From positions 868,001 through 932,000 of the forward strand of contig NZ_CP076019.1 in the NCBI RefSeq assembly GCF_018623055.1: a DNA stretch of 64,000 nucleotides, given 5' to 3'. Numbering within the stretch: position 1 is the stretch's first letter; each line of letters starts with the position of its first letter. The notes under the pieces are model-generated. The model saw nothing but the letters and a program-made list of their open reading frames with translations, did not search any database and had not been told where the DNA came from. Made by a program: the position numbers and the translations under genes. The stretch comes from Halorubrum sp. 2020YC2 (GTDB lineage Archaea > Halobacteriota > Halobacteria > Halobacteriales > Haloferacaceae). This document shows, piece after piece, positions 1-64,000 of this stretch.

Positions 1-324
1 TAACTGACTGGCGACCAAGCAAGTATATATCCCGACATTTGCTCCGATATCATAAAACACGTCATCTTGTCTGACAGATGATAATATTCGTCGTATGAGC
101 TTTTCCTCAGATCTGATATCATCAACGAAATCGTGCTTTCCTAGCCGTCGACGAGACATGTTAAACTCCGCGCTTGCGGGTCTAACCGAGTATCGTTTAT
201 ACTGTGGCTTTACTTGTTGATATACTGGATCAATGTATCCAAGTGCCTTCCTTTTACCACCAGTAATGAGTGCCTCGATACCTTCCTCCTGAAATAACTG
301 ATATGCGCGATGAGGTAGGCTCAT
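1..324 (-). CDS. FkbM-family methyltransferase, N-terminal part (runs off window)
   Basis: The reverse strand is open from an ATG at 324 to the window edge (108 codons, no stop). Residues near 85-101 read DVFYDIGANVGIYTCLV, the SAM-binding motif I of the FkbM methyltransferase family. The N-terminal part, with a run of basic residues and a segment MSRRRLGKHD just before the Rossmann fold, resembles glycan-cluster FkbM proteins. Members methylate sugar hydroxyls or small molecules; the position beside a GT61 transferase and flippase suggests a glycan substrate (inference). The C-terminal part is outside the window, so catalytic completeness cannot be judged. Base composition is AT-rich like the neighbouring genes up to about 8 kb. 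Confidence 0.8.
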   Translation of the reverse strand, partial: MSLPHRAYQLFQEEGIEALITGGKRKALGYIDPVYQQVKPQYKRYSVRPASAEFNMSRRRLGKHDFVDDIRSEEKLIRRILSSVRQDDVFYDIGANVGIYTCLVASQL

Positions 325-429
325 AAGTTAAATAAAGCTATTCGCTGTATCATAAGTAGTTACTGCTTTGAGCGAAAAATTACAAATTGTTGATCGGTTC
401 GTATTGACTTTTTGAACTATTTAACCTTA

Positions 430-1365
430 TTATTTATAACCAAGCGAACGTAACCTTTCCTCAACGACCTCGGATCCCCCACGATCAAATGTAATGGGAG
501 GATCACTCTTCACTTCACGGCGCTCATCTGCTGGTATCTCTAGCCATGGAACTCGATACAAGATCTCATTCCGAATGTACTCATCGGAGTGGCCGAATTT
601 GGGTTTGGTGGCTGGGATGATCTTCTCACCCAACATTTCTCCATGATCAGCAGAAACCACCGTCTTTCCAGATAGGCTATTGATCAATGTCTCTACCTGT
701 TCTAAAACGATATCAAGCGTCTCTTCATAGGCTTTTCGAGCCTTTCTTATCGAGATCTCGCCGTTTTCGATCAGCGTTGAAAAAGAAGCAGTATCCGATG
801 TTTCATTACCGTACGCGAGATTTCGATTAAAACCGCTAATATTGTGGTCTTGCTGTAGTTCCTTTGCGGTCTCTCCAAGGTAAGGACGGTGTGGTTGCAT
901 GAAGTGAACGATTAGCCGCTTATCAGGAAACTCCTCATACGCATCTAAGGCAGCGTCAACCACTTGTTCCGGAAGTACCGTTTCGTGCTCCTCATCCCAA
1001 GCGTTAAGATATAAGGGATCGATAGCGTGGAAAAGGTCGTCAGAGAGCTTTCCAGTATGAGGATTTCCAGTTACATACACAGTATCGTGGAATTCCTGGC
1101 CGACAAAATTACCCTGCATAAACTCCCAGCTTGACCCTCCATGAGAGATAACTGATGAGAGGTCACCGCGGATCTCGTTATGTTTCTCAAAATAGTCGAA
1201 TCGACACGCGTCAACGACGATCAAGTTGTCCCAGTCCTTTTTCATTACGTCAATAGCATTGCCCGAGTACTTTAGGTCGAACAGTAATCTTTGGATTTCC
1301 CAGCCGATATATCCTGGATTATTAAACAGCTTTTTTAAATTCCCAATTGTGTAGCGCTCTAGCAT
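430..1365 (-). CDS. alkaline-phosphatase-superfamily (sulfatase-like) protein, paralogue A
   Basis: A 311-aa protein of the alkaline phosphatase superfamily, one of five paralogues in 0-8.5 kb. The metal-site motifs are visible: VVDACRFD (first Asp about residue 52), HFMQPHRPY, SADHGEMLGE and a late GHS. The classical sulfatase signature C/S-x-P-x-R is absent. The Ser in GGSSWEF (about residue 79) lies where the nucleophile would be expected and its S-x-E-[FW] context is shared by all five paralogues. It ends in RLRSLGYK, a tail also shared. There is no signal peptide, so it is probably cytoplasmic. Role is inferred only: transfer or hydrolysis of a phospho- or sulfo-group on a glycan precursor. 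Closest in-window relative is the gene at 4767. A GATAACAA box (rev., 1408-1415) lies 43 nt upstream of the ATG. Confidence 0.75.
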   Translation of the reverse strand: MLERYTIGNLKKLFNNPGYIGWEIQRLLFDLKYSGNAIDVMKKDWDNLIVVDACRFDYFEKHNEIRGDLSSVISHGGSSWEFMQGNFVGQEFHDTVYVTGNPHTGKLSDDLFHAIDPLYLNAWDEEHETVLPEQVVDAALDAYEEFPDKRLIVHFMQPHRPYLGETAKELQQDHNISGFNRNLAYGNETSDTASFSTLIENGEISIRKARKAYEETLDIVLEQVETLINSLSGKTVVSADHGEMLGEKIIPATKPKFGHSDEYIRNEILYRVPWLEIPADERREVKSDPPITFDRGGSEVVEERLRSLGYK

Positions 1366-1506
1366 CTGTTGATGATAACTGGAGAATTAAAGCGGGAAAA
1401 TCTTATGTTGTTATCCTCATTTAATGTAGGGTTTGTATGTTTTGAGGACATCATGAACAGATAGAGCGACCGGCGCGCTTTTATAAATATGGTATCTAAA
1501 CAAAAT

Positions 1507-2520
1507 ATGACCAGTCATGAACTCACACTTGAGAATATAAAAAAGGGGATCAAGAACCCGACACGCGTTCTGGACGAAATCATTCTTGACTATTTATACC
1601 GAACTCCTATGGTTGGTTTAAACAGCATTCGAACATTTGGAACGAATGTTTTTGATCAAGAGTGGGATGTTCTAGTTGTGTTAGACACTGCGCGTGTTGA
1701 CGCACTCCAACTGGTTTCAGACGAGTACGATTTTATTCAAGAGGTAGGAAGTATATGGTCTGTTGGAGGTGCATCTGCGGAGTGGCTCGCACGGACGTTT
1801 GACGAGTCACACGAGAAAGAGATTCAGAACACGGCCTTCTTGTCGGCACAGAGCCACGTTCAGGAAATTCTTGACAGTAAAATACAATATTCTGGAGAAA
1901 ACAGGCCACTTCCACTCAAGACACTAAGATTAATGCCGACAGTTGACATTGATGATCTTGGAAAGGCCGAATATCTGTTTAATTTTGAGACGATTGGTGA
2001 GGAAGGTCCCTTCGGTCACATAGAGGGAAACACCCCTCCAGAATACGTAACGGACCGAGGAATCGCTGTCGGGAGAGAACAAGACTTTGACCGCCTAATT
2101 CTTCAGTATCATCAGCCGCATACACCTTGGTTCTCGCAAGCGCTAAGCGAGGGCCGCGAACTTGAATATCATGAGTACGACTGGTGGAACTACTACTACG
2201 AGACGGGCGATACTGACAGTATCTGGGAGGCATATATAAGTGACCTCCGCTACGTGCTAGATGATATTGAGACATTACTTGATAATCTGAATGCTGAAAA
2301 AGTTGTTATTACCGCAGATCATGGAGAAAGCTTTGGAGAGTACGGTATTCTCGGTCACAAACTCGGAAGTCTTCATCCACAGATCCGCAAGGTCCCTTGG
2401 GTCGTGACAACTGCTGAGGATAAAGAGACCTACGAACCAACAGTTGCGGAACCTGATAACGAAAAAATGTCGAGAGATGAACTAAATAGCCAACTGAAAG
2501 CACTTGGATACAAGGTATAA
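1507..2520 (+). CDS. alkaline-phosphatase-superfamily (sulfatase-like) protein, paralogue B
   Basis: A 337-aa paralogue with LDTARVD, QYHQPHTPW, TADHGESFGE and GHK in the expected order and the tail LKALGYKV. It is the most divergent of the set: the candidate nucleophile motif reads GGASAEW, and the usual DACR is DTAR. I chose the ATG at 1507 rather than 1489. A TTTATAAA box at 1479-1487 would put the transcript start near 1507-1510, and the resulting N terminus aligns with those of paralogues A and D (TIENL..NP-like motif). It diverges from paralogue A across a short AT-rich promoter region. Function is unproven; phospho- or sulfo-group chemistry on surface glycans is the likeliest guess from context. 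Confidence 0.72.
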   Translation: MTSHELTLENIKKGIKNPTRVLDEIILDYLYRTPMVGLNSIRTFGTNVFDQEWDVLVVLDTARVDALQLVSDEYDFIQEVGSIWSVGGASAEWLARTFDESHEKEIQNTAFLSAQSHVQEILDSKIQYSGENRPLPLKTLRLMPTVDIDDLGKAEYLFNFETIGEEGPFGHIEGNTPPEYVTDRGIAVGREQDFDRLILQYHQPHTPWFSQALSEGRELEYHEYDWWNYYYETGDTDSIWEAYISDLRYVLDDIETLLDNLNAEKVVITADHGESFGEYGILGHKLGSLHPQIRKVPWVVTTAEDKETYEPTVAEPDNEKMSRDELNSQLKALGYKV

Positions 2521-2599
2521 TTACTACAAAATAGCACGAAGCAATCATCCGCTCTGATAAAACCGTAGCATTATTACTCTGACCCGACTACCATGTGTC

Positions 2600-3544
2600 A
2601 TGCGCCACCATCTCCGCAAAGCGCGACAGATATATGACAGCGGGGGCGCGCTGGAGACCGCAAAGAGTGCGGTTCGGTATCTCCCTATCGAAGCGAATAA
2701 CCTTCTATTTGGTCTGCGTCACGGAAATGGTACGCGAGTTATGAATGAGGACTGGGATAATCTGTTAATCCTTGATGCGTGCCGGTACGAGATGTTTGCT
2801 GACCGAATTGAGTTGGATGGATCGCTTGAATCCCGAATTTCTCTCGGTTCTAGTAGCGAAGAGTTCATGGAACAAAACTTCCTCAATAGTCAATTTTATG
2901 ACACAGTCTATATTAGTGCGAATCCTTTCATTCCTCGCTTAAATCTTGATGAGAATACATTTCACGCCGTCGTCAACTGTCTAGAAGAGTGGGACGAGAA
3001 GCTACAGACTATTCGTCCAGATGTCGTCTCGCAGGCGGCCCGTGACGCACATGATAAATACCCCAACAAGCGCCTTATCGTCCACTACATGCAGCCTCAC
3101 GCCCCATTCATCGGTGAAAAAGGCCGGACGATGATCGGTGGAGGGTGGACAATGGACGATAATGATACGGGCGAGCCTGGAATCTGGAACCAACTCCGAG
3201 ACGGGCAAAATGTGCCCCTCGAATTGGTGTGGGAAGCATATAACGAGAATCTTGACCTGGTATTATCAGAAGTTGAGTCGCTACTTGACGATGTCAACGG
3301 CAAGTCTGTAATAACCTCCGACCACGGCAACCTCGTTGGCGAGCGACTTGGACCGATTCCGACCCGTCGAAAATACGGCCACCCATACGGCGTCCACACA
3401 GAGGAACTCGTAAAGGTACCGTGGTTTATTACCGATAGAGAAACACGAAGAGATATCCAAGCAGATCCACCCATTGAAAATGAGGGCAACACTCTCTCCG
3501 AGACTGAATTAGAGGATAGATTGGAAGCACTTGGCTACCGATGA
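2600..3544 (+). CDS. alkaline-phosphatase-superfamily (sulfatase-like) protein, paralogue C
   Basis: A 314-aa paralogue containing LDACRYEMF, SLGSSSEEF (candidate Ser nucleophile), HYMQPHAPFIGE, TSDHGNLVGE and GHP, ending RLEALGYR. It pairs most closely with paralogue E at 7514-8434: both start M-[RK]-HHL..A and share a PIE.NN...LRHG.GTRVM..DWD block. The stop overlaps a mini-ORF start (ATGA at 3541), which in turn overlaps the GT61 gene. This gene and the GT61 gene therefore look co-transcribed and translationally coupled. No secretion signal is visible. Confidence 0.75.
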   Translation: MRHHLRKARQIYDSGGALETAKSAVRYLPIEANNLLFGLRHGNGTRVMNEDWDNLLILDACRYEMFADRIELDGSLESRISLGSSSEEFMEQNFLNSQFYDTVYISANPFIPRLNLDENTFHAVVNCLEEWDEKLQTIRPDVVSQAARDAHDKYPNKRLIVHYMQPHAPFIGEKGRTMIGGGWTMDDNDTGEPGIWNQLRDGQNVPLELVWEAYNENLDLVLSEVESLLDDVNGKSVITSDHGNLVGERLGPIPTRRKYGHPYGVHTEELVKVPWFITDRETRRDIQADPPIENEGNTLSETELEDRLEALGYR

Positions 3545-3567
3545 GAAAAGGAATAAGACGGCGATGA
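3541..3567 (+). CDS. 8-aa linker mini-ORF between sulfatase-like gene C and GT61
   Basis: ATG at 3541 overlaps the previous stop as ATGA. The frame runs eight codons (MRKGIRRR) and its TGA at 3565-3567 overlaps the GT61 ATG at 3564, again as ATGA. The peptide itself probably has no function; the two 4-nt overlaps would let a ribosome pass from one long gene to the next by termination-reinitiation. Whether it is translated is inferred, not seen. Confidence 0.35.
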   Translation: MRKGIRRR

Positions 3568-4712
3568 TATCGAGTGAATTTTCGTACAATAAGCTAAAGC
3601 GGAAACTACGTGAAGATGGTTTTAGACGGACACTCGTCGCAGCCAGCGACCTATTAACAAGGAAACGACTCGGCCGTGCCGTGTTCGATCCGCTCGTACA
3701 GAGAGAACTCATTGAGACGACCTCTAGGGATGAGTTACGAGCGAATGCCAACCAAGTGGTTCCAGTTCCGACGCCGCAGAACGACCCCGCGGAACCGTTC
3801 GTCGCGCTCGTCGGAACCGGCCGAATCCTTTCCGAGACCGGGTTAGCGCTAACTGATCGCTTCGGAATCATTGAGGAGAGTGCCGCTGAACCGGAGCAGG
3901 CACAGCAGGCGATGATGGCGATGCTTTCACGTGAACTGTTCTACGGACATATTCCGTTCAGGGAACTATTCGGGAGGAGTCGATCGCCTCGCGATACGTC
4001 GGTGACACTTGATACCGTTGCGCCGCTCGTGCCGCGTTATCGGAACTACTACCATTGGATGGTCGAGACGGTTCCGAAGATCCGGTACCTACGAGCGTTC
4101 GAGAGCCCGACCCAGCAAAAGGTGACACTCCTCGTTCCGAGCAATGTGCCCCCCTTCATCGAGGAGACGCTTCGCTTACTCTCCTGGCCACAGTCAAAAG
4201 TCGCCTACGCAACTGAGTCAACATATCTCATTCGAGACCTCGTGATCCCGTCTTACCCTGAGCGACACCCCTCAGACTTTGAGTGGATTCGACGAGACAT
4301 CGTTGAATCTGTATTATCGGAATCAGAGCCGCTTGAAGAGAGTAACGTGTATGTATCGCGTTCGGACGCTATCGAACGCAGAGTGCTTAATGAAGAGGAA
4401 GTAATGGGTGTTCTGTCTGACTACGGATTTAAACGATACCACCTAGAGAACCGATCACTTGCCGAAAATGTTCGGTTGTTCAACCAAGCAGATATCGTCG
4501 TCGGCCCACACGGTGCCGGACTCACCGACATAATCTTCGCTGAGGACTGTACGCTAATTGAACTGTTTGGGGATAAAGTCAAGCAGCCGTATGAGTTGCT
4601 TGCTGAGACGCTTGAAATTGAATATGAACCGATGTATTGTCGAGCCGACGGAGCAGACATCATCGTCGATACGGAAAAACTAGAGAACAGGATCTCCACA
4701 CTGGTGAAGTAA
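3564..4712 (+). CDS. GT61-family (DUF563) glycosyltransferase
   Basis: A 382-aa protein with hallmarks of the GT61/DUF563 family of capsular polysaccharide transferases: YYHWMVETVPKIRYL in the middle, an NVYVSR segment, and the C-terminal VVGPHGAGLTDIIFAE motif followed by LIELFG. Members transfer pentoses or other sugars to polysaccharides or glycoproteins; the acceptor here is unknown. The ATG at 3564 was preferred over the upstream in-frame TTG at 3531 because it overlaps the linker mini-ORF stop and removes a basic, poorly conserved extension. GC content is intermediate, higher in the middle of the gene than in the sulfatase-like neighbours. Confidence 0.8.
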   Translation: MISSEFSYNKLKRKLREDGFRRTLVAASDLLTRKRLGRAVFDPLVQRELIETTSRDELRANANQVVPVPTPQNDPAEPFVALVGTGRILSETGLALTDRFGIIEESAAEPEQAQQAMMAMLSRELFYGHIPFRELFGRSRSPRDTSVTLDTVAPLVPRYRNYYHWMVETVPKIRYLRAFESPTQQKVTLLVPSNVPPFIEETLRLLSWPQSKVAYATESTYLIRDLVIPSYPERHPSDFEWIRRDIVESVLSESEPLEESNVYVSRSDAIERRVLNEEEVMGVLSDYGFKRYHLENRSLAENVRLFNQADIVVGPHGAGLTDIIFAEDCTLIELFGDKVKQPYELLAETLEIEYEPMYCRADGADIIVDTEKLENRISTLVK

Positions 4713-4722
4713 TATTTTAGCT

Positions 4723-4770
4723 ATGAGTTCAGAACGTTCATATCGACCGGTAAGATACACTCGGCCATGA
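4723..4770 (+). CDS. 15-aa linker mini-ORF before sulfatase-like gene D
   Basis: An ATG at 4723, 11 nt after the GT61 stop, opens 15 codons ending in TGA at 4768-4770. That stop overlaps the ATG of paralogue D at 4767 (ATGA). It has the same architecture as the other linker ORFs in the window. It could be chance, but it fills almost the whole intergenic gap. Confidence 0.3.
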   Translation: MSSERSYRPVRYTRP

Positions 4771-5708
4771 GAAACCACTTTACTATTGAGAACCTCCGCA
4801 GGGCTCTTCGAAACCCACGCCTGTTCCGGCGAGAAATCCATCGGATCCTAAGCCTCCCGTTTAATATGTCGTACGGATACTACGTGGACCGACAAACGAC
4901 AGCCATCGATGTCATGTCGGAAGACTGGGACAATCTATTTATTCTAGACGCCTGTCGGGCAGACTACTTCGAAGCTCAACACGACTTCGAGGGGTCCGCG
5001 GAACGCGTGACTGCTCCTGGAAAAATGAGCTGGGAGTTCATGCAGGAAACGTTCCTCGGGAAACAGTTCCATGATACCATCTACATCACAAGCAATCCGT
5101 TTGCGACTCGACTTCCCGAAGACACGTTCTTCAAAACAGAGTACCTTATTGACGAGTGGGACGACGAAATAGGCACGATTCATCCTGAAGACGTTATCGC
5201 TGCGGGGATAGCTGCACATCAGGAGTACCCAAATAAACGTCTCATTCTTCATTTCATGCAGCCTCACCGACCCTATCTCGGGCCGACAGCGGATCGACTC
5301 CGTGAGCGCGTGAATCTGAAGGGGTACCGCAGCGAAGGCGAAGGCCTCCAGATCTGGGGAGCAGCGAAGGAAAAGTTGGTTACCGTCGAAGAAGTACGTC
5401 AGGCGTACTCGGAATCACTAGATATTGTTCTGGATGTTGTGAAAGATGCCATTAAACAATTTGATGGAAAGACGATCCTCACCGCGGATCACGGAGAGAT
5501 GCTGGGTGAGCGGGTATTCCCATTCACGTCGCGGGTTTGGGGACACTCAGAGGGATTCAGTACACCGACGCTTCGAAAAGTACCATGGCTGGAAGTTCAT
5601 ACTGAGAATCGACGCGATATAACTGAGTCTTACCCGGAAGATGTCGACGATACACTTGATGATGAAACGGTTGAAGATCGTCTTGAGGCACTCGGCTATA
5701 CAGAATAG
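4767..5708 (+). CDS. alkaline-phosphatase-superfamily (sulfatase-like) protein, paralogue D
   Basis: A 313-aa paralogue with LDACRADYF, GKMSWEF (candidate nucleophile Ser), HFMQPHRPYLG, TADHGEMLGE and GHSEG, ending RLEALGYTE. The N terminus (TIENLRRALRNP) and overall sequence place it next to paralogue A. It probably belongs to the same transcription unit as genes C and GT61. No formylglycine signature is present, so the database label sulfatase should be read as fold-level only. The 116 bases between this gene and the next hold only AT-rich promoter-like sequence. Confidence 0.75.
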   Translation: MRNHFTIENLRRALRNPRLFRREIHRILSLPFNMSYGYYVDRQTTAIDVMSEDWDNLFILDACRADYFEAQHDFEGSAERVTAPGKMSWEFMQETFLGKQFHDTIYITSNPFATRLPEDTFFKTEYLIDEWDDEIGTIHPEDVIAAGIAAHQEYPNKRLILHFMQPHRPYLGPTADRLRERVNLKGYRSEGEGLQIWGAAKEKLVTVEEVRQAYSESLDIVLDVVKDAIKQFDGKTILTADHGEMLGERVFPFTSRVWGHSEGFSTPTLRKVPWLEVHTENRRDITESYPEDVDDTLDDETVEDRLEALGYTE

Positions 5709-5944
5709 TTGTAATGTTATCAGTATCAGTTTGTCGGCGGTCGCTGTTTGCCTACGGATGTAGCTTACTTAATGGAGCGATTCGTGGATCAAAACACTGG
5801 GTAGTAGTGATTGAGTGAGATACAATGCGCAATAGGTTCAGACAGATACGAGATATTGGATTCTGTGGAGCGGTCAAGTCCGTCTACAATTCCCTTCGAT
5901 ACACCGGTACTGTTTCGTCACTCGTGGTTACATCTCCAGTGATA

Positions 5945-5976
5945 ACTATTACGCTCTTCTGTAGGAGATTGTTGAT
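5945..5976. repeat. left target duplication (ACTAT) and left inverted repeat of the IS
   Basis: ACTAT at 5945-5949 is followed by the left terminal inverted repeat at 5950-5976. It pairs with the right end at 6928-6954. Confidence 0.85.
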
Positions 5977-6010
5977 ACTGCTGAGCTGTCGCTATCGAGT
6001 CGAAGAGGAC

Positions 6011-6804
6011 AAGGACACCGCGTCAGCGGTGTCCGACACGAATGATTCCGCTAGATGTGTTTGGATCGGAATCGGTCGCAGCGGACCTGCTCCAACAGGT
6101 TCGCTGGCGTGACGGCGTTTCTTGTCCTCGCTGCCGTTCTGACCGAACGGTCAGAAACGGCAGCTACGGGCACTTTCAGCGGTATCTGTGTAAGGATTGC
6201 GGCCGCACGTTCAACGATAAAACCGGCACGATCTTCGCTCATTCGAAGATCGCGCTCCGCAAGTGGCTGTTTTCGATCTACGCGTTTTTGCGGTTTAACA
6301 CGACTCTCAGGCAGTTACAGTGCGAAATCGAGGTCACCTACAAAACGATCCACAGGCGTGTCGAGCGCTTCGCCGAAGCGCTCGACGCGCCGTCACTCGA
6401 GCTCGTCGGACCAGTCGAAATTGACGAGTTCTACGTCTCAGCCGGCTTGAAAGGCCGCGAGCGCGACCGCTGGTCGCGCTCTCGCGGTCTCTGTCGACGC
6501 GGGCGCGGGACGTATGAGCAAGACAAACCGCCCGTGTTCGTACTCGTGGATCGCGGCACCGATCAGCGGTACGTTGTGCCAGCGAAATCCGCAGACGAAT
6601 CGACGATTCGGCTCCTGCTGGCTGACCGCCAGCAGGAGCCTCTCACCGTCTATACCGACGGATTTTGCGCGTACGATCCGCTTACAGAAGACGAAACATT
6701 CGACCGCGAATACGTCGTTCACGGAGACGGTGAGTACGCCGATGAGACGGTTCACGTGAACACGTGCGAGAGCCACGCGTCGCTGGCGCGACGGTGGCTC
6801 TCGC
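6011..6804. repeat. series of perfect inverted repeats in and just before the transposase gene
   Basis: Stem-loops read directly: 6011-6032 (9-bp stem, GTCA loop); 6130-6164 (16 bp with one bulged A, AA loop); 6229-6252 (9-bp stem, 6-nt loop); 6360-6386 (13/13 around C6373); 6455-6487 (14 bp with a 2-nt bulge); 6610-6640 (13 perfect bp, 5-nt loop); 6766-6804 (17 bp with one bulge, TGGC loop). They lie roughly every 80-150 nt through the gene, which is far denser than in neighbouring genes. Confidence 0.8.
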
Positions 6805-6926
6805 CGCATCGAGGCATCTCAAAAGATCGTCTCACACAGTATTTCCGCGCGTTCCAACTCAGACGAGAACTCTACCGCAAACCTGGACGAGAAGCGCTCA
6901 AACATGCCGTCAAAGCCACTCTCTGA
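6042..6926 (+). CDS. IS1595-family DDE transposase
   Basis: A 294-aa transposase. The N-terminal zinc ribbon shows CPRCRSDRTVRNG..YLCKDCGRTF. It is followed by a helix-turn-helix-like region and the ISXO2-like DDE core: VEIDEFYVSAG (first Asp), VYTDGFCAYD (second Asp) and HVNTCESHASLARRWL..HRGISK (the region carrying the third catalytic residue and the family's conserved Asn/His). Length is normal for the family and no frameshift is seen, so the element may still be active. The coding sequence is unusually rich in perfect stem-loops (see separate entry). Confidence 0.9.
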   Translation: MIPLDVFGSESVAADLLQQVRWRDGVSCPRCRSDRTVRNGSYGHFQRYLCKDCGRTFNDKTGTIFAHSKIALRKWLFSIYAFLRFNTTLRQLQCEIEVTYKTIHRRVERFAEALDAPSLELVGPVEIDEFYVSAGLKGRERDRWSRSRGLCRRGRGTYEQDKPPVFVLVDRGTDQRYVVPAKSADESTIRLLLADRQQEPLTVYTDGFCAYDPLTEDETFDREYVVHGDGEYADETVHVNTCESHASLARRWLSPHRGISKDRLTQYFRAFQLRRELYRKPGREALKHAVKATL

Positions 6927-6927
6927 A

Positions 6928-6959
6928 ATCAACAATGTGCTACACAAGAGCGTAACTAT
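6928..6959. repeat. right inverted repeat and right target duplication (ACTAT) of the IS
   Basis: Right terminal inverted repeat at 6928-6954, followed by the second ACTAT copy at 6955-6959. The next bases continue the interrupted acyltransferase frame. Confidence 0.85.
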
Positions 6960-7513
6960 TATTTCACCAGAAACCACGTTTGACTTGAATGGTCGGTTCA
7001 CCATAGGTACCGGACGACGGGATGCAACTCATCCTCGGATCGCTCGCTCCAAATTTTCTACGACCGATACAGCATTAATTTCGCATACTGGAGATGACAT
7101 GGGTATCATAGGGCCTGCGTCGATTCTCCATGTTGAAGGCAATTTTTCAATCGGGGATTCATACGTTAACTCACACGCGCGAATCCTATGTGGTGATGAG
7201 ATCACTATTGGTGATGATGTAGCCATCGCGTGGAATGTAGAAATTCTGGACGATGATCGACATGAGATATCTATAGGTGGGACAACAAGCGAGCAGACTG
7301 CTCCAATTACTATTGAAGACGATGTTTGGATCGGCCATGATGTGTCTATTCACAAGGGAGTGACAATCCACGAAGGAAGTGTTGTGGCTAGCGATAGTGT
7401 GGTGACGTCTGATGTGCCATCAAATACCTTAGCTGCCGGGACGCCGGCTGAGGTTATTCGTGAAAATGTTTCGTGGGGCGGATCTGAGTAAATTGACCCA
7501 GTCTGTTCGAAAA

Positions 7514-8434
7514 TCAGCGGTATCCGAGTGACTCAAGCCGCTCTGTGACTAATTCATCTGAGTAGTCTTTGAATTTTGTCGGGGTCTCCTCGGTAATTGT
7601 GCGTCGGCTACCCATTTCTAATACAAACCAAGGTACCTTGACGAGTTCTGGAGAATACACTCCCCAAGGATGTCCGAACATACGCTTCGTTGGGACGGGA
7701 CCTTGCTGTTCATTAACCATATTTCCGTGATCCGCGGAAATAACAACCTTACCGTCGATGTTGTTGAGAAGATGTGATACGTATTCGAATGCTATATCGA
7801 GATTCTCGTTGTAGCCTTCCCAGAGTTCATCAATACTAATTGGCCGTAGACCGTTCCGGAACGGAATCCACGCGTTCCGTTGGCCAATCTGCTTGCGTAG
7901 TTCCAATCCCCGTTCTCCGATGAATGGGAGATGGGGCTGCATATAGTGGACGATGACGCGCTTGTTAGGGTATTCCTCATGGACCCCGCGTGCGGCTTCA
8001 GTGACCGTCTCGGGATGTGCAATTTCGAGATCCTCATCCCATTCATCTAGTAGATCAACAACGGCATGGAAAGTCCCGTCCTCGTTGAGACCTAATTTTG
8101 AAAAGTACACATTCGCGTTCACGTAGACGGTGTCGTGATACTGTCTATCCTCGAAGTTCTGCCGGAGAAATTCCTCGCTCGTGGAGCCGAGCGAAATTCG
8201 GGACTTGAGGTCACCGTCGAACGGTACCCGCTCGGCGAACATGTCGTACCGACAGGCGTCGAGGAGAATGAGCGTATCCCAGTCTTCGTCCATGACCCGC
8301 GTCCCTTCGCCGTGACGGAGGCGGAATATCGCGTTGTTCACCTCTATCGGAGCGTAGGTAGCCGCAGTCCGAACGAGATCGGCGAGCCCTCGATCGCTGT
8401 AAACGTGTTTGGCCCGCGCAAGATGATGTTTCAT
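7514..8434 (-). CDS. alkaline-phosphatase-superfamily (sulfatase-like) protein, paralogue E
   Basis: A 306-aa paralogue with LDACRYDMF, SLGSTSEEF (candidate nucleophile), HYMQPHLPFIGE, SADHGNMVNE and GHP, ending RLESLGYR. The start at 8434 (MKHHLARAKHVY) was chosen because it aligns with paralogue C and removes a 47-residue extension. A TATACTTA box about 25 nt upstream supports a leaderless message. The 5' half of this gene is clearly GC-richer than the 3' half, so the compositional boundary of the AT-rich module falls inside or next to it. It is convergent with the interrupted acyltransferase (22-nt gap) and divergent from the flippase. Confidence 0.75.
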   Translation of the reverse strand: MKHHLARAKHVYSDRGLADLVRTAATYAPIEVNNAIFRLRHGEGTRVMDEDWDTLILLDACRYDMFAERVPFDGDLKSRISLGSTSEEFLRQNFEDRQYHDTVYVNANVYFSKLGLNEDGTFHAVVDLLDEWDEDLEIAHPETVTEAARGVHEEYPNKRVIVHYMQPHLPFIGERGLELRKQIGQRNAWIPFRNGLRPISIDELWEGYNENLDIAFEYVSHLLNNIDGKVVISADHGNMVNEQQGPVPTKRMFGHPWGVYSPELVKVPWFVLEMGSRRTITEETPTKFKDYSDELVTERLESLGYR

Positions 8435-8545
8435 GCTCGGGCAGAACCACGCCTCGGATAAGTATATCGTGGATTTGCGGACTGAATCGGTGGAGTAAAG
8501 GATTCCATTGGCCCATTGGAGATACGTGGAGCTGTCGTTAGCGAC

Positions 8546-9997
8546 ATGAGACTCGGACAAACTTCCGTCGTACACTTTACATCCAGCTTCCTCGCGTCCG
8601 TGCTGGGATTCGCGTCGACGGTCTATATCGCGAGAATTCTCGGAGCGGAGCCGCTCGGCGTATATAATCTCGCAATCGGATTAGTGTCGTGGCTGGCTAT
8701 CGTCGGTAAAGTCGGATTCTCGAGGGCAATCTCGAAGCGGGTCTCAGAAGGCGACGAACAGGGCGAATACGCCGTCGCTGGGGCAACTGTCATTCTCGGG
8801 CTATTCATAGTCGTCGCCGTCGGGATAGCTCTGTTCCGCGGGCGTGTCGACGCGTACATCGGATATCCAGCGGCGGGCTACGTAATACTGATTCTGCTTG
8901 CCGTTCTCCTCAACGGGCTCGTAAACTCGCTGCTGATCGGGTTCCATCTGGTACACGTAAGCGGAGTACTATCACCGATCAGGACGGGAGGACGCGCGCT
9001 CGCACAAGTCACGCTAATTGTTGCCGGCGCGAGTACCGCGGCACTATTCGTCGGCCATATCCTCGGCTTCGTCGCCGTAATCGCGATCGGGTCCTATTTC
9101 GTTTTGAGAGAAGCGCCGTCACTCGAGCGTCCGAACCAAGAACACTTCGAAGCGTTAGTCGATTTCGCGAAGTTCTCTTGGCTCGGAAACCTCCAGTCGA
9201 GGATGTTCAGTTACACCGATATCGTCGTCTTGGGTTTCTTCGTTTCCTCCGGTTTGATAGGGGTGTACGCGGTCGCCTGGAACATCTCGCAGTTCCTCAT
9301 CCTCTTCAGCGGAACGCTCCGGTCGACGCTCTTCCCGGAAATGAGCGAAATCTCCGCTCAAGAGGATCCGCAGGCCGTTTCCCGCATCGTCGAGCAGTCA
9401 CTCACCTTTGGCGGTCTCTTTCTGATTCCCGGGCTGTTCGGAGGCGTCTTACTGGGAGAGCGGATTCTCCGTATTTACGGCCCTGAGTTCCCACAGGGTA
9501 CTGTAGTCCTGAGTATCCTCATCGTCGCCAACCTCTTTATGGGGTATCAGAATCAGTTGCTAAACACGCTCAACGCTGTCGATCGACCGGACTTGGCGTT
9601 TCGAGTGAACGTCGTGTTCGTTGCGGCTAACCTCGTACTCAACGTCGTGCTGATTTATACGTACAATTGGGTAGGTGCGGCCGTTGCGACCGCGATCTCC
9701 GTCGCAGTCAGTCTCGCACTCGCGTACCACCACGTCGACGCGCTTATTGACTTCAAAACGCCAGTCGGTGAGATTGCCAAGCAGTGGCTGGCAGGCGGTG
9801 TGATGGCTGCCGTCGTGTACGGCGGCCTCTGGACGGAACGAACCTACCGAGTTATCGGACATAACTTCGCGCTCGTCCTACTACTGGTCCTCTTGGGAGC
9901 GGCTGTCTACTTTGTCGTCTTACTCGGGCTCTCCCGAGAGTTTCGGCGCACCGTCAGTCGGAACTTACCTGCGGATATCACATTTAACCCGCGGTGA
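8546..9997 (+). CDS. polysaccharide flippase (Wzx/AglR-like, MOP superfamily)
   Basis: A 483-aa integral membrane protein with about 12-14 hydrophobic segments. The N terminus MRLGQTSVVHFTSSFLASVL.. followed by ARILGAEPLGVYNLAIGLVSW is typical of haloarchaeal polysaccharide-synthesis/flippase proteins. It probably moves a lipid-linked glycan across the cytoplasmic membrane. The ATG at 8546 was chosen over 8516 because family members start with M-R-[LI]-GQTS. Composition is intermediate between the AT-rich module to the left and the GC-rich DNA to the right. The window has a second, less similar flippase at 24989. Confidence 0.85.
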   Translation: MRLGQTSVVHFTSSFLASVLGFASTVYIARILGAEPLGVYNLAIGLVSWLAIVGKVGFSRAISKRVSEGDEQGEYAVAGATVILGLFIVVAVGIALFRGRVDAYIGYPAAGYVILILLAVLLNGLVNSLLIGFHLVHVSGVLSPIRTGGRALAQVTLIVAGASTAALFVGHILGFVAVIAIGSYFVLREAPSLERPNQEHFEALVDFAKFSWLGNLQSRMFSYTDIVVLGFFVSSGLIGVYAVAWNISQFLILFSGTLRSTLFPEMSEISAQEDPQAVSRIVEQSLTFGGLFLIPGLFGGVLLGERILRIYGPEFPQGTVVLSILIVANLFMGYQNQLLNTLNAVDRPDLAFRVNVVFVAANLVLNVVLIYTYNWVGAAVATAISVAVSLALAYHHVDALIDFKTPVGEIAKQWLAGGVMAAVVYGGLWTERTYRVIGHNFALVLLLVLLGAAVYFVVLLGLSREFRRTVSRNLPADITFNPR

Positions 9998-10178
9998 CGA
10001 ATACACGGGATTTCACGAAATCGTGACCGTCATATCGTCGGTCAATTCCGCCTCAAGAGACACACAAGCCGAAGATCAGAACGCGGAACACGGTCGCTCG
10101 CTACCGGCCCCGCTACCGTGACGGGAACCGGTCTGTCCGGTAACAAAGTATTTCCCACCCCACCGGTATCGCCTACTT

Positions 10179-10949
10179 ATGCAAGCAGTCGTACTCGCCG
10201 CGGGCAAAGGCACACGCCTCCGACCGCTCACAGACGACAAGCCGAAGGTGCTCGTTGAGGTCAACGGCACGCCGCTCATCGAAGATGTCTTCGACAATCT
10301 GATCGACGCCGGGGCGACCGAACTCATCGTCGTCGTCGGCTACAAGGCCGAACAGATCATCGACCGCTACGGTGACGAGTACCGCGACGTACCGATCACG
10401 TACACGCACCAGCGCGAGCAACTCGGCCTCGCTCACGCCATCCTTCAGGCGGAACCCCACGTCGACGGCGACTTCATGCTGATGCTCGGCGACAACGTCT
10501 TCCGCGGCAATCTCCCCGACGTAACCAACCGCCAACGAGAGGACCGCGCCGACGCCGCGTTCCTCGTTGAGGAAGTCCCCTACGAGGAGGCCTCTCGCTA
10601 CGGCGTCTTGGACACCAACGAGTACGGCGAGGTCGTCGAGGTCGTCGAGAAGCCCGACGACCCGCCGAGCAACCTCGTCATGACGGGCTTCTACACGTTC
10701 ACCCCCGCCATCTTCCACGCGTGCCACCTCGTTCAGCCCTCGGACCGCGGCGAGTACGAGCTCCCCGACGCGATCGATCTCCTCATCCAGTCGGGCCGCA
10801 CCATCGACGCGATCCGACTCGACGGCTGGCGTATCGACGTCGGGTATCCCGAAGACCGTGACCGGGCTGAGGAGCGACTCGACGAACTGAAGGCCGAAGC
10901 CGAAACGGACGATGACACGGACGCCGAAGAGGCGACGGTCGATAGCTAA
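10179..10949 (+). CDS. aglF: sugar-1-phosphate nucleotidylyltransferase (AglF-type)
   Basis: A 256-aa RmlA/GalU-like enzyme: LAAGKGTRLRPLTDDKPKVL is the nucleotide-binding loop with the activating Lys, LMLGDNVF carries the metal-binding Asp, and EVVEKPDDPPSN the sugar-site Glu-Lys. In Haloferax, AglF makes UDP-glucose from UTP and glucose-1-phosphate for N-glycosylation. The next gene is an AglM-type dehydrogenase, which fits a UDP-glucose to UDP-glucuronate step. A close paralogue lies at 62850. GGTAACAA at 10139-10146 precedes the ATG by 33 nt, slightly longer than the usual spacing of the promoter class described below. Confidence 0.88.
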   Translation: MQAVVLAAGKGTRLRPLTDDKPKVLVEVNGTPLIEDVFDNLIDAGATELIVVVGYKAEQIIDRYGDEYRDVPITYTHQREQLGLAHAILQAEPHVDGDFMLMLGDNVFRGNLPDVTNRQREDRADAAFLVEEVPYEEASRYGVLDTNEYGEVVEVVEKPDDPPSNLVMTGFYTFTPAIFHACHLVQPSDRGEYELPDAIDLLIQSGRTIDAIRLDGWRIDVGYPEDRDRAEERLDELKAEAETDDDTDAEEATVDS

Positions 10950-11081
10950 GCGTAACCAACCCACATAGCGGATCTGTTTCGTTCCTAGACCCGGCCTCAT
11001 TTTCGAAGTTCCGCAGCGTTGCGCGCGCTCCCCTTCGATTGACTCCTCATCACAAAATCACACGTACTCCGATCGAACCCT

Positions 11082-11089
11082 TTTATCAT
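11082..11089 (+). promoter_or_regulatory. conventional TATA box of the UDP-glucose dehydrogenase gene
   Basis: TTTATCAT at 11082-11089, preceded by CGAACCC, ends 24 nt before the ATG at 11113. This is an ordinary haloarchaeal BRE/TATA and a useful contrast to the GTA-N7-YATAACAA class. Confidence 0.5.
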
Positions 11090-11112
11090 CGACTCTCGAA
11101 GGGGTAGTCAAG

Positions 11113-12435
11113 ATGAACGTCTCCATCATCGGCAGCGGCTACGTCGGCACGACCGTCGCCGCCTGCTTCGCGGACCTCGGCCACGACGTCGTCAACGTCG
11201 ACGTCGACGAGTCGGTCGTCGAGACGATCAACGCCGGCGAGGCGCCGATCCACGAGGAGGGCCTCTCGGAGCTCATCGCCGCCCACGCCGGGCCGGACGG
11301 CACCGGCCGCCTCCGGGCGACCACCGACTACGCGGCCGTCCTCGACACCGAAGTCACGTTCCTCTGTCTACCGACGCCCCAGAACGACGACGGCAGCATC
11401 GACCTGTCGATCATGGAGGCGGGCGCGAGCCAACTGGGCCAGACGCTGGCCGACAAAGACGACTGGCACACGGTCGTCGTCAAGAGCACGGTCGTCCCCG
11501 GCTCGACGGCGGACACCATCACGCCAATCTTAGAACGCGAGAGCGGCAAGACCGCCGGCGAGGCGTTCGGCGTCGGGATGAATCCCGAGTTCCTCCGCGA
11601 GGGAACGGCGGTCCACGACTTCCTGAACCCGGACAAGGTCGTCCTCGGCGCGGACGACGACCGCGCGCTCGAGGACATGCGCGCGGTGTTCGACCCGCTC
11701 GTCGAGGCGGCCGACGCGCCGGTCGTCGAGACGGACACGCGCACCGCCGAGATGATCAAGTACGCCAACAACGGCTTCCTCGCGGCGAAGGTCAGCCTCA
11801 TCAACGACATCGGGAACATCTGCAAGGAGCTCGGCGTCGACGCCTACGAGGTGGCCGACGCGATCGGCCTCGACGACCGAATCAGCGAGCAGTTCCTCCA
11901 GAGCGGCGTGGGGTGGGGAGGCTCATGTTTCCCGAAGGACGTCGCCGCGATCATCGCGGCCGCGGAGGAGACCGGCTACGACCCGGCGGTGCTCAACGCG
12001 GCGACCGAGGTCAACGACCGCCAGCCGGAGCGGCTCGTCGCCCTCCTCGCGGACCACCTCGACGAGCGCCGCGACCGCGGGTTCGACGGCGCGACCATCG
12101 CCATCCTCGGCCTCGCGTTCAAGCCCGGCACCGACGACATGCGGAACTCACGCGCGATCCCGGTAATCGACGACCTCCAAGCACGCGGCGCGACGGTTAC
12201 TGCGTACGACCCAGTTGCGGCCGACAACGCGCCGAACTACGTCGACGACGTGACGTACGCCGACTCGGCCGCGGCGGCGCTCGACGGCGCCGACGGCGCG
12301 GTCGTCGTCACCGACTGGGACGAGTTCGCCGCGCTCGACGCGGAGTTCGACGCGATGGCGACCCCGGTCGTCGTCGACGGCCGACGCATTATCGAGCGCC
12401 GCGACGGGATCACCTACGAAGGGTTGACCTGGTAG
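11113..12435 (+). CDS. aglM: UDP-glucose 6-dehydrogenase (AglM-type)
   Basis: A 440-aa enzyme of the UDP-glucose/GDP-mannose dehydrogenase family: [18 protein letters not shown] is the NAD-binding loop, [19 protein letters not shown] the NAD/sugar core, and [12 protein letters not shown] carries the catalytic Cys. The C-terminal domain shows [16 protein letters not shown]. It oxidises UDP-glucose to UDP-glucuronate with two NAD+, as AglM does for the Haloferax N-glycan. Length matches the family. It follows the AglF homologue by 163 nt with its own TATA box. Confidence 0.92.
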
Positions 12436-12474
12436 GGATCTCCTGTGGTCGGGCCGGCCGGGGGAGCGGTCCGC

Positions 12475-13677
12475 TCAGCGCCGGTCGCGCGTCAGCACCT
12501 CTCCGGGCCCCGTCGTCTCGCCGGCGCCCAGCACGACGCCGGCGTTCAGCGAGGTGTTGATCCCGGTCTTCCCCTCGTCGCCGACGATAGCGCCCAGCTT
12601 CCGGCGCCCGGTGTCGACGCGGTCGTCCTTGACGGTCAGCCGGACGTTCTCGTCGTCGTGTCGGAGGTTCGCGACGTTCGTCCCCGCGCCGAAGTTGACG
12701 TCGCGGCCCAGTACTGAGTCGCCCACGTACGAGAGGTGACCGACCGACGCGTCGGCCATCAGCACCGAGTTCTTCACCTCGACCGAGTGGCCGACGCGGA
12801 CGCCGGGGCCCACGACGGTCGAGCCGCGGACGTAGGCGTTCGGTCCCACGTCGGCGCCCTCGCGGATTAGTGCCGGTCCCTCGATATAGGCGCCCGACCG
12901 GACCCGGGCGCCTTCTTCGACGACGACCGACCCGCCGAGGTGGACGTCCTCTTCGACGGTGCCGGCGATCTCGGTCCCGTCGTCGAGTTCCGCGAGCGCC
13001 AGCTCGTTCGCCTCCAGCAGCTCCCACGGGCGCCCCACGTCGAGCCACGTGCCGTCGTAGGTGGCCACGTCGATCCGCCGGCCGTCGCCCAGCAGGAGGT
13101 CGATCGTCGTCGTGATCTCGTACTCGCCGCGCTCGCTTTCGGGCGTGCGGTCGATGTACTCGAACACCTCCGGCTCGAACGCGTAGCAGCCGACGTTCGC
13201 GAGGTTCGTCGGCGGGTCCGCCGGCTTCTCGACGACGGCCGCCAGCGAGCCGTCTTCGGCGGTCGAGAGCACGCCGTACGCCCGCGGGTCCGGAACTTCG
13301 GTGGCAGCTATCGCCGGTGCGCCAGCGTCGGCCAGCGCGCGCGGGAGCGACGGGTCGACGACCACGTCGCCGTTGAGAACGAGGAAGTCGTCGTCGACGA
13401 CCGGCGCGGCCTGCGCGACGGCGTGGGCGGTCCCCAGCGCCTCCGCCTGCTCGACGTAGTGGACCGGGCGGTCGCGGTACGACGCGCCGATCGCCTCCCG
13501 GATCGCGTCTCCGCGGTAGCCCGTCACGACGACGAACTCGTCGACGACGTCGCGGGCGGCGTCGAACACGCGTTCGAGCAGCGAGCGGTCCCCGACCGGG
13601 AGGAGCGGTTTCGGGCGGCGGTCCGTCAGCGGTCGCATCCGAGTCCCGCGGCCGGCCGCGAGCACGACTCCGTACAT
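12475..13677 (-). CDS. glmU: bifunctional GlcN-1-P acetyltransferase / UDP-GlcNAc pyrophosphorylase
   Basis: A 400-aa archaeal GlmU. The N-terminal nucleotidylyltransferase domain has LAAGRGTRMRPLTDRRPKPL, VLNGDVV and VVEKPADPPTN. The C-terminal left-handed beta-helix (about residues 240-395) shows V.EGARVRSGAYIEGP, GSTVVGPGVRVGHSVEVKNS and NFGAGTNVANLRHD, with GDEGKTGINTSLN near the end, as in the acetyltransferase site. It makes UDP-GlcNAc from GlcN-1-P. It lies downstream of glmM on the same strand, separated by a 23-bp tandem-repeat tract. Confidence 0.93.
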   Translation of the reverse strand: MYGVVLAAGRGTRMRPLTDRRPKPLLPVGDRSLLERVFDAARDVVDEFVVVTGYRGDAIREAIGASYRDRPVHYVEQAEALGTAHAVAQAAPVVDDDFLVLNGDVVVDPSLPRALADAGAPAIAATEVPDPRAYGVLSTAEDGSLAAVVEKPADPPTNLANVGCYAFEPEVFEYIDRTPESERGEYEITTTIDLLLGDGRRIDVATYDGTWLDVGRPWELLEANELALAELDDGTEIAGTVEEDVHLGGSVVVEEGARVRSGAYIEGPALIREGADVGPNAYVRGSTVVGPGVRVGHSVEVKNSVLMADASVGHLSYVGDSVLGRDVNFGAGTNVANLRHDDENVRLTVKDDRVDTGRRKLGAIVGDEGKTGINTSLNAGVVLGAGETTGPGEVLTRDRR

Positions 13678-13721
13678 GTGAGAAGTCGACGCAGGGACAG
13701 GGTTTAGCCGCTGTGGTCGGT

Positions 13722-13813
13722 GGCGGTCGTCAGTCGCGATCTGCGGCGGTCGTCAGTCGCGATCTGCGGCGGTCGTCAGTCGCGATCTGCGGCGGTCGTC
13801 AGTCATGATCTGC
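13722..13813. repeat. four tandem copies of a 23-bp unit at the glmM 3' end
   Basis: GGCGGTCGTCAGTCGCGATC plus TGC is repeated at 13722, 13745, 13768 and 13791; the last copy differs at two bases and includes the glmM stop codon. The unit therefore looks like a duplication of the gene's own 3' end extending into the glmM-glmU gap. There are no spacers, so it is not CRISPR-like. Confidence 0.9.
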
Positions 13814-15139
13814 GGCGGCCCGATCAATGAGGTCTCGCGCCCTCTCGAACAGGTCGGTGGCGTCGTCCTCGTCGCGCGCCTCCGCCGTGATCCGCACCAG
13901 CGGCTCGGTGCCGCTGGCGCGCACGAGGAACCAGCCCGCGTCCGTCTCGGCGCGGATCCCGTCGAGCGTCGAGACGTCGTCGAACGCCTCGTCCGCGAGC
14001 GCCGCGACGCGGTTGACGATCGCTCGCTTCGAGTCGGTCCGCACCGAGTCGCGGCGGATCGGGTACTCGGGGAGGTCGTCGACGAGCGCGGCGAGCGACC
14101 CCTCGGCGCCGACCAGCGCGGTCAGGACGCAGGCCGCGAGCGGGCCGTCGGGACAGGGCGTCCGGTCCGGCCAGATCCACGCGCCGCTTGGCTCGCCGCC
14201 GAAGGCGACGCCCGGCTTCGCCGCCTCCGCGGCGACGTACGCGTCCCCGACTGGCGTGTACGTCACCGCGGCGTCGACGGCGGCGAGCGCGTCCGCGACG
14301 AGGAGGCTCGTGTCGACCGGGACCGCCACGCGGTCGCCCGGCTCGGCCTCGTGCCGGGCGAACAAGGCGAGCAGCGCGTCGCCGGCGACGAACCGGCCGC
14401 GCTCGTCTATCGCCATCATCCGGTCCGCGTCGCCGTCGTGGACGACGCCGAGGTCGGCGTCGGTGGCCGCGACGACCTCGCAGGCGGTCTCGCAGTTCGC
14501 CGCGGTCGGCTCGCTCGGACGCCCGGGGAACCGCCCGTCGCGCTGCGCGTTGAGCGTCTCCACGTCGCAGCCGGCCGCGTGGAGCGCGTCGGCGGTGACG
14601 CGCCCGACGCCGTTACCGAGGTCGACGACGACGGAGATCTCCTCGGTGATCGCGACCGACTCGCGGAGCGCGCGCTCGTGGCTCCGGCGCGCGTCGCCGT
14701 CGGTCGCCGCCTCGGCGTCTCGGCGCTTCCCGATCGCGTCGTGACCGGCGAACTCGAACGACTCCGACGCGACGATTGCGGCGATCCGCTCGTTGCGCTC
14801 CTCCTCGAACGCCCGTCCCGACGCGGTCCAGAGCTTCAGCCCGTTGTCGGGCGCCGGGTTGTGCGAGGCCGTGACGACGACGCCGGCGTCCGCGTCCGTC
14901 CGGGCGACCGCTCGCGCCACCGTGGGCGTCGCCTCGACGCCGACGTCGACGGCGTCCGCCCCGCACTCGGTGAGCCCCGCGGTCAGCGCTCGGGAGAGCA
15001 TCGGGCCGCTGTCGCGCGCGTCGCGGCCGACGACGACCGTCTCCGCGCCGTCCGTCGCGAGCGCGCGGCCGACGTCGAGCGCGAGGCCGGCCGTGACCGC
15101 CTCGCCGACGGGACCGCGAACGCCGCTGGTTCCGAACAT
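13799..15139 (-). CDS. glmM: phosphoglucosamine mutase
   Basis: A 446-aa alpha-D-phosphohexomutase. FGTSGVRG starts the protein, VVVTASHNPAPDNGLKLW holds the phosphoserine, VHDGDADRM the metal-binding loop, GGEPSGAWI the sugar loop, and LVRASGTEPLVRI the phosphate loop. It converts GlcN-6-P (from GlmS) to GlcN-1-P (for GlmU). With glmU immediately downstream and glmS at 21.9 kb, the full UDP-GlcNAc route is encoded here. It is codirectional with the TrmB-like regulator behind it. Confidence 0.92.
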   Translation of the reverse strand: MFGTSGVRGPVGEAVTAGLALDVGRALATDGAETVVVGRDARDSGPMLSRALTAGLTECGADAVDVGVEATPTVARAVARTDADAGVVVTASHNPAPDNGLKLWTASGRAFEEERNERIAAIVASESFEFAGHDAIGKRRDAEAATDGDARRSHERALRESVAITEEISVVVDLGNGVGRVTADALHAAGCDVETLNAQRDGRFPGRPSEPTAANCETACEVVAATDADLGVVHDGDADRMMAIDERGRFVAGDALLALFARHEAEPGDRVAVPVDTSLLVADALAAVDAAVTYTPVGDAYVAAEAAKPGVAFGGEPSGAWIWPDRTPCPDGPLAACVLTALVGAEGSLAALVDDLPEYPIRRDSVRTDSKRAIVNRVAALADEAFDDVSTLDGIRAETDAGWFLVRASGTEPLVRITAEARDEDDATDLFERARDLIDRAAADHD

Positions 15140-15176
15140 ACCGCGGCTTCTCAGCCCGGTGAAAAGACGTTTCGGG

Positions 15177-15980
15177 TCACAGCTGCGGGTCGCGGCCGGG
15201 GACCAGCCCCTGCGCCATGAGCCGGCGGGCGATGACGATGAGCCCGTTCCCGAACCCCTCCCCGTAGATGGCCTGCTCCTGGTTCGTCTGGGGGATGATC
15301 GAGCTCACGAGGATCGTCGAGCGGTCGACCAGGAGGAGCCGCCCCACCGCCGTCTCGTCGTCGGCCGTGTCCTCGCCCTGTAACCACTCCAACCCGGAGA
15401 TGAACGTCGTGGCGTCCGGGACGGCCGCTTGGATCTTCTCTTGGAGCGGCTCCGTCAGCGTCCCGATGACGAGGGTGATGTCGTCGTCGACCGCGTTGAG
15501 CGTCTCGACGAGCTCGTCGGTCAGGAGCGACTCGTCGGTGATGACGAGCACGATCTCGTCGCTGGCCCGCTCGATGAGCTCGCTCGCTCGGTTCTCTATC
15601 GCGTCGCTCCCGGCCATCGCCCAGATCTGCTGGACCGGCGAGGTGTCGTCCTCGTCGACGATCTCGACCGTGTCGAGGGCGTCGTGTAGCCGCTCGACTC
15701 GCTCCTCGTACTGGTCCCGGAGCGTCTCGGTGGCCTCCGCCAGCGGGACCGCGCGGAACTGCTGGGGACTCGAGTGCTGTATCTCGACTAACCCCTGCGC
15801 CTCGAGGACGCGGATCGCGTCGTACACCCGCGTCCGGGGTACCTCGGTTATCTCGCTGAGCCGCTTTGCGGTTCCGGTGTTGAGCCGCGCTAATCCGACG
15901 AAGCACCGCGCCTCGTACTCTTTCAAACCGAGTTGCTGGAGAATCTCTATCGCGTCCTCCACGTTTTCTGGTGTGTCCAT
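15177..15980 (-). CDS. TrmB-like transcriptional regulator A
   Basis: A 267-aa protein with an N-terminal TrmB winged helix (LGLKEYEARCFVGLARL, then TGTAKRLSEITEVPRTRVYDAIRVLEAQGLV), a coiled segment (LRDQYEERVERLHDALDTV) and a C-terminal effector-type domain. The ATG at 15980 gives the canonical start just before the helix-turn-helix; the longer frame upstream is not protein-like. TrmB proteins sense sugars and control metabolism; here it lies beside glmM/glmU and opposite a close paralogue, so control of amino-sugar supply is a reasonable guess. It could be cotranscribed with glmM (37-nt gap). Confidence 0.82.
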   Translation of the reverse strand: MDTPENVEDAIEILQQLGLKEYEARCFVGLARLNTGTAKRLSEITEVPRTRVYDAIRVLEAQGLVEIQHSSPQQFRAVPLAEATETLRDQYEERVERLHDALDTVEIVDEDDTSPVQQIWAMAGSDAIENRASELIERASDEIVLVITDESLLTDELVETLNAVDDDITLVIGTLTEPLQEKIQAAVPDATTFISGLEWLQGEDTADDETAVGRLLLVDRSTILVSSIIPQTNQEQAIYGEGFGNGLIVIARRLMAQGLVPGRDPQL

Positions 15981-16373
15981 GTGTCCCAACCCCCGGGGTT
16001 TCCCGGGATTCGCCCGACGATTACCCCCGGAACGGATAGGTATTGTCACTCTCGCTATGACGCTGTCGCGGTCTTCGAACGCCCATTCCTCCGTCTCAGC
16101 GGCCGATCGCCCCGGTAGCCGATGTCGGTCCGCGACGTTTGTGATTTTTGTAGTGACCGAGAGGGCACTCGAGTCTCCGGTCATCCTACAGGGAAGAATT
16201 ATATATATGCCTTCAGTCACCCGCTTAATCACAAAAGAGATAACAGGGTGCGGCACGACCGGCTACTCGCACGCAGTCCAGTTCAGTGTCCCAACCACCG
16301 TGCTGCTGCGTGCTCGTTCGGTCGCCCCGTTTCGGGGTGACCGGACCGGTCCTTTCGAAACACACTCACATCG
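15981..16373. promoter_or_regulatory. divergent intergenic region with palindromes before regulator B
   Basis: These 393 bases separate the two TrmB-like genes and contain no convincing gene. An AT-rich stretch (TTATATATAT near 16200) is a promoter candidate. Three adjoining palindromes precede regulator B: GGTCGCCCCG-TTT-CGGGGTGACC (16320-16342, one mismatch), GGACCGGTCC (16343-16352) and TTTCGAAA (16353-16360). They sit 14-54 nt before the ATG, a natural place for an operator. Confidence 0.45.
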
Positions 16374-17171
16374 ATGAACGACGATCCAACAGCCGATCCG
16401 CAGTCCGTCGCCGTCGAACAGCTCGAGGAGTTCGGGCTGAGCGCGTACGCCGCGCGGTCGTTCGTCGCCCTCTCCGGGCTGGGAACGGGGACGGCGAGGG
16501 ACGTGAGCCGAGTGTCGGAGGTCCCGCGGACCCGCGTCTACGACGCGATGGACGAGCTACACGACCGGGGGCTGGTCGACGTCCTCCAGTCGTCGCCAAA
16601 GCAGTTCCGAGCGACCTCCGCCGAGACCGCGAGCCGGACGTTCGAACACGAACTGCGGTACCGGACCGACGTCTTGCGGACGGCGTTAGACCGGCTCGAA
16701 CCCACCGACCGCCGGGCCGAGCAGCGAGGCGTCTGGACGGTCAACGGGCGGCAGGCGGTGACGGAACGGGTCGTCGAGTTCCTCGCGAGCGCGGACGAGG
16801 AGATAGTGTACATGAGCGTCGAGGGGCTCCTCACCGACGACGTGCTCGACGCGCTGAGCGAGGCGGCGGAGCGCGACGTCTCGATTAAGCTCGGCGGCGT
16901 CTCGGCGGACGTTCAGGAGCGCGTTCAGGACGACATCCCCGGGGCGACGATGTTCGAGTCGCTGTGGGCCTGGTCGGACACGTCGGCGGGGCGCCTGATG
17001 ATGGTCGACGGGCGGAAGACGCTGGTGAGCGCGCTCGTCAACGGCGCGGACGCGTCGCCGGCGGACCCCCGGTCCGAGACCGCCATCTGGGGCGAGGGCG
17101 ACGCGAACAGCCTGGTCGTCGTGCTGAAGGCGATTTTTACCTGGCGGCTCGACTCGGAGACCGCGGACTGA
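16374..17171 (+). CDS. TrmB-like transcriptional regulator B
   Basis: A 265-aa paralogue of regulator A: FGLSAYAARSFVALSGLGTG, then DVSRVSEVPRTRVYDAMDELHDRGLVDVLQ-type winged helix, a helical linker, and a C-terminal domain with EEIVYMSVEGLLTDDVL and SAGRLMMVDGRKTLVSALVN. The two share domain order and many residues, including the recognition helix PRTRVYDA, so they may bind similar sites in their shared promoter region. Ligand is unknown. Confidence 0.82.
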   Translation: MNDDPTADPQSVAVEQLEEFGLSAYAARSFVALSGLGTGTARDVSRVSEVPRTRVYDAMDELHDRGLVDVLQSSPKQFRATSAETASRTFEHELRYRTDVLRTALDRLEPTDRRAEQRGVWTVNGRQAVTERVVEFLASADEEIVYMSVEGLLTDDVLDALSEAAERDVSIKLGGVSADVQERVQDDIPGATMFESLWAWSDTSAGRLMMVDGRKTLVSALVNGADASPADPRSETAIWGEGDANSLVVVLKAIFTWRLDSETAD

Positions 17172-17213
17172 CGGGGCCTCTCACGACTCGGGGACCGCGG
17201 GGTGACTGGCTCC

Positions 17214-17591
17214 TTACGACTCGGGGACCGATCGGGACTCCTCCGCGGGGAGGCCGTCCAACACCGCCTCGACGTGCGGGTCGGGCCGGTACCGGACCTC
17301 GTCGGCGTCCCGGTCGTAGTCGATGACGCCGTGGTCGCTCAGCTTTGGCAGGTGCGTGTGGACCAACTGGATCGAGAGCCGCTCCCGACTCGGGACCGCG
17401 CCGGCCGTCGCGGTCGCTTCGGTCGTCGCGTCCGCTTCGGCCGTGCCGGCCCCTCCGCCGTCGCGTAGCCGGTCGATGAGGCTCTCGACCGTCGCCGTGT
17501 CGGTGGGGCCGCGCCGGAGCCCTCGCAGAATCTCTCGCCGTCGTCCGTTCGAAACGAGTCGCAGCGAGGCGTCGAGGCGAGTGTCGCTCAT
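17214..17591 (-). CDS. DUF7344-type winged-helix protein (soluble)
   Basis: A 125-aa protein with the pattern of the haloarchaeal DUF7344 winged helix: LRLVSNGRRREILRGLRRG, then LSIQLVHTHLPKLSDHGVIDYDRDADEVRY. It has no membrane tail, unlike its relatives at 20028, 20773 and 57008. The ATG at 17591 was taken as start; an in-frame ATG lies ten codons upstream. It is probably a DNA-binding regulator; the target is unknown. Confidence 0.72.
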   Translation of the reverse strand: MSDTRLDASLRLVSNGRRREILRGLRRGPTDTATVESLIDRLRDGGGAGTAEADATTEATATAGAVPSRERLSIQLVHTHLPKLSDHGVIDYDRDADEVRYRPDPHVEAVLDGLPAEESRSVPES

Positions 17592-17819
17592 ACCCGACCG
17601 AACGGCCCCGGAACGCATCAAGGGAAGAGATTACCACGGCTGCCGTGTTTTTAATTAAACGGGTGACCGCTGGTTCGACTCGCGAGGAGTAGTCGACGGC
17701 GCGTCTCGCGAGCCGACACCGACCGCGTGCTCGCGTCGGGAACGGGAGCCGCCGCGGAGGCCGTGTGCGATACGCACCGAACGGACAGGCTTTTATTTAT
17801 GATGGCATAATTACGTTTC

Positions 17820-18056
17820 GTGGACCGAGCCCTCCCCGAACAGATCGCCAGAGCTATGGCTGAGTCCGAGTCGGTCGAACCCGACCAACTCGGCATCTCC
17901 CTGGAAGACTACGTCTCCACGGACGCGATCCGCGACCTCGTGCGTCACGACAGCGACTCGTGGCGGCTTCGGTTCGAGACGCCGAACCACGTCGTAGCGG
18001 TCACCGCAGACAATCAGGTCATCGTCGACGGCGAACCGGTCCGAACGCTCTCTTGA
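17820..18056 (+). CDS. HalOD1-like small protein
   Basis: A 78-aa protein from a GTG at 17820; TTTTATTTAT at 17791-17800 is a good TATA box about 20 nt upstream. It contains EQIARAMAESESVEPDQL, a degenerate middle, and LRFETPNHVVAVTADNQVIVDG, which resembles the beta-rich end of the HalOD1 (halobacterial output) domain. These domains often sit in signal-transduction proteins; as a stand-alone protein its role is unknown. It is on the strand opposite to the three other HalOD1 genes. Confidence 0.6.
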   Translation: MDRALPEQIARAMAESESVEPDQLGISLEDYVSTDAIRDLVRHDSDSWRLRFETPNHVVAVTADNQVIVDGEPVRTLS

Positions 18057-18084
18057 GCGCGGCCTCGGCGTCCGGCCGGCCGCG

Positions 18085-18189
18085 TCACTCCTCGTCGGGG
18101 ACGAGCATCTCCGGGTCGCGCTTGTACTTCGGCGTCGACACGAACGCCGCGATCTGCCGCTCGTCCGCTTCCGTGATGTGGCTTTCCAT
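18085..18189 (-). CDS. 34-aa conserved-looking small protein
   Basis: A short frame from ATG 18189 to TGA 18085 encodes 34 residues, beginning MESHITEADERQIAAFV and ending EMLVPDEE. Composition is acidic and codon use is strongly haloarchaeal (third positions G/C). AT-rich TAATTA-type sequence 15-30 nt upstream is consistent with a promoter. I do not recognise the family; comparison with other haloarchaea would decide. Confidence 0.5.
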   Translation of the reverse strand: MESHITEADERQIAAFVSTPKYKRDPEMLVPDEE

Positions 18190-18295
18190 ACTCACCCGTT
18201 AAGCTGGGGTAACTTGAGTAATTAGCTCGTTCTCGACGGTAGTCGGTGGATACCGGGGTCTCGTCGCGCCGAGCGCCGGCCCCGACCGAGCGGGG

Positions 18296-18472
18296 TCACC
18301 GCATGGAGTCGACCGAGCAGTACGCGCCCTCCCGGGCGGTGATCCACGCCGTCGTCCGCCGGTCCTCGTCGACGTCTCTCGGGAATATCGTACACTCGGT
18401 CGAGTCTTCGTCGTCGCTGACGATCGCGGCCTCGAACACTTCGTACGTCGGCGTCCGTGAGTCCGTGTTCAT
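18296..18472 (-). CDS. DUF7511-like small haloarchaeal protein
   Basis: A 58-aa protein from ATG 18472. It has the pattern YEVFEAAIVSDDEDSTECTI, FPRDVDEDRRTTAWITA, then a short polar end (CSVDSMR), which resembles the haloarchaea-specific DUF7511 family. A TATA-like sequence (GTTTATAACG, reverse, near 18503-18512) lies about 31 nt upstream. Function is unknown. Confidence 0.6.
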   Translation of the reverse strand: MNTDSRTPTYEVFEAAIVSDDEDSTECTIFPRDVDEDRRTTAWITAREGAYCSVDSMR

Positions 18473-18637
18473 CCGATACGCGCACTACCGCGGCGAGCGG
18501 TATCGTTATAAACGGCCTACGCCGGTCGAGGGCGGCGACGGCCGCGGCCGGGACCGGTGACCGGATCCGGCGGAAGCGCACCGCTCCGGAGACGAGGCGG
18601 GGGCGGACGACGGCCCGGGGAACTTCGGTCGGCCGAG

Positions 18638-18940
18638 CTACCGGTCCGAGTCGGCTGGTCGGACGGCGACGACGCCGTCGCCGCGGACGGTCACCTCGCA
18701 GCCGGCGAACCCGAACGAGACGGAGACGTCCTCGTCGCCCGAGCGGAACAGCGAGTCCAGCGCGTCCGAGTCGACGGCGTCGTACAGTCGGGGGAGCGCC
18801 AGCGGTTCGCGGCCGGTCGCGGCCGCCACGGTCTCGACGACGCCGGTCGAGGGCGCCGTCGACGACCAGTCGTACGTGGCACGGTGCGCGTCGCTGCCCC
18901 CGCTACCGGCGCCGGCAGCAACTTCGTCTGCGTCGTTCAT
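18638..18940 (-). CDS. HalOD1-domain protein 1
   Basis: A 100-aa acidic protein with the HalOD1 pattern: TGVVETVAAATGREPLALPRLYDAVDSDALDSLF, interrupted here only for quotation, then VSVSFGFAGCEVTVRGDGVV. HalOD1 is a halobacterial output domain of unknown biochemical activity. This gene and the two that follow are tandem relatives on one strand, each with its own upstream gap. Confidence 0.78.
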   Translation of the reverse strand: MNDADEVAAGAGSGGSDAHRATYDWSSTAPSTGVVETVAAATGREPLALPRLYDAVDSDALDSLFRSGDEDVSVSFGFAGCEVTVRGDGVVAVRPADSDR

Positions 18941-19111
18941 CGGAGTACGGATCTTCAGGGAGATTCGGTACTAACTCTTGCGGATTCCGCCCGTACCGGC
19001 CGCGAAGCGTTCCGGTCCCGTTTCTCCGGGACGGCTCGTCGGTGCCGCGGCGCGGCGGTCGCCTCGCGCGCACCGGCGCCGCTCGTCGGCCCGCGCTCGG
19101 CGGGCGGCCCC

Positions 19112-19405
19112 TCAGGCCGTCGTCTTGACGACGACGTCGCCGGCGCCGTGGACGACGACGAGGTGCCCGGCGAGCGAGAACGAGACGCGGGTGTCGTCCG
19201 CGGGTTCCCCCTCCCGGTCGGCCCGGAAGATCGAGTCCAACGCGTCCGGGTCGATCCGGTCGTACAGCGGCCCGAACGAGGTGGGACCGCCGGTCACCGC
19301 GTCCGCGACGGCGTCGACGACCGCCTCGGACGGACTCGTGGTTCCCCAGTCGTACTGCGCGCGGACTTCGGTACGTTCGCTTCCCGAGTCGGCTGAGTGG
19401 TCCAT
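19112..19405 (-). CDS. HalOD1-domain protein 2
   Basis: A 97-aa protein with YDWGTTSPSEAVVDAVADAV, LYDRIDPDALDSIF and VSFSLAGHLVVVHGAGDVVV, the same order of elements as HalOD1 protein 1. An AT-rich box (CTATATAATC on the reverse strand near 19442-19451) lies about 37 nt upstream. The YDW..T.PS motif is shared with protein 1, so the pair probably arose by duplication. Confidence 0.78.
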   Translation of the reverse strand: MDHSADSGSERTEVRAQYDWGTTSPSEAVVDAVADAVTGGPTSFGPLYDRIDPDALDSIFRADREGEPADDTRVSFSLAGHLVVVHGAGDVVVKTTA

Positions 19406-19557
19406 ACTCCCCCGTGTCGGGACGCCGGTATCAATCTGTTGTGATTATATAGGTGAATTAATTCCTGTGCGGCCCGAAACGCGGGCGACGTCCGCTCGCG
19501 GTCAGGGTAGTCACTCGGCGGTCCCGACCGCGACGCGCACCGCCGCCGCCCCGGCGT

Positions 19558-19821
19558 TCAGACGCGCGCGTCGGGAGAGTACTCCGTCGGAGCGCGCTTC
19601 GGACGCACGTACACGGTTGCGTCGGAGCGGACGAAGACGGACAGGCCGGCGTACGAGAACGTGATCGTCACGTCGTGCGACCGGTCGTCGGTCACCACCG
19701 CGTCCAACCCGTCGGTGTCTATCGCGTCGGAGAGCGGCGGGAGCGCGTCCACCGGCTCGTCGAGCACGTTCGAGACTGTCTCGCTCACGGTCACGCAGAC
19801 GTCCTTGTGAACACTACCCAT
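19558..19821 (-). CDS. HalOD1-domain protein 3
   Basis: An 87-aa protein with VSETVSNVLDEPVDALPPLS, then DAIDTDGLDAVV and VTITFSYAGLSVFVRSDATVYV. It lacks the YDW segment of proteins 1 and 2 and is the most diverged of the tandem set. AT-rich promoter-like sequence (TTAATACTGGATAAC, reverse context near 19845) lies upstream. Confidence 0.76.
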   Translation of the reverse strand: MGSVHKDVCVTVSETVSNVLDEPVDALPPLSDAIDTDGLDAVVTDDRSHDVTITFSYAGLSVFVRSDATVYVRPKRAPTEYSPDARV

Positions 19822-20027
19822 ATTCCCGATCCTCTTCCCACGTAATTAATACTGGATAACATATCGATTCCTCCTTCGAGCTTACTCGAACGCGCCGCAC
19901 GCGAGCCGTGCCTACGCGTCGGGAAAGATGCGGATACTCGCGGTCGCCGTCGGCGGCGGGGAGTTCGGGCCGGTCCGAGCGACCGGTCGACGCCCGCCGA
20001 GCGGCGAAAAGGCGCGGAGGCGGTCGG

Positions 20028-20582
20028 TCACCGGTCGTAGTGGCTCAGCTCGACCGGGACCTCCTCGGTGCCGGTCTGGGTCTGCCAGTACTGTCCGACG
20101 GCCGACCCGGCGAACGCGGCGGCGATTCCGGCGCCCAACACCGGCATCGGGACGGCGCCGAAGCCGGGGGCGCCGAGCGCGAACAGCGACAGCGCGGCCA
20201 CCCCGGCGACCCCGAGGAGCAGGTAGTGGAACCGCCACGGGTACGTCGGGCCGTCGTCCGTCGTGAGGTACTCGTCGACGTCGGCGGCCCGTCGGGCGAG
20301 CCTGACGACCCCCTCGTCTTTGTCGTAGTCGATGGTGTCCATCTCCGCCATCTTCGGGAGGTGGGTCTGATACAGGGAGACGTAGACGCGCTTACGCTGC
20401 TGGCTGGTCAGCTCGTCGGCCGGGACGTCGTTCTCCATCGCCGCGACCTGCGTGGCGAGCTCCTGTATCCCGACGGACCCGCCGTTCGTCCGGAGGTAGT
20501 ACAACACCATGCGCCGCCGGTGGTTGCTCAGCAGCTCGAAGACCCTGTCGGGCGTCAGCGCCTCCGCCTCGGCGCCGTTCAT
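20028..20582 (-). CDS. DUF7344-type winged-helix protein with membrane tail 1
   Basis: A 184-aa protein. The N-terminal winged helix shows VFELLSNHRRRMVLYYLRTN, ELATQVAAMENDVP, QQRKRVYVSLYQTHLPKMAE and IDYDKDEGVVRL. Two hydrophobic helices follow (about residues 118-165), so the regulator is probably membrane-anchored with its DNA-binding face in the cytoplasm. It is related to the proteins at 20773 and 57008. Its ATG overlaps the stop of a 13-codon leader ORF. Confidence 0.78.
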   Translation of the reverse strand: MNGAEAEALTPDRVFELLSNHRRRMVLYYLRTNGGSVGIQELATQVAAMENDVPADELTSQQRKRVYVSLYQTHLPKMAEMDTIDYDKDEGVVRLARRAADVDEYLTTDDGPTYPWRFHYLLLGVAGVAALSLFALGAPGFGAVPMPVLGAGIAAAFAGSAVGQYWQTQTGTEEVPVELSHYDR

Positions 20583-20620
20583 CGCCCCGAGTCCGGCTCG
20601 TCGGTTCCGTCTCCGTGCAT
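20579..20620 (-). CDS. 13-aa leader ORF of the DUF7344 membrane regulator 1
   Basis: ATG at 20620 opens 13 codons (MHGDGTDEPDSGR); the TGA at 20581-20579 overlaps the next ATG as ATGA. A TATA-like CAATAACT (reverse, 20647-20654) ends 27 nt before this ATG, so a leaderless transcript would begin on the leader ORF. Confidence 0.4.
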   Translation of the reverse strand: MHGDGTDEPDSGR

Positions 20621-20772
20621 GCTCGTGTAGTCCCGCAAACGGTGAATAGTTATTGACCGGATTATCCGCGCGTAGGGGGCTCTTACCCGTCGCTTCCGGC
20701 GGCTCGGCTCGGACTCGAAACGCGGGCCTCAGACCGCGATTCCGACGAGAAACGGGGCGGGCCGGCGGCGGC

Positions 20773-21395
<623 letters not shown>

Positions 21396-21399
<4 letters not shown>

Positions 21400-21458
21400 G
21401 GTACGTTGCCGTTCCCCGCCCCGTTCGGCGCGGTCGGTTCACTTGGATTCTTGTTCAT
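21396..21458 (-). CDS. 20-aa leader ORF of the DUF7344 membrane regulator 2
   Basis: ATG at 21458 opens MNKNPSEPTAPNGAGNGNVP and stops at 21398-21396, overlapping the ATG of the regulator (ATGA). AT-rich sequence lies just upstream, but no copy of the GTA-N7-YATAACAA element is seen here. Confidence 0.4.
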
Positions 21459-21713
21459 TATTCTCTGATTACCTTTATTCTGAAAGCAAGTAGTGCGGTT
21501 CGTTTCAGATCGGATAATTTTGTCAGCACAACTCAACTAGTTCTACTTATACATGATCCCTATTAACTGAAAGTGTGTTCTGAGGAACCGAGTGAACGCG
21601 TTCGCTGTCGGCAGGCGTTCGGACGCGGAACCCGGCGACGGTACCCGGACGGGGGCGGAACCCGGCGGGAAACGGTCGGCGCGGGTATCAGTTACTTACT
21701 CGCCGGCGGGTCT
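21459..21713. promoter_or_regulatory. AT-rich divergent intergenic region before glmS
   Basis: The first 130 bases (to about 21590) are strikingly AT-rich for this part of the genome and probably hold the promoter of the DUF7344 gene. The rest is GC-rich with no convincing gene. Confidence 0.4.
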
Positions 21714-21723
21714 CCAATCCGGT

Positions 21724-21731
21724 CCATAACA
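21724..21731 (+). promoter_or_regulatory. CATAACAA promoter element of the glmS leader
   Basis: CATAACAA at 21724-21731 ends 27 nt before the ATG of the leader ORF at 21758. The upstream GTA half of the bipartite element is not present here (CCA instead). Confidence 0.6.
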
Positions 21732-21757
21732 AAGTAGGTATCCGGGTATGAGCGGGT

Positions 21758-21880
21758 ATGAAAACCGATCTCTGGACGACCGCAGGCGGCGCGCGCGTCG
21801 AACGGGCGCCGGTTCCCGCGGAACGCGAGGCAGTCCCCGCGACCGACGCGACCGACGCGGCCGCCGGGGTGGTCGCGTAA
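21758..21880 (+). CDS. 40-aa leader ORF of glmS
   Basis: ATG at 21758, 27 nt after the CATAACAA box, begins MKTDLWTTAGGARVERAP; the frame ends in TAA at 21878-21880, overlapping the glmS ATG by one base (TAATG). The second half is Ala/Thr/Asp-rich without recognised motifs. It probably serves to load ribosomes for reinitiation on glmS. Translation is inferred from the position and overlap only. Confidence 0.5.
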   Translation: MKTDLWTTAGGARVERAPVPAEREAVPATDATDAAAGVVA

Positions 21881-23694
21881 TGTGCGGCATCGTGGCGCGG
21901 ATAGGCGAGGGCGACGACGCGGTGGACGAACTCCTCGCCGGCCTGACCAACCTCGAGTACCGCGGCTACGACTCGGCCGGCATCGCCGTCCAGAACGGCT
22001 GCGGCGTCGGTGTCCGCAAGCGCGCGGGCGGGATCGACGACCTGCGGAACGCGCTCGCGACGGACGGTCCGAGCGGGTCGGTCGGGATCGGTCACACGCG
22101 CTGGAGCACCCACGGGCCGCCGACGGACGCCAACGCGCACCCGCACACGGACTGCGACGGCGACGTCGCGGTCGTCCACAACGGGATCATCGAGAACTAC
22201 GACGAACTCCGCCGGACCCTCTCGAAGGCGGGTCACGCCTTCGAGAGCGACACGGATACCGAGGTCATCCCCCACCTGATCGAGTCGGCGCTGGCGGACG
22301 GGGCGTCCCCGGCCGCGGCGTTCCGCGCGGCCGTCGACCGGATCGAGGGGAGCTACGCCGTCGCGGCCGTCATCGGCGGCCGGGAGGCGGTGTACGCGGC
22401 CCGCAACGACTCGCCGCTGGTGGTCGGTGAAGGCGAGTCGGCCCAGTACCTCGGCAGCGACGTCCCGGCGTTCTTGGAGTTCACCGAGCGCGTGGCCTAC
22501 CTCGAGGACGGCGACGTCGTCCGGGTCACTCCGGGCGGGTTCACGGTCACCGACGCGGACGGGGAGCGCGTCCAGCGGACGACCGAGACCGTCGACTGGG
22601 ACCCCCAAGACACCGGGAAAGGGGGGTACGACCATTACATGCTCAAGGAGATCAACGAGCAGCCGACCGCCCTCGGGCGGTCCGTCAGCGGCCGGACCGA
22701 CCCGGACGCCGGCGCCATCGACTTAGACGGGTTCCCGCCCGGGACGTTCGAGGGGATCGAACGGGTCCACTTGGTCGCGATGGGGACGTCGTACCACGCG
22801 GCGATGTACGCCGAGTCGCTGCTGGCGCGCCGGGACGTCCCGGCGCGCGCGTTCATGGCCTCCGAGTACGCGATGTCCCCGCCCCCCGAGGAGGACGGGA
22901 CGCTCGTGATAGCCATCTCGCAGAGCGGCGAGACCGCGGACACGATAGGGGCCGTCAGGGCGGCCCGCGCCGAGCGGACGATGGTGGTGACGAACGTCGT
23001 CGGGTCGTCGCTGACGCGGGAGTGCGACGACACGCTGTTAGTCCGCGCCGGCCCGGAGATCGGCGTGGCCGCGACGAAGTCCTTCTCCTCGCAGGTGGCG
23101 ACGCTGTCGCTGCTGGCCGAGCGGATCCGCCGGGACGTGGTCGGCTCGCCGTCGCCGGACTCGCGGGCGTTCCTCTCGGCGCTCTCGGACCTCCCCGACC
23201 ACGTCCGACGGGTCGTCGAGGGCACCGCGGCCGAGGAGGTCGCCGACGCGTTCACCGACTCCGAGGCGTACTTCTTCATCGGGCGGGGGCCGGGTCACGC
23301 GGTCGCCTTGGAGGGGGCGTTGAAGTTCAAGGAGATCACCTACGAGCACGCCGAGGGGTTCACCGCCGCCGAACTGAAACACGGACCGCTCGCGCTCGTC
23401 ACGGAGGACACGCCGGTGTTCGCGGTGTTCAACGGCAGCGAGGGGGACACCGAGACGCTCGGAAACGTCAAGGAGATCCGAGCGCGCGGGGGACCGGTGA
23501 TCGCCGTCGCGAGCGGGGACGCCCCAGACCTCGGGGACGCGGTCGACCGCGTGCTGCCGGTCCCCGCCACCCACCCGGACCTCGTGGGCGTCCTCGCGAA
23601 CGTCCAGCTCCAGCTCGTCGCGTACCACGCCGCGAAGCGCCGCGGCCGGTCCATCGACAAGCCGCGCAACCTCGCCAAAAGCGTCACCGTCTGA
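21880..23694 (+). CDS. glmS: glutamine-fructose-6-phosphate aminotransferase (isomerizing)
   Basis: A 604-aa GlmS. It must start at 21880 because the Cys after Met (MCGIVARIG) is the N-terminal nucleophile of the glutaminase domain; the in-frame ATG at 21748 would bury it. Glutaminase motifs GHTRWSTHG and HNGIIENYDELR are followed by two SIS sugar-isomerase domains (AISQSGETADT, FIGRGPGHAVALEGALKFKE, AEGFTAAELKHGP) and the typical end NLAKSVTV. It makes glucosamine-6-phosphate, feeding glmM and glmU at 12.5-15.1 kb. Confidence 0.95.
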   Translation: MCGIVARIGEGDDAVDELLAGLTNLEYRGYDSAGIAVQNGCGVGVRKRAGGIDDLRNALATDGPSGSVGIGHTRWSTHGPPTDANAHPHTDCDGDVAVVHNGIIENYDELRRTLSKAGHAFESDTDTEVIPHLIESALADGASPAAAFRAAVDRIEGSYAVAAVIGGREAVYAARNDSPLVVGEGESAQYLGSDVPAFLEFTERVAYLEDGDVVRVTPGGFTVTDADGERVQRTTETVDWDPQDTGKGGYDHYMLKEINEQPTALGRSVSGRTDPDAGAIDLDGFPPGTFEGIERVHLVAMGTSYHAAMYAESLLARRDVPARAFMASEYAMSPPPEEDGTLVIAISQSGETADTIGAVRAARAERTMVVTNVVGSSLTRECDDTLLVRAGPEIGVAATKSFSSQVATLSLLAERIRRDVVGSPSPDSRAFLSALSDLPDHVRRVVEGTAAEEVADAFTDSEAYFFIGRGPGHAVALEGALKFKEITYEHAEGFTAAELKHGPLALVTEDTPVFAVFNGSEGDTETLGNVKEIRARGGPVIAVASGDAPDLGDAVDRVLPVPATHPDLVGVLANVQLQLVAYHAAKRRGRSIDKPRNLAKSVTV

Positions 23695-23735
23695 GGGCGG
23701 TGCGGCGGAGCGTCCCGGGCGGCGCTCCGAGACCG

Positions 23736-24734
23736 TCAGTCGTTCCGGTCGTCGCCCGCTCGCCCCGCGGCCCGCTCCCTCGACGTCGGGCTCGCGGTCC
23801 GCCGGTCCGCGAGCGACTCGTACGCCCGTCGGACCCGTCGAACGCCCTTCCAGACCGGACTCCCGCCGAGCGACAGCGCCAGGTAGAGCCACGTCCGCCC
23901 CCGCTCCGGCTCGTGCCGGAGCGAGCGCGCCAGCCACCGGCGCGCCTCGCCGTACCGCCCGTTCTCCATCGCGGTCGCGCCGAGCTTCCGCGAGAGCGAC
24001 GCGACGAGCGCGCGCTCGCAGCCGGGACCGTACTCGGCGGCCAACCCCCGGTGCGTCTCGAGGAACCGCGGATAGGCGACGTCGCGGGCGGCCTCGAAGT
24101 CGTCGGTAAGCTGGTCGTACTCCCCGAACCCGCGCCGGACGAGCTCCTCGCGGACCGGCCGGAACTCCCCGCGCTTCGAGAGCCGGACGTACCACTCGCG
24201 GTCCTCCCAGATCGGGAGCGCCTCGTCGAACCCCCCGGCGGCGTCGACCGCCGTCCGCCGCGCCATGACCGTCGAGGTGGGACCGCAGGCCGCCCCGCGG
24301 AGGAGCTCCTCGGTCACGTCGCCGGACAGCGACGGGGTCCGCCCCCCGACGCGCTCGCCGTCCCGCACCGCGAACTGCCCGGTGTAGACGGCGGCGACGC
24401 CCGGCTCGAACGCGGCCACCTGCCGCTCGGCCTTCTCGGGAAGCCACCTGTCGTCGTCGTCGAGGAACGCCACGAACTCCCCGCTCGCGGCGCGGATACC
24501 GACGTTTCGGGCGGCGCCCGGTCCCTCGCCCTCGTCGCGGCGATACGTGACCGGGCGGTCCCCGGCGCAGCGGCGCACCAGCGGCTCGACCGACGACTCG
24601 GAGCCGTCGACGACGACGAGTTCGAGGTGCGGGTACGTCTGTTCTCTGAGGCTGGCGAGCGCGCCCTCCAGCTTGGCCGGCCGGTCGCGGGTTATCACGA
24701 CCGCGCTGACGAGCGGCCGGTCCGGTGTCTCCAT
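23736..24734 (-). CDS. GT2 family glycosyltransferase
   Basis: A 332-aa GT-A fold transferase: SAVVITRDRPAKLEGALASL, VVVDGSE, GPGAARNVGI and the DxD-type FLDDDDRWLPEKAE. An acidic acceptor-site segment IWEDREWYVRL follows. The C-terminal part (about residues 235-300) is rich in Arg/Ala helices with a TPR-like LGATAMENGRYGEARRWLARS, seen in some EPS transferases. The protein is cytoplasmic. It diverges from the flippase gene, and both have TAACAA-type promoters. Confidence 0.86.
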   Translation of the reverse strand: METPDRPLVSAVVITRDRPAKLEGALASLREQTYPHLELVVVDGSESSVEPLVRRCAGDRPVTYRRDEGEGPGAARNVGIRAASGEFVAFLDDDDRWLPEKAERQVAAFEPGVAAVYTGQFAVRDGERVGGRTPSLSGDVTEELLRGAACGPTSTVMARRTAVDAAGGFDEALPIWEDREWYVRLSKRGEFRPVREELVRRGFGEYDQLTDDFEAARDVAYPRFLETHRGLAAEYGPGCERALVASLSRKLGATAMENGRYGEARRWLARSLRHEPERGRTWLYLALSLGGSPVWKGVRRVRRAYESLADRRTASPTSRERAAGRAGDDRND

Positions 24735-24761
24735 CGGTTCGACGTGGCCTCGGCGAGCGTA

Positions 24762-24780
24762 TTGTTAGGACGGTCGTTAC
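24762..24780 (-). promoter_or_regulatory. GTA-N8-CCTAACAA promoter element of the GT2 gene
   Basis: On the reverse strand GTA (24780-24778), eight bases, then CCTAACAA (24769-24762), ending 28 nt before the ATG at 24734. The N8 spacing is the only length exception in the set. Confidence 0.55.
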
Positions 24781-24925
24781 GGCGGCCGGACCGCCCTGAA
24801 CTCCGCACCGGTCAGTATGCGCGATCATACCACGGTCCACGGTGCCGCCGCCTCCGGTCGACAACGCGTCCGCGGCGGTCGGGTAACGCGTCCGCCGGAG
24901 TCCGATACCGCGTCCGCCGCGGGCG

Positions 24926-24943
24926 GTAACGCGTTCATAACAA
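24926..24943 (+). promoter_or_regulatory. GTA-N7-CATAACAA promoter element of the flippase gene
   Basis: GTA at 24926-24928 and CATAACAA at 24936-24943. The flippase ATG is 46 nt downstream, so a short untranslated leader of about 19 nt is expected; no start codon lies at the predicted transcript start. Confidence 0.55.
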
Positions 24944-24988
24944 TGCCCGCAACGCTGGTTCCCGGGGACAGAGCCACACCAGCGCACC

Positions 24989-26494
24989 ATGTCACCGCTC
25001 TCCTCACTCCGACGGCTTCTCACTCGCCTCACGCCCGGCGGCGACCTCACCGAGCGATCGGTGAAAAGCGGTATCTGGGCCACGATAACGAACATCCTCG
25101 ACCGCGGGCTGCAGCTGCTGATGGTCGCCATCCTCGCCCGGATGCTCACCCCGGCCGACTTCGGGCTGCTCGGGATCGCCCTGCTGACGCTGTCGGCGTT
25201 CAAGCGGTTCTCGAACATCGGCTTCGATCAGGCGCTCATCCAGAAGGGGTCCGGAAACGTCGACAGCTACCTCAACACCTACTGGAGCATCGAGATACTC
25301 CGGGGGCTCCTGCTCGCCGGACTGCTCCTGCTCGTCGCGCCCCTCGTCGCCGGCTTCTTCGACGAGCCGCGCGCCACCCCGATCCTCCGGGTCATCGCGC
25401 TCACGCCGCTGCTCCTCGGGCTCCGCAACCCCGGTATCGTCTACTTCAGGAAGGACCTCGAGTTCGACAAGCAGTTCGTCTACACGATGAGCGGCTCGGT
25501 GACGAACTTCGTCGTCGCGCTCGCCGTCGCGCTCGCGACCCAGTCCGTCTGGGCGCTCGTGTTGGGGTACGTCTCCTCGGACGCCGCCCGGCTGCTGGCG
25601 TCGTACGCCATTCACGACTACCGCCCCCGACCCGGGTTCGACCTCGAGGTCGCCAAGGACCTGTTCGGCTTCGGGAAGTGGATCACCGGCTCCGAGAGCG
25701 TCTACTTCCTCATCAATCAGGGGGACGACGCCGTCATCGGCTGGGTGCTGTCCGCGACGTCGCTCGGCCTGTATCAGGTCGCCTATCAGTTCGCCAAGGC
25801 GCCGGCGACGGAGATATCACAGATCATTTCGAGCGTCGCCTTCCCGGCGTACTCCCAGCTCCAAGACGACATCCCGGCGCTCAGGACGGCCTTTTTCCGG
25901 ACGCTACAGGTGACGATGGTGATCTCCTTTCCCGCCTCCGTCGGCATCGCGGTCGTCGCCCCGACTTTCGTCGAGGCCGTCCTCGGCCCGGGCTGGGGGC
26001 CGGTGGTGCCGGTGATGCAGATCGTCGCGGTGTACGGGCTGCTCATCGCGCTGGGGTCGGCGTACTCGCCGGTGTGGAAGGCGCTCGGCCGCCCCGACTA
26101 CATGGCGAAGCTGGGCGTCTTCCGGCTCGTGTTGACCGCGCTGATCATCATTCCGGTCACCCGCGAGTTCGGGATCGTCGGGACCGCGGCGGCCGTGCTC
26201 GGCGTCTATATTTTCCCGGTGATGCCGATCGACGTGTACCTCGTGATCAGGTCGGTCGAGACGAGCCTCGGCCGGCTGCTCCGCGAGATATCCTACCCGG
26301 CCGTCGCGAGCCTCCTCATGGGCGGGGTCGTCTACTGGCTGCAGTCGACGCTGACGCTCCCGTGGGCGCTCCTCGAACTGGCCGTCCTCGTCGCCGTCGG
26401 CGCCGCGGTGTACGGGGCCGCGGTCGCGGCGCTCGAACTCGGGCTGAACTGGGACCTGCGCGAGACGCTCCGGAACTTCGCCGGGGCGATCTGA
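24989..26494 (+). CDS. polysaccharide flippase (Wzx/TuaB-like, MOP superfamily)
   Basis: A 501-aa integral membrane protein with about 12-14 hydrophobic segments. The family motif ATITNILDRGLQLLMVAILARM then LTPADFGLLGIALLTL (quoted in parts) and GFDQALIQK identify the Polysacc_synt_3/WzxC-TuaB branch, distinct from the flippase at 8546. It probably exports an undecaprenyl- or dolichol-linked repeat unit of the acidic polymer implied by the neighbouring lyase and beta-helix genes. Confidence 0.88.
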   Translation: MSPLSSLRRLLTRLTPGGDLTERSVKSGIWATITNILDRGLQLLMVAILARMLTPADFGLLGIALLTLSAFKRFSNIGFDQALIQKGSGNVDSYLNTYWSIEILRGLLLAGLLLLVAPLVAGFFDEPRATPILRVIALTPLLLGLRNPGIVYFRKDLEFDKQFVYTMSGSVTNFVVALAVALATQSVWALVLGYVSSDAARLLASYAIHDYRPRPGFDLEVAKDLFGFGKWITGSESVYFLINQGDDAVIGWVLSATSLGLYQVAYQFAKAPATEISQIISSVAFPAYSQLQDDIPALRTAFFRTLQVTMVISFPASVGIAVVAPTFVEAVLGPGWGPVVPVMQIVAVYGLLIALGSAYSPVWKALGRPDYMAKLGVFRLVLTALIIIPVTREFGIVGTAAAVLGVYIFPVMPIDVYLVIRSVETSLGRLLREISYPAVASLLMGGVVYWLQSTLTLPWALLELAVLVAVGAAVYGAAVAALELGLNWDLRETLRNFAGAI

Positions 26495-26509
26495 CCCCCC
26501 GGAGGGCGC

Positions 26510-26527
26510 GTAAGCGATCGATAACAA
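26510..26527 (+). promoter_or_regulatory. GTA-N7-GATAACAA promoter element of the FG-GAP gene
   Basis: GTA at 26510-26512 and GATAACAA at 26520-26527. The last base is exactly 27 nt before the ATG at 26554. Confidence 0.6.
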
Positions 26528-26553
26528 TGCCGCCCAGCCGCCAGGTGGGACCC

Positions 26554-27726
26554 ATGCAGACACAGCGACTCCGCTTTCGCCATGAGGTCGTCGACACCTC
26601 CCCGCCCACGACCAAGCTCGGGATCTGCCTGACGACGGACCTCACGGGCAACGGCCGCCCGGACGTCGTCGTCGGCGGCGCGGGCCCGGAGACGAAGCTG
26701 TTCGTCGGCGGCGGCCGGACGCGGCTCCCGAGCGTCGAGGGGATCAGACAGGCGACCGGGCTGGCGGGACCGACGCTGTTCTGGTACGAGAACCCCGGCT
26801 GGGAGCGACACGCCATCTCCAGCGTCCCGCAGCTCGGCGTCGGCTGCGCGCTCGGCGACGTCGACGGCGACGGCCGGGTCGACGTGCTCGCCGGGCAGGG
26901 GATCCACAACAGCGGCGTCTTCTGGTTCGAGCAGCCGGCCGACCCGCGGTCGACGTGGGACCGTCACCTGGTGACGGACCGGTTCGAGAAGTACCACGAC
27001 CTCGCCTTTGGCGACGTGGACGGCGACGGGGAGCCGGAGGTGGTGGGCCTCTCGCAGCGCTCGGAGACGGTGTTCTACTACGACGTGCCCGCGGACCCGA
27101 CGGACGGCCCGTGGCCGGCGGAGAACTGTCACGTCGTCGACGGCGACAGCCGCGCCGAGGGCGTGTGGATAGGCGACGTCGACGGCGACGGCCGGACGGA
27201 ACTGGTCGTCGGCGCGGCCCTCTACCGCCGCCGCGAGGGGACCCACGAGTGGGACCGCGAACCGATCGCGACCGACTGGGACGACGTGCGCGTGGCGGTC
27301 GGGGACGTCGACGGCGACGGCGAGTACGAGGTCGTGTTCGCGGAGGGTGACTCCCCCACCTACGGCACCCACCCCGGACGGGTCGGGGTGTTCGACCGCC
27401 GGGAGGACGGCTGGGCGGAGACCGTCATCGCGGACGACCTGTTCTGTCCGCACAGCCTCCAGCTGGCCGACTTCGACGGGAACGGGCGGCTCGACGTCTA
27501 CGCGGCGGAGATGAGCCTCGGGGAGAACGAGACCCCGCGACACTACCTGTTCAGGAATCAGGGGGACGGTCGGTTCGAGCGGACCGTCGTCGCGGAGGGG
27601 GTCGAGACCCACGAGGCGAAGGCGGTCGACCTCACCGGCACCGGCGTCCCCGACGTGGTCGGGAAGTCGTACACCCCCGACCACCACGTCGACGTCTGGC
27701 ACAACGAGGGAGACGCCGGCCCGTGA
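26554..27726 (+). CDS. FG-GAP/VCBS beta-propeller protein
   Basis: A 390-aa protein with at least five Ca-binding-type DxDxDG repeats: GDVDGDGRVDVLAG, GDVDGDGEPEVVGL, GDVDGDGRTELVVG, GDVDGDGEYEVVFA and ADFDGNGRLDVYAA. These make an integrin-like seven-blade propeller. No Sec or Tat signal is visible with the ATG at 26554, nor with the ATG at 26527, which overlaps the promoter box; this is odd for a family that is usually extracellular. It might bind or scaffold an acidic glycan through Ca2+. The start was chosen by the 27-nt promoter spacing. It is linked to the next gene by a 35-codon mini-ORF. Confidence 0.82.
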   Translation: MQTQRLRFRHEVVDTSPPTTKLGICLTTDLTGNGRPDVVVGGAGPETKLFVGGGRTRLPSVEGIRQATGLAGPTLFWYENPGWERHAISSVPQLGVGCALGDVDGDGRVDVLAGQGIHNSGVFWFEQPADPRSTWDRHLVTDRFEKYHDLAFGDVDGDGEPEVVGLSQRSETVFYYDVPADPTDGPWPAENCHVVDGDSRAEGVWIGDVDGDGRTELVVGAALYRRREGTHEWDREPIATDWDDVRVAVGDVDGDGEYEVVFAEGDSPTYGTHPGRVGVFDRREDGWAETVIADDLFCPHSLQLADFDGNGRLDVYAAEMSLGENETPRHYLFRNQGDGRFERTVVAEGVETHEAKAVDLTGTGVPDVVGKSYTPDHHVDVWHNEGDAGP

Positions 27727-27830
27727 CGCCCCGCCGGTCGAGCGGGCGCGCGGGACTGAGAGACCGGTCGACGGGACGACCGACGAGTCGACCGAGACGG
27801 CGGACTGGGCGCGCGGGGAACGGCGGGTGA
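27723..27830 (+). CDS. 35-aa linker mini-ORF between FG-GAP and lyase genes
   Basis: A GTG at 27723 overlaps the FG-GAP stop (GTGA); the frame has 35 sense codons, very rich in Arg, Gly, Thr and Ser. It stops at 27828-27830, overlapping the GTG of the lyase gene (GTGA). The double 4-nt overlap spans the entire 100-nt gap, so it fits a ribosome relay between two long genes. The peptide has no recognisable domain. Confidence 0.45.
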   Translation: MTPRRSSGRAGLRDRSTGRPTSRPRRRTGRAGNGG

Positions 27831-29077
27831 CCGACCGCGGCGCCGACGCGCCGCCCCCTCGGCGGGCGCCGCGGCGCCGCGACCTCCTGCGCGGGGGCGC
27901 GGCGCTCGGTGTCGCCGGGGTCCTCGCCGGCTGCGGCGACGGCTCGGAGCCGACCGACTCCGGGGCGCCGACGGAGACGCGAGACGACCCGGCCGTGTAC
28001 GCCGGGTTCCTCGACGGCAACGAGGTGGTCGCGATCCGCGACCGCGTCGACGACGAGGAGGAGCCGTGGCGCTCCGGGTACGACGCCCAGCTGCGCGACG
28101 CCGAGCGCGCGCTCGGCGCGACGCCGTCGAGCGTCGTCGACGATGGCGCGCCCGAGGGCGTCGACGAACACCGGTTCGCCACGGGCGAGGAGCGCCCCGA
28201 CTACGAGGCGGCGATAGAGACGGGCACGCGGGTCCGCGACCTCGGGATGGCGTACGTCTTCACGTCCGAGACCCGCTACGCCCGCGAGGCGATCGAACTG
28301 CTCGACCACTGGTTTCTCGCCCCCGACACGCGGATGTACCCCTCCGGCCGGAACTTCGGCGAGACGTACTTCTCCATCGAGCTTCACGTCACCCTCCCGA
28401 CGCTGTTGTACGGCGCGGCGCTCGTCCGCGACTCCCCCCGCTGGTCGGCGGTCGAGGCGGACCGGGAGGCGCTCCGCGAGTGGGTCGAGGCGTACCTGAC
28501 GGACCTCGAAGCGGGTCGGGGGAAAAAGCGGTACACCGGGACCGTGCGGAACAACATCTACGCCTGGTGGATCCTCGCTCGGGCGACCGCGGCGGCGTAC
28601 CTCGACGACCGCGACGCGCTGTCGCGCGCGTTCGACGACTGGCGCGAGCGCGCCCTCGACCAGATCGAGCCGAACGGCCTCCTGAAACACGAGCGACAGC
28701 GGGTAGACGGGCTGGAGTACTCGGTGTACGGCCTGAAGGCGCTGACGCTCACCGCGGAGATCGCGCGCCACTACGGCGTCGACCTCTACGGCCACCGGCT
28801 CCCGGGCGACGACGCGAGCGCGCTCCTGCGGGCCTTCGAGGGGCACCGCGAGTACGTCGTCGACGCGGGCGACTGGGAGTGGGGGACCGGCGAGAACGGC
28901 TACACCGAGGCGGACCGGACGGCGGCGGGGTCGGTGTACGAACTCGCGCACTCGCGGTGGGACCGCCCCGCGTTCCGGCGCGTCGTCGAGTCGATCGGGC
29001 GACCGCTGTACGAGCGCCGGGTCCTCGGCTGGACGACGCTGACGCACGCGAATCGCACCGAGCTCGACCTCGGCTGA
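27827..29077 (+). CDS. alginate-lyase-like (PL5-like) secreted lipoprotein
   Basis: A 416-aa protein. The N terminus has a twin-arginine signal with lipobox (RRRDLLRGGAALG..LAGC), so it is exported by Tat and lipid-anchored outside. The body is an alpha/alpha toroid resembling alginate lyase family PF05426: NFGETYFSIELH, RNNIYAWWILARA (compare the NNHSYW site of PL5), and NGLLKHERQR..GLEYSVYGLKAL. These match the order of active-site elements in PL5 mannuronate lyases, though the catalytic His is replaced (NNIYAWW). It might cut, trim or merely bind a uronate polymer during secretion, like AlgL in alginate systems. Confidence 0.75.
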   Translation: MTDRGADAPPPRRAPRRRDLLRGGAALGVAGVLAGCGDGSEPTDSGAPTETRDDPAVYAGFLDGNEVVAIRDRVDDEEEPWRSGYDAQLRDAERALGATPSSVVDDGAPEGVDEHRFATGEERPDYEAAIETGTRVRDLGMAYVFTSETRYAREAIELLDHWFLAPDTRMYPSGRNFGETYFSIELHVTLPTLLYGAALVRDSPRWSAVEADREALREWVEAYLTDLEAGRGKKRYTGTVRNNIYAWWILARATAAAYLDDRDALSRAFDDWRERALDQIEPNGLLKHERQRVDGLEYSVYGLKALTLTAEIARHYGVDLYGHRLPGDDASALLRAFEGHREYVVDAGDWEWGTGENGYTEADRTAAGSVYELAHSRWDRPAFRRVVESIGRPLYERRVLGWTTLTHANRTELDLG

Positions 29078-29161
29078 CGCCCGGCGTCGCGGCCGGTTCC
29101 TCTCCGACCGACGCCCGGCGTCCCGGCCGGTCCGGCCGACCGCTATCGACCGTTTATCGGA

Positions 29162-29179
29162 GTATGCCGGGCATAACAA
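29162..29179 (+). promoter_or_regulatory. GTA-N7-CATAACAA promoter element of the phosphodiesterase leader
   Basis: GTA at 29162-29164 and CATAACAA at 29172-29179. The last base is 28 nt before the leader ATG at 29207. The element overlaps the in-frame ATG at 29164, which argues that this ATG is not the true start of the phosphodiesterase. Confidence 0.6.
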
Positions 29180-29206
29180 ACCGGATCCCCCGCCAACCGG
29201 GACACA

Positions 29207-29248
29207 ATGATTCGGATCGAACCGCGTCGGCGGAGGCGGTTCCGGTGA
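29207..29248 (+). CDS. 13-aa leader ORF of the phosphodiesterase gene
   Basis: ATG at 29207 encodes MIRIEPRRRRRFR and stops at 29246-29248. The stop overlaps the GTG of the main gene at 29245 (GTGA). Its start is 28 nt after the promoter box. Confidence 0.5.
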   Translation: MIRIEPRRRRRFR

Positions 29249-30834
29249 CCGACGGCGACGGCCGCGCGTTCGTCCTCGGACTCGACGGCGTCCCGTGGCC
29301 GCTCGTCGAGCCCTGGATCGAGGGGGGAGAGCTCCCCGCGTTCGCCCGGCTGGTCGCGGAGGGGGCCTCCGGACCGCTCCGCAGCACGACGCCGGCGAAC
29401 ACGCCGGTCGCGTGGCCCTCCATCGCGACCGGCACTTGGCCCGACCGGCACGGCCTGTACGAGTTCATGCGGCTCGACGCCGACCACAGCCAGCGTCCGT
29501 ACAACCGCGAGGACCTCCGGCAACCCCCGCTGTGGGAGCTGCTCTCCCCCGCGGTCGTCGCGAACGTGCCGATGACGTACCCGGCCGGCGGCGTCGGTGA
29601 CGACGGGGCGATGGTCGCCGGGATGATGACGCCGTCGACCGACGCGGACGGGTTCACCGACCCGCCCGAACTGGGCGCGGAGATCCGCGACCGGATCCCC
29701 GACTACCGGGTCGGGCTCAAGTGGCACGAGTACAGCGAGGACCGCCGCGAGGAGTTCCGAGAGGACTTCGCGGCGCTGTTCGCGGCGCGTCGCGAGCTGT
29801 TAGCGTCGCTCATGGAGCGGGAGGCGTGGCGGCTGTTCTTCTTCACGTTCACGGCGCCGGACCGGCTCCAACACCTGATCTGGGACGATGACGTCATCCT
29901 CGACCACTACCGCGAGCTGGACGCCGTCCTCGCGGAGGTGATGGCGTACTGCGACCGGCTGGACGCGACGCTGTACGTCGTCTCCGACCACGGCTTCGGT
30001 CCCGTCTCCCGGATCGTCAACGTCAACCGGGCGCTGGCGGACGCCGGACTGCTGACGCCGAAGACGTCGACCGGCGTCCGGGCCGCGCTCTCCCGGGCCG
30101 GGGTGACGAAGTCGCGCGTCCTGCGCGGCTTAGCGCGGATCGGCGTCGACGACGAGACGCTCGTCGAGCGGCTCCCGGCGTCGGTCGTCGACAGCGTCGC
30201 CCGCGCGGTCCCCGGCGACCACGCCCTCTACGACGTGGACCCCGCGGAGACGCGGGCGTTCCTCCACGGGCTGGGCAGCGTGTACGTCAACGACACCGCT
30301 CGGTTCGACGACGGCGCCGTCGACCCCGCGGACGCGGACCGGGTCAAAGCCGAGGTGATCGACGCGCTCTCGGCGCTGACGGACCCCGAAACCGGTGAGC
30401 CGGTGCTGTCGGTACACGACGGCGACGAGCTGAATCCGGAGGACGAGTTCGCCCCCGACGTGGTCGTCGAGGGCGCCCCGGGGTACCACGTCAAGCCCGG
30501 GCTGGCGGACGACGCGGTCGTCGACGCCGACGGCATCGCCGGCTACCACCGGCCGGAGGGGGTGTTCTTCGCCCGCGGCCCCCCGATAGCGCCCGGGACC
30601 GCGGTCGAGGACGCCTCGGTCGTGGACGTGGCGCCGACGCTGCTCCACGCGCTGGGCGAGTCGGTCCCCGCGGCCGCGCATGGCCGGGTGTTGACCGAGG
30701 CGTTCGAGCCGGGGTCGCCGCCCGCGACCCGGGACGTGTCCAGGCGGGACCGCGGCGCGTCGGACGCGGCGACCGACGGACCGGGACGCGACGAGGCGGT
30801 CGAGGAGCGGCTCCGGGGACTCGGGTACCTATGA
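29245..30834 (+). CDS. type I phosphodiesterase / nucleotide pyrophosphatase-like protein
   Basis: A 529-aa alkaline-phosphatase-superfamily protein of the phosphodiesterase/pyrophosphatase branch: FVLGLDGVPW (metal Asp), TTPANTPVAWPSIATGTWP with the likely Thr nucleophile, FTAPDRLQHLIWDD and VVSDHGFGP. It ends EERLRGLGYL, the same kind of tail as the five sulfatase-like proteins at the left of the window. The GTG at 29245 is favoured over the ATG at 29164 by the leader ORF overlap and by the promoter position. It has no signal peptide. It may add or remove a phospho-linked group on the exported glycan; substrate unknown. The stop overlaps the next ATG. Confidence 0.82.
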   Translation: MTDGDGRAFVLGLDGVPWPLVEPWIEGGELPAFARLVAEGASGPLRSTTPANTPVAWPSIATGTWPDRHGLYEFMRLDADHSQRPYNREDLRQPPLWELLSPAVVANVPMTYPAGGVGDDGAMVAGMMTPSTDADGFTDPPELGAEIRDRIPDYRVGLKWHEYSEDRREEFREDFAALFAARRELLASLMEREAWRLFFFTFTAPDRLQHLIWDDDVILDHYRELDAVLAEVMAYCDRLDATLYVVSDHGFGPVSRIVNVNRALADAGLLTPKTSTGVRAALSRAGVTKSRVLRGLARIGVDDETLVERLPASVVDSVARAVPGDHALYDVDPAETRAFLHGLGSVYVNDTARFDDGAVDPADADRVKAEVIDALSALTDPETGEPVLSVHDGDELNPEDEFAPDVVVEGAPGYHVKPGLADDAVVDADGIAGYHRPEGVFFARGPPIAPGTAVEDASVVDVAPTLLHALGESVPAAAHGRVLTEAFEPGSPPATRDVSRRDRGASDAATDGPGRDEAVEERLRGLGYL

Positions 30835-32564
30835 ACCGCGAGTCGGACGGCTCCGAGAGCGCCCGCGGCAGGCGCTCCTATCTCGCGGCCCTCGGGGCCG
30901 CCGCGTCGCTGACCGGCTGTCTCGGCGGCGGCTCCACGGAACCGACGGGCGACTCCGCCGACCCGGGCGCCGACGAGAACGGAAACGGGACGGACGGCGA
31001 CGGGTCGGCGATCGAGTTCGACGAGGACCGGCTCGAGAGCCGCCACGGCATCGAGTTCGACCGGGTCCGCCACGCGGTCGACGACCTCGGGCTGGACCCG
31101 TCGGGGGAGGTCGCCGCGGAGGAGGACGTCGAGTCGGCGCTGTCGGAGGCCGGGACGCTGCTGGCGTTTCCGGAGGGAAGCTATCGGTTCGGCGGCACCG
31201 TCTCCCTCGACGCCGAGCGGGTCGGGGTGCTCGGACTTGGCGGCGTCGCGTTCGAGCCCGACTTCGGGTTCGACGGCCTGCTGTTCGACGGGCAGGGCGA
31301 GACCCTCGACGAGGTGCTCGTCGAGAACGTCGACGTCGATATCCGCGCGCCGGCCACGACGGCCGGGATCCGGATCAACTGCCGGAGCCGGTTCCACGTC
31401 GAGGGCGTCGAGTTCCTCGGCCGCGGGACGAACGGCTCTCCCGGCGGGACGACGAGCGCGTTCCTCCTCGCGATCCGCGACGAGGACGGCCGCGGCGTCC
31501 TGCGTGACGCGGTGGCGAAGAAGGGGTCGCGGATCGACGGCTACGAGGGCGGGAACGGCCGGATCGGCGTGTGGGTCGGCTGGTCGAACAAGGGGACGGT
31601 CCGAATCGAGGGGTGCGACTTCCGCGAGTTCGGCAACAACGGCGTCTACGGCTCTCGGACCCCCGGAAACGTCGAGATCGTCGACTGCTACTTCCTCAAC
31701 AACAACGTCTGCGGCCCGCGTATCGGCGGCGCGGGAAGCTACGTCGAGAACTGCACGGTCGAGATAGACGTCGACAGGTACACCGGCGGGGCGATCGATA
31801 CGACCACGGAGTTCAACACCCGCGCGATAGTCGTCGAGCAGGGCGTTCAGCGGCGGGGCGCCCCCGCGCTCCCCGCGGGGGCGGAGATCCGCGGCTGCAC
31901 GCTCCGCGCGCTCCGGTCGCCGCGCGCGCAGTCGGTGATAGAGCAGTCGCCGGTGGCGCGCAGCCTCGTCGTCCGCGACACGGCGATCCGGTGCGACGTC
32001 GACGGGACGCCGGCGGTGCGCCGCGGGCCGGTGGGGTCGCTGTCCTACCGGCCGGACCGACGGCGGCCGCCGCGCCCGCACTGGACCCGCCTGCGGAACG
32101 TCGCGATCGACGGGAGCGCGGCCGGCGGCGCCGCGGTCGACCTCCGCTCGGCGCCCGGGTCGCGGGTGACGGACTGCGAGGTCACCTGCCGCGGCGCGGA
32201 CCGTGACGGGGTCTACCTCGACCGGTCCCCACGGAGCGAGGTGACCGGGGGGACGATCCGAACGGACGGCCACCCGATCGTCGTCGCCGTCGACCCGGCG
32301 GCCTCGGCCGACGCCCTGCTGTGTCTCGGCGTCGAGACCGCCTTGGAACGGACCGGGGACGACGACGGCGGGATCGAACTCACCGCGGACCCGCCCCTGC
32401 TTCGGACCCTCGATCAGAGCGCCGGGTCAGACGGCGTCTGTCTCGGCCTCGGTCCCGGCGCGCCGACGCTCCCCGTCGTCGGGTCCCCCTCCGACTCGCT
32501 CCGGTTCAGCATCGACGCGCTGGAGGACGGGACCCCGCTCGGCCGCGTCCTCGACCGACCGTGA
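30831..32564 (+). CDS. right-handed beta-helix Tat lipoprotein
   Basis: A 577-aa protein with a Tat lipoprotein signal (RRSYLAALGAAASLTGC) followed by an acidic low-complexity linker. The body is a pectate-lyase-like parallel beta-helix with repeated short strands (GTVRIEGCDFREFGNNG, NVEIVDCYFLNNN, ENCTVEI). It is a close paralogue of the next gene; both share RHGIEFDRV..AVDDLG.DPSG and a near-identical GRIGVWVGWSNKG segment. Beta-helix proteins of this kind include polysaccharide lyases and C5-epimerases such as AlgG. Here an epimerase or glycan-binding role is inferred from the lyase neighbour, not proven. ATG overlaps the previous stop (ATGA). Confidence 0.8.
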   Translation: MNRESDGSESARGRRSYLAALGAAASLTGCLGGGSTEPTGDSADPGADENGNGTDGDGSAIEFDEDRLESRHGIEFDRVRHAVDDLGLDPSGEVAAEEDVESALSEAGTLLAFPEGSYRFGGTVSLDAERVGVLGLGGVAFEPDFGFDGLLFDGQGETLDEVLVENVDVDIRAPATTAGIRINCRSRFHVEGVEFLGRGTNGSPGGTTSAFLLAIRDEDGRGVLRDAVAKKGSRIDGYEGGNGRIGVWVGWSNKGTVRIEGCDFREFGNNGVYGSRTPGNVEIVDCYFLNNNVCGPRIGGAGSYVENCTVEIDVDRYTGGAIDTTTEFNTRAIVVEQGVQRRGAPALPAGAEIRGCTLRALRSPRAQSVIEQSPVARSLVVRDTAIRCDVDGTPAVRRGPVGSLSYRPDRRRPPRPHWTRLRNVAIDGSAAGGAAVDLRSAPGSRVTDCEVTCRGADRDGVYLDRSPRSEVTGGTIRTDGHPIVVAVDPAASADALLCLGVETALERTGDDDGGIELTADPPLLRTLDQSAGSDGVCLGLGPGAPTLPVVGSPSDSLRFSIDALEDGTPLGRVLDRP

Positions 32565-32843
32565 CGGAGACCCGATCGCGGCCGCCGATAGGGGGAACGC
32601 AGGGACCGCCACTTCTCGAACCGATCGACGGCGGGTTTCACCCGGTAGGAACTGCTTAATCGCCGGTACGACGCGTTTGACGGGTCGGTCCGAGTCGTGT
32701 CATTCGGTAGGCGTTTCCTACCGCCGGATGAACCGTGTTGTTAGGACCCAGGTAACAGCTGGTAACCAATCGGAACCATGCGCCCCTCATCCGGCCAGTT
32801 ACTGGCGAAAACGAATATGATGGTAACCTCGGAATACCCGAGT
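32565..32843. promoter_or_regulatory. intergenic region between the two beta-helix genes
   Basis: 279 bases with no convincing gene. A reverse-oriented CCTAACAA (32738-32745) points away from the downstream gene and precedes only a 15-codon frame (ATG at 32703). Just before the downstream gene, CGAATATGAT at 32812-32821 is a TATA candidate about 23-30 nt before the chosen ATG. Confidence 0.35.
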
Positions 32844-35810
32844 ATGTCCAAAGAACGGGCACCCGACGACAGCACAGTAGGAGAGGATTATAGGCGAGAA
32901 GCCGGAGTAGGGTCCGACTACGAGGACGGTGAGGCGGAAGAAGCGGACGAGAACGACGCGGCGGTCCGAGACGACGGGGACGACGCGGCGAGGCCGGCCG
33001 ACGCCCGAGACGGGCGGCTGCTCGACCGGCGCGGCTACCTGAAGATGGCCGGCGTCGCCGCGGCCGCGGTCGCCGCCGGCTCGACCGGCGCCGCCGGCGC
33101 CGAGGGGACGACGCGCCACGGGATCGAGTTCGATCGCGTGCTCGACGCGGTCGACGACCTGGGGATGGACCCGTCCGGAAACAGCGCGGTGAACGCCCGC
33201 CTCGAACACGCGCTCACGGAGGGGACGCTGGTGCGGTTCCCCGAGGGGGAGTACCTGTTCGACGGGGAGTTCGAGATAGACGCCGACCGCGTCGGCGTCC
33301 TCGGGGAGGGTGACGTGCGGTTCGTCCCCCGGACGGGCCACACGGGGTTCCTCTTCAACTACGACCCGGTGCCGGACGACGTGCTCATCGAGGGCGTCGA
33401 CGTCGACATGCGCGCCGACGACACGACGACCGGGATCCGACTGCGGTGCCGGAACCGGTTTCACATCGAGGACGTGGAGTTCCTCGGTCGCGGACTGATC
33501 GACAACTCCGGACAGGTCAGCGCCTTCCTGCTCGGGATCACGAGCGAGGACGGCCGCGGCGTCCTGCGTGACGCGGTGGCCAAGAAGGGGTCCCGCGTCG
33601 ACGGCTACGCGAGGGGGAACGGCCGGATCGGCGTGTGGGTCGGCTGGTCGAACAAGGGGACCGTCCGCATCGAGGGGTGTGACTTCCGCGAGTTCGGCAA
33701 CAACGGCACCTACTCCTCCCGGACGCCCGGGCAGGTGGAGATCGTCGACTGCTACTTCCTCAACAACAACGCCGCGAACGTGCGCATCGGCGGCGAGGGG
33801 AGCTACATAGAGAACTGTACGGTCGAGATCGACTTCGAGAAGTACACCGGACCGGAGCTCGGCGACATCTCGACCGGCTTCGGGATGCGCGGGGTCCAGA
33901 TCGAGCAGGGCGTTCAGCTCGAAGGGGCCGAGTCGATCCCGGCGGGCGCGGTGGTCCGCGACTGCGAACTGGTGGGGAAGAACGCGCCGAACGGGATCGC
34001 CATGCTCAACCTCTCGCCGCAGGGGCGGAGCCTCACCGTCGAGAACACCCGCGTCCGGGTCGACATCGACCGGATGTGGGCGGTCCGCCGCGGTCGACCC
34101 GGCACGATCTCCTGGCGCGAGTGGCAGCAGACGGCGCCGAAGCCGCACTGGATCCGGATGGAGAACGTCAGCGTCACCGGGTCGGCGTCCGGCCGGGAAG
34201 CGATCAAGCTCGTCGAGGCCGACGACTCGGTCGTCCGGAACTGCTGTATCCATCAGCCGGGGTCGAACCGCGACGGCGTCAAGTTCGAGGACGCGAGCGG
34301 CGGCGTCGTCGAGGACTCGACGATCGACGTGACCGGCAAGGAGATCACCTTGGAGAACTCGACGGCGACGAGCTCGTCGATAACCCGGGAGGGGTCGTGT
34401 CCGTTCCCGGACCCCGAGCCGGCGTCGACGGACGGCTCCGACGAGACGGACGACGCCGACCCGACCCGACCCGACGGCAGTCAGGAGCTGGTGATCGACG
34501 GCGGCCACACCGCCGACCGGATCAGCTACACGTTCGCGGTGGACGGGAGCGTCGCCCCCGGCCCGCGAGCGAACGCGAGCGACACGATAGACGGGACGAC
34601 CGTCTCCGGACACGTCGAGGGCGGGGTCGACTCCTTCTGGGTGAGCGGCGAGTTCACCGACTTCGAGGTCGACGGCGACGCCGAGGTCCGGCTGGCCGGC
34701 GAGGCGGTCGACCCCGCGGACCTGGTCGTCTCGGAGACGGACGACGGGACCGACGACGGCGGTTCGACGGACGAGACGGAGCTGGTGATCGACGGCGGCC
34801 ACACCGCCGACCGGATCAGCTACGCGTTCGCGGTGGACGGGAGCGTCGCTCCCGGTGACCGCGCCAACCCGGACGACACGATAGACGGGACGACCGTCAC
34901 CGGGCAGGTGGAGGGCGGGATCGACTCGTTCCTCGTGACGGGCGAGTTCACCGACTTCGAGGTCGACGGCGACGCCGAGATCCGGCTGGCCGGCGAGGCG
35001 GTCGACCCCGCGGACCTGGTCGTCTCGGAGACGGGCGACGGGACCGACGACGGTTCCTCGACCGAAAGCGAGACGCTCGTGATCGACGGGAGCGGCACCT
35101 ACGACCGCGTGAGCTACGCGTTCGAGGTGGACGGGAGCGTCGCGCCCGGCGACCGCGCGAACCCGGGCGACACGATAGACGGGACGACCGTCACCGGACA
35201 CGTCGAGGGCGGGATCGACTCCTTCGAGGTCGCGGGGGAGTTCACCGCGTTCGATATCGACGCCGACGTGCCGGTCCGACTGGGCGGCGAGACCGTCGAT
35301 CCCGACGACCTCGTCGTGACGACGCGCACCGTCGCGGTCGACGGGAGCCACACGAGCGAGCGCCTCGCGTACACGTTCGGGACGGACGGGACCGTCGCGC
35401 CCGCCGGCGACGTGACCGACGACGCGATCGACGGGTCGACCGCCGCCGGCAGCGTCGCGGGCGGCGTCGACGCCTACGAGGTCACGGGCGCGTTCACGAA
35501 CTTCCAGGTCGACGGCGACCTGGCCGTGCGGGTCGACGGCGAGCCCGTTGAGCCCGAGGCGCTCGGGACCGAACACGAACTGCCGCACGAGCTGGTGGTC
35601 GTCGGTGACGGCGCCGAGGCGAGCTACCTCGTCGAGACGACCGGCTCGGTCGCGAAGCGCGACGGCGGGTGGGGCGCGGAGGAGTCCGACGCCGCGGCCG
35701 ACGGGGTCGCCAGCGGTACGGTCGCGGACGACCGCGACACGTTCGGCTTCTCCGGGGACGTCACCCGGCTCCGGCTGGACGGCGACGCGTCGCTCAGCTT
35801 CCGGAGGTAG
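32844..35810 (+). CDS. right-handed beta-helix Tat-exported protein with C-terminal beta repeats
   Basis: A 988-aa protein. An unusually long acidic n-region (about 50 residues) precedes the Tat signal RRGYLKMAGVAAAAVAAGST. The beta-helix domain (about 70-520) is paralogous to the preceding gene. A Pro/Asp/Thr linker leads to five related repeats of about 85-90 residues: [ET]LVIDG..T.DRISYAFAVDGSVAP..DTIDGTTV.G.VEGG.DSF.V.GEFT.F.VDGDAE.RL.GE.VDP.DLVV, each ending in an acidic linker. The last two are diverged. The first three are nearly identical in DNA, suggesting recent amplification. The protein is secreted; the repeats may be carbohydrate- or cell-wall-binding modules. The ATG at 32844 was preferred over 32778 and 32820 because of the TATA spacing. 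Confidence 0.8.
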   Translation: MSKERAPDDSTVGEDYRREAGVGSDYEDGEAEEADENDAAVRDDGDDAARPADARDGRLLDRRGYLKMAGVAAAAVAAGSTGAAGAEGTTRHGIEFDRVLDAVDDLGMDPSGNSAVNARLEHALTEGTLVRFPEGEYLFDGEFEIDADRVGVLGEGDVRFVPRTGHTGFLFNYDPVPDDVLIEGVDVDMRADDTTTGIRLRCRNRFHIEDVEFLGRGLIDNSGQVSAFLLGITSEDGRGVLRDAVAKKGSRVDGYARGNGRIGVWVGWSNKGTVRIEGCDFREFGNNGTYSSRTPGQVEIVDCYFLNNNAANVRIGGEGSYIENCTVEIDFEKYTGPELGDISTGFGMRGVQIEQGVQLEGAESIPAGAVVRDCELVGKNAPNGIAMLNLSPQGRSLTVENTRVRVDIDRMWAVRRGRPGTISWREWQQTAPKPHWIRMENVSVTGSASGREAIKLVEADDSVVRNCCIHQPGSNRDGVKFEDASGGVVEDSTIDVTGKEITLENSTATSSSITREGSCPFPDPEPASTDGSDETDDADPTRPDGSQELVIDGGHTADRISYTFAVDGSVAPGPRANASDTIDGTTVSGHVEGGVDSFWVSGEFTDFEVDGDAEVRLAGEAVDPADLVVSETDDGTDDGGSTDETELVIDGGHTADRISYAFAVDGSVAPGDRANPDDTIDGTTVTGQVEGGIDSFLVTGEFTDFEVDGDAEIRLAGEAVDPADLVVSETGDGTDDGSSTESETLVIDGSGTYDRVSYAFEVDGSVAPGDRANPGDTIDGTTVTGHVEGGIDSFEVAGEFTAFDIDADVPVRLGGETVDPDDLVVTTRTVAVDGSHTSERLAYTFGTDGTVAPAGDVTDDAIDGSTAAGSVAGGVDAYEVTGAFTNFQVDGDLAVRVDGEPVEPEALGTEHELPHELVVVGDGAEASYLVETTGSVAKRDGGWGAEESDAAADGVASGTVADDRDTFGFSGDVTRLRLDGDASLSFRR
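34487..35330 (+). repeat. tandem coding repeats of about 280 bp
   Basis: Three near-identical copies begin with GCTGGTGATCGACGGCGGCC-like sequence at about 34487, 34782 and (more diverged) 35068. Each contains the same DTIDGTTV and GEFT coding blocks. Two further diverged copies follow to 35800. Confidence 0.75.
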
Positions 35811-35814
35811 ACGG

Positions 35815-35913
35815 ATGGAACCACAGCGGCGCGGTCCGCCGGTCGGTCGGCGTCGCGGGCGGTCCGCCGGGAGGCCCGGCGGGGCGTCGGACCGCCGACG
35901 GGGGGACCCGTGA
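35815..35913 (+). CDS. 32-aa linker mini-ORF after the beta-helix gene
   Basis: ATG at 35815, 4 nt after the previous stop, opens 32 Arg/Gly-rich codons ending at 35911-35913. The stop overlaps the GTG of the next small gene (GTGA). It is the same architecture as the linker at 27723. Confidence 0.35.
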   Translation: MEPQRRGPPVGRRRGRSAGRPGGASDRRRGDP

Positions 35914-36128
35914 CCTGGAGTTCGCTCGAGGGCGAGTGGGAAGACCAGCCCGACGACCCGGCCGGGGACGACCTCGGCTACGACCTCGACGAGTGGGAGC
36001 GGATCCGGGCGACGGGCGTCGACTCGGAGAAGTACCTCTACCTCCCGGGCGACGAGGAGCTGCTCCGCGAGGAGGCGTTCCTCGTGGTCTCGCCGGAGGC
36101 CGTCGCTGACCTGGTCGACAACAGGTAG
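35910..36128 (+). CDS. 72-aa acidic small protein
   Basis: A 72-aa protein from GTG 35910: TWSSLEGEWEDQPDDPAGDD, then LGYDLDEWERIRATGVDSEK, YLYLPGDEELLREEAFLVVS. It is strongly acidic with haloarchaeal codon use and looks like a conserved soluble protein, but I do not recognise a named family. It may be cotranscribed with the beta-helix gene through the linker ORF. Confidence 0.55.
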   Translation: MTWSSLEGEWEDQPDDPAGDDLGYDLDEWERIRATGVDSEKYLYLPGDEELLREEAFLVVSPEAVADLVDNR

Positions 36129-36218
36129 GGCGCGTCCGCGGCCGCCCGGGGGGAACCCGGAACCGAGCGGCCGAAACGGCCGAAACGGGTAAGCCCCTGA
36201 CGCTCGAACACCGACGAG

Positions 36219-36446
36219 ATGGAAGAGCCTGCCGACTCGGCGAGGAAGGCCGCGGAGTACCGACACGACGACGGGTCCGCGGAGATCGTGTTCGCGACCG
36301 ACGACGGTCGGGTCCTCACCGTCCGCGAGTACCCGGACGAGGCGGCGTTCGAGGCGGCCACGGCGGACGCCGAGTACGTCGGGCGACACGAGGGGGTCTC
36401 GAACCTCCCCGGCGTCGAGGCGTTCCGCGACGCCGACGAGTCGTAA
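36219..36446 (+). CDS. 75-aa hypothetical protein
   Basis: A small acidic protein: EYRHDDGSAEIVFATDDGRVLTVREYPDEAAFEAA with a probable three-strand sheet and helix (quoted in part), and the end LPGVEAFRDADES. It resembles short haloarchaeal proteins of unknown function. No specific role can be assigned. Confidence 0.55.
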   Translation: MEEPADSARKAAEYRHDDGSAEIVFATDDGRVLTVREYPDEAAFEAATADAEYVGRHEGVSNLPGVEAFRDADES

Positions 36447-36669
36447 GGAGACGCTGGTTCCGGAGGGTCCCGTTCGGCGCGGTCGGCGGCCCCTCGGCTC
36501 CGTTTGAACTCGGATCTTCGGGCGCTCTCGTCGCGACACACCGGTCTCGGCGGAGCGCGCATTGCCCGGTCGGTTCGGGCTGCGCGTACGGGCGTTCCGA
36601 CGGCCGCGCGAGGCGCGCGACGCGGAGGGCGGCACCACGAATTATAACGTCTGAAACGCAACAGAAAAT

Positions 36670-36855
36670 ATGGGGCCGAAAGACATCGTTGCGGTCGGTG
36701 TTACGATTGTTCTCGCCTCCCTGCTTTTGACCCTGTTAACCAGCATTTGGATCGTTCCGATAGGGCTGTTCATATCGCTCGTCGGGGCCCTGCTGTATCT
36801 GCTTAAGAGACACCACGAGCGACGAATGGACTCTGAGCGAAGGCGGGCCGGGTGA
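36670..36855 (+). CDS. 61-aa small membrane protein
   Basis: Two hydrophobic helices (DIVAVGVTIVLASLLLTLL and IWIVPIGLFISLVGALLYLL) are followed by a basic tail (KRHHERRMDSERRR). A TATAACGT box at 36643-36650 ends 20 nt before the ATG. The gene is less GC-rich than its neighbours. Function is unknown. Confidence 0.65.
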   Translation: MGPKDIVAVGVTIVLASLLLTLLTSIWIVPIGLFISLVGALLYLLKRHHERRMDSERRRAG

Positions 36856-36951
36856 CGCGGCGTCAGTCGGTACGGGTCGGGAGTAACGGAGATCCCTCAC
36901 GAGTCGCTGACTTCGTCGGCATAAATCTGTGTCGGCCGAAGAGCGACCGGC

Positions 36952-37197
36952 TTAGAACTCCTCGTTGAGTCGGACCTCATCGTCGGTCACCGTGTGGATG
37001 CGGTTCTCTTGGAGCGGATAGTCGTCGCCGTCGGCGTCCGACCAGCCGAGCTTCGAGAGGACGGTGTCCGCGAGGCTCGGGTCCGCGTCCACGTACGCCG
37101 TTCCGGACCTGACCTCCGCGATCATCCCGATCTGTTCGCCGTTCGAGTCGACCACCGCTTTCCCCTCGTCGTCGTCGGTTATGTAGTCTCGCTCCAT
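36952..37197 (-). CDS. PRC-barrel-like domain protein
   Basis: An 81-aa protein with ITDDDEGKAVVDSNGEQIGM, then IAEVRSGTAYVDADPSLAD and a short C-terminal strand, matching the small haloarchaeal PRC-barrel family found as a stand-alone domain. It is probably a cytoplasmic regulatory or adaptor protein. Confidence 0.75.
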   Translation of the reverse strand: MERDYITDDDEGKAVVDSNGEQIGMIAEVRSGTAYVDADPSLADTVLSKLGWSDADGDDYPLQENRIHTVTDDEVRLNEEF

Positions 37198-37226
37198 TTC
37201 GTTTCACGCTCACTCAGTCGCGAACA

Positions 37227-37244
37227 TTGTTATAGAGGGCATAT
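37227..37244 (-). promoter_or_regulatory. ATA-N7-TATAACAA promoter element of the PRC-barrel gene
   Basis: Reverse strand: ATA (37244-37242), seven bases, TATAACAA (37234-37227), ending 30 nt before the ATG at 37197. Confidence 0.55.
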
Positions 37245-37379
37245 GCGAGATCCCGCAGCGGTAGGCCCGCACCGACCGGGGGGCACGCGGCGTCGAGCGC
37301 GCGGGAACCGGGACGCGGGCGTCGAGCGCGCCGTCCGTCGAGAGGCTCGATTACGGCTCCGACTCGCGCGTCTGGGGCC

Positions 37380-38405
37380 CTACTCTGACCCCGCGGAGGC
37401 GCCCGTCTCCGTGGGCGACGCGACCTCCAGCAGTTGCCCGTAGGCCTTCGCGAGCGACGCGACGTAGCTCACGACGAGGAAGGCGAGCTTCTTGCGCGCG
37501 GGGAGGTCGTCCCACCCGCGGACCGAGCGCTCCATGAAGCTCGGCCGCGGGGGGAGGAACGCGGCGGGGTTGAGCGCGGCGAGGAGCGGCGACCCGTAGC
37601 GGTCGGGGTAGTACCGCCGGAGCTGGGTCTTCCCGCGCCCGACGCGCTTGGACTTCCGGAGGAGCGCGCCGAGCGTCGTCCGCGTCGGGTGGTACATGAC
37701 GACGTCCGCGGCGTATTCGAGAGACCGACCGCTCGCCGCGACGCGGTTCCCGAACTCCATGTCCCCGCCCGACCGGAGGCGCGGGTCGAACCCGCCGACC
37801 TCCGCGAGGAGCGACCGTCGGACCACCAGCGAACAGGTGGGCGCGAACGAGAGCTCGTCGACGAACCGCTCGACGTGGAGGTCGTTGCGGCGGTTGTACT
37901 CGGCGGCCAGCCCCTCGCCGCCGGCCGTGAACAGTTGGACGTCGCAGCCGACGTACTCGGCGTCCGTCCGCGACATTCGCCGCGCCACGCGCTCGACCCA
38001 GCCGGGGTCGACGACCATGTCGGCGTCGACGAAGGCGATCACCTCTCCCGTCGTCGCGGCAATGCCCGCGTTGCGCGCGGCGTATGAGCCCTGTACCTCG
38101 TCCTCGACGAGCAACTGGAGGCCGTCGAACGCCCCGAGGGACTCGCGGACGACGTCGCGCGTCTCGTCGGTCGACCCGTTGTCGACGACGATCACCTCGT
38201 ACCGGGCCGCGGGGAACGACTGCCTGCGAAGCGAGTCGAGCGTCGCCTCGATCCCCGCCGGGTCGTTGTACACGGGGATCACGACCGAGACGAACGGGAG
38301 CCCCTCGTCGCCCGCGGCGGCGGTGTTCCCCGCGTCGGCGGCGTCGGTAGCGTCCGCGTCGTCGGGGAGGGGATCGGGGGTCGACGTGGTCTGTTGGGGA
38401 GTCAC
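37380..38405 (-). CDS. GT2 family glycosyltransferase
   Basis: A 341-aa GT-A transferase: FVSVVIPVYNDPAGIEATL, VIVVDNGSTDETRDVV, GSYAARNAGI and VIAFVDADMVVDPGWV (DxD). The C terminus has a GGFDPRLRSGGDMEFGNRV acceptor segment and a weakly hydrophobic end. The ATG at 38432 lies inside the TATAACAA box, so the in-frame GTG at 38405, exactly 27 nt after the box, is preferred. The N-terminal 40 residues are Asp/Ala/Thr-rich and unlike the family. Confidence 0.85.
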   Translation of the reverse strand: MTPQQTTSTPDPLPDDADATDAADAGNTAAAGDEGLPFVSVVIPVYNDPAGIEATLDSLRRQSFPAARYEVIVVDNGSTDETRDVVRESLGAFDGLQLLVEDEVQGSYAARNAGIAATTGEVIAFVDADMVVDPGWVERVARRMSRTDAEYVGCDVQLFTAGGEGLAAEYNRRNDLHVERFVDELSFAPTCSLVVRRSLLAEVGGFDPRLRSGGDMEFGNRVAASGRSLEYAADVVMYHPTRTTLGALLRKSKRVGRGKTQLRRYYPDRYGSPLLAALNPAAFLPPRPSFMERSVRGWDDLPARKKLAFLVVSYVASLAKAYGQLLEVASPTETGASAGSE

Positions 38406-38431
38406 ACCGGAGGCGTCCGCGACGACGCACA

Positions 38432-38449
38432 TTGTTATAGGAGCCGTAC
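38432..38449 (-). promoter_or_regulatory. GTA-N7-TATAACAA promoter element of the GT2 gene
   Basis: Reverse strand: GTA (38449-38447), seven bases, TATAACAA (38439-38432), ending 27 nt before the GTG at 38405. Confidence 0.6.
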
Positions 38450-38527
38450 CGCCGGGTCGGGCGCGCGATCGAGACGCTCGGTCCGGCGCGCTCGTCGCCG
38501 CGCCGCCCGGCCCGGCGCCCCGAACGG

Positions 38528-38545
38528 GTAGGCGGTCTATACTCT
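38528..38545 (+). promoter_or_regulatory. GTA-N7-TATACTCT promoter element of the oxidoreductase gene
   Basis: GTA at 38528-38530, seven bases, then TATACTCT at 38538-38545. The ATG is 30 nt downstream. It is a variant of the same element, facing the GT2 promoter. Confidence 0.5.
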
Positions 38546-38574
38546 TTGGGCGGTGGCGGCGTTGTCCGCCCGGA

Positions 38575-39876
38575 ATGGTCTACGACGTCGCGGTCATCGG
38601 CACGGGTCCCGACCCCTCCGACCCCGGTCGAGACGGCTACGCGATGGGGTATCGCCACGGGCGCGCCTACGCGGACAACGCCGACTGCGAACTGGTCGCG
38701 TGCGCGGACATCGTCCCCGAGAACGGCGCGGCGTTCGCGGAGGCGTTCGACCTCGGGGCGGACGCCGCCTACGAGGACTACGAGGAGCTGCTCGCGGCGG
38801 TCGAGCCGGACCTCGTGAGCGTCTGCGTCCCGCCGGGGATCCACGCCGACATCGTCGTCGGCTGCGCCGAGAGCGGCCGCGTCGAGGCGATCCACTGCGA
38901 GAAGCCGATGGCGGACACCTGGGGCGACTGTCGGGAGATGGTCCGGGCGTGCGACCGCGCCGACGTCCAACTGACGATCAACCACCAGCGCCGGTTCGGC
39001 GCGCCGTTCCGGAAGGCCAAGCGGCTGATCGCGAACGGCGAGGTCGGGACCCTGCGGCGGCTGGAGTTCGCGGACGAGACGCTGTTCGACGCCGGGGTCC
39101 ACCAGGTCGATCTCTGTCAGTTCTTGACCGACGGGACCGACGTGGACTGGGTCGCGGCGCAGGTCGACTACCGGGAGGAGAACGTCTGGTTCGGGACGCC
39201 GAACGCCACGCAGGCGCTCGTCCAGTGGCGCTACGACGACGGGACGTTCGGCCTCGCGACGACCGGCGACTCCAGCCCTCCGGGGGCGTGTTACCTCCGG
39301 GTCGTCGGCGCCGACGGCGTCGTCGAACTCGGCGTCGACGACGGTCCCACGCTCCGGTACCGGACGGACGGCGGGGCGTGGACGGCGGTCGACACGGACG
39401 GGGAGAACCTCCACGGCCGCGACTCGCCGGGGTACCTCGGCGCCGCGGTGGGGAAGATCCGGTCGCGGCTCCCGCTCGTGTCGACCGCGGACCGGACGGC
39501 GCCGATCTTCATCGAGCGGGCGATAGCCGACGCGGTCGACGGACTGAAGCGGGACGTGGAGCCGGAGCTCTCCGGGCGGAACGCGCTCCGGGCGACCGAG
39601 GTGATCTTCGCCGCTTGGGAGTCGGCGCGGCGCGGCGGGCGGGTCGACCTCCCGCTCGAAGTTGAGGACAACCCGCTCGCCGCCATGATCGACTCCGGGC
39701 GGTTGGGGCCCGGGGCGAGCGAGTCGGGGGACGCGGAGGGCGCCGCGGCCGAGCGCGGATCGACCGCCGCCGACGGGGGCGACGGCGTCGACGGGAACGG
39801 CGGCGACGAGGGGAGCGACGAAGACGAGGGCAGCGACGCCGACGAGCGCGGCGGCCCGTCGGAGTCGGACCGGTGA
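38575..39876 (+). CDS. Gfo/Idh/MocA-family oxidoreductase
   Basis: A 433-aa NAD(P)-dependent sugar oxidoreductase: YDVAVIGTGPD at the nucleotide site, HCEKPMADTWGD (the conserved EKP), and INHQRRFGAPFRKAKRLI. About 60 C-terminal residues are an acidic, Gly/Asp/Glu-rich tail that is not part of the fold. It differs from the WbpB-type member at 45060 and probably acts on another sugar nucleotide or cyclic intermediate. A 5-codon frame (GTG 39873 to TGA 39887) links it to the next gene. Confidence 0.82.
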   Translation: MVYDVAVIGTGPDPSDPGRDGYAMGYRHGRAYADNADCELVACADIVPENGAAFAEAFDLGADAAYEDYEELLAAVEPDLVSVCVPPGIHADIVVGCAESGRVEAIHCEKPMADTWGDCREMVRACDRADVQLTINHQRRFGAPFRKAKRLIANGEVGTLRRLEFADETLFDAGVHQVDLCQFLTDGTDVDWVAAQVDYREENVWFGTPNATQALVQWRYDDGTFGLATTGDSSPPGACYLRVVGADGVVELGVDDGPTLRYRTDGGAWTAVDTDGENLHGRDSPGYLGAAVGKIRSRLPLVSTADRTAPIFIERAIADAVDGLKRDVEPELSGRNALRATEVIFAAWESARRGGRVDLPLEVEDNPLAAMIDSGRLGPGASESGDAEGAAAERGSTAADGGDGVDGNGGDEGSDEDEGSDADERGGPSESDR

Positions 39877-39887
39877 CGCGTCGCTGA
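39873..39887 (+). CDS. 4-aa linker mini-ORF
   Basis: GTG at 39873 overlaps the previous stop (GTGA), reads VTRR, and stops at 39885-39887, overlapping the next ATG (TGATG). It is very short, so chance is a real possibility; it is listed because it has the same form as the longer linkers. Confidence 0.2.
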   Translation: MTRR

Positions 39888-41101
39888 TGGACCGGACCCA
39901 CTCGGCGCGGACGACCGAGCGCGGGGTCGCCGGCGCGCGGAGCGAGCCGCTCGGGCTCGGCGCCGAGGCGCGGATCGGCGGGGTCCGCGACGGGCGGCTC
40001 TACTGGACGCGCGGCCGGACGGTCGGCGTCTGGACCCCCTCCGGGGGACGCGTCGCGCTCGGGACGCTCCCGACGCCCGGCGACGGCGACCCCGACGTCG
40101 CCTTCCGCCTTCGACACGGCCGGTTCGCGAAGGGCCTGTTGCGCCCGGTCGTCGGCTCGTGGACGACGACGAACCTGTGGCCGCTGCGCGGCGGGACCCT
40201 GCTCGCGACGGTCGGCCGTCGGGTGTTCCGCTCCGGCGACCGCGGGCGGTCGTGGGCGCCGGTCCACCGGCTCCCCGACTCCTCCGGGCCGATGGGCGTC
40301 CTCCCCACGTCGGTCTGTCTCCACGGCGGCGACGTCTACTTGGCCGAGTACACGCTCGGGGACGACCCCGCGCGGATCCTCCGGAGCGGGGACGACGGTC
40401 GGAGCTTCGAGACCCACGTCGAGACGACCGCCGTCCGTCACTTCCACGGCGTCTTCGACGACCCGTTTCGGGACGACCTGTGGGCGACGTCCGGCGACGC
40501 CGACGACGAGAGCGCCGTCGGTCGCGTCGACGACGGCGAGTTCGTCCGCGCCGGGAGCGGGAGCCAGCGCTGGCGGGCGGTCGGGCTGGCGTTCGCGCCG
40601 ACGGCCGTGCTGTGGGGGATGGACTGCTCGTACGCGGAGCGCGTGGAACTCCTGCGGCTGCGACGCGACGGCCCGGCGGAGCCGACGACGGTCGGGGACA
40701 CCGACGCGTCGGCGTATTACACCGCGACGCTGCCGGTCGACGGCGAGCTCTGGGTCGCGGTCGCCACCGCGGCGGAGGTCGGTGCGGACAGCACCGCGCC
40801 CGACGGCCAGGGCAACCGCAGCGGCGACGCCGCGCGGGTGTTGGTGACCTCCTCCGCGTCGTCGTACGAGACGTGGTACGAGCTGGCGGCGTTCCCCCGC
40901 CGCCGGCCGCTCGGCGCGCACCTCCCGGGCATTCCGACCGCGAGCGCGTACGTGTTCCTCGCCGCCGACGAGGAGCTGGGACTGTTCGTCAACCCCTTCA
41001 ACGCGCGGAGCGACGGCGGCTCCGTGATCCGCGTCCCACCGGAGGCGCTGTCGCGGGTCGCCGAGGAGACGCCTGCCATCGGCGCGCGCGACGACGAGTG
41101 A
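39887..41101 (+). CDS. BNR/sialidase-like beta-propeller protein
   Basis: A 404-aa protein with Asp-box-like repeats: VFRSGDRGRSWAPV and ILRSGDDGRSFETH, and related strands (GDVYLAEYTLG, DDLWATSGDAD). This suggests a six-blade sialidase-type propeller. No signal peptide is visible, so it is probably cytoplasmic or exported in another way. Enzymatic sialidase residues are not evident; a glycan-binding role is possible. Coupled to the preceding oxidoreductase. Confidence 0.65.
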   Translation: MDRTHSARTTERGVAGARSEPLGLGAEARIGGVRDGRLYWTRGRTVGVWTPSGGRVALGTLPTPGDGDPDVAFRLRHGRFAKGLLRPVVGSWTTTNLWPLRGGTLLATVGRRVFRSGDRGRSWAPVHRLPDSSGPMGVLPTSVCLHGGDVYLAEYTLGDDPARILRSGDDGRSFETHVETTAVRHFHGVFDDPFRDDLWATSGDADDESAVGRVDDGEFVRAGSGSQRWRAVGLAFAPTAVLWGMDCSYAERVELLRLRRDGPAEPTTVGDTDASAYYTATLPVDGELWVAVATAAEVGADSTAPDGQGNRSGDAARVLVTSSASSYETWYELAAFPRRRPLGAHLPGIPTASAYVFLAADEELGLFVNPFNARSDGGSVIRVPPEALSRVAEETPAIGARDDE

Positions 41102-41135
41102 CCCGCCGCAGTACGGGTGCTCCGCCGACCGGAAA

Positions 41136-42908
41136 CTACTCGAACTGGTCGTCGTACTGGTCCCGGATCGTCGCCTGCTGGCTCTCGTCGAGCGCCTCGT
41201 ACTCGCTGTCGAACTGCTCCCGCGCCAGCTCGTCCCACGACTCGATCCGGTCGCCCTCGTCGGACTCGAACTGCGCGTCGAAGTCCGCCTCGATCTTCTG
41301 CTGGTACTCCATCTCGATCGAGGCGAACTCGAAGTCGTCGTTCCGCTTGACGTCCAACCCGTACTCCTGGCGCGCGATCTCCTCGCGGGTCAGCACCTCG
41401 GTGACGACGAGGTCGCCCGCGAACGGCTGCCGCTGGTGTAGCTCGTCCACCTGTGCGCGCGTCTCGCCGCTGACCGCCTCGTAGTCGAGCCCGTACTTCT
41501 CCTGAGTGATGACGTCCTTCGAGACCGTCTCCGGCTCGTCGTCAGCGGGGTCCGACCCCGACGAGCCGCCCCCGCCCGAGTGGTACTCACGGAAGACCAC
41601 GACGCCGGTCGCGTTGGCGTCCGGAGTGTAGACGCCGTAGACGTGCGTGCCGAGCAGGTCGCGGTCGCTGAACCGGTCCCGGTCGTCGGCGGCGACGGTG
41701 AACTCCACGGTCGTCCGCTCGCCCGGGCCGAGGTCGACCGTCGCGTTCGCCGTCACCGTCTCCGGGTCGTCGTCGCCGTCGAGGTCGATCCGGTGTTCGA
41801 CGGTCTCGTTCGCGGCCGCGTCGCCGGTGTTCCACACCCGCGCGGCGAACTCGCCGTCGCCGTCCACGTCGGCCGAGCGCGGCCCCTCCAGCCGGTCGAC
41901 CGCGAGGTGGCCCTCGCGGACGCGGAGCGTCGTCGAGGCCGAGTCGTTCGCCGTCGTCACGGCGGCGGAGTAGTTCCCGCGGGCGAGCGCCTCCGTCGGG
42001 GCCGCGAACTCGACGGTCGCCGTCTCGTTCGCGTCGAGCGTCACCGTCCGGTTCCGGTCGAACGCCTCGGTCGGCCCCTCGAGGCGGACCGTCTCCGTCC
42101 CCGAGACGTCACCGACGTTCGTCAGGTTCACGACCGCCTCGAACCGGTCGCCCCGGACGGCGTCGCCCGTCAGCGTCGCGTTCCCGACGCGGACCGACGC
42201 GGGCCGGTGAACGACCAGCGTCCCCTCCCGGGCGCCCCCAGCGGCCTCGACGCGGTACGCGTAGGTCCCCGGGTCGAGCCCGTCGGTCTCGACCCGGAAG
42301 CGCAGGGTCGTCCCCTCGCCGGCGCGGAGGGACGGCGACTCGGTCGCGACCGTCTCGTCTGCCTCGAACGCGCCGTCCCCGTCCCGGTCGAGGCGGAGGT
42401 CGACGCCGCGAAGCCCGCGGAAGTCGCCGCGGTTACGGACGGTCGCGGCGACCGTCCCGGGGTCCCCGCGAACGACCGGCTCGGCGCCGGCCTCCGCGAC
42501 GACGAACTCGGAGGGGTCGAGGGCGACGGTCCCCGCCGTCAGCGCCCCGCCGTCGTCGCTCAGCGTGTAGTTGTACCGTCCCGCGCTCAACGCCTCTCGC
42601 GGCGCCGAGAACGTGAGGCTCCGGCTCTCTCCCGGGGACAGGCGTACCGTCCGCTCGTCGACGGTGACCGCGGTCCCCGCCTCGTCCTCGACGACTAGCG
42701 CGAGCGACCGCGTCGCGTTCGCCGCGCCGCCGTTGTTGAGCGTGGTCCGAACCGCGAACGCGACGCCGTCGGCGTCCGGGTCGACGGTCTCCGCCCCCTC
42801 GACGGCCACCGACGCCCCGCCGCCGGGGTTGACGACCGACGACGCGCCGACCGCCCCCCCGACGAGCACCAACCCCAGCACCGCCGCGTGTGTCCATGCG
42901 ATTTCCAT
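41136..42908 (-). CDS. CARDB-like repeat surface protein with many N-glycosylation sequons
   Basis: A 590-aa exported protein. A signal-like hydrophobic N terminus (EIAWTHAAVLGLVLVGGAVG) is followed by about four CARDB-like beta-sandwich repeats (typical phrases: VRNRGDF..., VNLTNVGDVSGTETVRL, VWNTGDAAANETVEHRI). I count about eleven N-x-S/T sequons (NATRS, NYTLS, NATLT, NLTN, NRTV, NETA, NYSA, NDSA, NETV, NATV, NATG), so it is a plausible glycoprotein substrate. A Gly/Ser/Asp linker leads to a charged helical C-terminal domain with repeated ITQEKYGLDY / IARQEYGLDV motifs. The ATG at 42908, 27 nt after the promoter box, is preferred to 42935. Confidence 0.75.
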   Translation of the reverse strand: MEIAWTHAAVLGLVLVGGAVGASSVVNPGGGASVAVEGAETVDPDADGVAFAVRTTLNNGGAANATRSLALVVEDEAGTAVTVDERTVRLSPGESRSLTFSAPREALSAGRYNYTLSDDGGALTAGTVALDPSEFVVAEAGAEPVVRGDPGTVAATVRNRGDFRGLRGVDLRLDRDGDGAFEADETVATESPSLRAGEGTTLRFRVETDGLDPGTYAYRVEAAGGAREGTLVVHRPASVRVGNATLTGDAVRGDRFEAVVNLTNVGDVSGTETVRLEGPTEAFDRNRTVTLDANETATVEFAAPTEALARGNYSAAVTTANDSASTTLRVREGHLAVDRLEGPRSADVDGDGEFAARVWNTGDAAANETVEHRIDLDGDDDPETVTANATVDLGPGERTTVEFTVAADDRDRFSDRDLLGTHVYGVYTPDANATGVVVFREYHSGGGGSSGSDPADDEPETVSKDVITQEKYGLDYEAVSGETRAQVDELHQRQPFAGDLVVTEVLTREEIARQEYGLDVKRNDDFEFASIEMEYQQKIEADFDAQFESDEGDRIESWDELAREQFDSEYEALDESQQATIRDQYDDQFE

Positions 42909-42934
42909 GCGGTGACCTGCGGCGGAGACGGGCA

Positions 42935-42952
42935 TTGTTACGACGGACTTAC
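42935..42952 (-). promoter_or_regulatory. GTA-N7-CGTAACAA promoter element of the CARDB-like gene
   Basis: Reverse strand: GTA (42952-42950), seven bases, CGTAACAA (42942-42935), ending 27 nt before the ATG at 42908. Confidence 0.6.
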
Positions 42953-43279
42953 TCGGGTGTACAGCGCCCAGCGTCCCCGATCGCTCCCGCCGGTCGAGCG
43001 ACGATCCCCGGGGAACGCGAGTCGGGTAAGGGGACGCCGCCGAGCGACCGCCCGCCCTTACTCCGCGCGTCGGTCGGCTAATCCGGGCTTTCCCGCCGCG
43101 TCCACGCCCTTGTCATCCCGAGTCGGGGCCGCGACTCCCCCAGCCGGGGCGGCCCTCGCCCGTCGTCCGCCTCGACGGGCCGCGAGCGGGGACTGAACCG
43201 ACAGACGCCGGCCGCCCCCCGGGTATCGCCCGCCGAGCCGGCCGGCCGAGTATGGCCTCCGTACCCGGGCAAGCCTCTC
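42953..43279. other. divergent intergenic stretch without convincing genes
   Basis: About 330 GC-rich bases between the CARDB-like gene and the diacetamido-uronate operon. Several frames are open but are Arg/Pro/Gly-rich and not protein-like. I see nothing else in it. Confidence 0.5.
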
Positions 43280-43287
43280 TATAACAA
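43280..43287 (+). promoter_or_regulatory. TATAACAA promoter element of the diacetamido-uronate operon
   Basis: TATAACAA at 43280-43287, 36 nt before the ATG at 43323. The upstream GTA is replaced by CAA at the N7 distance. Confidence 0.5.
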
Positions 43288-43322
43288 TGGCCGGACCGGG
43301 CGCAGCGCCACACGAATCAGCC

Positions 43323-43943
43323 ATGGGAGACACACAGCGAAACGCCCCGGCGTCGACGGTCGCGGACGTCAGGCTCGGAGCCGGGTCGACGGTGAGCGAG
43401 CGCGCGACGCTCGGCTACGAGTACGCCGCCGACGCCGGCGCGACCGTCCTCGGCGCCGACGCGACGGTGCGCTCCGGATCGATAGTGTACGCGGACGTGC
43501 GGGCGGGCGACGGCTTCACGACCGGACACAACGTCCTCGTCAGGGAACGCACCGAACTGGGCGACGACGTCCTGGTCGGGACCAACACCGTCATCGACGG
43601 GGAGACGACGGTCGGCTCGAACGTTAGCCTCCAGAGCGGCGTCTACGTCCCGCAGGAGACGACTATCGGAGACGACGTGTTCGTCGGTCCCGGCGCGGTG
43701 CTGACGAACGACCCATACCCGGTCCGGCGGGACGCCGACCTGGACGGGCCCGCGCTCGGCGACTCCGTCTCCGTCGGCGCCAACGCGACGGTGCTGCCCG
43801 GCGTCTCGGTCGGGGAGCGGTCGTTCGTCGCCGCCGGCGCCGTCGTCACCGAGGACGTGCCGCCGGAGACGCTCGTCGCCGGCGTCCCCGCCGCGCCCCG
43901 CGACCTGCCGGAGCCGCTCGACGGCCCGAACTCGATAGCATGA
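43323..43943 (+). CDS. WbpD/WlbB-like UDP-amino-sugar N-acetyltransferase
   Basis: A 206-aa left-handed beta-helix acyltransferase with repeated hexapeptides: SIVYADVRAGDGFTTGHNVL, ELGDDVLVGTNTVIDGETTV, GDDVFVGPGAVLTNDPYPVR, VSVGANATVLPGVSVGERSF (quoted in parts), and GVPAAPRDLP at the end. Its place next to WbpE, WbpB and WbpA homologues points to acetylation of the 3-amino group of UDP-GlcNAc(3N)A. The ATG at 43323 was chosen over 43287, which overlaps the promoter box. Stop and next ATG overlap (ATGA). Confidence 0.85.
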   Translation: MGDTQRNAPASTVADVRLGAGSTVSERATLGYEYAADAGATVLGADATVRSGSIVYADVRAGDGFTTGHNVLVRERTELGDDVLVGTNTVIDGETTVGSNVSLQSGVYVPQETTIGDDVFVGPGAVLTNDPYPVRRDADLDGPALGDSVSVGANATVLPGVSVGERSFVAAGAVVTEDVPPETLVAGVPAAPRDLPEPLDGPNSIA

Positions 43944-45067
43944 GCCGGATCGCCATCGCCGACCCGGACGTCGGGGAACGGGAGTTCGATCGGATCCGCG
44001 ACGTGCTGGAGGGCGGTCGGCTGGCCGACGGCCCGATCGTCAGGGAGTTCGAGCGCGGGTTCGCGGAGTACTGCCGCGCCGACCGCGGCGTCGCGACCGC
44101 CAACGGGACCGCCGCCCTCCAGGCCGCGCTCGAGGGCGTCGGGATCGGCGAGGGCGACGCCGTCGTCACGACCCCGTTCTCGTTCGTCGCGAGCGCGAAC
44201 GCGGTCCGGCTCTGCGGCGCCCGGCCGGTGTTCGCAGACGTCGACCCAGAGACGTACACGCTCGACCCCGACGCCGTCGAGGCCGCGGTCGAGGCGAACG
44301 ACGACGCGGCGGCGATCCTCCCGGTCCACCTGTACGGCCTGCCGGCGGAGATGGGTCGGCTGACCGAGATAGCCGAGGAACACGACCTCGCGCTGGTCGA
44401 GGACGCCGCGCAGGCCCACGGGGCGGCCTACGAGGGGACGCCCGTCGGGACCTTCGGTGACGCCGGCTGCTTCTCGTTTTACCCCACGAAGAACATGACG
44501 ACCGGCGAGGGCGGGATGGTCGTCACGGACGACGAGGGGGTGGCCGACCGCGCCGCCCGCTTCGTCAACCACGGCCGCGCGGACGCCGCCGCCCACGGCT
44601 ACGACCACGTCTCCGTCGGCCACAACCTCCGGCTGACGAGCCTCGCGGCAGCGATCGGGGTCGAACAACTCCGGAAGCTCCCGGGGTACAACGAGCGCCG
44701 CCGCGAGAACGCGGCGCGGCTCTCCGCGGCGCTGTCGGACGTCCCGGAACTCGTCACCCCGACGGAGCCCCCGGGCCGCCGGCACGTCTACCACCAGTAC
44801 ACGGTCAGGTGTCCCGACCGCGCCGCGCTCCGGGACCACCTCGACGAGCGCGGCGTGGACACGGCCGTCTACTACCCGACGCTCATTCCCGACCAGCCCG
44901 CCTACGACGGGTACGAGGCGTCGGTCCCGACGGCCGAGCGGATCGTCGACGAGGTGGTGTCGCTGCCGGTTCACCCGGGGCTCGTCGACGAGGAGATAGA
45001 CCGGGTCGCCGCCGCCGTGCGCGGCCACTACGGGCTGGCCGAGACGGGGGTGGCCGCGGATGACTGA
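43940..45067 (+). CDS. DegT/DnrJ/EryC1/StrS aminotransferase (WbpE-like)
   Basis: A 375-aa PLP enzyme: GTAALQAALEGVGIGEGD, VVTTPFSFVASANAVRL, LVEDAAQAHGA and CFSFYPTKNMTTGEGGMVVT, where the Lys in PTKNM binds PLP. In the Pseudomonas Wbp pathway this step transfers an amino group from glutamate to the 3-keto-UDP-GlcNAcA. Length and motifs are normal, and the gene overlaps both neighbours. Confidence 0.9.
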   Translation: MSRIAIADPDVGEREFDRIRDVLEGGRLADGPIVREFERGFAEYCRADRGVATANGTAALQAALEGVGIGEGDAVVTTPFSFVASANAVRLCGARPVFADVDPETYTLDPDAVEAAVEANDDAAAILPVHLYGLPAEMGRLTEIAEEHDLALVEDAAQAHGAAYEGTPVGTFGDAGCFSFYPTKNMTTGEGGMVVTDDEGVADRAARFVNHGRADAAAHGYDHVSVGHNLRLTSLAAAIGVEQLRKLPGYNERRRENAARLSAALSDVPELVTPTEPPGRRHVYHQYTVRCPDRAALRDHLDERGVDTAVYYPTLIPDQPAYDGYEASVPTAERIVDEVVSLPVHPGLVDEEIDRVAAAVRGHYGLAETGVAADD

Positions 45068-46046
45068 CGACGCCCCGCTGCGCGTCGGCGTCGTCGGCGT
45101 CGGGAGCATGGGCGCGCACCACGCCCGGGTGTACGCCGGCTCGCCCGACGTCGACCTCGTCGGCGTCGCGGACGACGACTGGGACCGCGCGAAAGAGATC
45201 GCGGAGAAACACGGGACGCGGGCGCTCAACCGGGGCACGCTGCTGCAGGCGGTCGACGCCGTCTCGGTGGTTGTCCCCACGCGGTTCCACGCGCCCATCG
45301 TCCGGGAGGCGCTCGAAGCCGACACCCACGTCCTCGTCGAGAAGCCGTTCGTCGACGACCCGGCGGAGGGGCGAGAGCTGATCGCGCTCGCGGACCGGAA
45401 CGACCTCCGGCTTCAGGTCGGCCACGTCGAGCGGTTCAACCCGGCGGTGCGGGCGCTCGTCGACGTGCTGGCGGAGATGGAGGTCCTCGCGGTCGACGCG
45501 AGGCGGCTCGGCCCGCCGGTGGACCGCGAGAACGCCGACGGCGTGGTCGAGGACCTGATGATCCACGACCTCGACGTCATCCTGTCGCTGTTCGACGCGG
45601 AGGTCGACGAGGCGTTCGCGGCCGGGGTCGACGGCGAGCCGCACGTCGCGGCGACGCTCCGGCTCGACAACGGCGTGTTGGGGACCGCGACGGCGAGCCG
45701 GGTCACCCACCAGAAGGTCCGCGAACTGGCGGTCACCGGGCGGGAGTGCCGGGTGAACCTGGACTACCTGACGCAGTCGGTGAAGATCCACCGCCACTCG
45801 CTGCCCGGCTACGTCGAGTCGAACGGCGACGTTCGGTACCGCTCCGAGAGCGTCGTCGAGCGGCCGCAGGTCAACAGCGGCGAGCCGCTCCGCGCGGAGC
45901 TGGAGGCGTTCGTCTCGGCCGTGGAGTCGGGGTCGACGCCCGAGGTCACCGGTCACGACGGGATCCGGGCGATCGAGCTGGTCCACCGCATCCGCGACGC
46001 GGTCGGCGGGCCCGACGCGACGGTCGCTCGGACGGGTGGACGATGA
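45060..46046 (+). CDS. WbpB-like UDP-GlcNAcA 3-dehydrogenase (Gfo/Idh/MocA)
   Basis: A 328-aa oxidoreductase: GVVGVGSMGAHHARVYAGSP at the NAD site, HVLVEKPFVDDPAEGRELI (EKP) and LQVGHVERFNPAVRAL. In Wbp-type pathways it oxidises C3 of UDP-GlcNAcA before transamination. It overlaps the aminotransferase by 8 nt and the next gene by 4 nt, so the set is one tight operon. Confidence 0.86.
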   Translation: MTDDAPLRVGVVGVGSMGAHHARVYAGSPDVDLVGVADDDWDRAKEIAEKHGTRALNRGTLLQAVDAVSVVVPTRFHAPIVREALEADTHVLVEKPFVDDPAEGRELIALADRNDLRLQVGHVERFNPAVRALVDVLAEMEVLAVDARRLGPPVDRENADGVVEDLMIHDLDVILSLFDAEVDEAFAAGVDGEPHVAATLRLDNGVLGTATASRVTHQKVRELAVTGRECRVNLDYLTQSVKIHRHSLPGYVESNGDVRYRSESVVERPQVNSGEPLRAELEAFVSAVESGSTPEVTGHDGIRAIELVHRIRDAVGGPDATVARTGGR

Positions 46047-47437
46047 CCGTCAACGCGCCGCCGACCGAGACCGTCGGCCTGTACGGCGGCGACGCGAGCG
46101 CGGCGGAGAAGCTGGCGGCGTTCCGAGAGGGACGGGCGCCCGTCGCGGTGTACGGGATGGGGAAGATCGGACTGCCGCTGTCGCTCGTGTACGCCGAGGC
46201 GACGGGCGCCGTCACCGGCGTCGACATCGACCCGGGGCGGGTCGCGGCGCTGAGCGACGGCACGAACCCGTTCGACCACGAGCCGGGGCTGTCGGCGCTG
46301 CTGTCGAACTCGGTCGCGGACGGCCGGTTCGCGGCGACGACCGACGGCGAGGCGGCCGCCGCGGCCGCCCGGGTCCACGTGCTCGTCGTCCCGACCGTGA
46401 TCGACGGGGACGACGACCCCGACCTCGCCGCGCTCGAAGCGGCCGCGGAGACCGTGGGCGCCGGCCTCGGCCCGGGCGACGTCGTGTTCGTCGAGTCGAC
46501 CGTCCCGCCGGGGACCTGCGAGGAGGTCGTCGAGCCGATCCTGACGGCCGGCGACCGCGAGCGCGGCGAGTTCGGGCTGGCGCACACGCCCGAGCGCACC
46601 GCCAGCGGCCGGGCGCTCGAAGACATCCGCGGATCGTACCCGAAGGTCGTCGGCGGGGTCGACGCCGAGAGCGGCCGGGCGGCCGAGCTCGTCTACGGCG
46701 AGCTGACCGACAACGAGGTCGTCAGCACCAGCGACGCCCGGACCGCGGAGTGCGTCAAGCTGTTCGAGGGCGTCTACCGCGACGTCAACATCGCGCTCGC
46801 CAACGAGCTGGCGACGCTGACCGAGGAGTTCGGGGTCGACGCCGTCGAGACGATCGCGGCCGCGAACACGCAGCCGTACTGCGACATCCTCACGCCGGGC
46901 GCGGGGGTCGGCGGCCACTGCATCCCCTACTACCCGTACTTCCTCCTCGACGGGATAGACGGCCGCGCGCCGCTGATCCGGACGGCCCGCGACGTCAACG
47001 AGCGGATGCCGGGGTTCGTCGTCGACACCCTCGTCGACGGGCCGGGCTTCGACGGCGACATCGAGGGCGCGACGGTCGCCCTGTTCGGCGTGGCCTACCG
47101 CGCCGGCGTCCCCGAGACGCGGGCGTCGCCGGCGATAGACGTCGCCCACCGGCTCGACCGGCTCGGGGCGACCGTCCTCGCGGTGGACCCGATCCTCGAC
47201 GCGCTGCCGGAGATGCCGGGCGAGCACGTCCCCCTCGACGATATCGGTGGGCGCGAGGTCGACGCCGCGGTCCTCGTCACCGCCCACGACGAGTTCGACG
47301 CCGTCGACTGGACCGCCTTCGAGCGGGAGGGGCCGGACGGGACCCGCCGCGGCATCACCGTCGTCGACGGCCGGCAGGCGCTCGACCTCTCGGGGACCGC
47401 ACACGACGTCTACACCGTCGGGCGGGGGTGGCGGTGA
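46043..47437 (+). CDS. WbpA/WecC-like UDP-N-acetylhexosamine 6-dehydrogenase
   Basis: A 464-aa nucleotide-sugar dehydrogenase: VAVYGMGKIGLPLSLVYAEA, FVESTVPPGTCEEVVEPIL, AHTPERTASGRAL and GVGGHCIPYYPYFL with the catalytic Cys. It belongs to the WbpA/WecC branch that oxidises UDP-GlcNAc (or ManNAc) at C6, and differs from the AglM-type enzyme at 11113. It has a 30-residue N-terminal extension. The 1-nt TGATG overlap leads into the GT2 gene. Confidence 0.88.
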   Translation: MTVNAPPTETVGLYGGDASAAEKLAAFREGRAPVAVYGMGKIGLPLSLVYAEATGAVTGVDIDPGRVAALSDGTNPFDHEPGLSALLSNSVADGRFAATTDGEAAAAAARVHVLVVPTVIDGDDDPDLAALEAAAETVGAGLGPGDVVFVESTVPPGTCEEVVEPILTAGDRERGEFGLAHTPERTASGRALEDIRGSYPKVVGGVDAESGRAAELVYGELTDNEVVSTSDARTAECVKLFEGVYRDVNIALANELATLTEEFGVDAVETIAAANTQPYCDILTPGAGVGGHCIPYYPYFLLDGIDGRAPLIRTARDVNERMPGFVVDTLVDGPGFDGDIEGATVALFGVAYRAGVPETRASPAIDVAHRLDRLGATVLAVDPILDALPEMPGEHVPLDDIGGREVDAAVLVTAHDEFDAVDWTAFEREGPDGTRRGITVVDGRQALDLSGTAHDVYTVGRGWR

Positions 47438-48636
47438 TGTACGAGGGCGCGGCCGTCGCCGTCGTGATACCCGCATACAACGAGGCGGGGTTCGTGGGCG
47501 AGGTGATCGAGACGGTGCCCGCGTTCGTCGACCGGGTGTACGTCGTCGACGACCAATCGACCGACGGCACGTGGGCGGAGATCCGCGAGACGCTCGCCGG
47601 GTTCGAGGGGTCGGAGCGCCCCGGCGGCCGCCTGCGCCCGGCACCCGAGGCCTCGGAGCCGGTCACCGACGGCGGTGCCGTGTCGGTCCCCGACGGCCTG
47701 CGGCCCGCCTGGCGGGACCGGATCGTGGCCCGGGACGCCCGTTCGGGAACCGCGCTGCCGGACCGGCGGTTCGTCGCGCTCCGCCACCGCGAGAACACCG
47801 GCGTCGGCGGCGCGATAAAGACCGGCTACCGGAACGCCGTGGCCGACGGCGCCGGCGTCGACGTCGTGGCGGTGATGAACGGCGACGGGCAGATGGACCC
47901 GGCCATCCTCGACCGGATCATCGACCCCGTCGTGCGCGGCGACTCCCACTACGCGAAGGGGAACCGCCTCCGACACACGGAGTACAGGCGCGACATGTCG
48001 GTGTGGCGGACGTTCGGGAACGTCTTGCTCACCGGGCTCACCCGGATCGCCAGCGGCTACTGGCGGATGACCGACCCGCAGAACGGGTACACGGCCGTCT
48101 CGCGGGAGGCGCTCGACCGCGTCGAGTTCGAGACGCTGTACGACGACTACGGGTTCTGCAACCACCTGCTCGTCCGGCTGAACCGACAGGGCCTGCGCAT
48201 CGCCGACGTCCCCATGCGGGCGGTGTACTGCGACGAGACCAGTCACATCCGGTACGGCTCGTTCATTCCCGCGCTCTCCCTGCTGCTGTTGCGGAGCTAC
48301 CTCGGGCGCCTGTTCACCGCCGCCGGGAACGGTCTCGGGGACTCGGCCGCCGCCGCGCAGCTGTTCGGGATCGGGTCGACCGTCGCCGGGGTCGGCGTCG
48401 GCCTCGGCGCGCTCCTCGCGTCCGCCTCCGCGGCGGCGCTCGCGGGCGTCGCCCTCGCGCTGCTCGGCCTCGTCTCGTTCGTCGCGGGCGTCGCGCTCGA
48501 ACGGCGGCGGAACGCCGACCTGGAGGTCCGAGTCGACTCGGACGCCCCGCCGTGGCGGGTCGACGTCGGCGCCGAGGCGGCCGCGACCCGCGAGGAGGTC
48601 CCGCCGGCCGAGGAGGCGCCGGCGGGGGAGGAGTGA
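47437..48636 (+). CDS. DPM1/AglD-type GT2 glycosyltransferase with C-terminal membrane helices
   Basis: A 399-aa protein: AVVIPAYNEAGFVGEVIETV, VYVVDDQSTDGTW, NTGVGGAIKTGYRNAV and VVAVMNGDGQMDP as the metal-binding motif, followed by GYWRMTDPQNGYTAVSREAL. An insertion of about 60 residues (47600-47790) between VDDQSTD and the HRENTG motif is longer than in relatives. Two hydrophobic helices near the C terminus suggest membrane association and use of a polyprenyl-phosphate acceptor. It probably transfers the acidic sugar made by this operon. Confidence 0.85.
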   Translation: MYEGAAVAVVIPAYNEAGFVGEVIETVPAFVDRVYVVDDQSTDGTWAEIRETLAGFEGSERPGGRLRPAPEASEPVTDGGAVSVPDGLRPAWRDRIVARDARSGTALPDRRFVALRHRENTGVGGAIKTGYRNAVADGAGVDVVAVMNGDGQMDPAILDRIIDPVVRGDSHYAKGNRLRHTEYRRDMSVWRTFGNVLLTGLTRIASGYWRMTDPQNGYTAVSREALDRVEFETLYDDYGFCNHLLVRLNRQGLRIADVPMRAVYCDETSHIRYGSFIPALSLLLLRSYLGRLFTAAGNGLGDSAAAAQLFGIGSTVAGVGVGLGALLASASAAALAGVALALLGLVSFVAGVALERRRNADLEVRVDSDAPPWRVDVGAEAAATREEVPPAEEAPAGEE

Positions 48637-49721
48637 CCGTGCGGGTCTGTTCGGTGGTCGGCGCGCGCCCGCAGTTCGTGAAGGCGTTCCCCGTCTCGCG
48701 GCGGCTGCGCGACGACCACGAGGAGGTGCTGATCCACACCGGGCAACACTACGACGAAGAGCTCTCCGGCGTGTTCTTCGACGAACTTGACATCCCCGAG
48801 CCGGAGTACAACCTCGGCGTCGGCTCCGGCGGCCACGCCGCCCAGACGGCCGAGATGATGCGCCTGCTCGACGAGGTGATCGAGGAGGAGTCGCCCGACG
48901 CCGTGTTGGTGTACGGCGACACGAACTCGACGCTCGCGGCCGCGCTGGTCGCGGCCAAGCGCGAGCCGGCGCTGGCGCACGTCGAGGCTGGACTCCGGAG
49001 CGGGAAGTGGTCGATGCCGGAGGAGGTGAACCGCGTCCTCACCGACCACTGCTCGGACCTCCTCCTGACGCCCGGAGAGAACGCCGCCGAGACCCTCCGC
49101 GGGGACAGCGTGCGTGGCGAGGTCGTCGTGACCGGCGACGTGATGTACGACGCCGTCCTCGCGGTCCGCGACCGCGCGCTCGACGAGTCGACGCCGCTCC
49201 CGCTCCCCGACCTCCGCCCCGACGAGTACGTGCTGGCGACGGTCCACCGGGCGGCGAACACCGACGACCCGGAGCGGCTGGCCGGGGTTCTCGACGGGCT
49301 GGCCGGGATCGACAGCCCCGTGGTCCTGCCGCTTCACCCGCGGACGGAGGCCGCGCTCGACGAGCACGGGCTCTACGACCGCGCCGCGGCCGAACTCCGA
49401 CTCGTCGACCCGGTCGGCTACGTCGAGTTCCTCCGGCTGCTCTCGGACGCCTCGAGGGTCGCCACCGACTCCGGCGGCGTCCAGAAGGAGGCGTTCTACC
49501 TCGACACGCCCTGCGTCACGCTCCGCGACGAGACGGAGTGGGTCGAGACCGTCGACTCCGGGTGGAACGTGCTGGTCGGGAGCGACCCCGACCGCATCGC
49601 ACGCGCGCTGACCGACCGCTCCGCGCTCCCGCCGAAGCCCGAACTCTACGGCGGCGGCGACGCGGCCGCCCGGACCGTCGCGGCGCTGGAGGCGACCCTG
49701 GGCGAGGGGTCGTCGGAGTAG
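48633..49721 (+). CDS. wecB: UDP-N-acetylglucosamine 2-epimerase family (WecB/WbpI-like)
   Basis: A 362-aa epimerase: VVGARPQFVKAFPVSRRL, HTGQHYDEELSGVFFDEL, VYGDTNSTLAAALVAAKREP, HVEAGLRSGKWSMPEEVNRV and DSGGVQKEAFYL. In a Wbp-type operon it would convert UDP-GlcNAc(3NAc)A to the ManNAc(3NAc)A form (WbpI); it could also be a plain WecB. The GTG at 48633 overlaps the preceding stop (GTGA). It is the last gene of the operon. Confidence 0.9.
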   Translation: MTVRVCSVVGARPQFVKAFPVSRRLRDDHEEVLIHTGQHYDEELSGVFFDELDIPEPEYNLGVGSGGHAAQTAEMMRLLDEVIEEESPDAVLVYGDTNSTLAAALVAAKREPALAHVEAGLRSGKWSMPEEVNRVLTDHCSDLLLTPGENAAETLRGDSVRGEVVVTGDVMYDAVLAVRDRALDESTPLPLPDLRPDEYVLATVHRAANTDDPERLAGVLDGLAGIDSPVVLPLHPRTEAALDEHGLYDRAAAELRLVDPVGYVEFLRLLSDASRVATDSGGVQKEAFYLDTPCVTLRDETEWVETVDSGWNVLVGSDPDRIARALTDRSALPPKPELYGGGDAAARTVAALEATLGEGSSE

Positions 49722-49735
49722 CCGAGACGATCGAG

Positions 49736-49785
49736 GCGTTCGAAGCGATCGGAGCGTTCGAAGCGATCGGAGCGTTCGAAGCGAC
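49736..49785 (+). repeat. 2.7 tandem copies of an 18-bp unit after the operon
   Basis: GCGTTCGAAGCGATCGGA is repeated at 49736 and 49754, with a partial third copy from 49772. Each copy has a TTCGAA palindrome. The tract lies between the operon stop and its putative terminator. Confidence 0.85.
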
Positions 49786-49824
49786 CGCGGAAGCGCCGCG
49801 GTCGCGCCCGATTCCCTTGTTTTT
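49781..49824 (+). terminator. candidate stem-loop terminator of the operon
   Basis: GCGACCGCGG (49781-49790), loop AAGCG, CCGCGGTCGC (49796-49805), followed by GCCCGATTCCCTTGTTTTT. The 10-bp stem and T-rich tail lie between convergent genes. Confidence 0.5.
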
Positions 49825-51260
49825 CACTCTGCCCCGTCGCGCTCGCGGCGCCGGGCGCGGAGGTACTCGCCCAGCGCGAACGCCATCCATGCCTGACACC
49901 ACCGCATCAGCGTGAACCGCTTGGTGTAGAACCGGCGCTTCTGGTAGTAGAACCGCCCGTCGCCGGCGTACAGCTCCGAGAGCGTCCAGTCGATGATCCG
50001 CGACGCGAACGCCGTGTCGCCGGCCGCGCTGAACAGCACGATCCCCTCCGCGGCGGCGTGAATGTCCTTCGGGTAGGCGCTGGTCTCGTCCCAGTTGGGC
50101 GCCCCGGACGGCTCGAACAGCGTCTCGCGGTAGAACTTCAGCCCGCGTTCGAGCGTCTCGTCGTACCGAGTCGACCCCGTCACCGCCCGGTAGCGGAGGA
50201 GCGATTCGAGGACGAACCCGTTGTGGTGGTTATCCATCGAGAGGTGCGACGCCGAGGGCGGGTCGGTGTAGTACCAGCCGCCGATGTCGGCCTGCCGGCC
50301 TGCGACGTAGTCCAGAATGCGCTCCGCACGCTCGCGCAGTTCGGGCCGCGGCCGCCGCTCGTGGAGGTCCAAGAGGAGCCGCGCGCCGATCGCGTTCGCG
50401 TTGACCACGGTCGTCTCCCCGGCCTCGGCGCTCGCGTGGTAGTCGATCCGCGCCGTCTCGCCCGACTCCCGGTAGTTCAGGTCCTCGTACACGAACGGCA
50501 GGGCGGACTCGGCCACCGCGGCGAAGCTCCCGCCGGAGCCGCCGTCGTCGAAGTCGGCCCCCTCGGGACCGCCCCCGGCGGCGTCGACGCCGGCGCCCTC
50601 GACCCCGTCGCCCCCGCGGTCGCCGTCGCTCCCGACCCCGCCGCCTCTCCGGTCGATGTCGCCCTCGACGCCGGACAGCAGCGCCCGCACGGCGTAGCCG
50701 GTCGAGACGATCCCCGGGTGCTTCGCCGGCAGCCGCTTCCGGAGCCCCTGCGTCGCGTGCTGGTGGCCGCCACAGAACCCAGCGTACCCGCGGCTCTGGT
50801 TCTCGACGAGCCACGTCGCCAGCCGGTCGGCCTCGCGGCCGTACCCCTCCTCGCCGAGGCGCTCGGCGGCCGCCCGGTTGGCCAGCGCGAACAGGGCGGT
50901 CCCCTTGAAGCTCTGCCGCTGTTCCACCAGCATGAGCCGACGGACGTTGACCGGGAACCGCTTGATCCCCTCCTGAATCGCGATGTTGGCCCACTTGTTC
51001 TCGAACGGGAGCCAGCGCCGGAAGCGGCTGCTCATGCCGTCGAAGTAGTCCCAGCCGACGTAGTCGCGCTCGCGGGCGTACGCGAGCGTGTCCTCTAACG
51101 CCCGCGTCACCGCGTCGTCGGTGACGCGGTGGATCGCGTCGGCGCGCTCCGTGGTCTCCAGCGAGGGCGTCCCGTCGGCGTCGTCGGGTCGGGCGTCCGC
51201 CTCGTCGCCGGGCCGCCGCTCCGCCTCGCCCCCCGTCTGCTCCGGACCGGACGCGGTCAC
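49824..51260 (-). CDS. alpha/alpha-barrel-like protein of haloarchaeal glycan clusters
   Basis: A 478-aa protein with repeated helical pairs: YVGWDYFDGMSSRF, FENKWANIAIQEGIKRFPVN, LMLVEQRQSFKGTALFALAN, FCGGHQHATQGL, ADIGGWYYTDP and SHLSMDNHHNGFVLESLLRY. This resembles an (alpha/alpha) toroid such as those of glycoside hydrolases and epimerases, but I cannot assign a family; homologues are often mislabelled as transporter permeases. A Gly/Asp-rich insertion of about 45 residues lies at about positions 225-270. The GTG at 51260 overlaps the DUF354 stop (GTGA), so the two genes are coupled. Function is unknown, probably glycan modification. Confidence 0.7.
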   Translation of the reverse strand: MTASGPEQTGGEAERRPGDEADARPDDADGTPSLETTERADAIHRVTDDAVTRALEDTLAYARERDYVGWDYFDGMSSRFRRWLPFENKWANIAIQEGIKRFPVNVRRLMLVEQRQSFKGTALFALANRAAAERLGEEGYGREADRLATWLVENQSRGYAGFCGGHQHATQGLRKRLPAKHPGIVSTGYAVRALLSGVEGDIDRRGGGVGSDGDRGGDGVEGAGVDAAGGGPEGADFDDGGSGGSFAAVAESALPFVYEDLNYRESGETARIDYHASAEAGETTVVNANAIGARLLLDLHERRPRPELRERAERILDYVAGRQADIGGWYYTDPPSASHLSMDNHHNGFVLESLLRYRAVTGSTRYDETLERGLKFYRETLFEPSGAPNWDETSAYPKDIHAAAEGIVLFSAAGDTAFASRIIDWTLSELYAGDGRFYYQKRRFYTKRFTLMRWCQAWMAFALGEYLRARRRERDGAE

Positions 51261-52396
51261 GTCGACTCCTCCGTGACCGCCGCCTGCCGGTCCGAACCCG
51301 ACCGCTCTGAGCCCGACCGCTCCGCGCCGGCGCGCCAGCGCTCCAGCCCCGCGACCCCCGCGGGACCGCCCGCCTCGGCGCACGCGACGATGATCTCGGT
51401 GAGGTTCACGAGGCCGCCGACGTACTCGTTCCGGCGCTGCCGCCACTCGACCCCGATCGACTCGTCAAGCAGGACGCCGACACCCGTCGAGAGGACCTCG
51501 TCGAAGTCGGCGGTGTTGACGACCAGCTCCTGCCGTTCCAGCTCCGTGAAGTTCCCCATGTCGCCGTCGCCCACGAAGGAGTTCGACCTGACGACGGGCG
51601 TGCCCAGCAGGGCGGCCTCAGTACAGACCGTCTGCGTGTCGGTGACGACGAGCCGTGCCGCGGAGAGCGCGTCGTGGAGCAGCGCGGGGTGGACGTCGAA
51701 CTCGCGGGCCGGCAGCGAGTCGAGGTCCAGCGTCCCGCCCTCGTCCGAGACGAACACGGTGGCGTGCTCCGCGAACGCCTCGATCAGCCGCCGCCGCTGC
51801 TCCGGCGTGAACCCGGACTGACCGACGTCGTGGTGGGAGCCGAACGCGTTGAACCGCAGCAGGACGAACTCCTCGTCCGCGCCGAGACCGAGGTCGTCGC
51901 GGATCGCCGGGTTCGGCTCGTAGACGTCCGGGTGGAGGTACGCCGTCTCGCAGAAGCCGCGGAACTGGTAGTGGCTCTCCCCGAGGTCCTTCTGGAAGGC
52001 GTGGGGCGTGAGGAACGCCGCGGCGAACGGCCGGGAGATGGCGTGGTCGATCGAGGTCGGCTCCGAGTCGAGCACCAACACGGCGGGCGACCGGCTCACC
52101 AGCCCGGCGTGGGCGGCGTAGGCGCCGACCCCGAAGATCACGTCCGGGTCGAACGACCTGACCGCGGGGAGGACGTTGGCGTAGTGGCGCGGGAGGTTCC
52201 GGAACAGCGACCCCTTCGTCGTCCCGCAGGCGCCGTAGACGCGGTGCGGGACGTCGTACCCCTCGAGCAGCGCCACCGTACAGCCGTAGTCCCGCGCGAG
52301 GACGAGCACGTCGTGCCCGGCGTCCGCGAGCCGCCCGACGGCGTGTCTGTAGAGGTGAACGTGAGCGGGCGTGTTGGCGAAGAAGACGAATCGCAT
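51257..52396 (-). CDS. DUF354-family glycosyltransferase-like protein
   Basis: A 379-aa GT-B-type protein: MRFVFFANTPAHVHLYRHAV, VLVLARDYGCTVALLE, DVIFGVGAYAAHAGLVSRSP and VVTDTQTVCTEAALLGTPVV. DUF354 proteins occur in archaeal surface-glycan loci and resemble UDP-GlcNAc epimerase/MurG folds. The start at 52396 (M-R-F-V-F-F) is clear from the Rossmann strand, and a TATTACAA box 28 nt upstream supports it. Confidence 0.84.
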   Translation of the reverse strand: MRFVFFANTPAHVHLYRHAVGRLADAGHDVLVLARDYGCTVALLEGYDVPHRVYGACGTTKGSLFRNLPRHYANVLPAVRSFDPDVIFGVGAYAAHAGLVSRSPAVLVLDSEPTSIDHAISRPFAAAFLTPHAFQKDLGESHYQFRGFCETAYLHPDVYEPNPAIRDDLGLGADEEFVLLRFNAFGSHHDVGQSGFTPEQRRRLIEAFAEHATVFVSDEGGTLDLDSLPAREFDVHPALLHDALSAARLVVTDTQTVCTEAALLGTPVVRSNSFVGDGDMGNFTELERQELVVNTADFDEVLSTGVGVLLDESIGVEWRQRRNEYVGGLVNLTEIIVACAEAGGPAGVAGLERWRAGAERSGSERSGSDRQAAVTEEST

Positions 52397-52423
52397 GTGG
52401 TCGTCTTCGGGGCGAGGATCGAA

Positions 52424-52441
52424 TTGTAATAGATCGCTTAC
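52424..52441 (-). promoter_or_regulatory. GTA-N7-TATTACAA promoter element of the DUF354 gene
   Basis: Reverse strand: GTA (52441-52439), seven bases (AGCGATC), TATTACAA (52431-52424), ending 28 nt before the ATG at 52396. Confidence 0.55.
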
Positions 52442-52487
52442 CGGGCGGGCGGCGGCGCGGCGACGGGTGCGCCGGCTCCCGCGCCGG

Positions 52488-52505
52488 GTAGCCGACCCAT
52501 AACAA
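52488..52505 (+). promoter_or_regulatory. GTA-N7-CATAACAA promoter element of the GT-C-like gene leader
   Basis: GTA at 52488-52490, seven bases, CATAACAA at 52498-52505. The last base is 27 nt before a GTG at 52532 that opens the leader ORF. Confidence 0.6.
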
Positions 52506-52531
52506 AAGCCGTCACCGGACTCGATGGGGTA

Positions 52532-52615
52532 GTGTTCGTCCACCAGCCCGTCCGGCCGGAGAGACCGCGGTCGGCCCGCGGACCGCGAGAGCGCGAACGG
52601 AGTTGTCCGGCGTGA
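52532..52615 (+). CDS. 27-aa leader ORF of the large membrane protein gene
   Basis: GTG at 52532, 27 nt after the promoter box, opens 27 codons (Arg/Pro-rich, starting VFVHQPVRPERP). TGA at 52613-52615 overlaps the GTG of the main gene at 52612 (GTGA). Confidence 0.5.
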   Translation: MFVHQPVRPERPRSARGPRERERSCPA

Positions 52616-54678
52616 GAGCGCCGGTTCGACGGCGGGACGGACGCCTCGTCGAGGCCGCCCTCGCGGTCGGTTACCTAGCGCTCGCGGCCGCCGTCGCCGC
52701 CGCCTACACCGCGCCGGCGACCGGCTACGAGCTGTCGATCTACGCGGCGACGCCGCCGGCGACGTGGGGAGCGTTGGCCGTCGCGGTCGGGGTCTCGGTC
52801 GCGGTCTGCCTCTCCGACGAGCGGTACCTCGCGCCGGCGGTGTTGCTCGCCGGCCTCGGGGCCGCCACGGTGGCCGGACTCCCGCTGATCCGCGGCTACC
52901 ACTTCTACGGCCGGGCGGACTCGCTCGTCCACCTCGGCTTCGCGCGGACGATGCGCGGCGGCGGCGACCCGCTCGAACTGCTGTACCCCGGGGGGCATCT
53001 CATCGCGAACAGCCTCACGGCGGTCGCGGGCGTGGAGACACCTCGGTCGATGATGCTCGTCATGTGGACGTACGCGCTGTCGTTCTTCGCGAGCGTCGCG
53101 TGCTGCGTCTGGTTCGTCGTTCCCGACCGCCGCGCGCTCGCCATCGGTGCCTTCTCCGGATTCCTACTCTTGCCGATAAACAACGTCAGCACCTACCTCC
53201 ACTTCCACACGTACTCGATCGGGATGCTGTTCGTCCCCTTCGTGATCTACCTGGTGTTCGCGCACCTCGTCGGCGGCGACGGGCGCGAGCGCGTCGTCGA
53301 GCGCCTCGCGGACGGGAGCGGCGCGGTCGGCCGGAAGGCGGCGATCGGGGACGAAGTCGGGTTCGTCGCCGGAGCGACGCGGCCGGTGCCGACGACCTAC
53401 CTCCTGCCGCTGGTCTCGGTCGCGCTGGTGGTCGTCCACCCGCAGATCGCGTTGAACCTCGTCTTCCTGCTCGGCGGGATGACGGTCACGCAGCACGCGT
53501 ACCGGCGGTTCCGCCCCGCCAGCGCGCTCGCTGACTACCGCCTGCTCACGTTCCAGACGGTCCTCCTCACGGGGGTGTTTGCGGTCTGGATCGCGACTCA
53601 CGACTGGGCGTTCGTCAGCACGGCGGAGGCGATGATCCAGTCGGTGACCGAGTTCGTCGCCGGCGAGGGGGAGACGACGCCGCGGGTCGAGGCGCAGGGC
53701 GAGTCGGCCTCGTCGATCGGCGCGAGCGTTCAGGAGCTGTTCGTCAAGCTGTTCGGCGTCGGCGCGGTCTACTCGCTCCTGGCGGCCGGGGCCGTGGTGG
53801 GCCTCGTCACCGGGTACCTGAGCCCGCTGGAGGGCCACCGGTCGATGCGGTCGACGTCCGACACCGCGGCGGGCGTCACCACGCTGTTTCTCGGGGGAAT
53901 GGTGGCGATTCTCCCCTTCTTCGCGGCGCACTTCGTCGGCTCCATCTCGACGTACCTGTTCCGGCACGTCGGGTTCCTCACCATGCTCGCCACGATATTC
54001 GGCGCGGTCGGCGTCCGGTACCTGTTGTCGACGGAGTCCCCGCTGACGCCCCCCGAGTCCGCTTCGAGCGGTGCCGGCGTCCGGTCGGGCGGCGGTCGGT
54101 CCGTCGGTGACCGCGTCGCCGCCGCGCTCCCGGAGGCCCGGTCGGTCGTCGCGGTCGCGGTCGTCGTGCTGGTGTTGTCGCTGTCGCTGGCCACGGTGTT
54201 CCCGTCGCCGTTCGTCTACCTCTCGGGGTCGCACATGCCGGACGGCGAGATGGACGGCTACGAGCGGACGTTCGCGAGCCAGGCCGACGGGTCGCCGGTG
54301 TGGTTCGGCGGCGTGCGGCACTCGTCGGACCGCTATGAGGTGGCGCTGTACGGGGTGGAGACGGCGCCGTGGGACGGGGGGGTGACCCCGAAGCCGCGGT
54401 CGAGCGGCCCCGTCCCCGAGGAGGCGATGCTCGGCGGGCTCCCCGCGTTCTACGCGAACAGTTCCGACGAGTCCGTCAGGCGCGACCACTACTTCGCGGT
54501 CGCGGCGGCCGACTACCAGCGCGAGGTGGTCGCGTACCGCGGACTGCGGTACTCACAGGAGAGCTTCGACGCCGTGGCGTCCCAGCCGGACGTCGGCGCG
54601 ATCAGGGACAACGGCGAACTGACGGTCTACTACGTCGACACCCCGACGAACGCGTCCGCGGCCGCGGACGACGGGTGA
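52612..54678 (+). CDS. large polytopic membrane protein, GT-C-like
   Basis: A 688-aa protein with about ten or more hydrophobic segments, the conserved-looking early loop GYHFYGRADSLVHLGFARTM (acidic/aromatic, as in GT-C transferases) and a C-terminal extracellular domain after the last helix (about residue 540 on; MPDGEMDGYERTF...). Haloarchaeal relatives lie in glycosylation islands. It may be a membrane glycosyltransferase or polymerase; the catalytic Asp pair of GT-C enzymes is not certain. The start was set at GTG 52612 by overlap with the leader ORF; a TTG nine bases upstream is in frame. Confidence 0.7.
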   Translation: MRAPVRRRDGRLVEAALAVGYLALAAAVAAAYTAPATGYELSIYAATPPATWGALAVAVGVSVAVCLSDERYLAPAVLLAGLGAATVAGLPLIRGYHFYGRADSLVHLGFARTMRGGGDPLELLYPGGHLIANSLTAVAGVETPRSMMLVMWTYALSFFASVACCVWFVVPDRRALAIGAFSGFLLLPINNVSTYLHFHTYSIGMLFVPFVIYLVFAHLVGGDGRERVVERLADGSGAVGRKAAIGDEVGFVAGATRPVPTTYLLPLVSVALVVVHPQIALNLVFLLGGMTVTQHAYRRFRPASALADYRLLTFQTVLLTGVFAVWIATHDWAFVSTAEAMIQSVTEFVAGEGETTPRVEAQGESASSIGASVQELFVKLFGVGAVYSLLAAGAVVGLVTGYLSPLEGHRSMRSTSDTAAGVTTLFLGGMVAILPFFAAHFVGSISTYLFRHVGFLTMLATIFGAVGVRYLLSTESPLTPPESASSGAGVRSGGGRSVGDRVAAALPEARSVVAVAVVVLVLSLSLATVFPSPFVYLSGSHMPDGEMDGYERTFASQADGSPVWFGGVRHSSDRYEVALYGVETAPWDGGVTPKPRSSGPVPEEAMLGGLPAFYANSSDESVRRDHYFAVAAADYQREVVAYRGLRYSQESFDAVASQPDVGAIRDNGELTVYYVDTPTNASAAADDG

Positions 54679-54686
54679 ACGGGAGT

Positions 54687-54998
54687 TCACCTCGATCGGT
54701 CGGCCAGCTCCTCGGACTCGATGCGGTTCCAGAGCCGCTTCCCCTTCTCCGTGATGCCGTAGATCCGCCCCTTTCGCTTCTCCTTCGACACGAGCAGTTC
54801 GACGAGCGAGCGCTCGCGGAGCGACCGGAGCGCCCGCGAGACGTGCGTGATCGGGAGTCCGGTGCGGGACGCGATCGACGAGGGGATAGACGGGGCGTCG
54901 GCGAGCTGTTCGAGCACCGCCGTTCGGTACTTGGAACTGATGATGAACCCGATCTGGTCCCAGTCGTCTGTGGCGTCTTCGTTCCGCTCGTTCTCCAT
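54687..54998 (-). CDS. winged-helix transcriptional regulator
   Basis: A 103-aa protein with an ArsR/MarR-like winged helix: IGFIISSKYRTAVLEQLADA, IPSSIASRTGLPITHVSRAL, RSLRERSLVELLVSKEKRKG and RIYGITEKGKRLW. The basic wing and recognition helix are intact. A CTTATACC box (reverse, 55021-55028) lies 23 nt upstream. It is convergent with the large membrane protein gene. Target unknown. Confidence 0.8.
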   Translation of the reverse strand: MENERNEDATDDWDQIGFIISSKYRTAVLEQLADAPSIPSSIASRTGLPITHVSRALRSLRERSLVELLVSKEKRKGRIYGITEKGKRLWNRIESEELADRSR

Positions 54999-55171
54999 CA
55001 GCCCCCCTACCGCCCGTACGGGTATAAGCCGTGGAGATCGTTTATGCGAGTTGGCGACCGCACGCGCCGACGCGGCCGCCGCGGTCTCGCGGCCCTCGAT
55101 CCGTCGCGGTCTGGCGGTAACGTCGACTTACCGGGCCGCCGCACGGTCGGGCGCTCCGCCCGGCGGGCGGG

Positions 55172-55189
55172 ATATGCTCCGCATAACCA
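55172..55189 (+). promoter_or_regulatory. ATA-N7-CATAACCA promoter element of the DUF1616 leader
   Basis: ATA at 55172-55174, seven bases, CATAACCA at 55182-55189, ending 28 nt before the leader ATG at 55217. Confidence 0.55.
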
Positions 55190-55216
55190 TATGCCGACTC
55201 GACGGAGGGAGAGGAA

Positions 55217-55423
55217 ATGAGCGATCGAGACGCCGAGCGGTCGGTCTCACGCGTGTCGGAACCGTCCGCGTCGCGCGGCAGCCGGTTGTGGCGTCGCGTC
55301 CGAACCGTCTCGGCTCGCACCGACTCGGCCCGCACCGACTCGGCTCGCACCGGAACATCCGGACCGCCCGCCCCCGTCGACGCGCCCCTCGGGACCGGTC
55401 ACGTCGGTTCCAGACAGCGATGA
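55217..55423 (+). CDS. 68-aa leader ORF of the DUF1616 gene
   Basis: ATG at 55217, 28 nt after the promoter box, opens 68 codons beginning MSDRDAERSVSRVSEPSASR; a 15-bp repeat (SARTD) is present three times near 55311-55355. The TGA at 55421-55423 overlaps the DUF1616 ATG (ATGA). It is the longest leader frame, basic and of low complexity, and may be a real small protein. Confidence 0.5.
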   Translation: MSDRDAERSVSRVSEPSASRGSRLWRRVRTVSARTDSARTDSARTGTSGPPAPVDAPLGTGHVGSRQR

Positions 55424-56376
55424 GCTCGGCGGCCGAGGAGCTGCTGGCGAGCCGCGACCTCCTCGCCGTCGGTGGGATCGTCGCGGTCGCGGTCGTGGCC
55501 ACCGCGGTCGGGACGGCGAGCGCGGTCAGACTCCCGTTCGCCGCCCTCCTCCTGTTGGTTCTCCCCGGGTACGTGACGGCGGCGTTCGCGTACGCCGAGC
55601 GCGAGCGGGAGCCGTGGACGTTCCCCGCCCTGGTCGAGCGGTTCGCGCTCTCGCTCGGCGGCAGCCTGGCGGTGCTCCCGCTGTTGGCCCTCCTCGTGTC
55701 CGTCGCCGCGGGGGCGCTGACCCGGTGGGGACTCGTCGCGGCCGCGTCCGCGTACGTCCTCGCCGGCGCCGCGGCGACGGTCGCGCGTCGCGCCCGCCGC
55801 CCCGCGAGCGGGGGCCGAACCCTGTCGGTCGGCTCGCGGGGCGATACGTCGGCGCCGGACGGCTGGCTCTCCGGCGACGTGACCCCCGTCACCGTCGTCC
55901 TCGCGGCCAGCATGCTCCTCGCGGTCGCCGCGCTCGGCGCCGCGGTGGCCGTCCCCGCGGACGGAGAGGCGACGACGGACCTCCACCTGCTGACCGAACA
56001 GGACGGCGAACTCGTCGCGAACGAGTACCCGGACGCGCTGACTGAGGGCGAGTCGGCGGCCGTCACCGTCGGGGTGACCAACGAGGAGCACCGGTCGGTC
56101 GAGTACACGGCCGTCACGGAGGTCCAGCGGGTCGAGGTCGACGGCCGGTCGATCGTCGTCGCGGACAAGCGCCGGGTCGACCGGCACGAGTTCGAGCTTG
56201 CGCACGGCGAGAGCTGGCGCGAGCAACAGGAGTTTCGGGCGACGCTCACCGGCGAGACCGTCCGGTTTGTCACCTACCTCTACCGGGGCGACCCGCCCGA
56301 GAACCCGACCGCGGCGTCCGCGTACAGGACGGCCTACGTCTGGGTCGACGTCAGTCCCGCCGGGGGCGGCGAGTGA
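55420..56376 (+). CDS. DUF1616 membrane protein
   Basis: A 318-aa protein with four or five N-terminal transmembrane helices (LLAVGGIVAVAVVATAVGTA, LPFAALLLLVLPGYVTAAFA) and an extracellular beta-rich domain containing ATTDLHLLTEQDGELVANEY, the DUF1616 pattern. DUF1616 genes often lie in archaeal surface-polysaccharide clusters; biochemical role unknown. Start at 55420 follows from the ATGA overlap with the leader and matches the first helix. Confidence 0.82.
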   Translation: MSSAAEELLASRDLLAVGGIVAVAVVATAVGTASAVRLPFAALLLLVLPGYVTAAFAYAEREREPWTFPALVERFALSLGGSLAVLPLLALLVSVAAGALTRWGLVAAASAYVLAGAAATVARRARRPASGGRTLSVGSRGDTSAPDGWLSGDVTPVTVVLAASMLLAVAALGAAVAVPADGEATTDLHLLTEQDGELVANEYPDALTEGESAAVTVGVTNEEHRSVEYTAVTEVQRVEVDGRSIVVADKRRVDRHEFELAHGESWREQQEFRATLTGETVRFVTYLYRGDPPENPTAASAYRTAYVWVDVSPAGGGE

Positions 56377-56377
56377 G

Positions 56378-56947
56378 ATGTGGCCGTGGGGCCACCTCGC
56401 GGTCGGGTACGTCGCGCTGTCGGCCGTCGTCCGGATCGGGTTCGGAGACCGACCGAGCGACCGGGCCGCGCTCGTCCTCGCGGTCGCCACGCAGCTACCG
56501 GACCTCGTCGACAAGCCGCTCGCCTGGCAGTTCGGCCTGCTGAGCAACGGGATCGGCGCCGCGCACTCCCTGCTCGTCGGCGTTCCCGCGGCGCTCGCGG
56601 TCGCCGCCGTCCTCCGGGCCAGGGGGTACCCGGAACTGGGCGTCGCCGCCGCGGTCGGGTACGTCAGCCACGTGCTCGGGGACCTCCTCTTCGCCGCCCT
56701 GTTCAGCCGGCCGCCGATCCTCCCGTCGTTCCTCTGGCCGGTCTACTCGACGCCCGCCGCGCCCGCGCCGGGGCTCGGCGCGAAGACCTGGCAGCTGTTG
56801 TTGGACAGCAGGGCCCTCCTCGGCGGGGGGATGGGACGGACGTACTTCCTGCTCGAAGCCCTCCTGCTCTGCGGGACCGCGGCACTGTGGTTCCTCGACG
56901 GAACGCCCGGGTGGAAGCCGGTTCGGAACCTCGGGCGCGCGGACTGA
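56378..56947 (+). CDS. YdjM-family membrane-bound metal-dependent hydrolase
   Basis: A 189-aa protein with WGHLAVGYVALS, ATQLPDLVDKPLAW, GAAHSLLVGVPAAL and SHVLGDLLFAAL, the ordered His/Asp motifs of the YdjM (PF04307) family. About four transmembrane segments hold the metal site. It is cotranscribed with DUF1616 (one base between stop and ATG). Substrate unknown. Confidence 0.8.
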   Translation: MWPWGHLAVGYVALSAVVRIGFGDRPSDRAALVLAVATQLPDLVDKPLAWQFGLLSNGIGAAHSLLVGVPAALAVAAVLRARGYPELGVAAAVGYVSHVLGDLLFAALFSRPPILPSFLWPVYSTPAAPAPGLGAKTWQLLLDSRALLGGGMGRTYFLLEALLLCGTAALWFLDGTPGWKPVRNLGRAD

Positions 56948-57007
56948 CGGGGGTGCCATCGCCGCGCCTCCGTCGTCGTCACCGCGCCTCAGTCCTCGTC
57001 GTCGCGC

Positions 57008-57541
57008 TCAGTCGCCGTCACCACGCTCGGTCTCGACGGCGTGGAACGCCGCGAGGGCGACCAGCAGGACCCAGCCGACGCCGATCACGACCAGTCCCGT
57101 CCGGTCTAACGGTCCGCCGCCGCCGACCGCGACCAGCCCGTACGCCAGCGCACCGGCCAGCGTGATAAGGAGGTAGTACCGGCCCCAGGGGCGACCGCCG
57201 TCGCCCTCGGGGGCGTCCGCGTCGAGGTACCGGTTGAGATCGGAGCCCCGGTCGGTGAGCCGGATCTCGCCCGTGTCGCCGTCGTACTCGACGATACCGG
57301 CCTCTTCGAGCTTCGGAATGTGCGTCTGGTACAGGGAGACGTACAGCCGCTTCTGCTGTTTGTTGGTCAGCGCCTCCGGCTCCGTCTCGTTCTCCCACGC
57401 CGCGACCTCGGCCGCCAGCGCTTGGAGGCGGATGGTCTCGCCCGTCCTGTTCAGATACTGGAGAATGTAGCGCCGTCGCGGGTTGCTGAGGAGGCTGAAC
57501 AGGGCGTCCTGGCTCAGTCCGTTTTCCCGGGTTTCTGTCAT
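57008..57541 (-). CDS. DUF7344-type winged-helix protein with membrane tail 3
   Basis: A 177-aa protein related to the two at 20.0-21.4 kb: LFSLLSNPRRRYILQYLNRT, KQQKRLYVSLYQTHIPKLEE, GIVEYDGDTGEIRLTDRGSD, then two hydrophobic helices. It is last of a reverse-strand run behind Nudix. The start at 57541 was chosen at the typical distance before the winged helix. It is probably a membrane-anchored regulator of this glycan region. Confidence 0.78.
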   Translation of the reverse strand: MTETRENGLSQDALFSLLSNPRRRYILQYLNRTGETIRLQALAAEVAAWENETEPEALTNKQQKRLYVSLYQTHIPKLEEAGIVEYDGDTGEIRLTDRGSDLNRYLDADAPEGDGGRPWGRYYLLITLAGALAYGLVAVGGGGPLDRTGLVVIGVGWVLLVALAAFHAVETERGDGD

Positions 57542-57561
57542 TTGTGGGTCGGGGCGGACGC

Positions 57562-58068
57562 TTATCGGTCTCCGTCCGTCGCCGCCACCGACCGGTCGAT
57601 GAATCGTTCGACGGGATCGAGCGTCGTCGGCAGCAGTTCCGTCGGCGCTACCCACGCGTGATCGAGGACACGCTCCGCCGGGTCGGGTTCGGGTCTCGCC
57701 CCGAGGGTCGCGTCGAACACCGAGTAGACGGTCGTCGTCGGCCGGCTCGTGTGGCGGTAGACGCAGCGGCCGAGCCGCTCGCCCACGGTCGCGGGCGCCC
57801 GGATCTCCTCGTCGATCTCGCGGCGGAGACACTCCGAGAGCGACTCGCCGGACTCGACGCCGCCTCCCGGGAGGGTCCAGAACGTCGAGCCGTCGCCGTG
57901 ACGCTCCTTGACGAGCAGCACGCGGTCGCGGTCAGTAACGAGCGCCTTGGCGCCGACCCTGAGCTCCCGCCGCTCGAACGCACCCTCCGGCGCGCTCGGT
58001 GGGACCCACGGAGCCTCTCGCTCGTCGCGTACCCGCCGGACGGAGCCGTCGGAAGGGTGGTCTCGCAT
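57562..58068 (-). CDS. Nudix hydrolase
   Basis: A 168-aa protein with the Nudix box GGGVESGESLSECLRREIDEE (GX5EX7REX2EE pattern; one residue omitted at the end). VGAKALVTDRDRVLLVKERH and FWTLPG precede it. It could hydrolyse a nucleoside-diphosphate sugar. The ATG at 58068 is favoured over the GTG at 58077 because it is 28 nt after the promoter box. The 20-nt gap to the DUF7344 gene suggests cotranscription. Confidence 0.86.
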   Translation of the reverse strand: MRDHPSDGSVRRVRDEREAPWVPPSAPEGAFERRELRVGAKALVTDRDRVLLVKERHGDGSTFWTLPGGGVESGESLSECLRREIDEEIRAPATVGERLGRCVYRHTSRPTTTVYSVFDATLGARPEPDPAERVLDHAWVAPTELLPTTLDPVERFIDRSVAATDGDR

Positions 58069-58095
58069 ACCTCCCACCGACAGGACCCGTGTTGA

Positions 58096-58113
58096 TTATT
58101 ATACGGCTCATAC
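58096..58113 (-). promoter_or_regulatory. GTA-N7-TATAATAA promoter element of the Nudix gene
   Basis: Reverse strand: GTA (58113-58111), seven bases, TATAATAA (58103-58096), ending 28 nt before the ATG at 58068. Confidence 0.55.
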
Positions 58114-58185
58114 CGCTAGACAGGAACGGCTTTCTCGCGGGTTTCCGCCGTTGCGCCCGTGTCCGCCGCGGGAGACCGTCGCCGG

Positions 58186-59415
58186 TCAGGTCTCGGCGCC
58201 GACGGCGGGGTCGGGGGCGTCGTCCGCGCCGGCGTCGCCGTCCGCACCGGTGCCGACCCCCGCGCCGGCACCGTCGTCCCCGTCGACGCGGTCGTTGAGG
58301 GCGCGCGCGTACAGCCCGAGGAGTTCGTCGACGACGTCGGGCCACGCGTACGACTCCTCGATCCGCCGGCGGCTGACCCGGCCCATCTGTTCGGTCCGGT
58401 CCGGGTCCGAGAGCAGTTCCCCGAGGGTGTCTGTCAGCCCGCGGACGTCTCCGGGGGCGACGAGCGCGCCGTTCGCCTCGTCGACGATGGAGGGGATCCC
58501 CCCGACGTCGGTCGAGACGACCGCGTTCCCCCCGGCCATCGCCTCCAAGACGGCGATGGGAAGCCCCTCCGCCCTCGTCGGCAGGACGTAGACGCTCCCC
58601 TCACCGAGGAGCTCCCGCTTCCGCTCCTCGGAGACGAACCCGACGTAGTCGACGTCGTCGTGCGCGTCCGCGAGCGCCTCGGCGTGACCCGAGAGCGGCC
58701 CGCTGCCGGCGATCGTCGCCCGGAACCGGACGCCGGCCTCCTGCAGTTCGTCGATCGCCTCCGTCACCTCGACGATTCCCTTGCGCTCGATGTGGTTGGA
58801 GACGAAGACGAGGTGCGGCGGGTTCGCGGCGGGGTCCGGATCGTACTCGTCCGGGTCAACCGCGTTGGGGACGACGACGATGCGCTCCGGCGGGACCCGG
58901 GCCGAGAGCACGTCGCGCCAGTGGTCCGAGAGGGCGACGACCGCGGTACAGGCGTCGAACACCGCCCGTTGGAAGCGGGCGGCCGGCGCCGACGCCTCCT
59001 CGATGAACGCGTCGAACGAGGAGCCGTGGACGTGGAGTATCACCGGGCGGTTCCACAGCAGCCCCGCGACGAGCACGTACGGCGCCGAGATGTAGAAGGA
59101 AAACGAGTGCGAGGTGTGGACGTGGACGACGTCGGGGCGCCGGCGGGCGAGGAACCCGAGCCACGTCAGCAACACGACCGCCGCGGTCCGGAGGTACTGG
59201 ACCGGTCGCTCGGGAGTCCGCACGGCGGTGTCGACGACCTCCAGCGACACCCTGTCCTCGAGGTACCGCCGCTGCTCAGCGATGTACCGGCCGATCCCGC
59301 CCGTTCCCTCCGTGCGGTATCCCGCCGGGCCGACGACGAGCACCTCGGTCGACGACGGCACGCTCGCCGTCGACTCGGACGCCGCCTCCTCGCCGCCCGT
59401 CTCGACGGCGCTCAT
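58186..59415 (-). CDS. GT4 family glycosyltransferase
   Basis: A 409-aa GT-B transferase: VLVVGPAGYRTEGTGGIGRY at the acceptor side, DVVHVHTSHSF, VVPNAVDPDEYD, RKGIVEVTEAID, and YVLPTRAEGLPIAVLEAMAG with the EX7E donor site. The C terminus has an acidic Gly/Asp/Ala tail of about 25 residues, not typical for the family. The start overlaps the leader ORF stop (ATGA). Confidence 0.88.
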   Translation of the reverse strand: MSAVETGGEEAASESTASVPSSTEVLVVGPAGYRTEGTGGIGRYIAEQRRYLEDRVSLEVVDTAVRTPERPVQYLRTAAVVLLTWLGFLARRRPDVVHVHTSHSFSFYISAPYVLVAGLLWNRPVILHVHGSSFDAFIEEASAPAARFQRAVFDACTAVVALSDHWRDVLSARVPPERIVVVPNAVDPDEYDPDPAANPPHLVFVSNHIERKGIVEVTEAIDELQEAGVRFRATIAGSGPLSGHAEALADAHDDVDYVGFVSEERKRELLGEGSVYVLPTRAEGLPIAVLEAMAGGNAVVSTDVGGIPSIVDEANGALVAPGDVRGLTDTLGELLSDPDRTEQMGRVSRRRIEESYAWPDVVDELLGLYARALNDRVDGDDGAGAGVGTGADGDAGADDAPDPAVGAET

Positions 59416-59465
59416 CGCTCCCTCCCTCCGAATACCGGCCGACCGGGCCGGGGGTCGTCGTTCAT
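59412..59465 (-). CDS. 17-aa leader ORF of the GT4 gene
   Basis: ATG at 59465 encodes MNDDPRPGRPVFGGRER; the TGA at 59414-59412 overlaps the GT4 ATG at 59415 (ATGA). Its start is 26 nt after the GATAACAA box. Confidence 0.5.
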   Translation of the reverse strand: MNDDPRPGRPVFGGRER

Positions 59466-59490
59466 ACCGGCACCTCCGCCGGAGCGAGTT

Positions 59491-59508
59491 TTGTTATCCG
59501 TCGGCTAC
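59491..59508 (-). promoter_or_regulatory. GTA-N7-GATAACAA promoter element of the GT4 leader
   Basis: Reverse strand: GTA (59508-59506), seven bases (GCCGACG), GATAACAA (59498-59491), 26 nt before the leader ATG. GTAGCCGAC is shared with the element at 52488. Confidence 0.6.
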
Positions 59509-59542
59509 CGCCGCGAGGCGAGTCGCTACCGCGCGGTCGGCG

Positions 59543-60361
59543 TCACAGGGTCACGAGGTAGCTCGGGTCCGCGTTCAGCCGCGGCACGAGCGACGACTTC
59601 AGGTCGCCTAGCGTGAAGCAGATCACGCTGAGTCCGTTCAGGTCGTACCGGTGGACGACGCCGTCGCGCTCCAGGTCTCTCGTCAGCTTCGGCTTGTTCC
59701 ACGAGTAGAACGGCGACGTCCGGACCCCGCAGGTCTGCTCGACCGGTTCGCACTCGCCCCCTTCGGCGCAGATCACCCCCTCGAAAGTCTCCTCGGTGAC
59801 GTACTCGAGGCCCGCCCGGCTCTCGAAGTAGTGGAGGTGCGAGCAGGTGATCCACGGCGTCCCGACGTCGATGATCAGCGTGTCCTCCTCGACGAGCCGG
59901 GCGAAACAGCCGTCCTCGTGGTAGCTGTCCGAGTGGACGCAGCCGTCGAACCGATACGGGCCGTCGACCAGGATCGACTTCATCGCGTCGTCGGTCCGGT
60001 AGTCGGCGTCCCGGAGGAACAGCGTCCCGAACGTGCCGTGTTTCGGCCGCGAGTGCGCCTTGTGATACACGCCCGACGTCGCGAAGTAGTCCGTGAACCC
60101 CGGCGCGAGCACGCTCCGGAAGCGGTCGGTGAGCTTCGACCGGAGCAGCGCGTAGGGGTCGCCACCGAACGCCCGTTTCACGTCGCTCAGCCCGACGTGG
60201 ACGAAGGCCTTCGAGCGGCCGGCGGCGTGGCGGTCGAGCACCTCGTCCAGCCGGGAGACCGGCGCCTCGCCGGCGCTCCGCCGCCGGTTCAGTCGCTTGA
60301 GCGCCTGGTGTTTGACGAGGTTTGCCGCTCGGCTGGCCGTCGTCAGCGGTCCCGGCGTCAT
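59543..60361 (-). CDS. AAC(3)-like N-acetyltransferase
   Basis: A 272-aa protein of the aminoglycoside 3-N-acetyltransferase fold (PF02522 pattern): AFVHVGLSDVKRAFGGDPYA, PKHGTFGTLFL, IIDVGTPWITCSHLHYFESR, and a C-terminal VHRYDLNGLSVICFTLGDLK. Related non-resistance members acetylate amino sugars or other amines. In a glycan cluster, amino-sugar acetylation is more likely than drug resistance. A Cys-containing loop (GVICAEGGECEPVEQTCG) is an unusual feature. A 32-codon leader ORF overlaps its start. Confidence 0.75.
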   Translation of the reverse strand: MTPGPLTTASRAANLVKHQALKRLNRRRSAGEAPVSRLDEVLDRHAAGRSKAFVHVGLSDVKRAFGGDPYALLRSKLTDRFRSVLAPGFTDYFATSGVYHKAHSRPKHGTFGTLFLRDADYRTDDAMKSILVDGPYRFDGCVHSDSYHEDGCFARLVEEDTLIIDVGTPWITCSHLHYFESRAGLEYVTEETFEGVICAEGGECEPVEQTCGVRTSPFYSWNKPKLTRDLERDGVVHRYDLNGLSVICFTLGDLKSSLVPRLNADPSYLVTL

Positions 60362-60456
60362 CGGTCGGCCCCCGGTTCGGTCCCCGTGAAACGCCGAGTT
60401 CTCGGGCGGCCCTCACCGTCGGTCCGTACCCCGTTCGCCCGGTCCGACCGCCTCAT
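60358..60456 (-). CDS. 32-aa leader ORF of the AAC(3)-like gene
   Basis: ATG at 60456 opens 32 codons (MRRSDRANGVRTDGEGRPRT at the start); the stop at 60360-60358 overlaps the main ATG (ATGA). Upstream GTA-N7-GCTATCCG (reverse, 60506-60523) is only a weak match to the promoter class and lies 50 nt away. Confidence 0.35.
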   Translation of the reverse strand: MRRSDRANGVRTDGEGRPRTRRFTGTEPGADR

Positions 60457-60616
60457 TCTCGTCCCGGAGTCGCCCGTCGAATGTCGGAACGCGCTTCCGC
60501 TCGCTCGGATAGCTCGGCCATACTCGCCCGTCGGGGATCGGCGGTGTAGTTACGACCGGCCTACGCGCCGGTAGGCGGCGATTACCGCCGGGAGGCCGCC
60601 AGCCGAGCGCGCAGTC

Positions 60617-61597
60617 TCACCTGAACTTGCTGGCGATGAGCGCGGACCCGCGAGAGAACAGGCGTCCCGCGGCCGCCACCGAGAACGACACGGGACCGTC
60701 CCTGAACCTCGACGCGAGGGTCCCGGCCCGTCGCTGGGCCCGCTTCACACGACCGGGGTGAAGCACCTCCATGGTCTCGTAACAGAGGACCGGCCTGTCG
60801 GTCAGTCGCGTTATCTCCGCCGCCTGCCGCGGATCGCTCTCGACGAACAGCGACGCGTCGGTCGCGTCGTACGCCTCGGCCTTGTGTCGCGCGTGGCTCC
60901 CCCGCGCCTGTCGGACCTCCTTGCTCGGCAGGTCCATCATGACGAGGTCGTCGTACCGGAACCCGTGGGCGTCCAGCCACTCCTCGGTCTCCGGTCGGTA
61001 CTTCTCGAGCCTGCTCGTGACGAGGTGCCCGATCCGCTGGTCCGGAACGACGGCCGGTTCCACCTCCGACAGGAACTGACGGTACCGCTCGCCGTCGTCG
61101 TTCTCCGCCGGGGTCGGGTCGCGACAGAGGACCCCGTCGATGTCGACGCAGGAGTCGTTCAACACCGGATGGTGGATCACGTTCCACTGGAACACCCGCG
61201 GCATCGGGACGACTTCTCCCCAGTGGTCGACGTGCTCGCGGCCCCGCGGCGAGACGTACACGGCGCCGTACGATATCTCGAACGGGAAGTCCCGGCCTTC
61301 GAGCCTGCGTCGCGTCTCCGTCATCTGGCTTCCCGTCCGCACCGAGTCGTCCACGACGAACACGGAGTCGAAGTCGTGAAACGAACGGTCATCGGCGTGC
61401 CGCTCGCCGCTGTCGAACAGTCGGTTCTCGCAGAGCCCGTCGACGTCCGTCATCGGAACGTTGAGCTGGAGACAGAGGAGGTTCGCGGCCAGCAGCCCGC
61501 TTCTCGGGATCCCGACGACCAGGTCGACGTCCCGTAGGTCCTCCCGAGCGAACCGACCTGCGTCGGCGCTGAGATCCGCGACGCGCTTGTAGTTCAT
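60617..61597 (-). CDS. phosphoribosyltransferase-HAD hydrolase fusion
   Basis: A 326-aa two-domain protein. The N-terminal part is a type I PRTase: VVGIPRSGLLAANLLCLQLN and VFVVDDSVRTGSQM (PRPP loop, about 79-92). The C-terminal part is HAD-like: VDIDGVLCRDPT (motif I, about 151-162), HLVTSR (motif II) and SLFVESDPRQA (metal-binding end). It ends with a weakly hydrophobic tail. Fusions of this type occur in surface-polysaccharide loci and may handle phosphoribose or phospho-sugar precursors; reaction unknown. The ATG at 61597 lies 28 nt after a TATAACTT box. Confidence 0.78.
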   Translation of the reverse strand: MNYKRVADLSADAGRFAREDLRDVDLVVGIPRSGLLAANLLCLQLNVPMTDVDGLCENRLFDSGERHADDRSFHDFDSVFVVDDSVRTGSQMTETRRRLEGRDFPFEISYGAVYVSPRGREHVDHWGEVVPMPRVFQWNVIHHPVLNDSCVDIDGVLCRDPTPAENDDGERYRQFLSEVEPAVVPDQRIGHLVTSRLEKYRPETEEWLDAHGFRYDDLVMMDLPSKEVRQARGSHARHKAEAYDATDASLFVESDPRQAAEITRLTDRPVLCYETMEVLHPGRVKRAQRRAGTLASRFRDGPVSFSVAAAGRLFSRGSALIASKFR

Positions 61598-61624
61598 TTC
61601 GATCACAGATAGCGAACGGCCACA

Positions 61625-61642
61625 AAGTTATACGACCCCTAC
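61625..61642 (-). promoter_or_regulatory. GTA-N7-TATAACTT promoter element of the PRTase-HAD gene
   Basis: Reverse strand: GTA (61642-61640), seven bases, TATAACTT (61632-61625), 28 nt before the ATG at 61597. Confidence 0.55.
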
Positions 61643-61850
61643 ACGCGACGCGGAGACGGTCGCCGTTCGACGCGCGAGCACGCCGTCTACGGACCAGCGC
61701 CGGCCGGGTCGACACCGGCCTCTCCGCCCTTCCCCGGTTTTTCGCTGCTGCGCTCCGGTACGGGTCGCGGGGCGGGACGCCGTTCGAACCGGACCGACGC
61801 CTCGGGGCGTCTGAGCCGCGGGAGCCCGAAGCCGTCGGCCGAGGAGCGCG

Positions 61851-61868
61851 ATATGTGATTCATAACAA
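61851..61868 (+). promoter_or_regulatory. ATA-N7-CATAACAA promoter element of the GT2 gene
   Basis: ATA at 61851-61853, seven bases, CATAACAA at 61861-61868, ending 27 nt before the ATG at 61895. Confidence 0.6.
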
Positions 61869-61894
61869 AGCCCGCGATGACCGTTTACGGGAGT

Positions 61895-62683
61895 ATGCCG
61901 GACCTCAGTGTCATTATCCCTACCCTGAAACCCCCCGCCCAGGTCGAGTGTCTCGACCACCTCGCGGCGAACGGCTTCTCCGACTACGAGGTCTGCCTCC
62001 AGAGCGAGTCGACCGCGACCGCCGCCCGCAACGCCGGCATCGAGCGCGCCGAGTCGGACAAACTGGTGTTCCTCGACGACGACTCCCGACCCCGAGACGG
62101 GTACCTCGCTCGGATGTCGGAGGTGTTCGAGACCGAGACCGCGGTCGCCGGCAGGACGGTCCACCCCCGCGACGACGTCTTCGCCGGGACGCTCACGAAC
62201 CACTACGACTTCGGCGACGAGCCGCGCTACGTCACGCGGTTTTGGGGGTGTAACATGGGCGTTCACCGGGACGTGTTCGACGAGATAGGCGGGTGGGACG
62301 AGGGAATTCCGTGGGGCCACGAGGAGGTCGAACTCGCGGAGCGGGTGCTCTCGGTCTCCCCCATCTACTACGACCCGGAACTGGTGGTCGATCACGCCTA
62401 CGCCGACTCGGTGGTCGACTACCTGACGAAGACGTACAAACAGGAGGTGGAGCAGCCGTACCTGTGGAACAAGGAGGGACGTAGCCGGCGAGACCAGTGG
62501 CTGACGATCCTCAGCGACGCGGTCACGCCCACGAACTACGTCGGCTTCCCGGTGCGGTCGGCGCTGCTTCACGGCGCCGGCACGCTGGCCGGGGCTGCCG
62601 GCCGCGTTCGCGGGATGCGCCGGGGCGACGCCGACCGACCGGAACGGCCGGAGTCGATCTCCGATCCGGCCGTCGACCGGTGA
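61895..62683 (+). CDS. GT2 family glycosyltransferase
   Basis: A 262-aa GT-A protein: LSVIIPTLKPPAQVECLDHL, TAARNAGIERAESDKLVFLD and DDDSRPRDGYLARM as DxD region, then GWDEGIPWGHEEVELAERVL at the acceptor site. The ATG at 61895 was chosen over 61877 by promoter spacing and because it starts right at the first strand. It is relatively short for the family but complete. Confidence 0.85.
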   Translation: MPDLSVIIPTLKPPAQVECLDHLAANGFSDYEVCLQSESTATAARNAGIERAESDKLVFLDDDSRPRDGYLARMSEVFETETAVAGRTVHPRDDVFAGTLTNHYDFGDEPRYVTRFWGCNMGVHRDVFDEIGGWDEGIPWGHEEVELAERVLSVSPIYYDPELVVDHAYADSVVDYLTKTYKQEVEQPYLWNKEGRSRRDQWLTILSDAVTPTNYVGFPVRSALLHGAGTLAGAAGRVRGMRRGDADRPERPESISDPAVDR

Positions 62684-62805
62684 CGGCCGAGGTCGGGCCC
62701 AGCCGGCGGGCGCGTTTCCCCCGCCGTCCCCCGGACTCGCGGTGCGCCGACGCGGCAGTCGGAACCCGCGCCCGGCTCTGTCGCGCTGAACGCGGGGGAA
62801 CGCTC

Positions 62806-62823
62806 GTAAGCGGCTCATACTTT
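62806..62823 (+). promoter_or_regulatory. GTA-N7-CATACTTT promoter element of the second AglF gene
   Basis: GTA at 62806-62808, seven bases, CATACTTT at 62816-62823, 27 nt before the ATG at 62850. It is a variant box with perfect spacing. Confidence 0.5.
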
Positions 62824-62849
62824 AGGTCGTGTTCCGGCCAGAGCGGGGT

Positions 62850-63602
62850 ATGAAGACAGTCATCCTCGCGGCCGGGAAGGGAACGAGGCTCAAGCCGCTG
62901 ACCGACGACAGGCCGAAGGCCCTCGTCGAGGTGGCCGGCCGCCCGCTGCTCGACCACGTCTTCGAGCAGCTGGTCGGCGTCGACATCTCGGAGTTCGTCG
63001 TGGTCGTCGGCCATCGGAAAGAACAGATCGTCGACCGGTACGGGGAGGAGTTCGACGGGATCCCGATCACGTACGCCCACCAGCGCGAGCAGCTCGGCCT
63101 CGCGCACGCGCTCCTTCAGGCCGAACCCCACGTCGACGAGCCGTTCGCGCTGATGCTCGGCGACAACGTCTTCCGCGCGAACATCGGGGACGTCGTCGAG
63201 CGCCAGCGCCGCGGCGACGTGGACGCCGCCTTCCTGGTCGAGGAGGTCCCGATCGAGGAAGCCGGGCGGTACGGCGTCTGCCGGACCTCCGAGGACGGCG
63301 AGATAGTCGAGGTCGTCGAGAAGCCCGACGACCCGCCCTCGAACACCGTGATGACCGGATTCTACACCTTCTCGCCCGCGATCTTCCACGCCTGTCACCT
63401 CGTCCAGCCCTCCGACCGCGGCGAGTACGAACTCCCGGACACGATCGATCTGCTCTTAGAGTCCGGCCGGACTATCGACGCAATCGCGATGGACGGTTGG
63501 CGGATCGACGTGGGGTACCCCGAGGACCGCGACCGCGCCGAACGGCGCCTGCGAGCCGAGGAGGAGCCGGTCGCCGCCGAAGGGGAGCCGACCACCGACT
63601 GA
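62850..63602 (+). CDS. aglF: sugar-1-phosphate nucleotidylyltransferase (AglF-type), second copy
   Basis: A 250-aa RmlA/GalU-like enzyme, closely related to the one at 10179: LAAGKGTRLKPLTDDRPKAL, LMLGDNVFRANIGDVVE and EVVEKPDDPPSN. The C-terminal half (FHACHLVQPSDRGEYELPD, WRIDVGYPEDRDRAE) is almost identical in the two. It probably makes a UDP- or dTDP-glucose for the following epimerase. The ATG at 62850 gives the standard start; an in-frame ATG seven codons upstream is too close to the promoter. Confidence 0.88.
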   Translation: MKTVILAAGKGTRLKPLTDDRPKALVEVAGRPLLDHVFEQLVGVDISEFVVVVGHRKEQIVDRYGEEFDGIPITYAHQREQLGLAHALLQAEPHVDEPFALMLGDNVFRANIGDVVERQRRGDVDAAFLVEEVPIEEAGRYGVCRTSEDGEIVEVVEKPDDPPSNTVMTGFYTFSPAIFHACHLVQPSDRGEYELPDTIDLLLESGRTIDAIAMDGWRIDVGYPEDRDRAERRLRAEEEPVAAEGEPTTD

Positions 63603-63698
63603 TCGGACCGGCGTCGGTCTCACTACTGGTCCCGGGCCCGCCGCGGGGAACTCGTCGAAACCGACACGATAATCCTTCGGCCGGGACGAACTCCGACC

Positions 63699-64000
63699 AT
63701 GCAGGGAAAACGCGTCCTCGTCACGGGCGGCGCCGGGTTCATCGGCTCGAACCTCGCGAACCGCCTCGCGGCAGACAACGACGTTATCGCGGTCGACGAC
63801 ACCTACCTCGGCACGCCCGAGAACCTCGATTCCGACGTGGAGTTCGTCGAGGCCTCCGTCGTCGACGGGGACTTCCCGGTCGACGTCGACGTCGTGTTCC
63901 ACCTCGCCGCGCTCTCCTCGCGCAACATGCACGAGAGCGACCCCCAGCGCGGCTGCCGCGTCAACGTCGAGGGGTTCGTCAACACCGTCGAGCGCGCTCG
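63699..64000 (+). CDS. NAD-dependent sugar epimerase/dehydratase, N-terminal part (runs off window)
   Basis: 100 codons are open from ATG 63699 to the window end. RVLVTGGAGFIGSNLANRLA is the NAD-binding GxxGxxG motif, and VVFHLAALSSRNM the following strand of extended SDRs such as UDP-glucose 4-epimerases and 4,6-dehydratases. The catalytic YxxxK region lies outside. It follows the AglF copy, suggesting a UDP-glucose/galactose branch. Confidence 0.86.
   Translation, partial: MQGKRVLVTGGAGFIGSNLANRLAADNDVIAVDDTYLGTPENLDSDVEFVEASVVDGDFPVDVDVVFHLAALSSRNMHESDPQRGCRVNVEGFVNTVERA

Follow-up and report, generated by a model that had tools for sequence, protein, structure and literature searches.

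In Halorubrum sp. 2020YC2, six plus-strand genes at positions 24989-35810 encode a flippase, an FG-GAP protein, a lipoprotein of the alginate lyase family, a type I phosphodiesterase and two beta-helix proteins, BH1 and BH2. We favour the reading, at a probability of roughly 55%, that they belong to a Wzx-type locus for a uronate-containing surface polysaccharide or exopolysaccharide of Halorubrum, with an optional secreted lyase that trims the cell's own polymer. This reading draws on a gene order conserved in six Halorubrum genomes, a lyase fold with invariant active-site residues and recognisable uronate precursors of the UDP-GlcA and UDP-HexNAc-uronate types. It also draws on Tyr-only elimination, which is established for syn substrates (PMC13169297, PMC4444821), and on a second lineage with a lyase near a polysaccharide cluster. 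Against an own-polymer role counts the dispensability of the lyase, as one close relative keeps the locus without it.

In this model, the conserved core comprises the flippase, the FG-GAP protein and the phosphodiesterase, both probably cytoplasmic, and two exported beta-helix proteins, one a lipoprotein and one with C-terminal repeats. In one Halorubrum group, the same gene string includes an exported (alpha/alpha)-toroid lyase, which most likely works on the outer side of the membrane and cuts, through beta-elimination, uronate-containing polymer made by the cell itself. Asn243 and Arg292 would neutralise the carboxylate and Tyr298 would serve as both base and acid. The elimination would be of the syn type, on a uronate of D configuration, for example GlcA or a ManNAc3NAcA-type sugar. 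The outcome would be polymer release, trimming or turnover, and the beta-helix pair may bind or modify the same polymer. A lyase kept in a polysaccharide export locus of several species offers a testable answer to what haloarchaeal lyase genes may do, namely self-polymer processing instead of feeding in at least one lineage. Our literature search returned no paper on this haloarchaeal gene module, which is not proof that none exists.

A conserved gene string with an accessory lyase

The host genome is a single contig of 3.06 Mb, of which we analysed a stretch of 64,000 nucleotides (the window). The genes that bear on the argument are:

11113..12435, +, UDP-glucose 6-dehydrogenase AglM, the UDP-GlcA source (NF041297, an equivalog model; 754.6 bits against a cut-off of 670)
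21880..23694, +, upstream flank, probable GlmS-type glucosamine-6-phosphate synthase, family assigned from sequence (85-90% identity to its counterpart at the same position in relatives)
23736..24734, -, family 2 glycosyltransferase GT2a, transcribed away from the flippase gene (PF00535, 6e-25; position conserved)
24989..26494, +, Wzx/TuaB-type polysaccharide flippase (Polysacc_synt_3, PF13440, 9e-85; TuaB-like NCBIfam match below cut-off)
26554..27726, +, FG-GAP beta-propeller protein without signal peptide (FG-GAP_3, PF13517, 1e-30)
27827..29077, +, Tat lipoprotein with the PL38/PL5 (alpha/alpha) toroid lyase fold (Alginate_lyase, PF05426, 2e-42, above cut-off)
29245..30834, +, type I phosphodiesterase / nucleotide pyrophosphatase family protein without signal peptide (PF01663, 1e-42)
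30831..32564, +, BH1, right-handed parallel beta-helix, Tat lipoprotein (PF13229, 2e-7)
32778..35810, +, BH2, exported (Tat) beta-helix (PF13229, 1e-8; likely start 32844)
37380..38432, -, downstream flank, family 2 glycosyltransferase GT2b (71-82% identity to its counterpart at the same position in relatives)
43323..49721, +, acetyltransferase, DegT aminotransferase, Gfo oxidoreductase, UDP-HexNAc dehydrogenase-like protein, GT2 and WecB (a WbpA/B/D/E/I-like set)

A first-pass annotation of this DNA had proposed these six proteins, encoded in one direction, with two exported beta-helix proteins. Pfam matches bear out all six names, including the PL5/PL38-type lipoprotein; all six genes lie on the plus strand, and both BH1 and BH2 carry Tat-type signals. 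The coupled starts that it had also described are found at only one of the five junctions, where the phosphodiesterase and BH1 genes overlap (ATGA); the remaining gaps measure ~60, 100, 167 and 213-279 bases. Among the six proteins, Tat-type export signals are confined to the lyase, BH1 and BH2, with a lipobox Cys in the lyase and BH1, and the BH2 C-terminus consists of tandem repeats of ~80 aa each. The FG-GAP protein and the phosphodiesterase have no signal peptide and start straight with their domains, which suggests that both are most likely cytoplasmic; on the same ground, we rejected export of all six proteins.

Translated searches recovered the whole series (GlmS, GT2, the six genes from flippase to BH2, GT2) in collinear order in five further Halorubrum genomes, so the gene order exceeds chance. 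Collinearity was judged within the fetched stretches and contigs, where split genes and contig ends formed the exceptions. Relatives carrying the same locus include Halorubrum coriense, H. sodomense, H. cibi and Halorubrum sp. CBA1125. Split genes occur in two of them (BH1 in H. coriense, many genes in CBA1125) and may reflect assembly error.

Across 196 relative genomes, the lyase was found in 11, the FG-GAP protein in 41 and the beta-helix family in 89, all threshold-dependent counts, and phosphodiesterase homologues (E 1e-30 or better) in 108. In four genomes (G037, G158, G137 and G077), a span of 20 kb holds genes for the flippase, the FG-GAP protein, the phosphodiesterase and a beta-helix protein, but no lyase gene. 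Given these counts and loci, the flippase, FG-GAP protein, phosphodiesterase and beta-helix pair make up a haloarchaeal module that extends beyond the lyase, which is accessory to it. The difference between the lyase and beta-helix counts also led us to reject an obligatory partnership of the two. The first-pass annotation had named homologous loci in which these genes never occur together as a refutation, and the outcome is split: the two kinds of gene co-occur in the six Halorubrum genomes, but most haloarchaea have the beta-helix pair without the lyase, and Haloarcula has the lyase alone.

The locus without a lyase in the close relative G037 has ~150 bases between its FG-GAP and phosphodiesterase genes, and a short stretch, CTCGACCTCGAGTGA, is similar to the lyase gene at its 3' end. 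A tree of flippase and phosphodiesterase groups G037 with the window species among the lyase-bearing genomes, at modest support values (74 and 80). The simplest, although unproven, reading is that G037 has lost the lyase. The G037 FG-GAP gene (L121, 12936-13999) is itself split over two frames.

In the second lineage (G158 and G137), the lyase is 56-58% identical to that of the window and also lies near a polysaccharide cluster; in G158 it adjoins a TrmB-type regulator, ~8-10 kb from a phosphodiesterase, a beta-helix and a flippase-like gene. A Haloarcula homologue stands alone amid unrelated genes, and bacterial homologues, in the gammaproteobacterial, Chloroflexi and planctomycete loci examined, are secreted, often longer, sometimes in tandem and encoded outside polysaccharide export loci. 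The family as a whole thus need not process self-made polymer. Among the bacterial relatives, tandem pairs occur (L148, L160, L161), several come from marine or vent MAGs, and many have C-terminal extensions. A plasmid origin of the lyase was not upheld, as only two distant Vibrio-group matches were found.

The stand-alone Haloarcula homologue, the tandem secreted bacterial ones and the optional presence in Halorubrum would also fit a catabolic enzyme that scavenges uronate polymers of other organisms and whose position in the locus is a historical accident. We consider this unlikely, as the gene is set between the FG-GAP and phosphodiesterase genes in all six genomes. Moreover, no GH88-type unsaturated glucuronyl hydrolase was found in the genome by a search that detects one in Haloferax volcanii, which speaks weakly against feeding on lyase products. 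Haloarchaea with lyase genes also failed to grow on alginate or pectin, and an unknown activity was proposed for these genes (PMC9726719); hyaluronate-feeding haloarchaea use a different family, PL8 (PMC13260240).

Predicted fold and active site of the lyase-like lipoprotein

The AlphaFold2 model of the lyase, based on 34 homologues (pLDDT 87.4, pTM 0.91), has the predicted (alpha/alpha) toroid fold of the PL38/PL5 family. Its nearest solved folds are 3nnb/3nfv, an alginate lyase of B. ovatus (Z 34.7), and BoPL38 (Z 34.4), followed by A1-III (Z ~30), AlgL (25.7), GAGase VII (25.5) and human dermatan sulfate epimerase (22.1). The mean dN/dS of the lyase gene across five species was 0.28 (0.14-0.39 for neighbouring genes), and this purifying selection supports a working protein.

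In a sequence profile alignment, Asn243, Arg292 and Tyr298 pair with active-site residues of BoPL38 and 3nfv. In contrast, Ile244 pairs with the His of the NNH motif (H243 of BoPL38, H188 of GAGase III). In the comparison with AlgL suggested in the first-pass annotation, the toroid fold is shared and the catalytic His is missing. Within the close family, haloarchaeal proteins have Ile at position 244 and bacterial ones Phe, and none has His; distant members (L030, L171-L175) likewise do not have the His, but are poorly aligned there. Invariant in 34 homologues are Asn243, Trp247, Glu289, Arg292, Tyr298, Glu372 and His407, in a homologue scan that was partly biased because one of its two search patterns included the NI motif; the second pattern was free of it.

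Alginate lyases of PL5, 15, 17, 38 and 39 retain the active-site His, and when the equivalent His of GAGase III was changed, alginate activity was lost and glycosaminoglycan cleavage only reduced (PMC12088678). BoPL38 employs Tyr298 as base when it eliminates syn on mannuronate and His243 when it eliminates anti on guluronate (PMC13169297); in M-specific lyases, too, the residue used is Tyr (PMC4444821). From the residues present, we therefore predict an enzyme that performs syn-elimination with Tyr, on a polymer of D-uronate that is not alginate, whereas the missing His could also mean a changed reaction or a protein that only binds.

Such altered chemistry would suit an epimerase or a non-cleaving polymer binder, and human dermatan sulfate epimerase does share the fold. 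Likewise, AglQ of Haloferax volcanii, with Pfam matches that include alginate lyase and GH88, is needed for N-glycan assembly (PMC3827465). However, the nearest folds and sequences are those of lyases, Asn, Arg and Tyr are intact, and AglQ belongs to an N-glycan pathway, whereas the Halorubrum protein bears a Tat lipoprotein export signal. An epimerase or binder is, in our judgement, somewhat less probable even than a scavenging enzyme.

A more specific version of the own-polymer reading, which we hold only tentatively, is that the lyase and its haloarchaeal and bacterial relatives constitute an undescribed PL38/PL5 branch. Ile or Phe would take the place of the His, His407 and Glu372 would be catalytic, and the enzymes would have specificity for a uronate of D configuration, perhaps a diacetamido one; in Halorubrum, the lyase would mature the cell's own polymer with the beta-helix pair. 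If true, this would give archaeal polysaccharide lyases a biosynthetic role. The natural set of His-to-Ile/Phe proteins is useful for testing the function of the His in toroid lyases.

Beta-helix proteins, precursors and the alginate analogy

The paralogues BH1 and BH2 share ~53% identity along the helix. Identity rises to 85-90% in a central block (BH1 residues ~214-293; window positions 31470-31710 and ~33520-33760), where 81-91% of identical residues have identical codons, compared with mostly 36-82% elsewhere. This raised identity of both protein and synonymous codons suggests gene conversion between the central blocks.

With moderate confidence (pLDDT 70, pTM 0.78), BH1 is modelled as the right-handed parallel beta-helix of AlgG/AlgE. 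Its best fold matches are AlgE6 (Z 31.6, 339 residues, rmsd 3.1) and AlgE4 (31.3), followed by the Sf6 tailspike (29.2) and RbmB (28.2); with values so close, the BH1 fold alone cannot separate an epimerase from a lyase or a hydrolase. The His of the DPHD motif probably abstracts the proton in AlgG and AlgE (PMC4444821). This motif was absent from BH1, BH2 and all 43 beta-helix family members examined, in which no His column was conserved above 60%, so the comparison with the AlgG active site turned out negative. Tyr273, Asn290, Arg297, Asp313 and Arg331 are conserved polar positions of the family and possibly mark a site of another kind.

For the FG-GAP protein, DxDGDG-type sites were invariant in 12 homologues, identity across families was ~50% or more, and PHxxQ and HEAK motifs were conserved. 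Assignment to a named enzyme was rejected, as profile searches gave repeat-level matches only (lectins, integrins, CRTAC1, PL11 and aldos-2-ulose dehydratase). The phosphodiesterase had no phmmer match at 0.01 among solved structures.

The window was also said to supply UDP-glucuronate and diacetamido-uronate precursors, and genes for both are indeed present, AglM for UDP-GlcA and the set at 43323..49721, predicted to make a UDP-diacetamido-uronate. The genome has two nucleotide-sugar 6-dehydrogenases with PF03721 matches above cut-off: AglM and a UDP-ManNAc/HexNAc-dehydrogenase-like protein, whose specificity would be UDP-ManNAc/UDP-HexNAc-like. Neither best matches the GDP-mannose model, and no GDP-mannose-dehydrogenase-type (AlgD) enzyme was recognised in the genome. 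PF16822 (AlgX/AlgJ acetylation) gave no match, with control genomes silent too. The flippase together with glycosyltransferases and nucleotide-sugar genes makes up the features of a Wzx-type locus. A Wzx-type flippase points to a repeat-unit polysaccharide pathway, unlike the synthase pathway of alginate. Alginate is made through the Alg8/Alg44 polymerase complex (PMC4444821).

These data bear on the earlier proposal of an archaeal counterpart of alginate maturation, that is, an AlgL-like lyase and AlgG-like C5-epimerases acting on a mannuronan-type polymer. What stood of it is the uronate-polysaccharide locus, in which lyase and beta-helix genes are near neighbours in six genomes, the AlgL/PL38-type fold and the AlgE-like beta-helix. 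In contrast, Ile for His, the absent DPHD, two dehydrogenases of which neither best matches a GDP-mannose model and a Wzx-type flippase indicate that this is not alginate assembly, and the beta-helix pair is widespread without the lyase. The analogy thus holds for folds and gene neighbourhood and fails for the tested catalytic and precursor features. We rejected a straight AlgL/AlgG identity on the His, the DPHD motif and the precursor genes, and regard a true counterpart as very improbable, the least likely of the readings weighed here.

Elsewhere in the window, a 688-aa protein (52612-54678, +) has no Pfam match; most of the examined polysaccharide loci hold a 30-35% identical homologue, which is often the neighbour of a GT4 gene. 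With the look of a membrane protein, it is a candidate polymerase (Wzy) or ligase. A 478-aa protein (49824-51260, -), which has no Pfam, NCBIfam or convincing PDB sequence match, has 33-52% identical homologues in many of the haloarchaeal polysaccharide loci examined. Positions 1-10000, where G+C drops from ~0.72 to 0.43-0.56, hold sulfatase-like paralogues (430-5708, 7514-8575), a GT61 gene and an IS1595-type transposase gene (6042-6926), and are likely an acquired island.

Relation to known systems

The closest likeness is to the PL38-type enzymes of B. ovatus, BoPL38 and 3nfv/3nnb, with which the lyase shares the full-length fold (Z 34-35, 336-338 residues aligned) and the Asn, Arg and Tyr. 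Identity is 20-22%, and His243 and His297 of BoPL38 are Ile and Glu in the Halorubrum protein. The BoPL38 type sits in a utilisation locus, whereas the Halorubrum lyase, an archaeal Tat lipoprotein, is encoded among polysaccharide genes. AlgL of Pseudomonas (PL5) has in common with it the toroid fold, export and nearby polysaccharide export and beta-helix genes. Unlike the alginate operon, the Halorubrum system has a lyase without the catalytic His, no recognised GDP-mannose dehydrogenase and a flippase of the Wzx type.

The AlgG/AlgE C5-epimerases share the right-handed beta-helix, AlgE6 and AlgE4 being the best BH1 matches, but at 15-16% identity and with neither DPHD nor a strongly conserved His in the Halorubrum proteins. 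RbmB of Vibrio cholerae, a lyase acting on Vibrio polysaccharide, has the BH1 fold as well and is encoded together with matrix polysaccharide genes. In contrast to this bacterial protein (11-12% identity in structural alignment), Halorubrum has two paralogues and, in addition, a toroid lyase. Finally, AglQ resembles the Halorubrum lyase as a toroid-type protein of a glycan assembly cluster related to GH88 and alginate lyase models; AglQ is closer to epimerases and GH88, whereas the Halorubrum lyase is exported and PL38-like.
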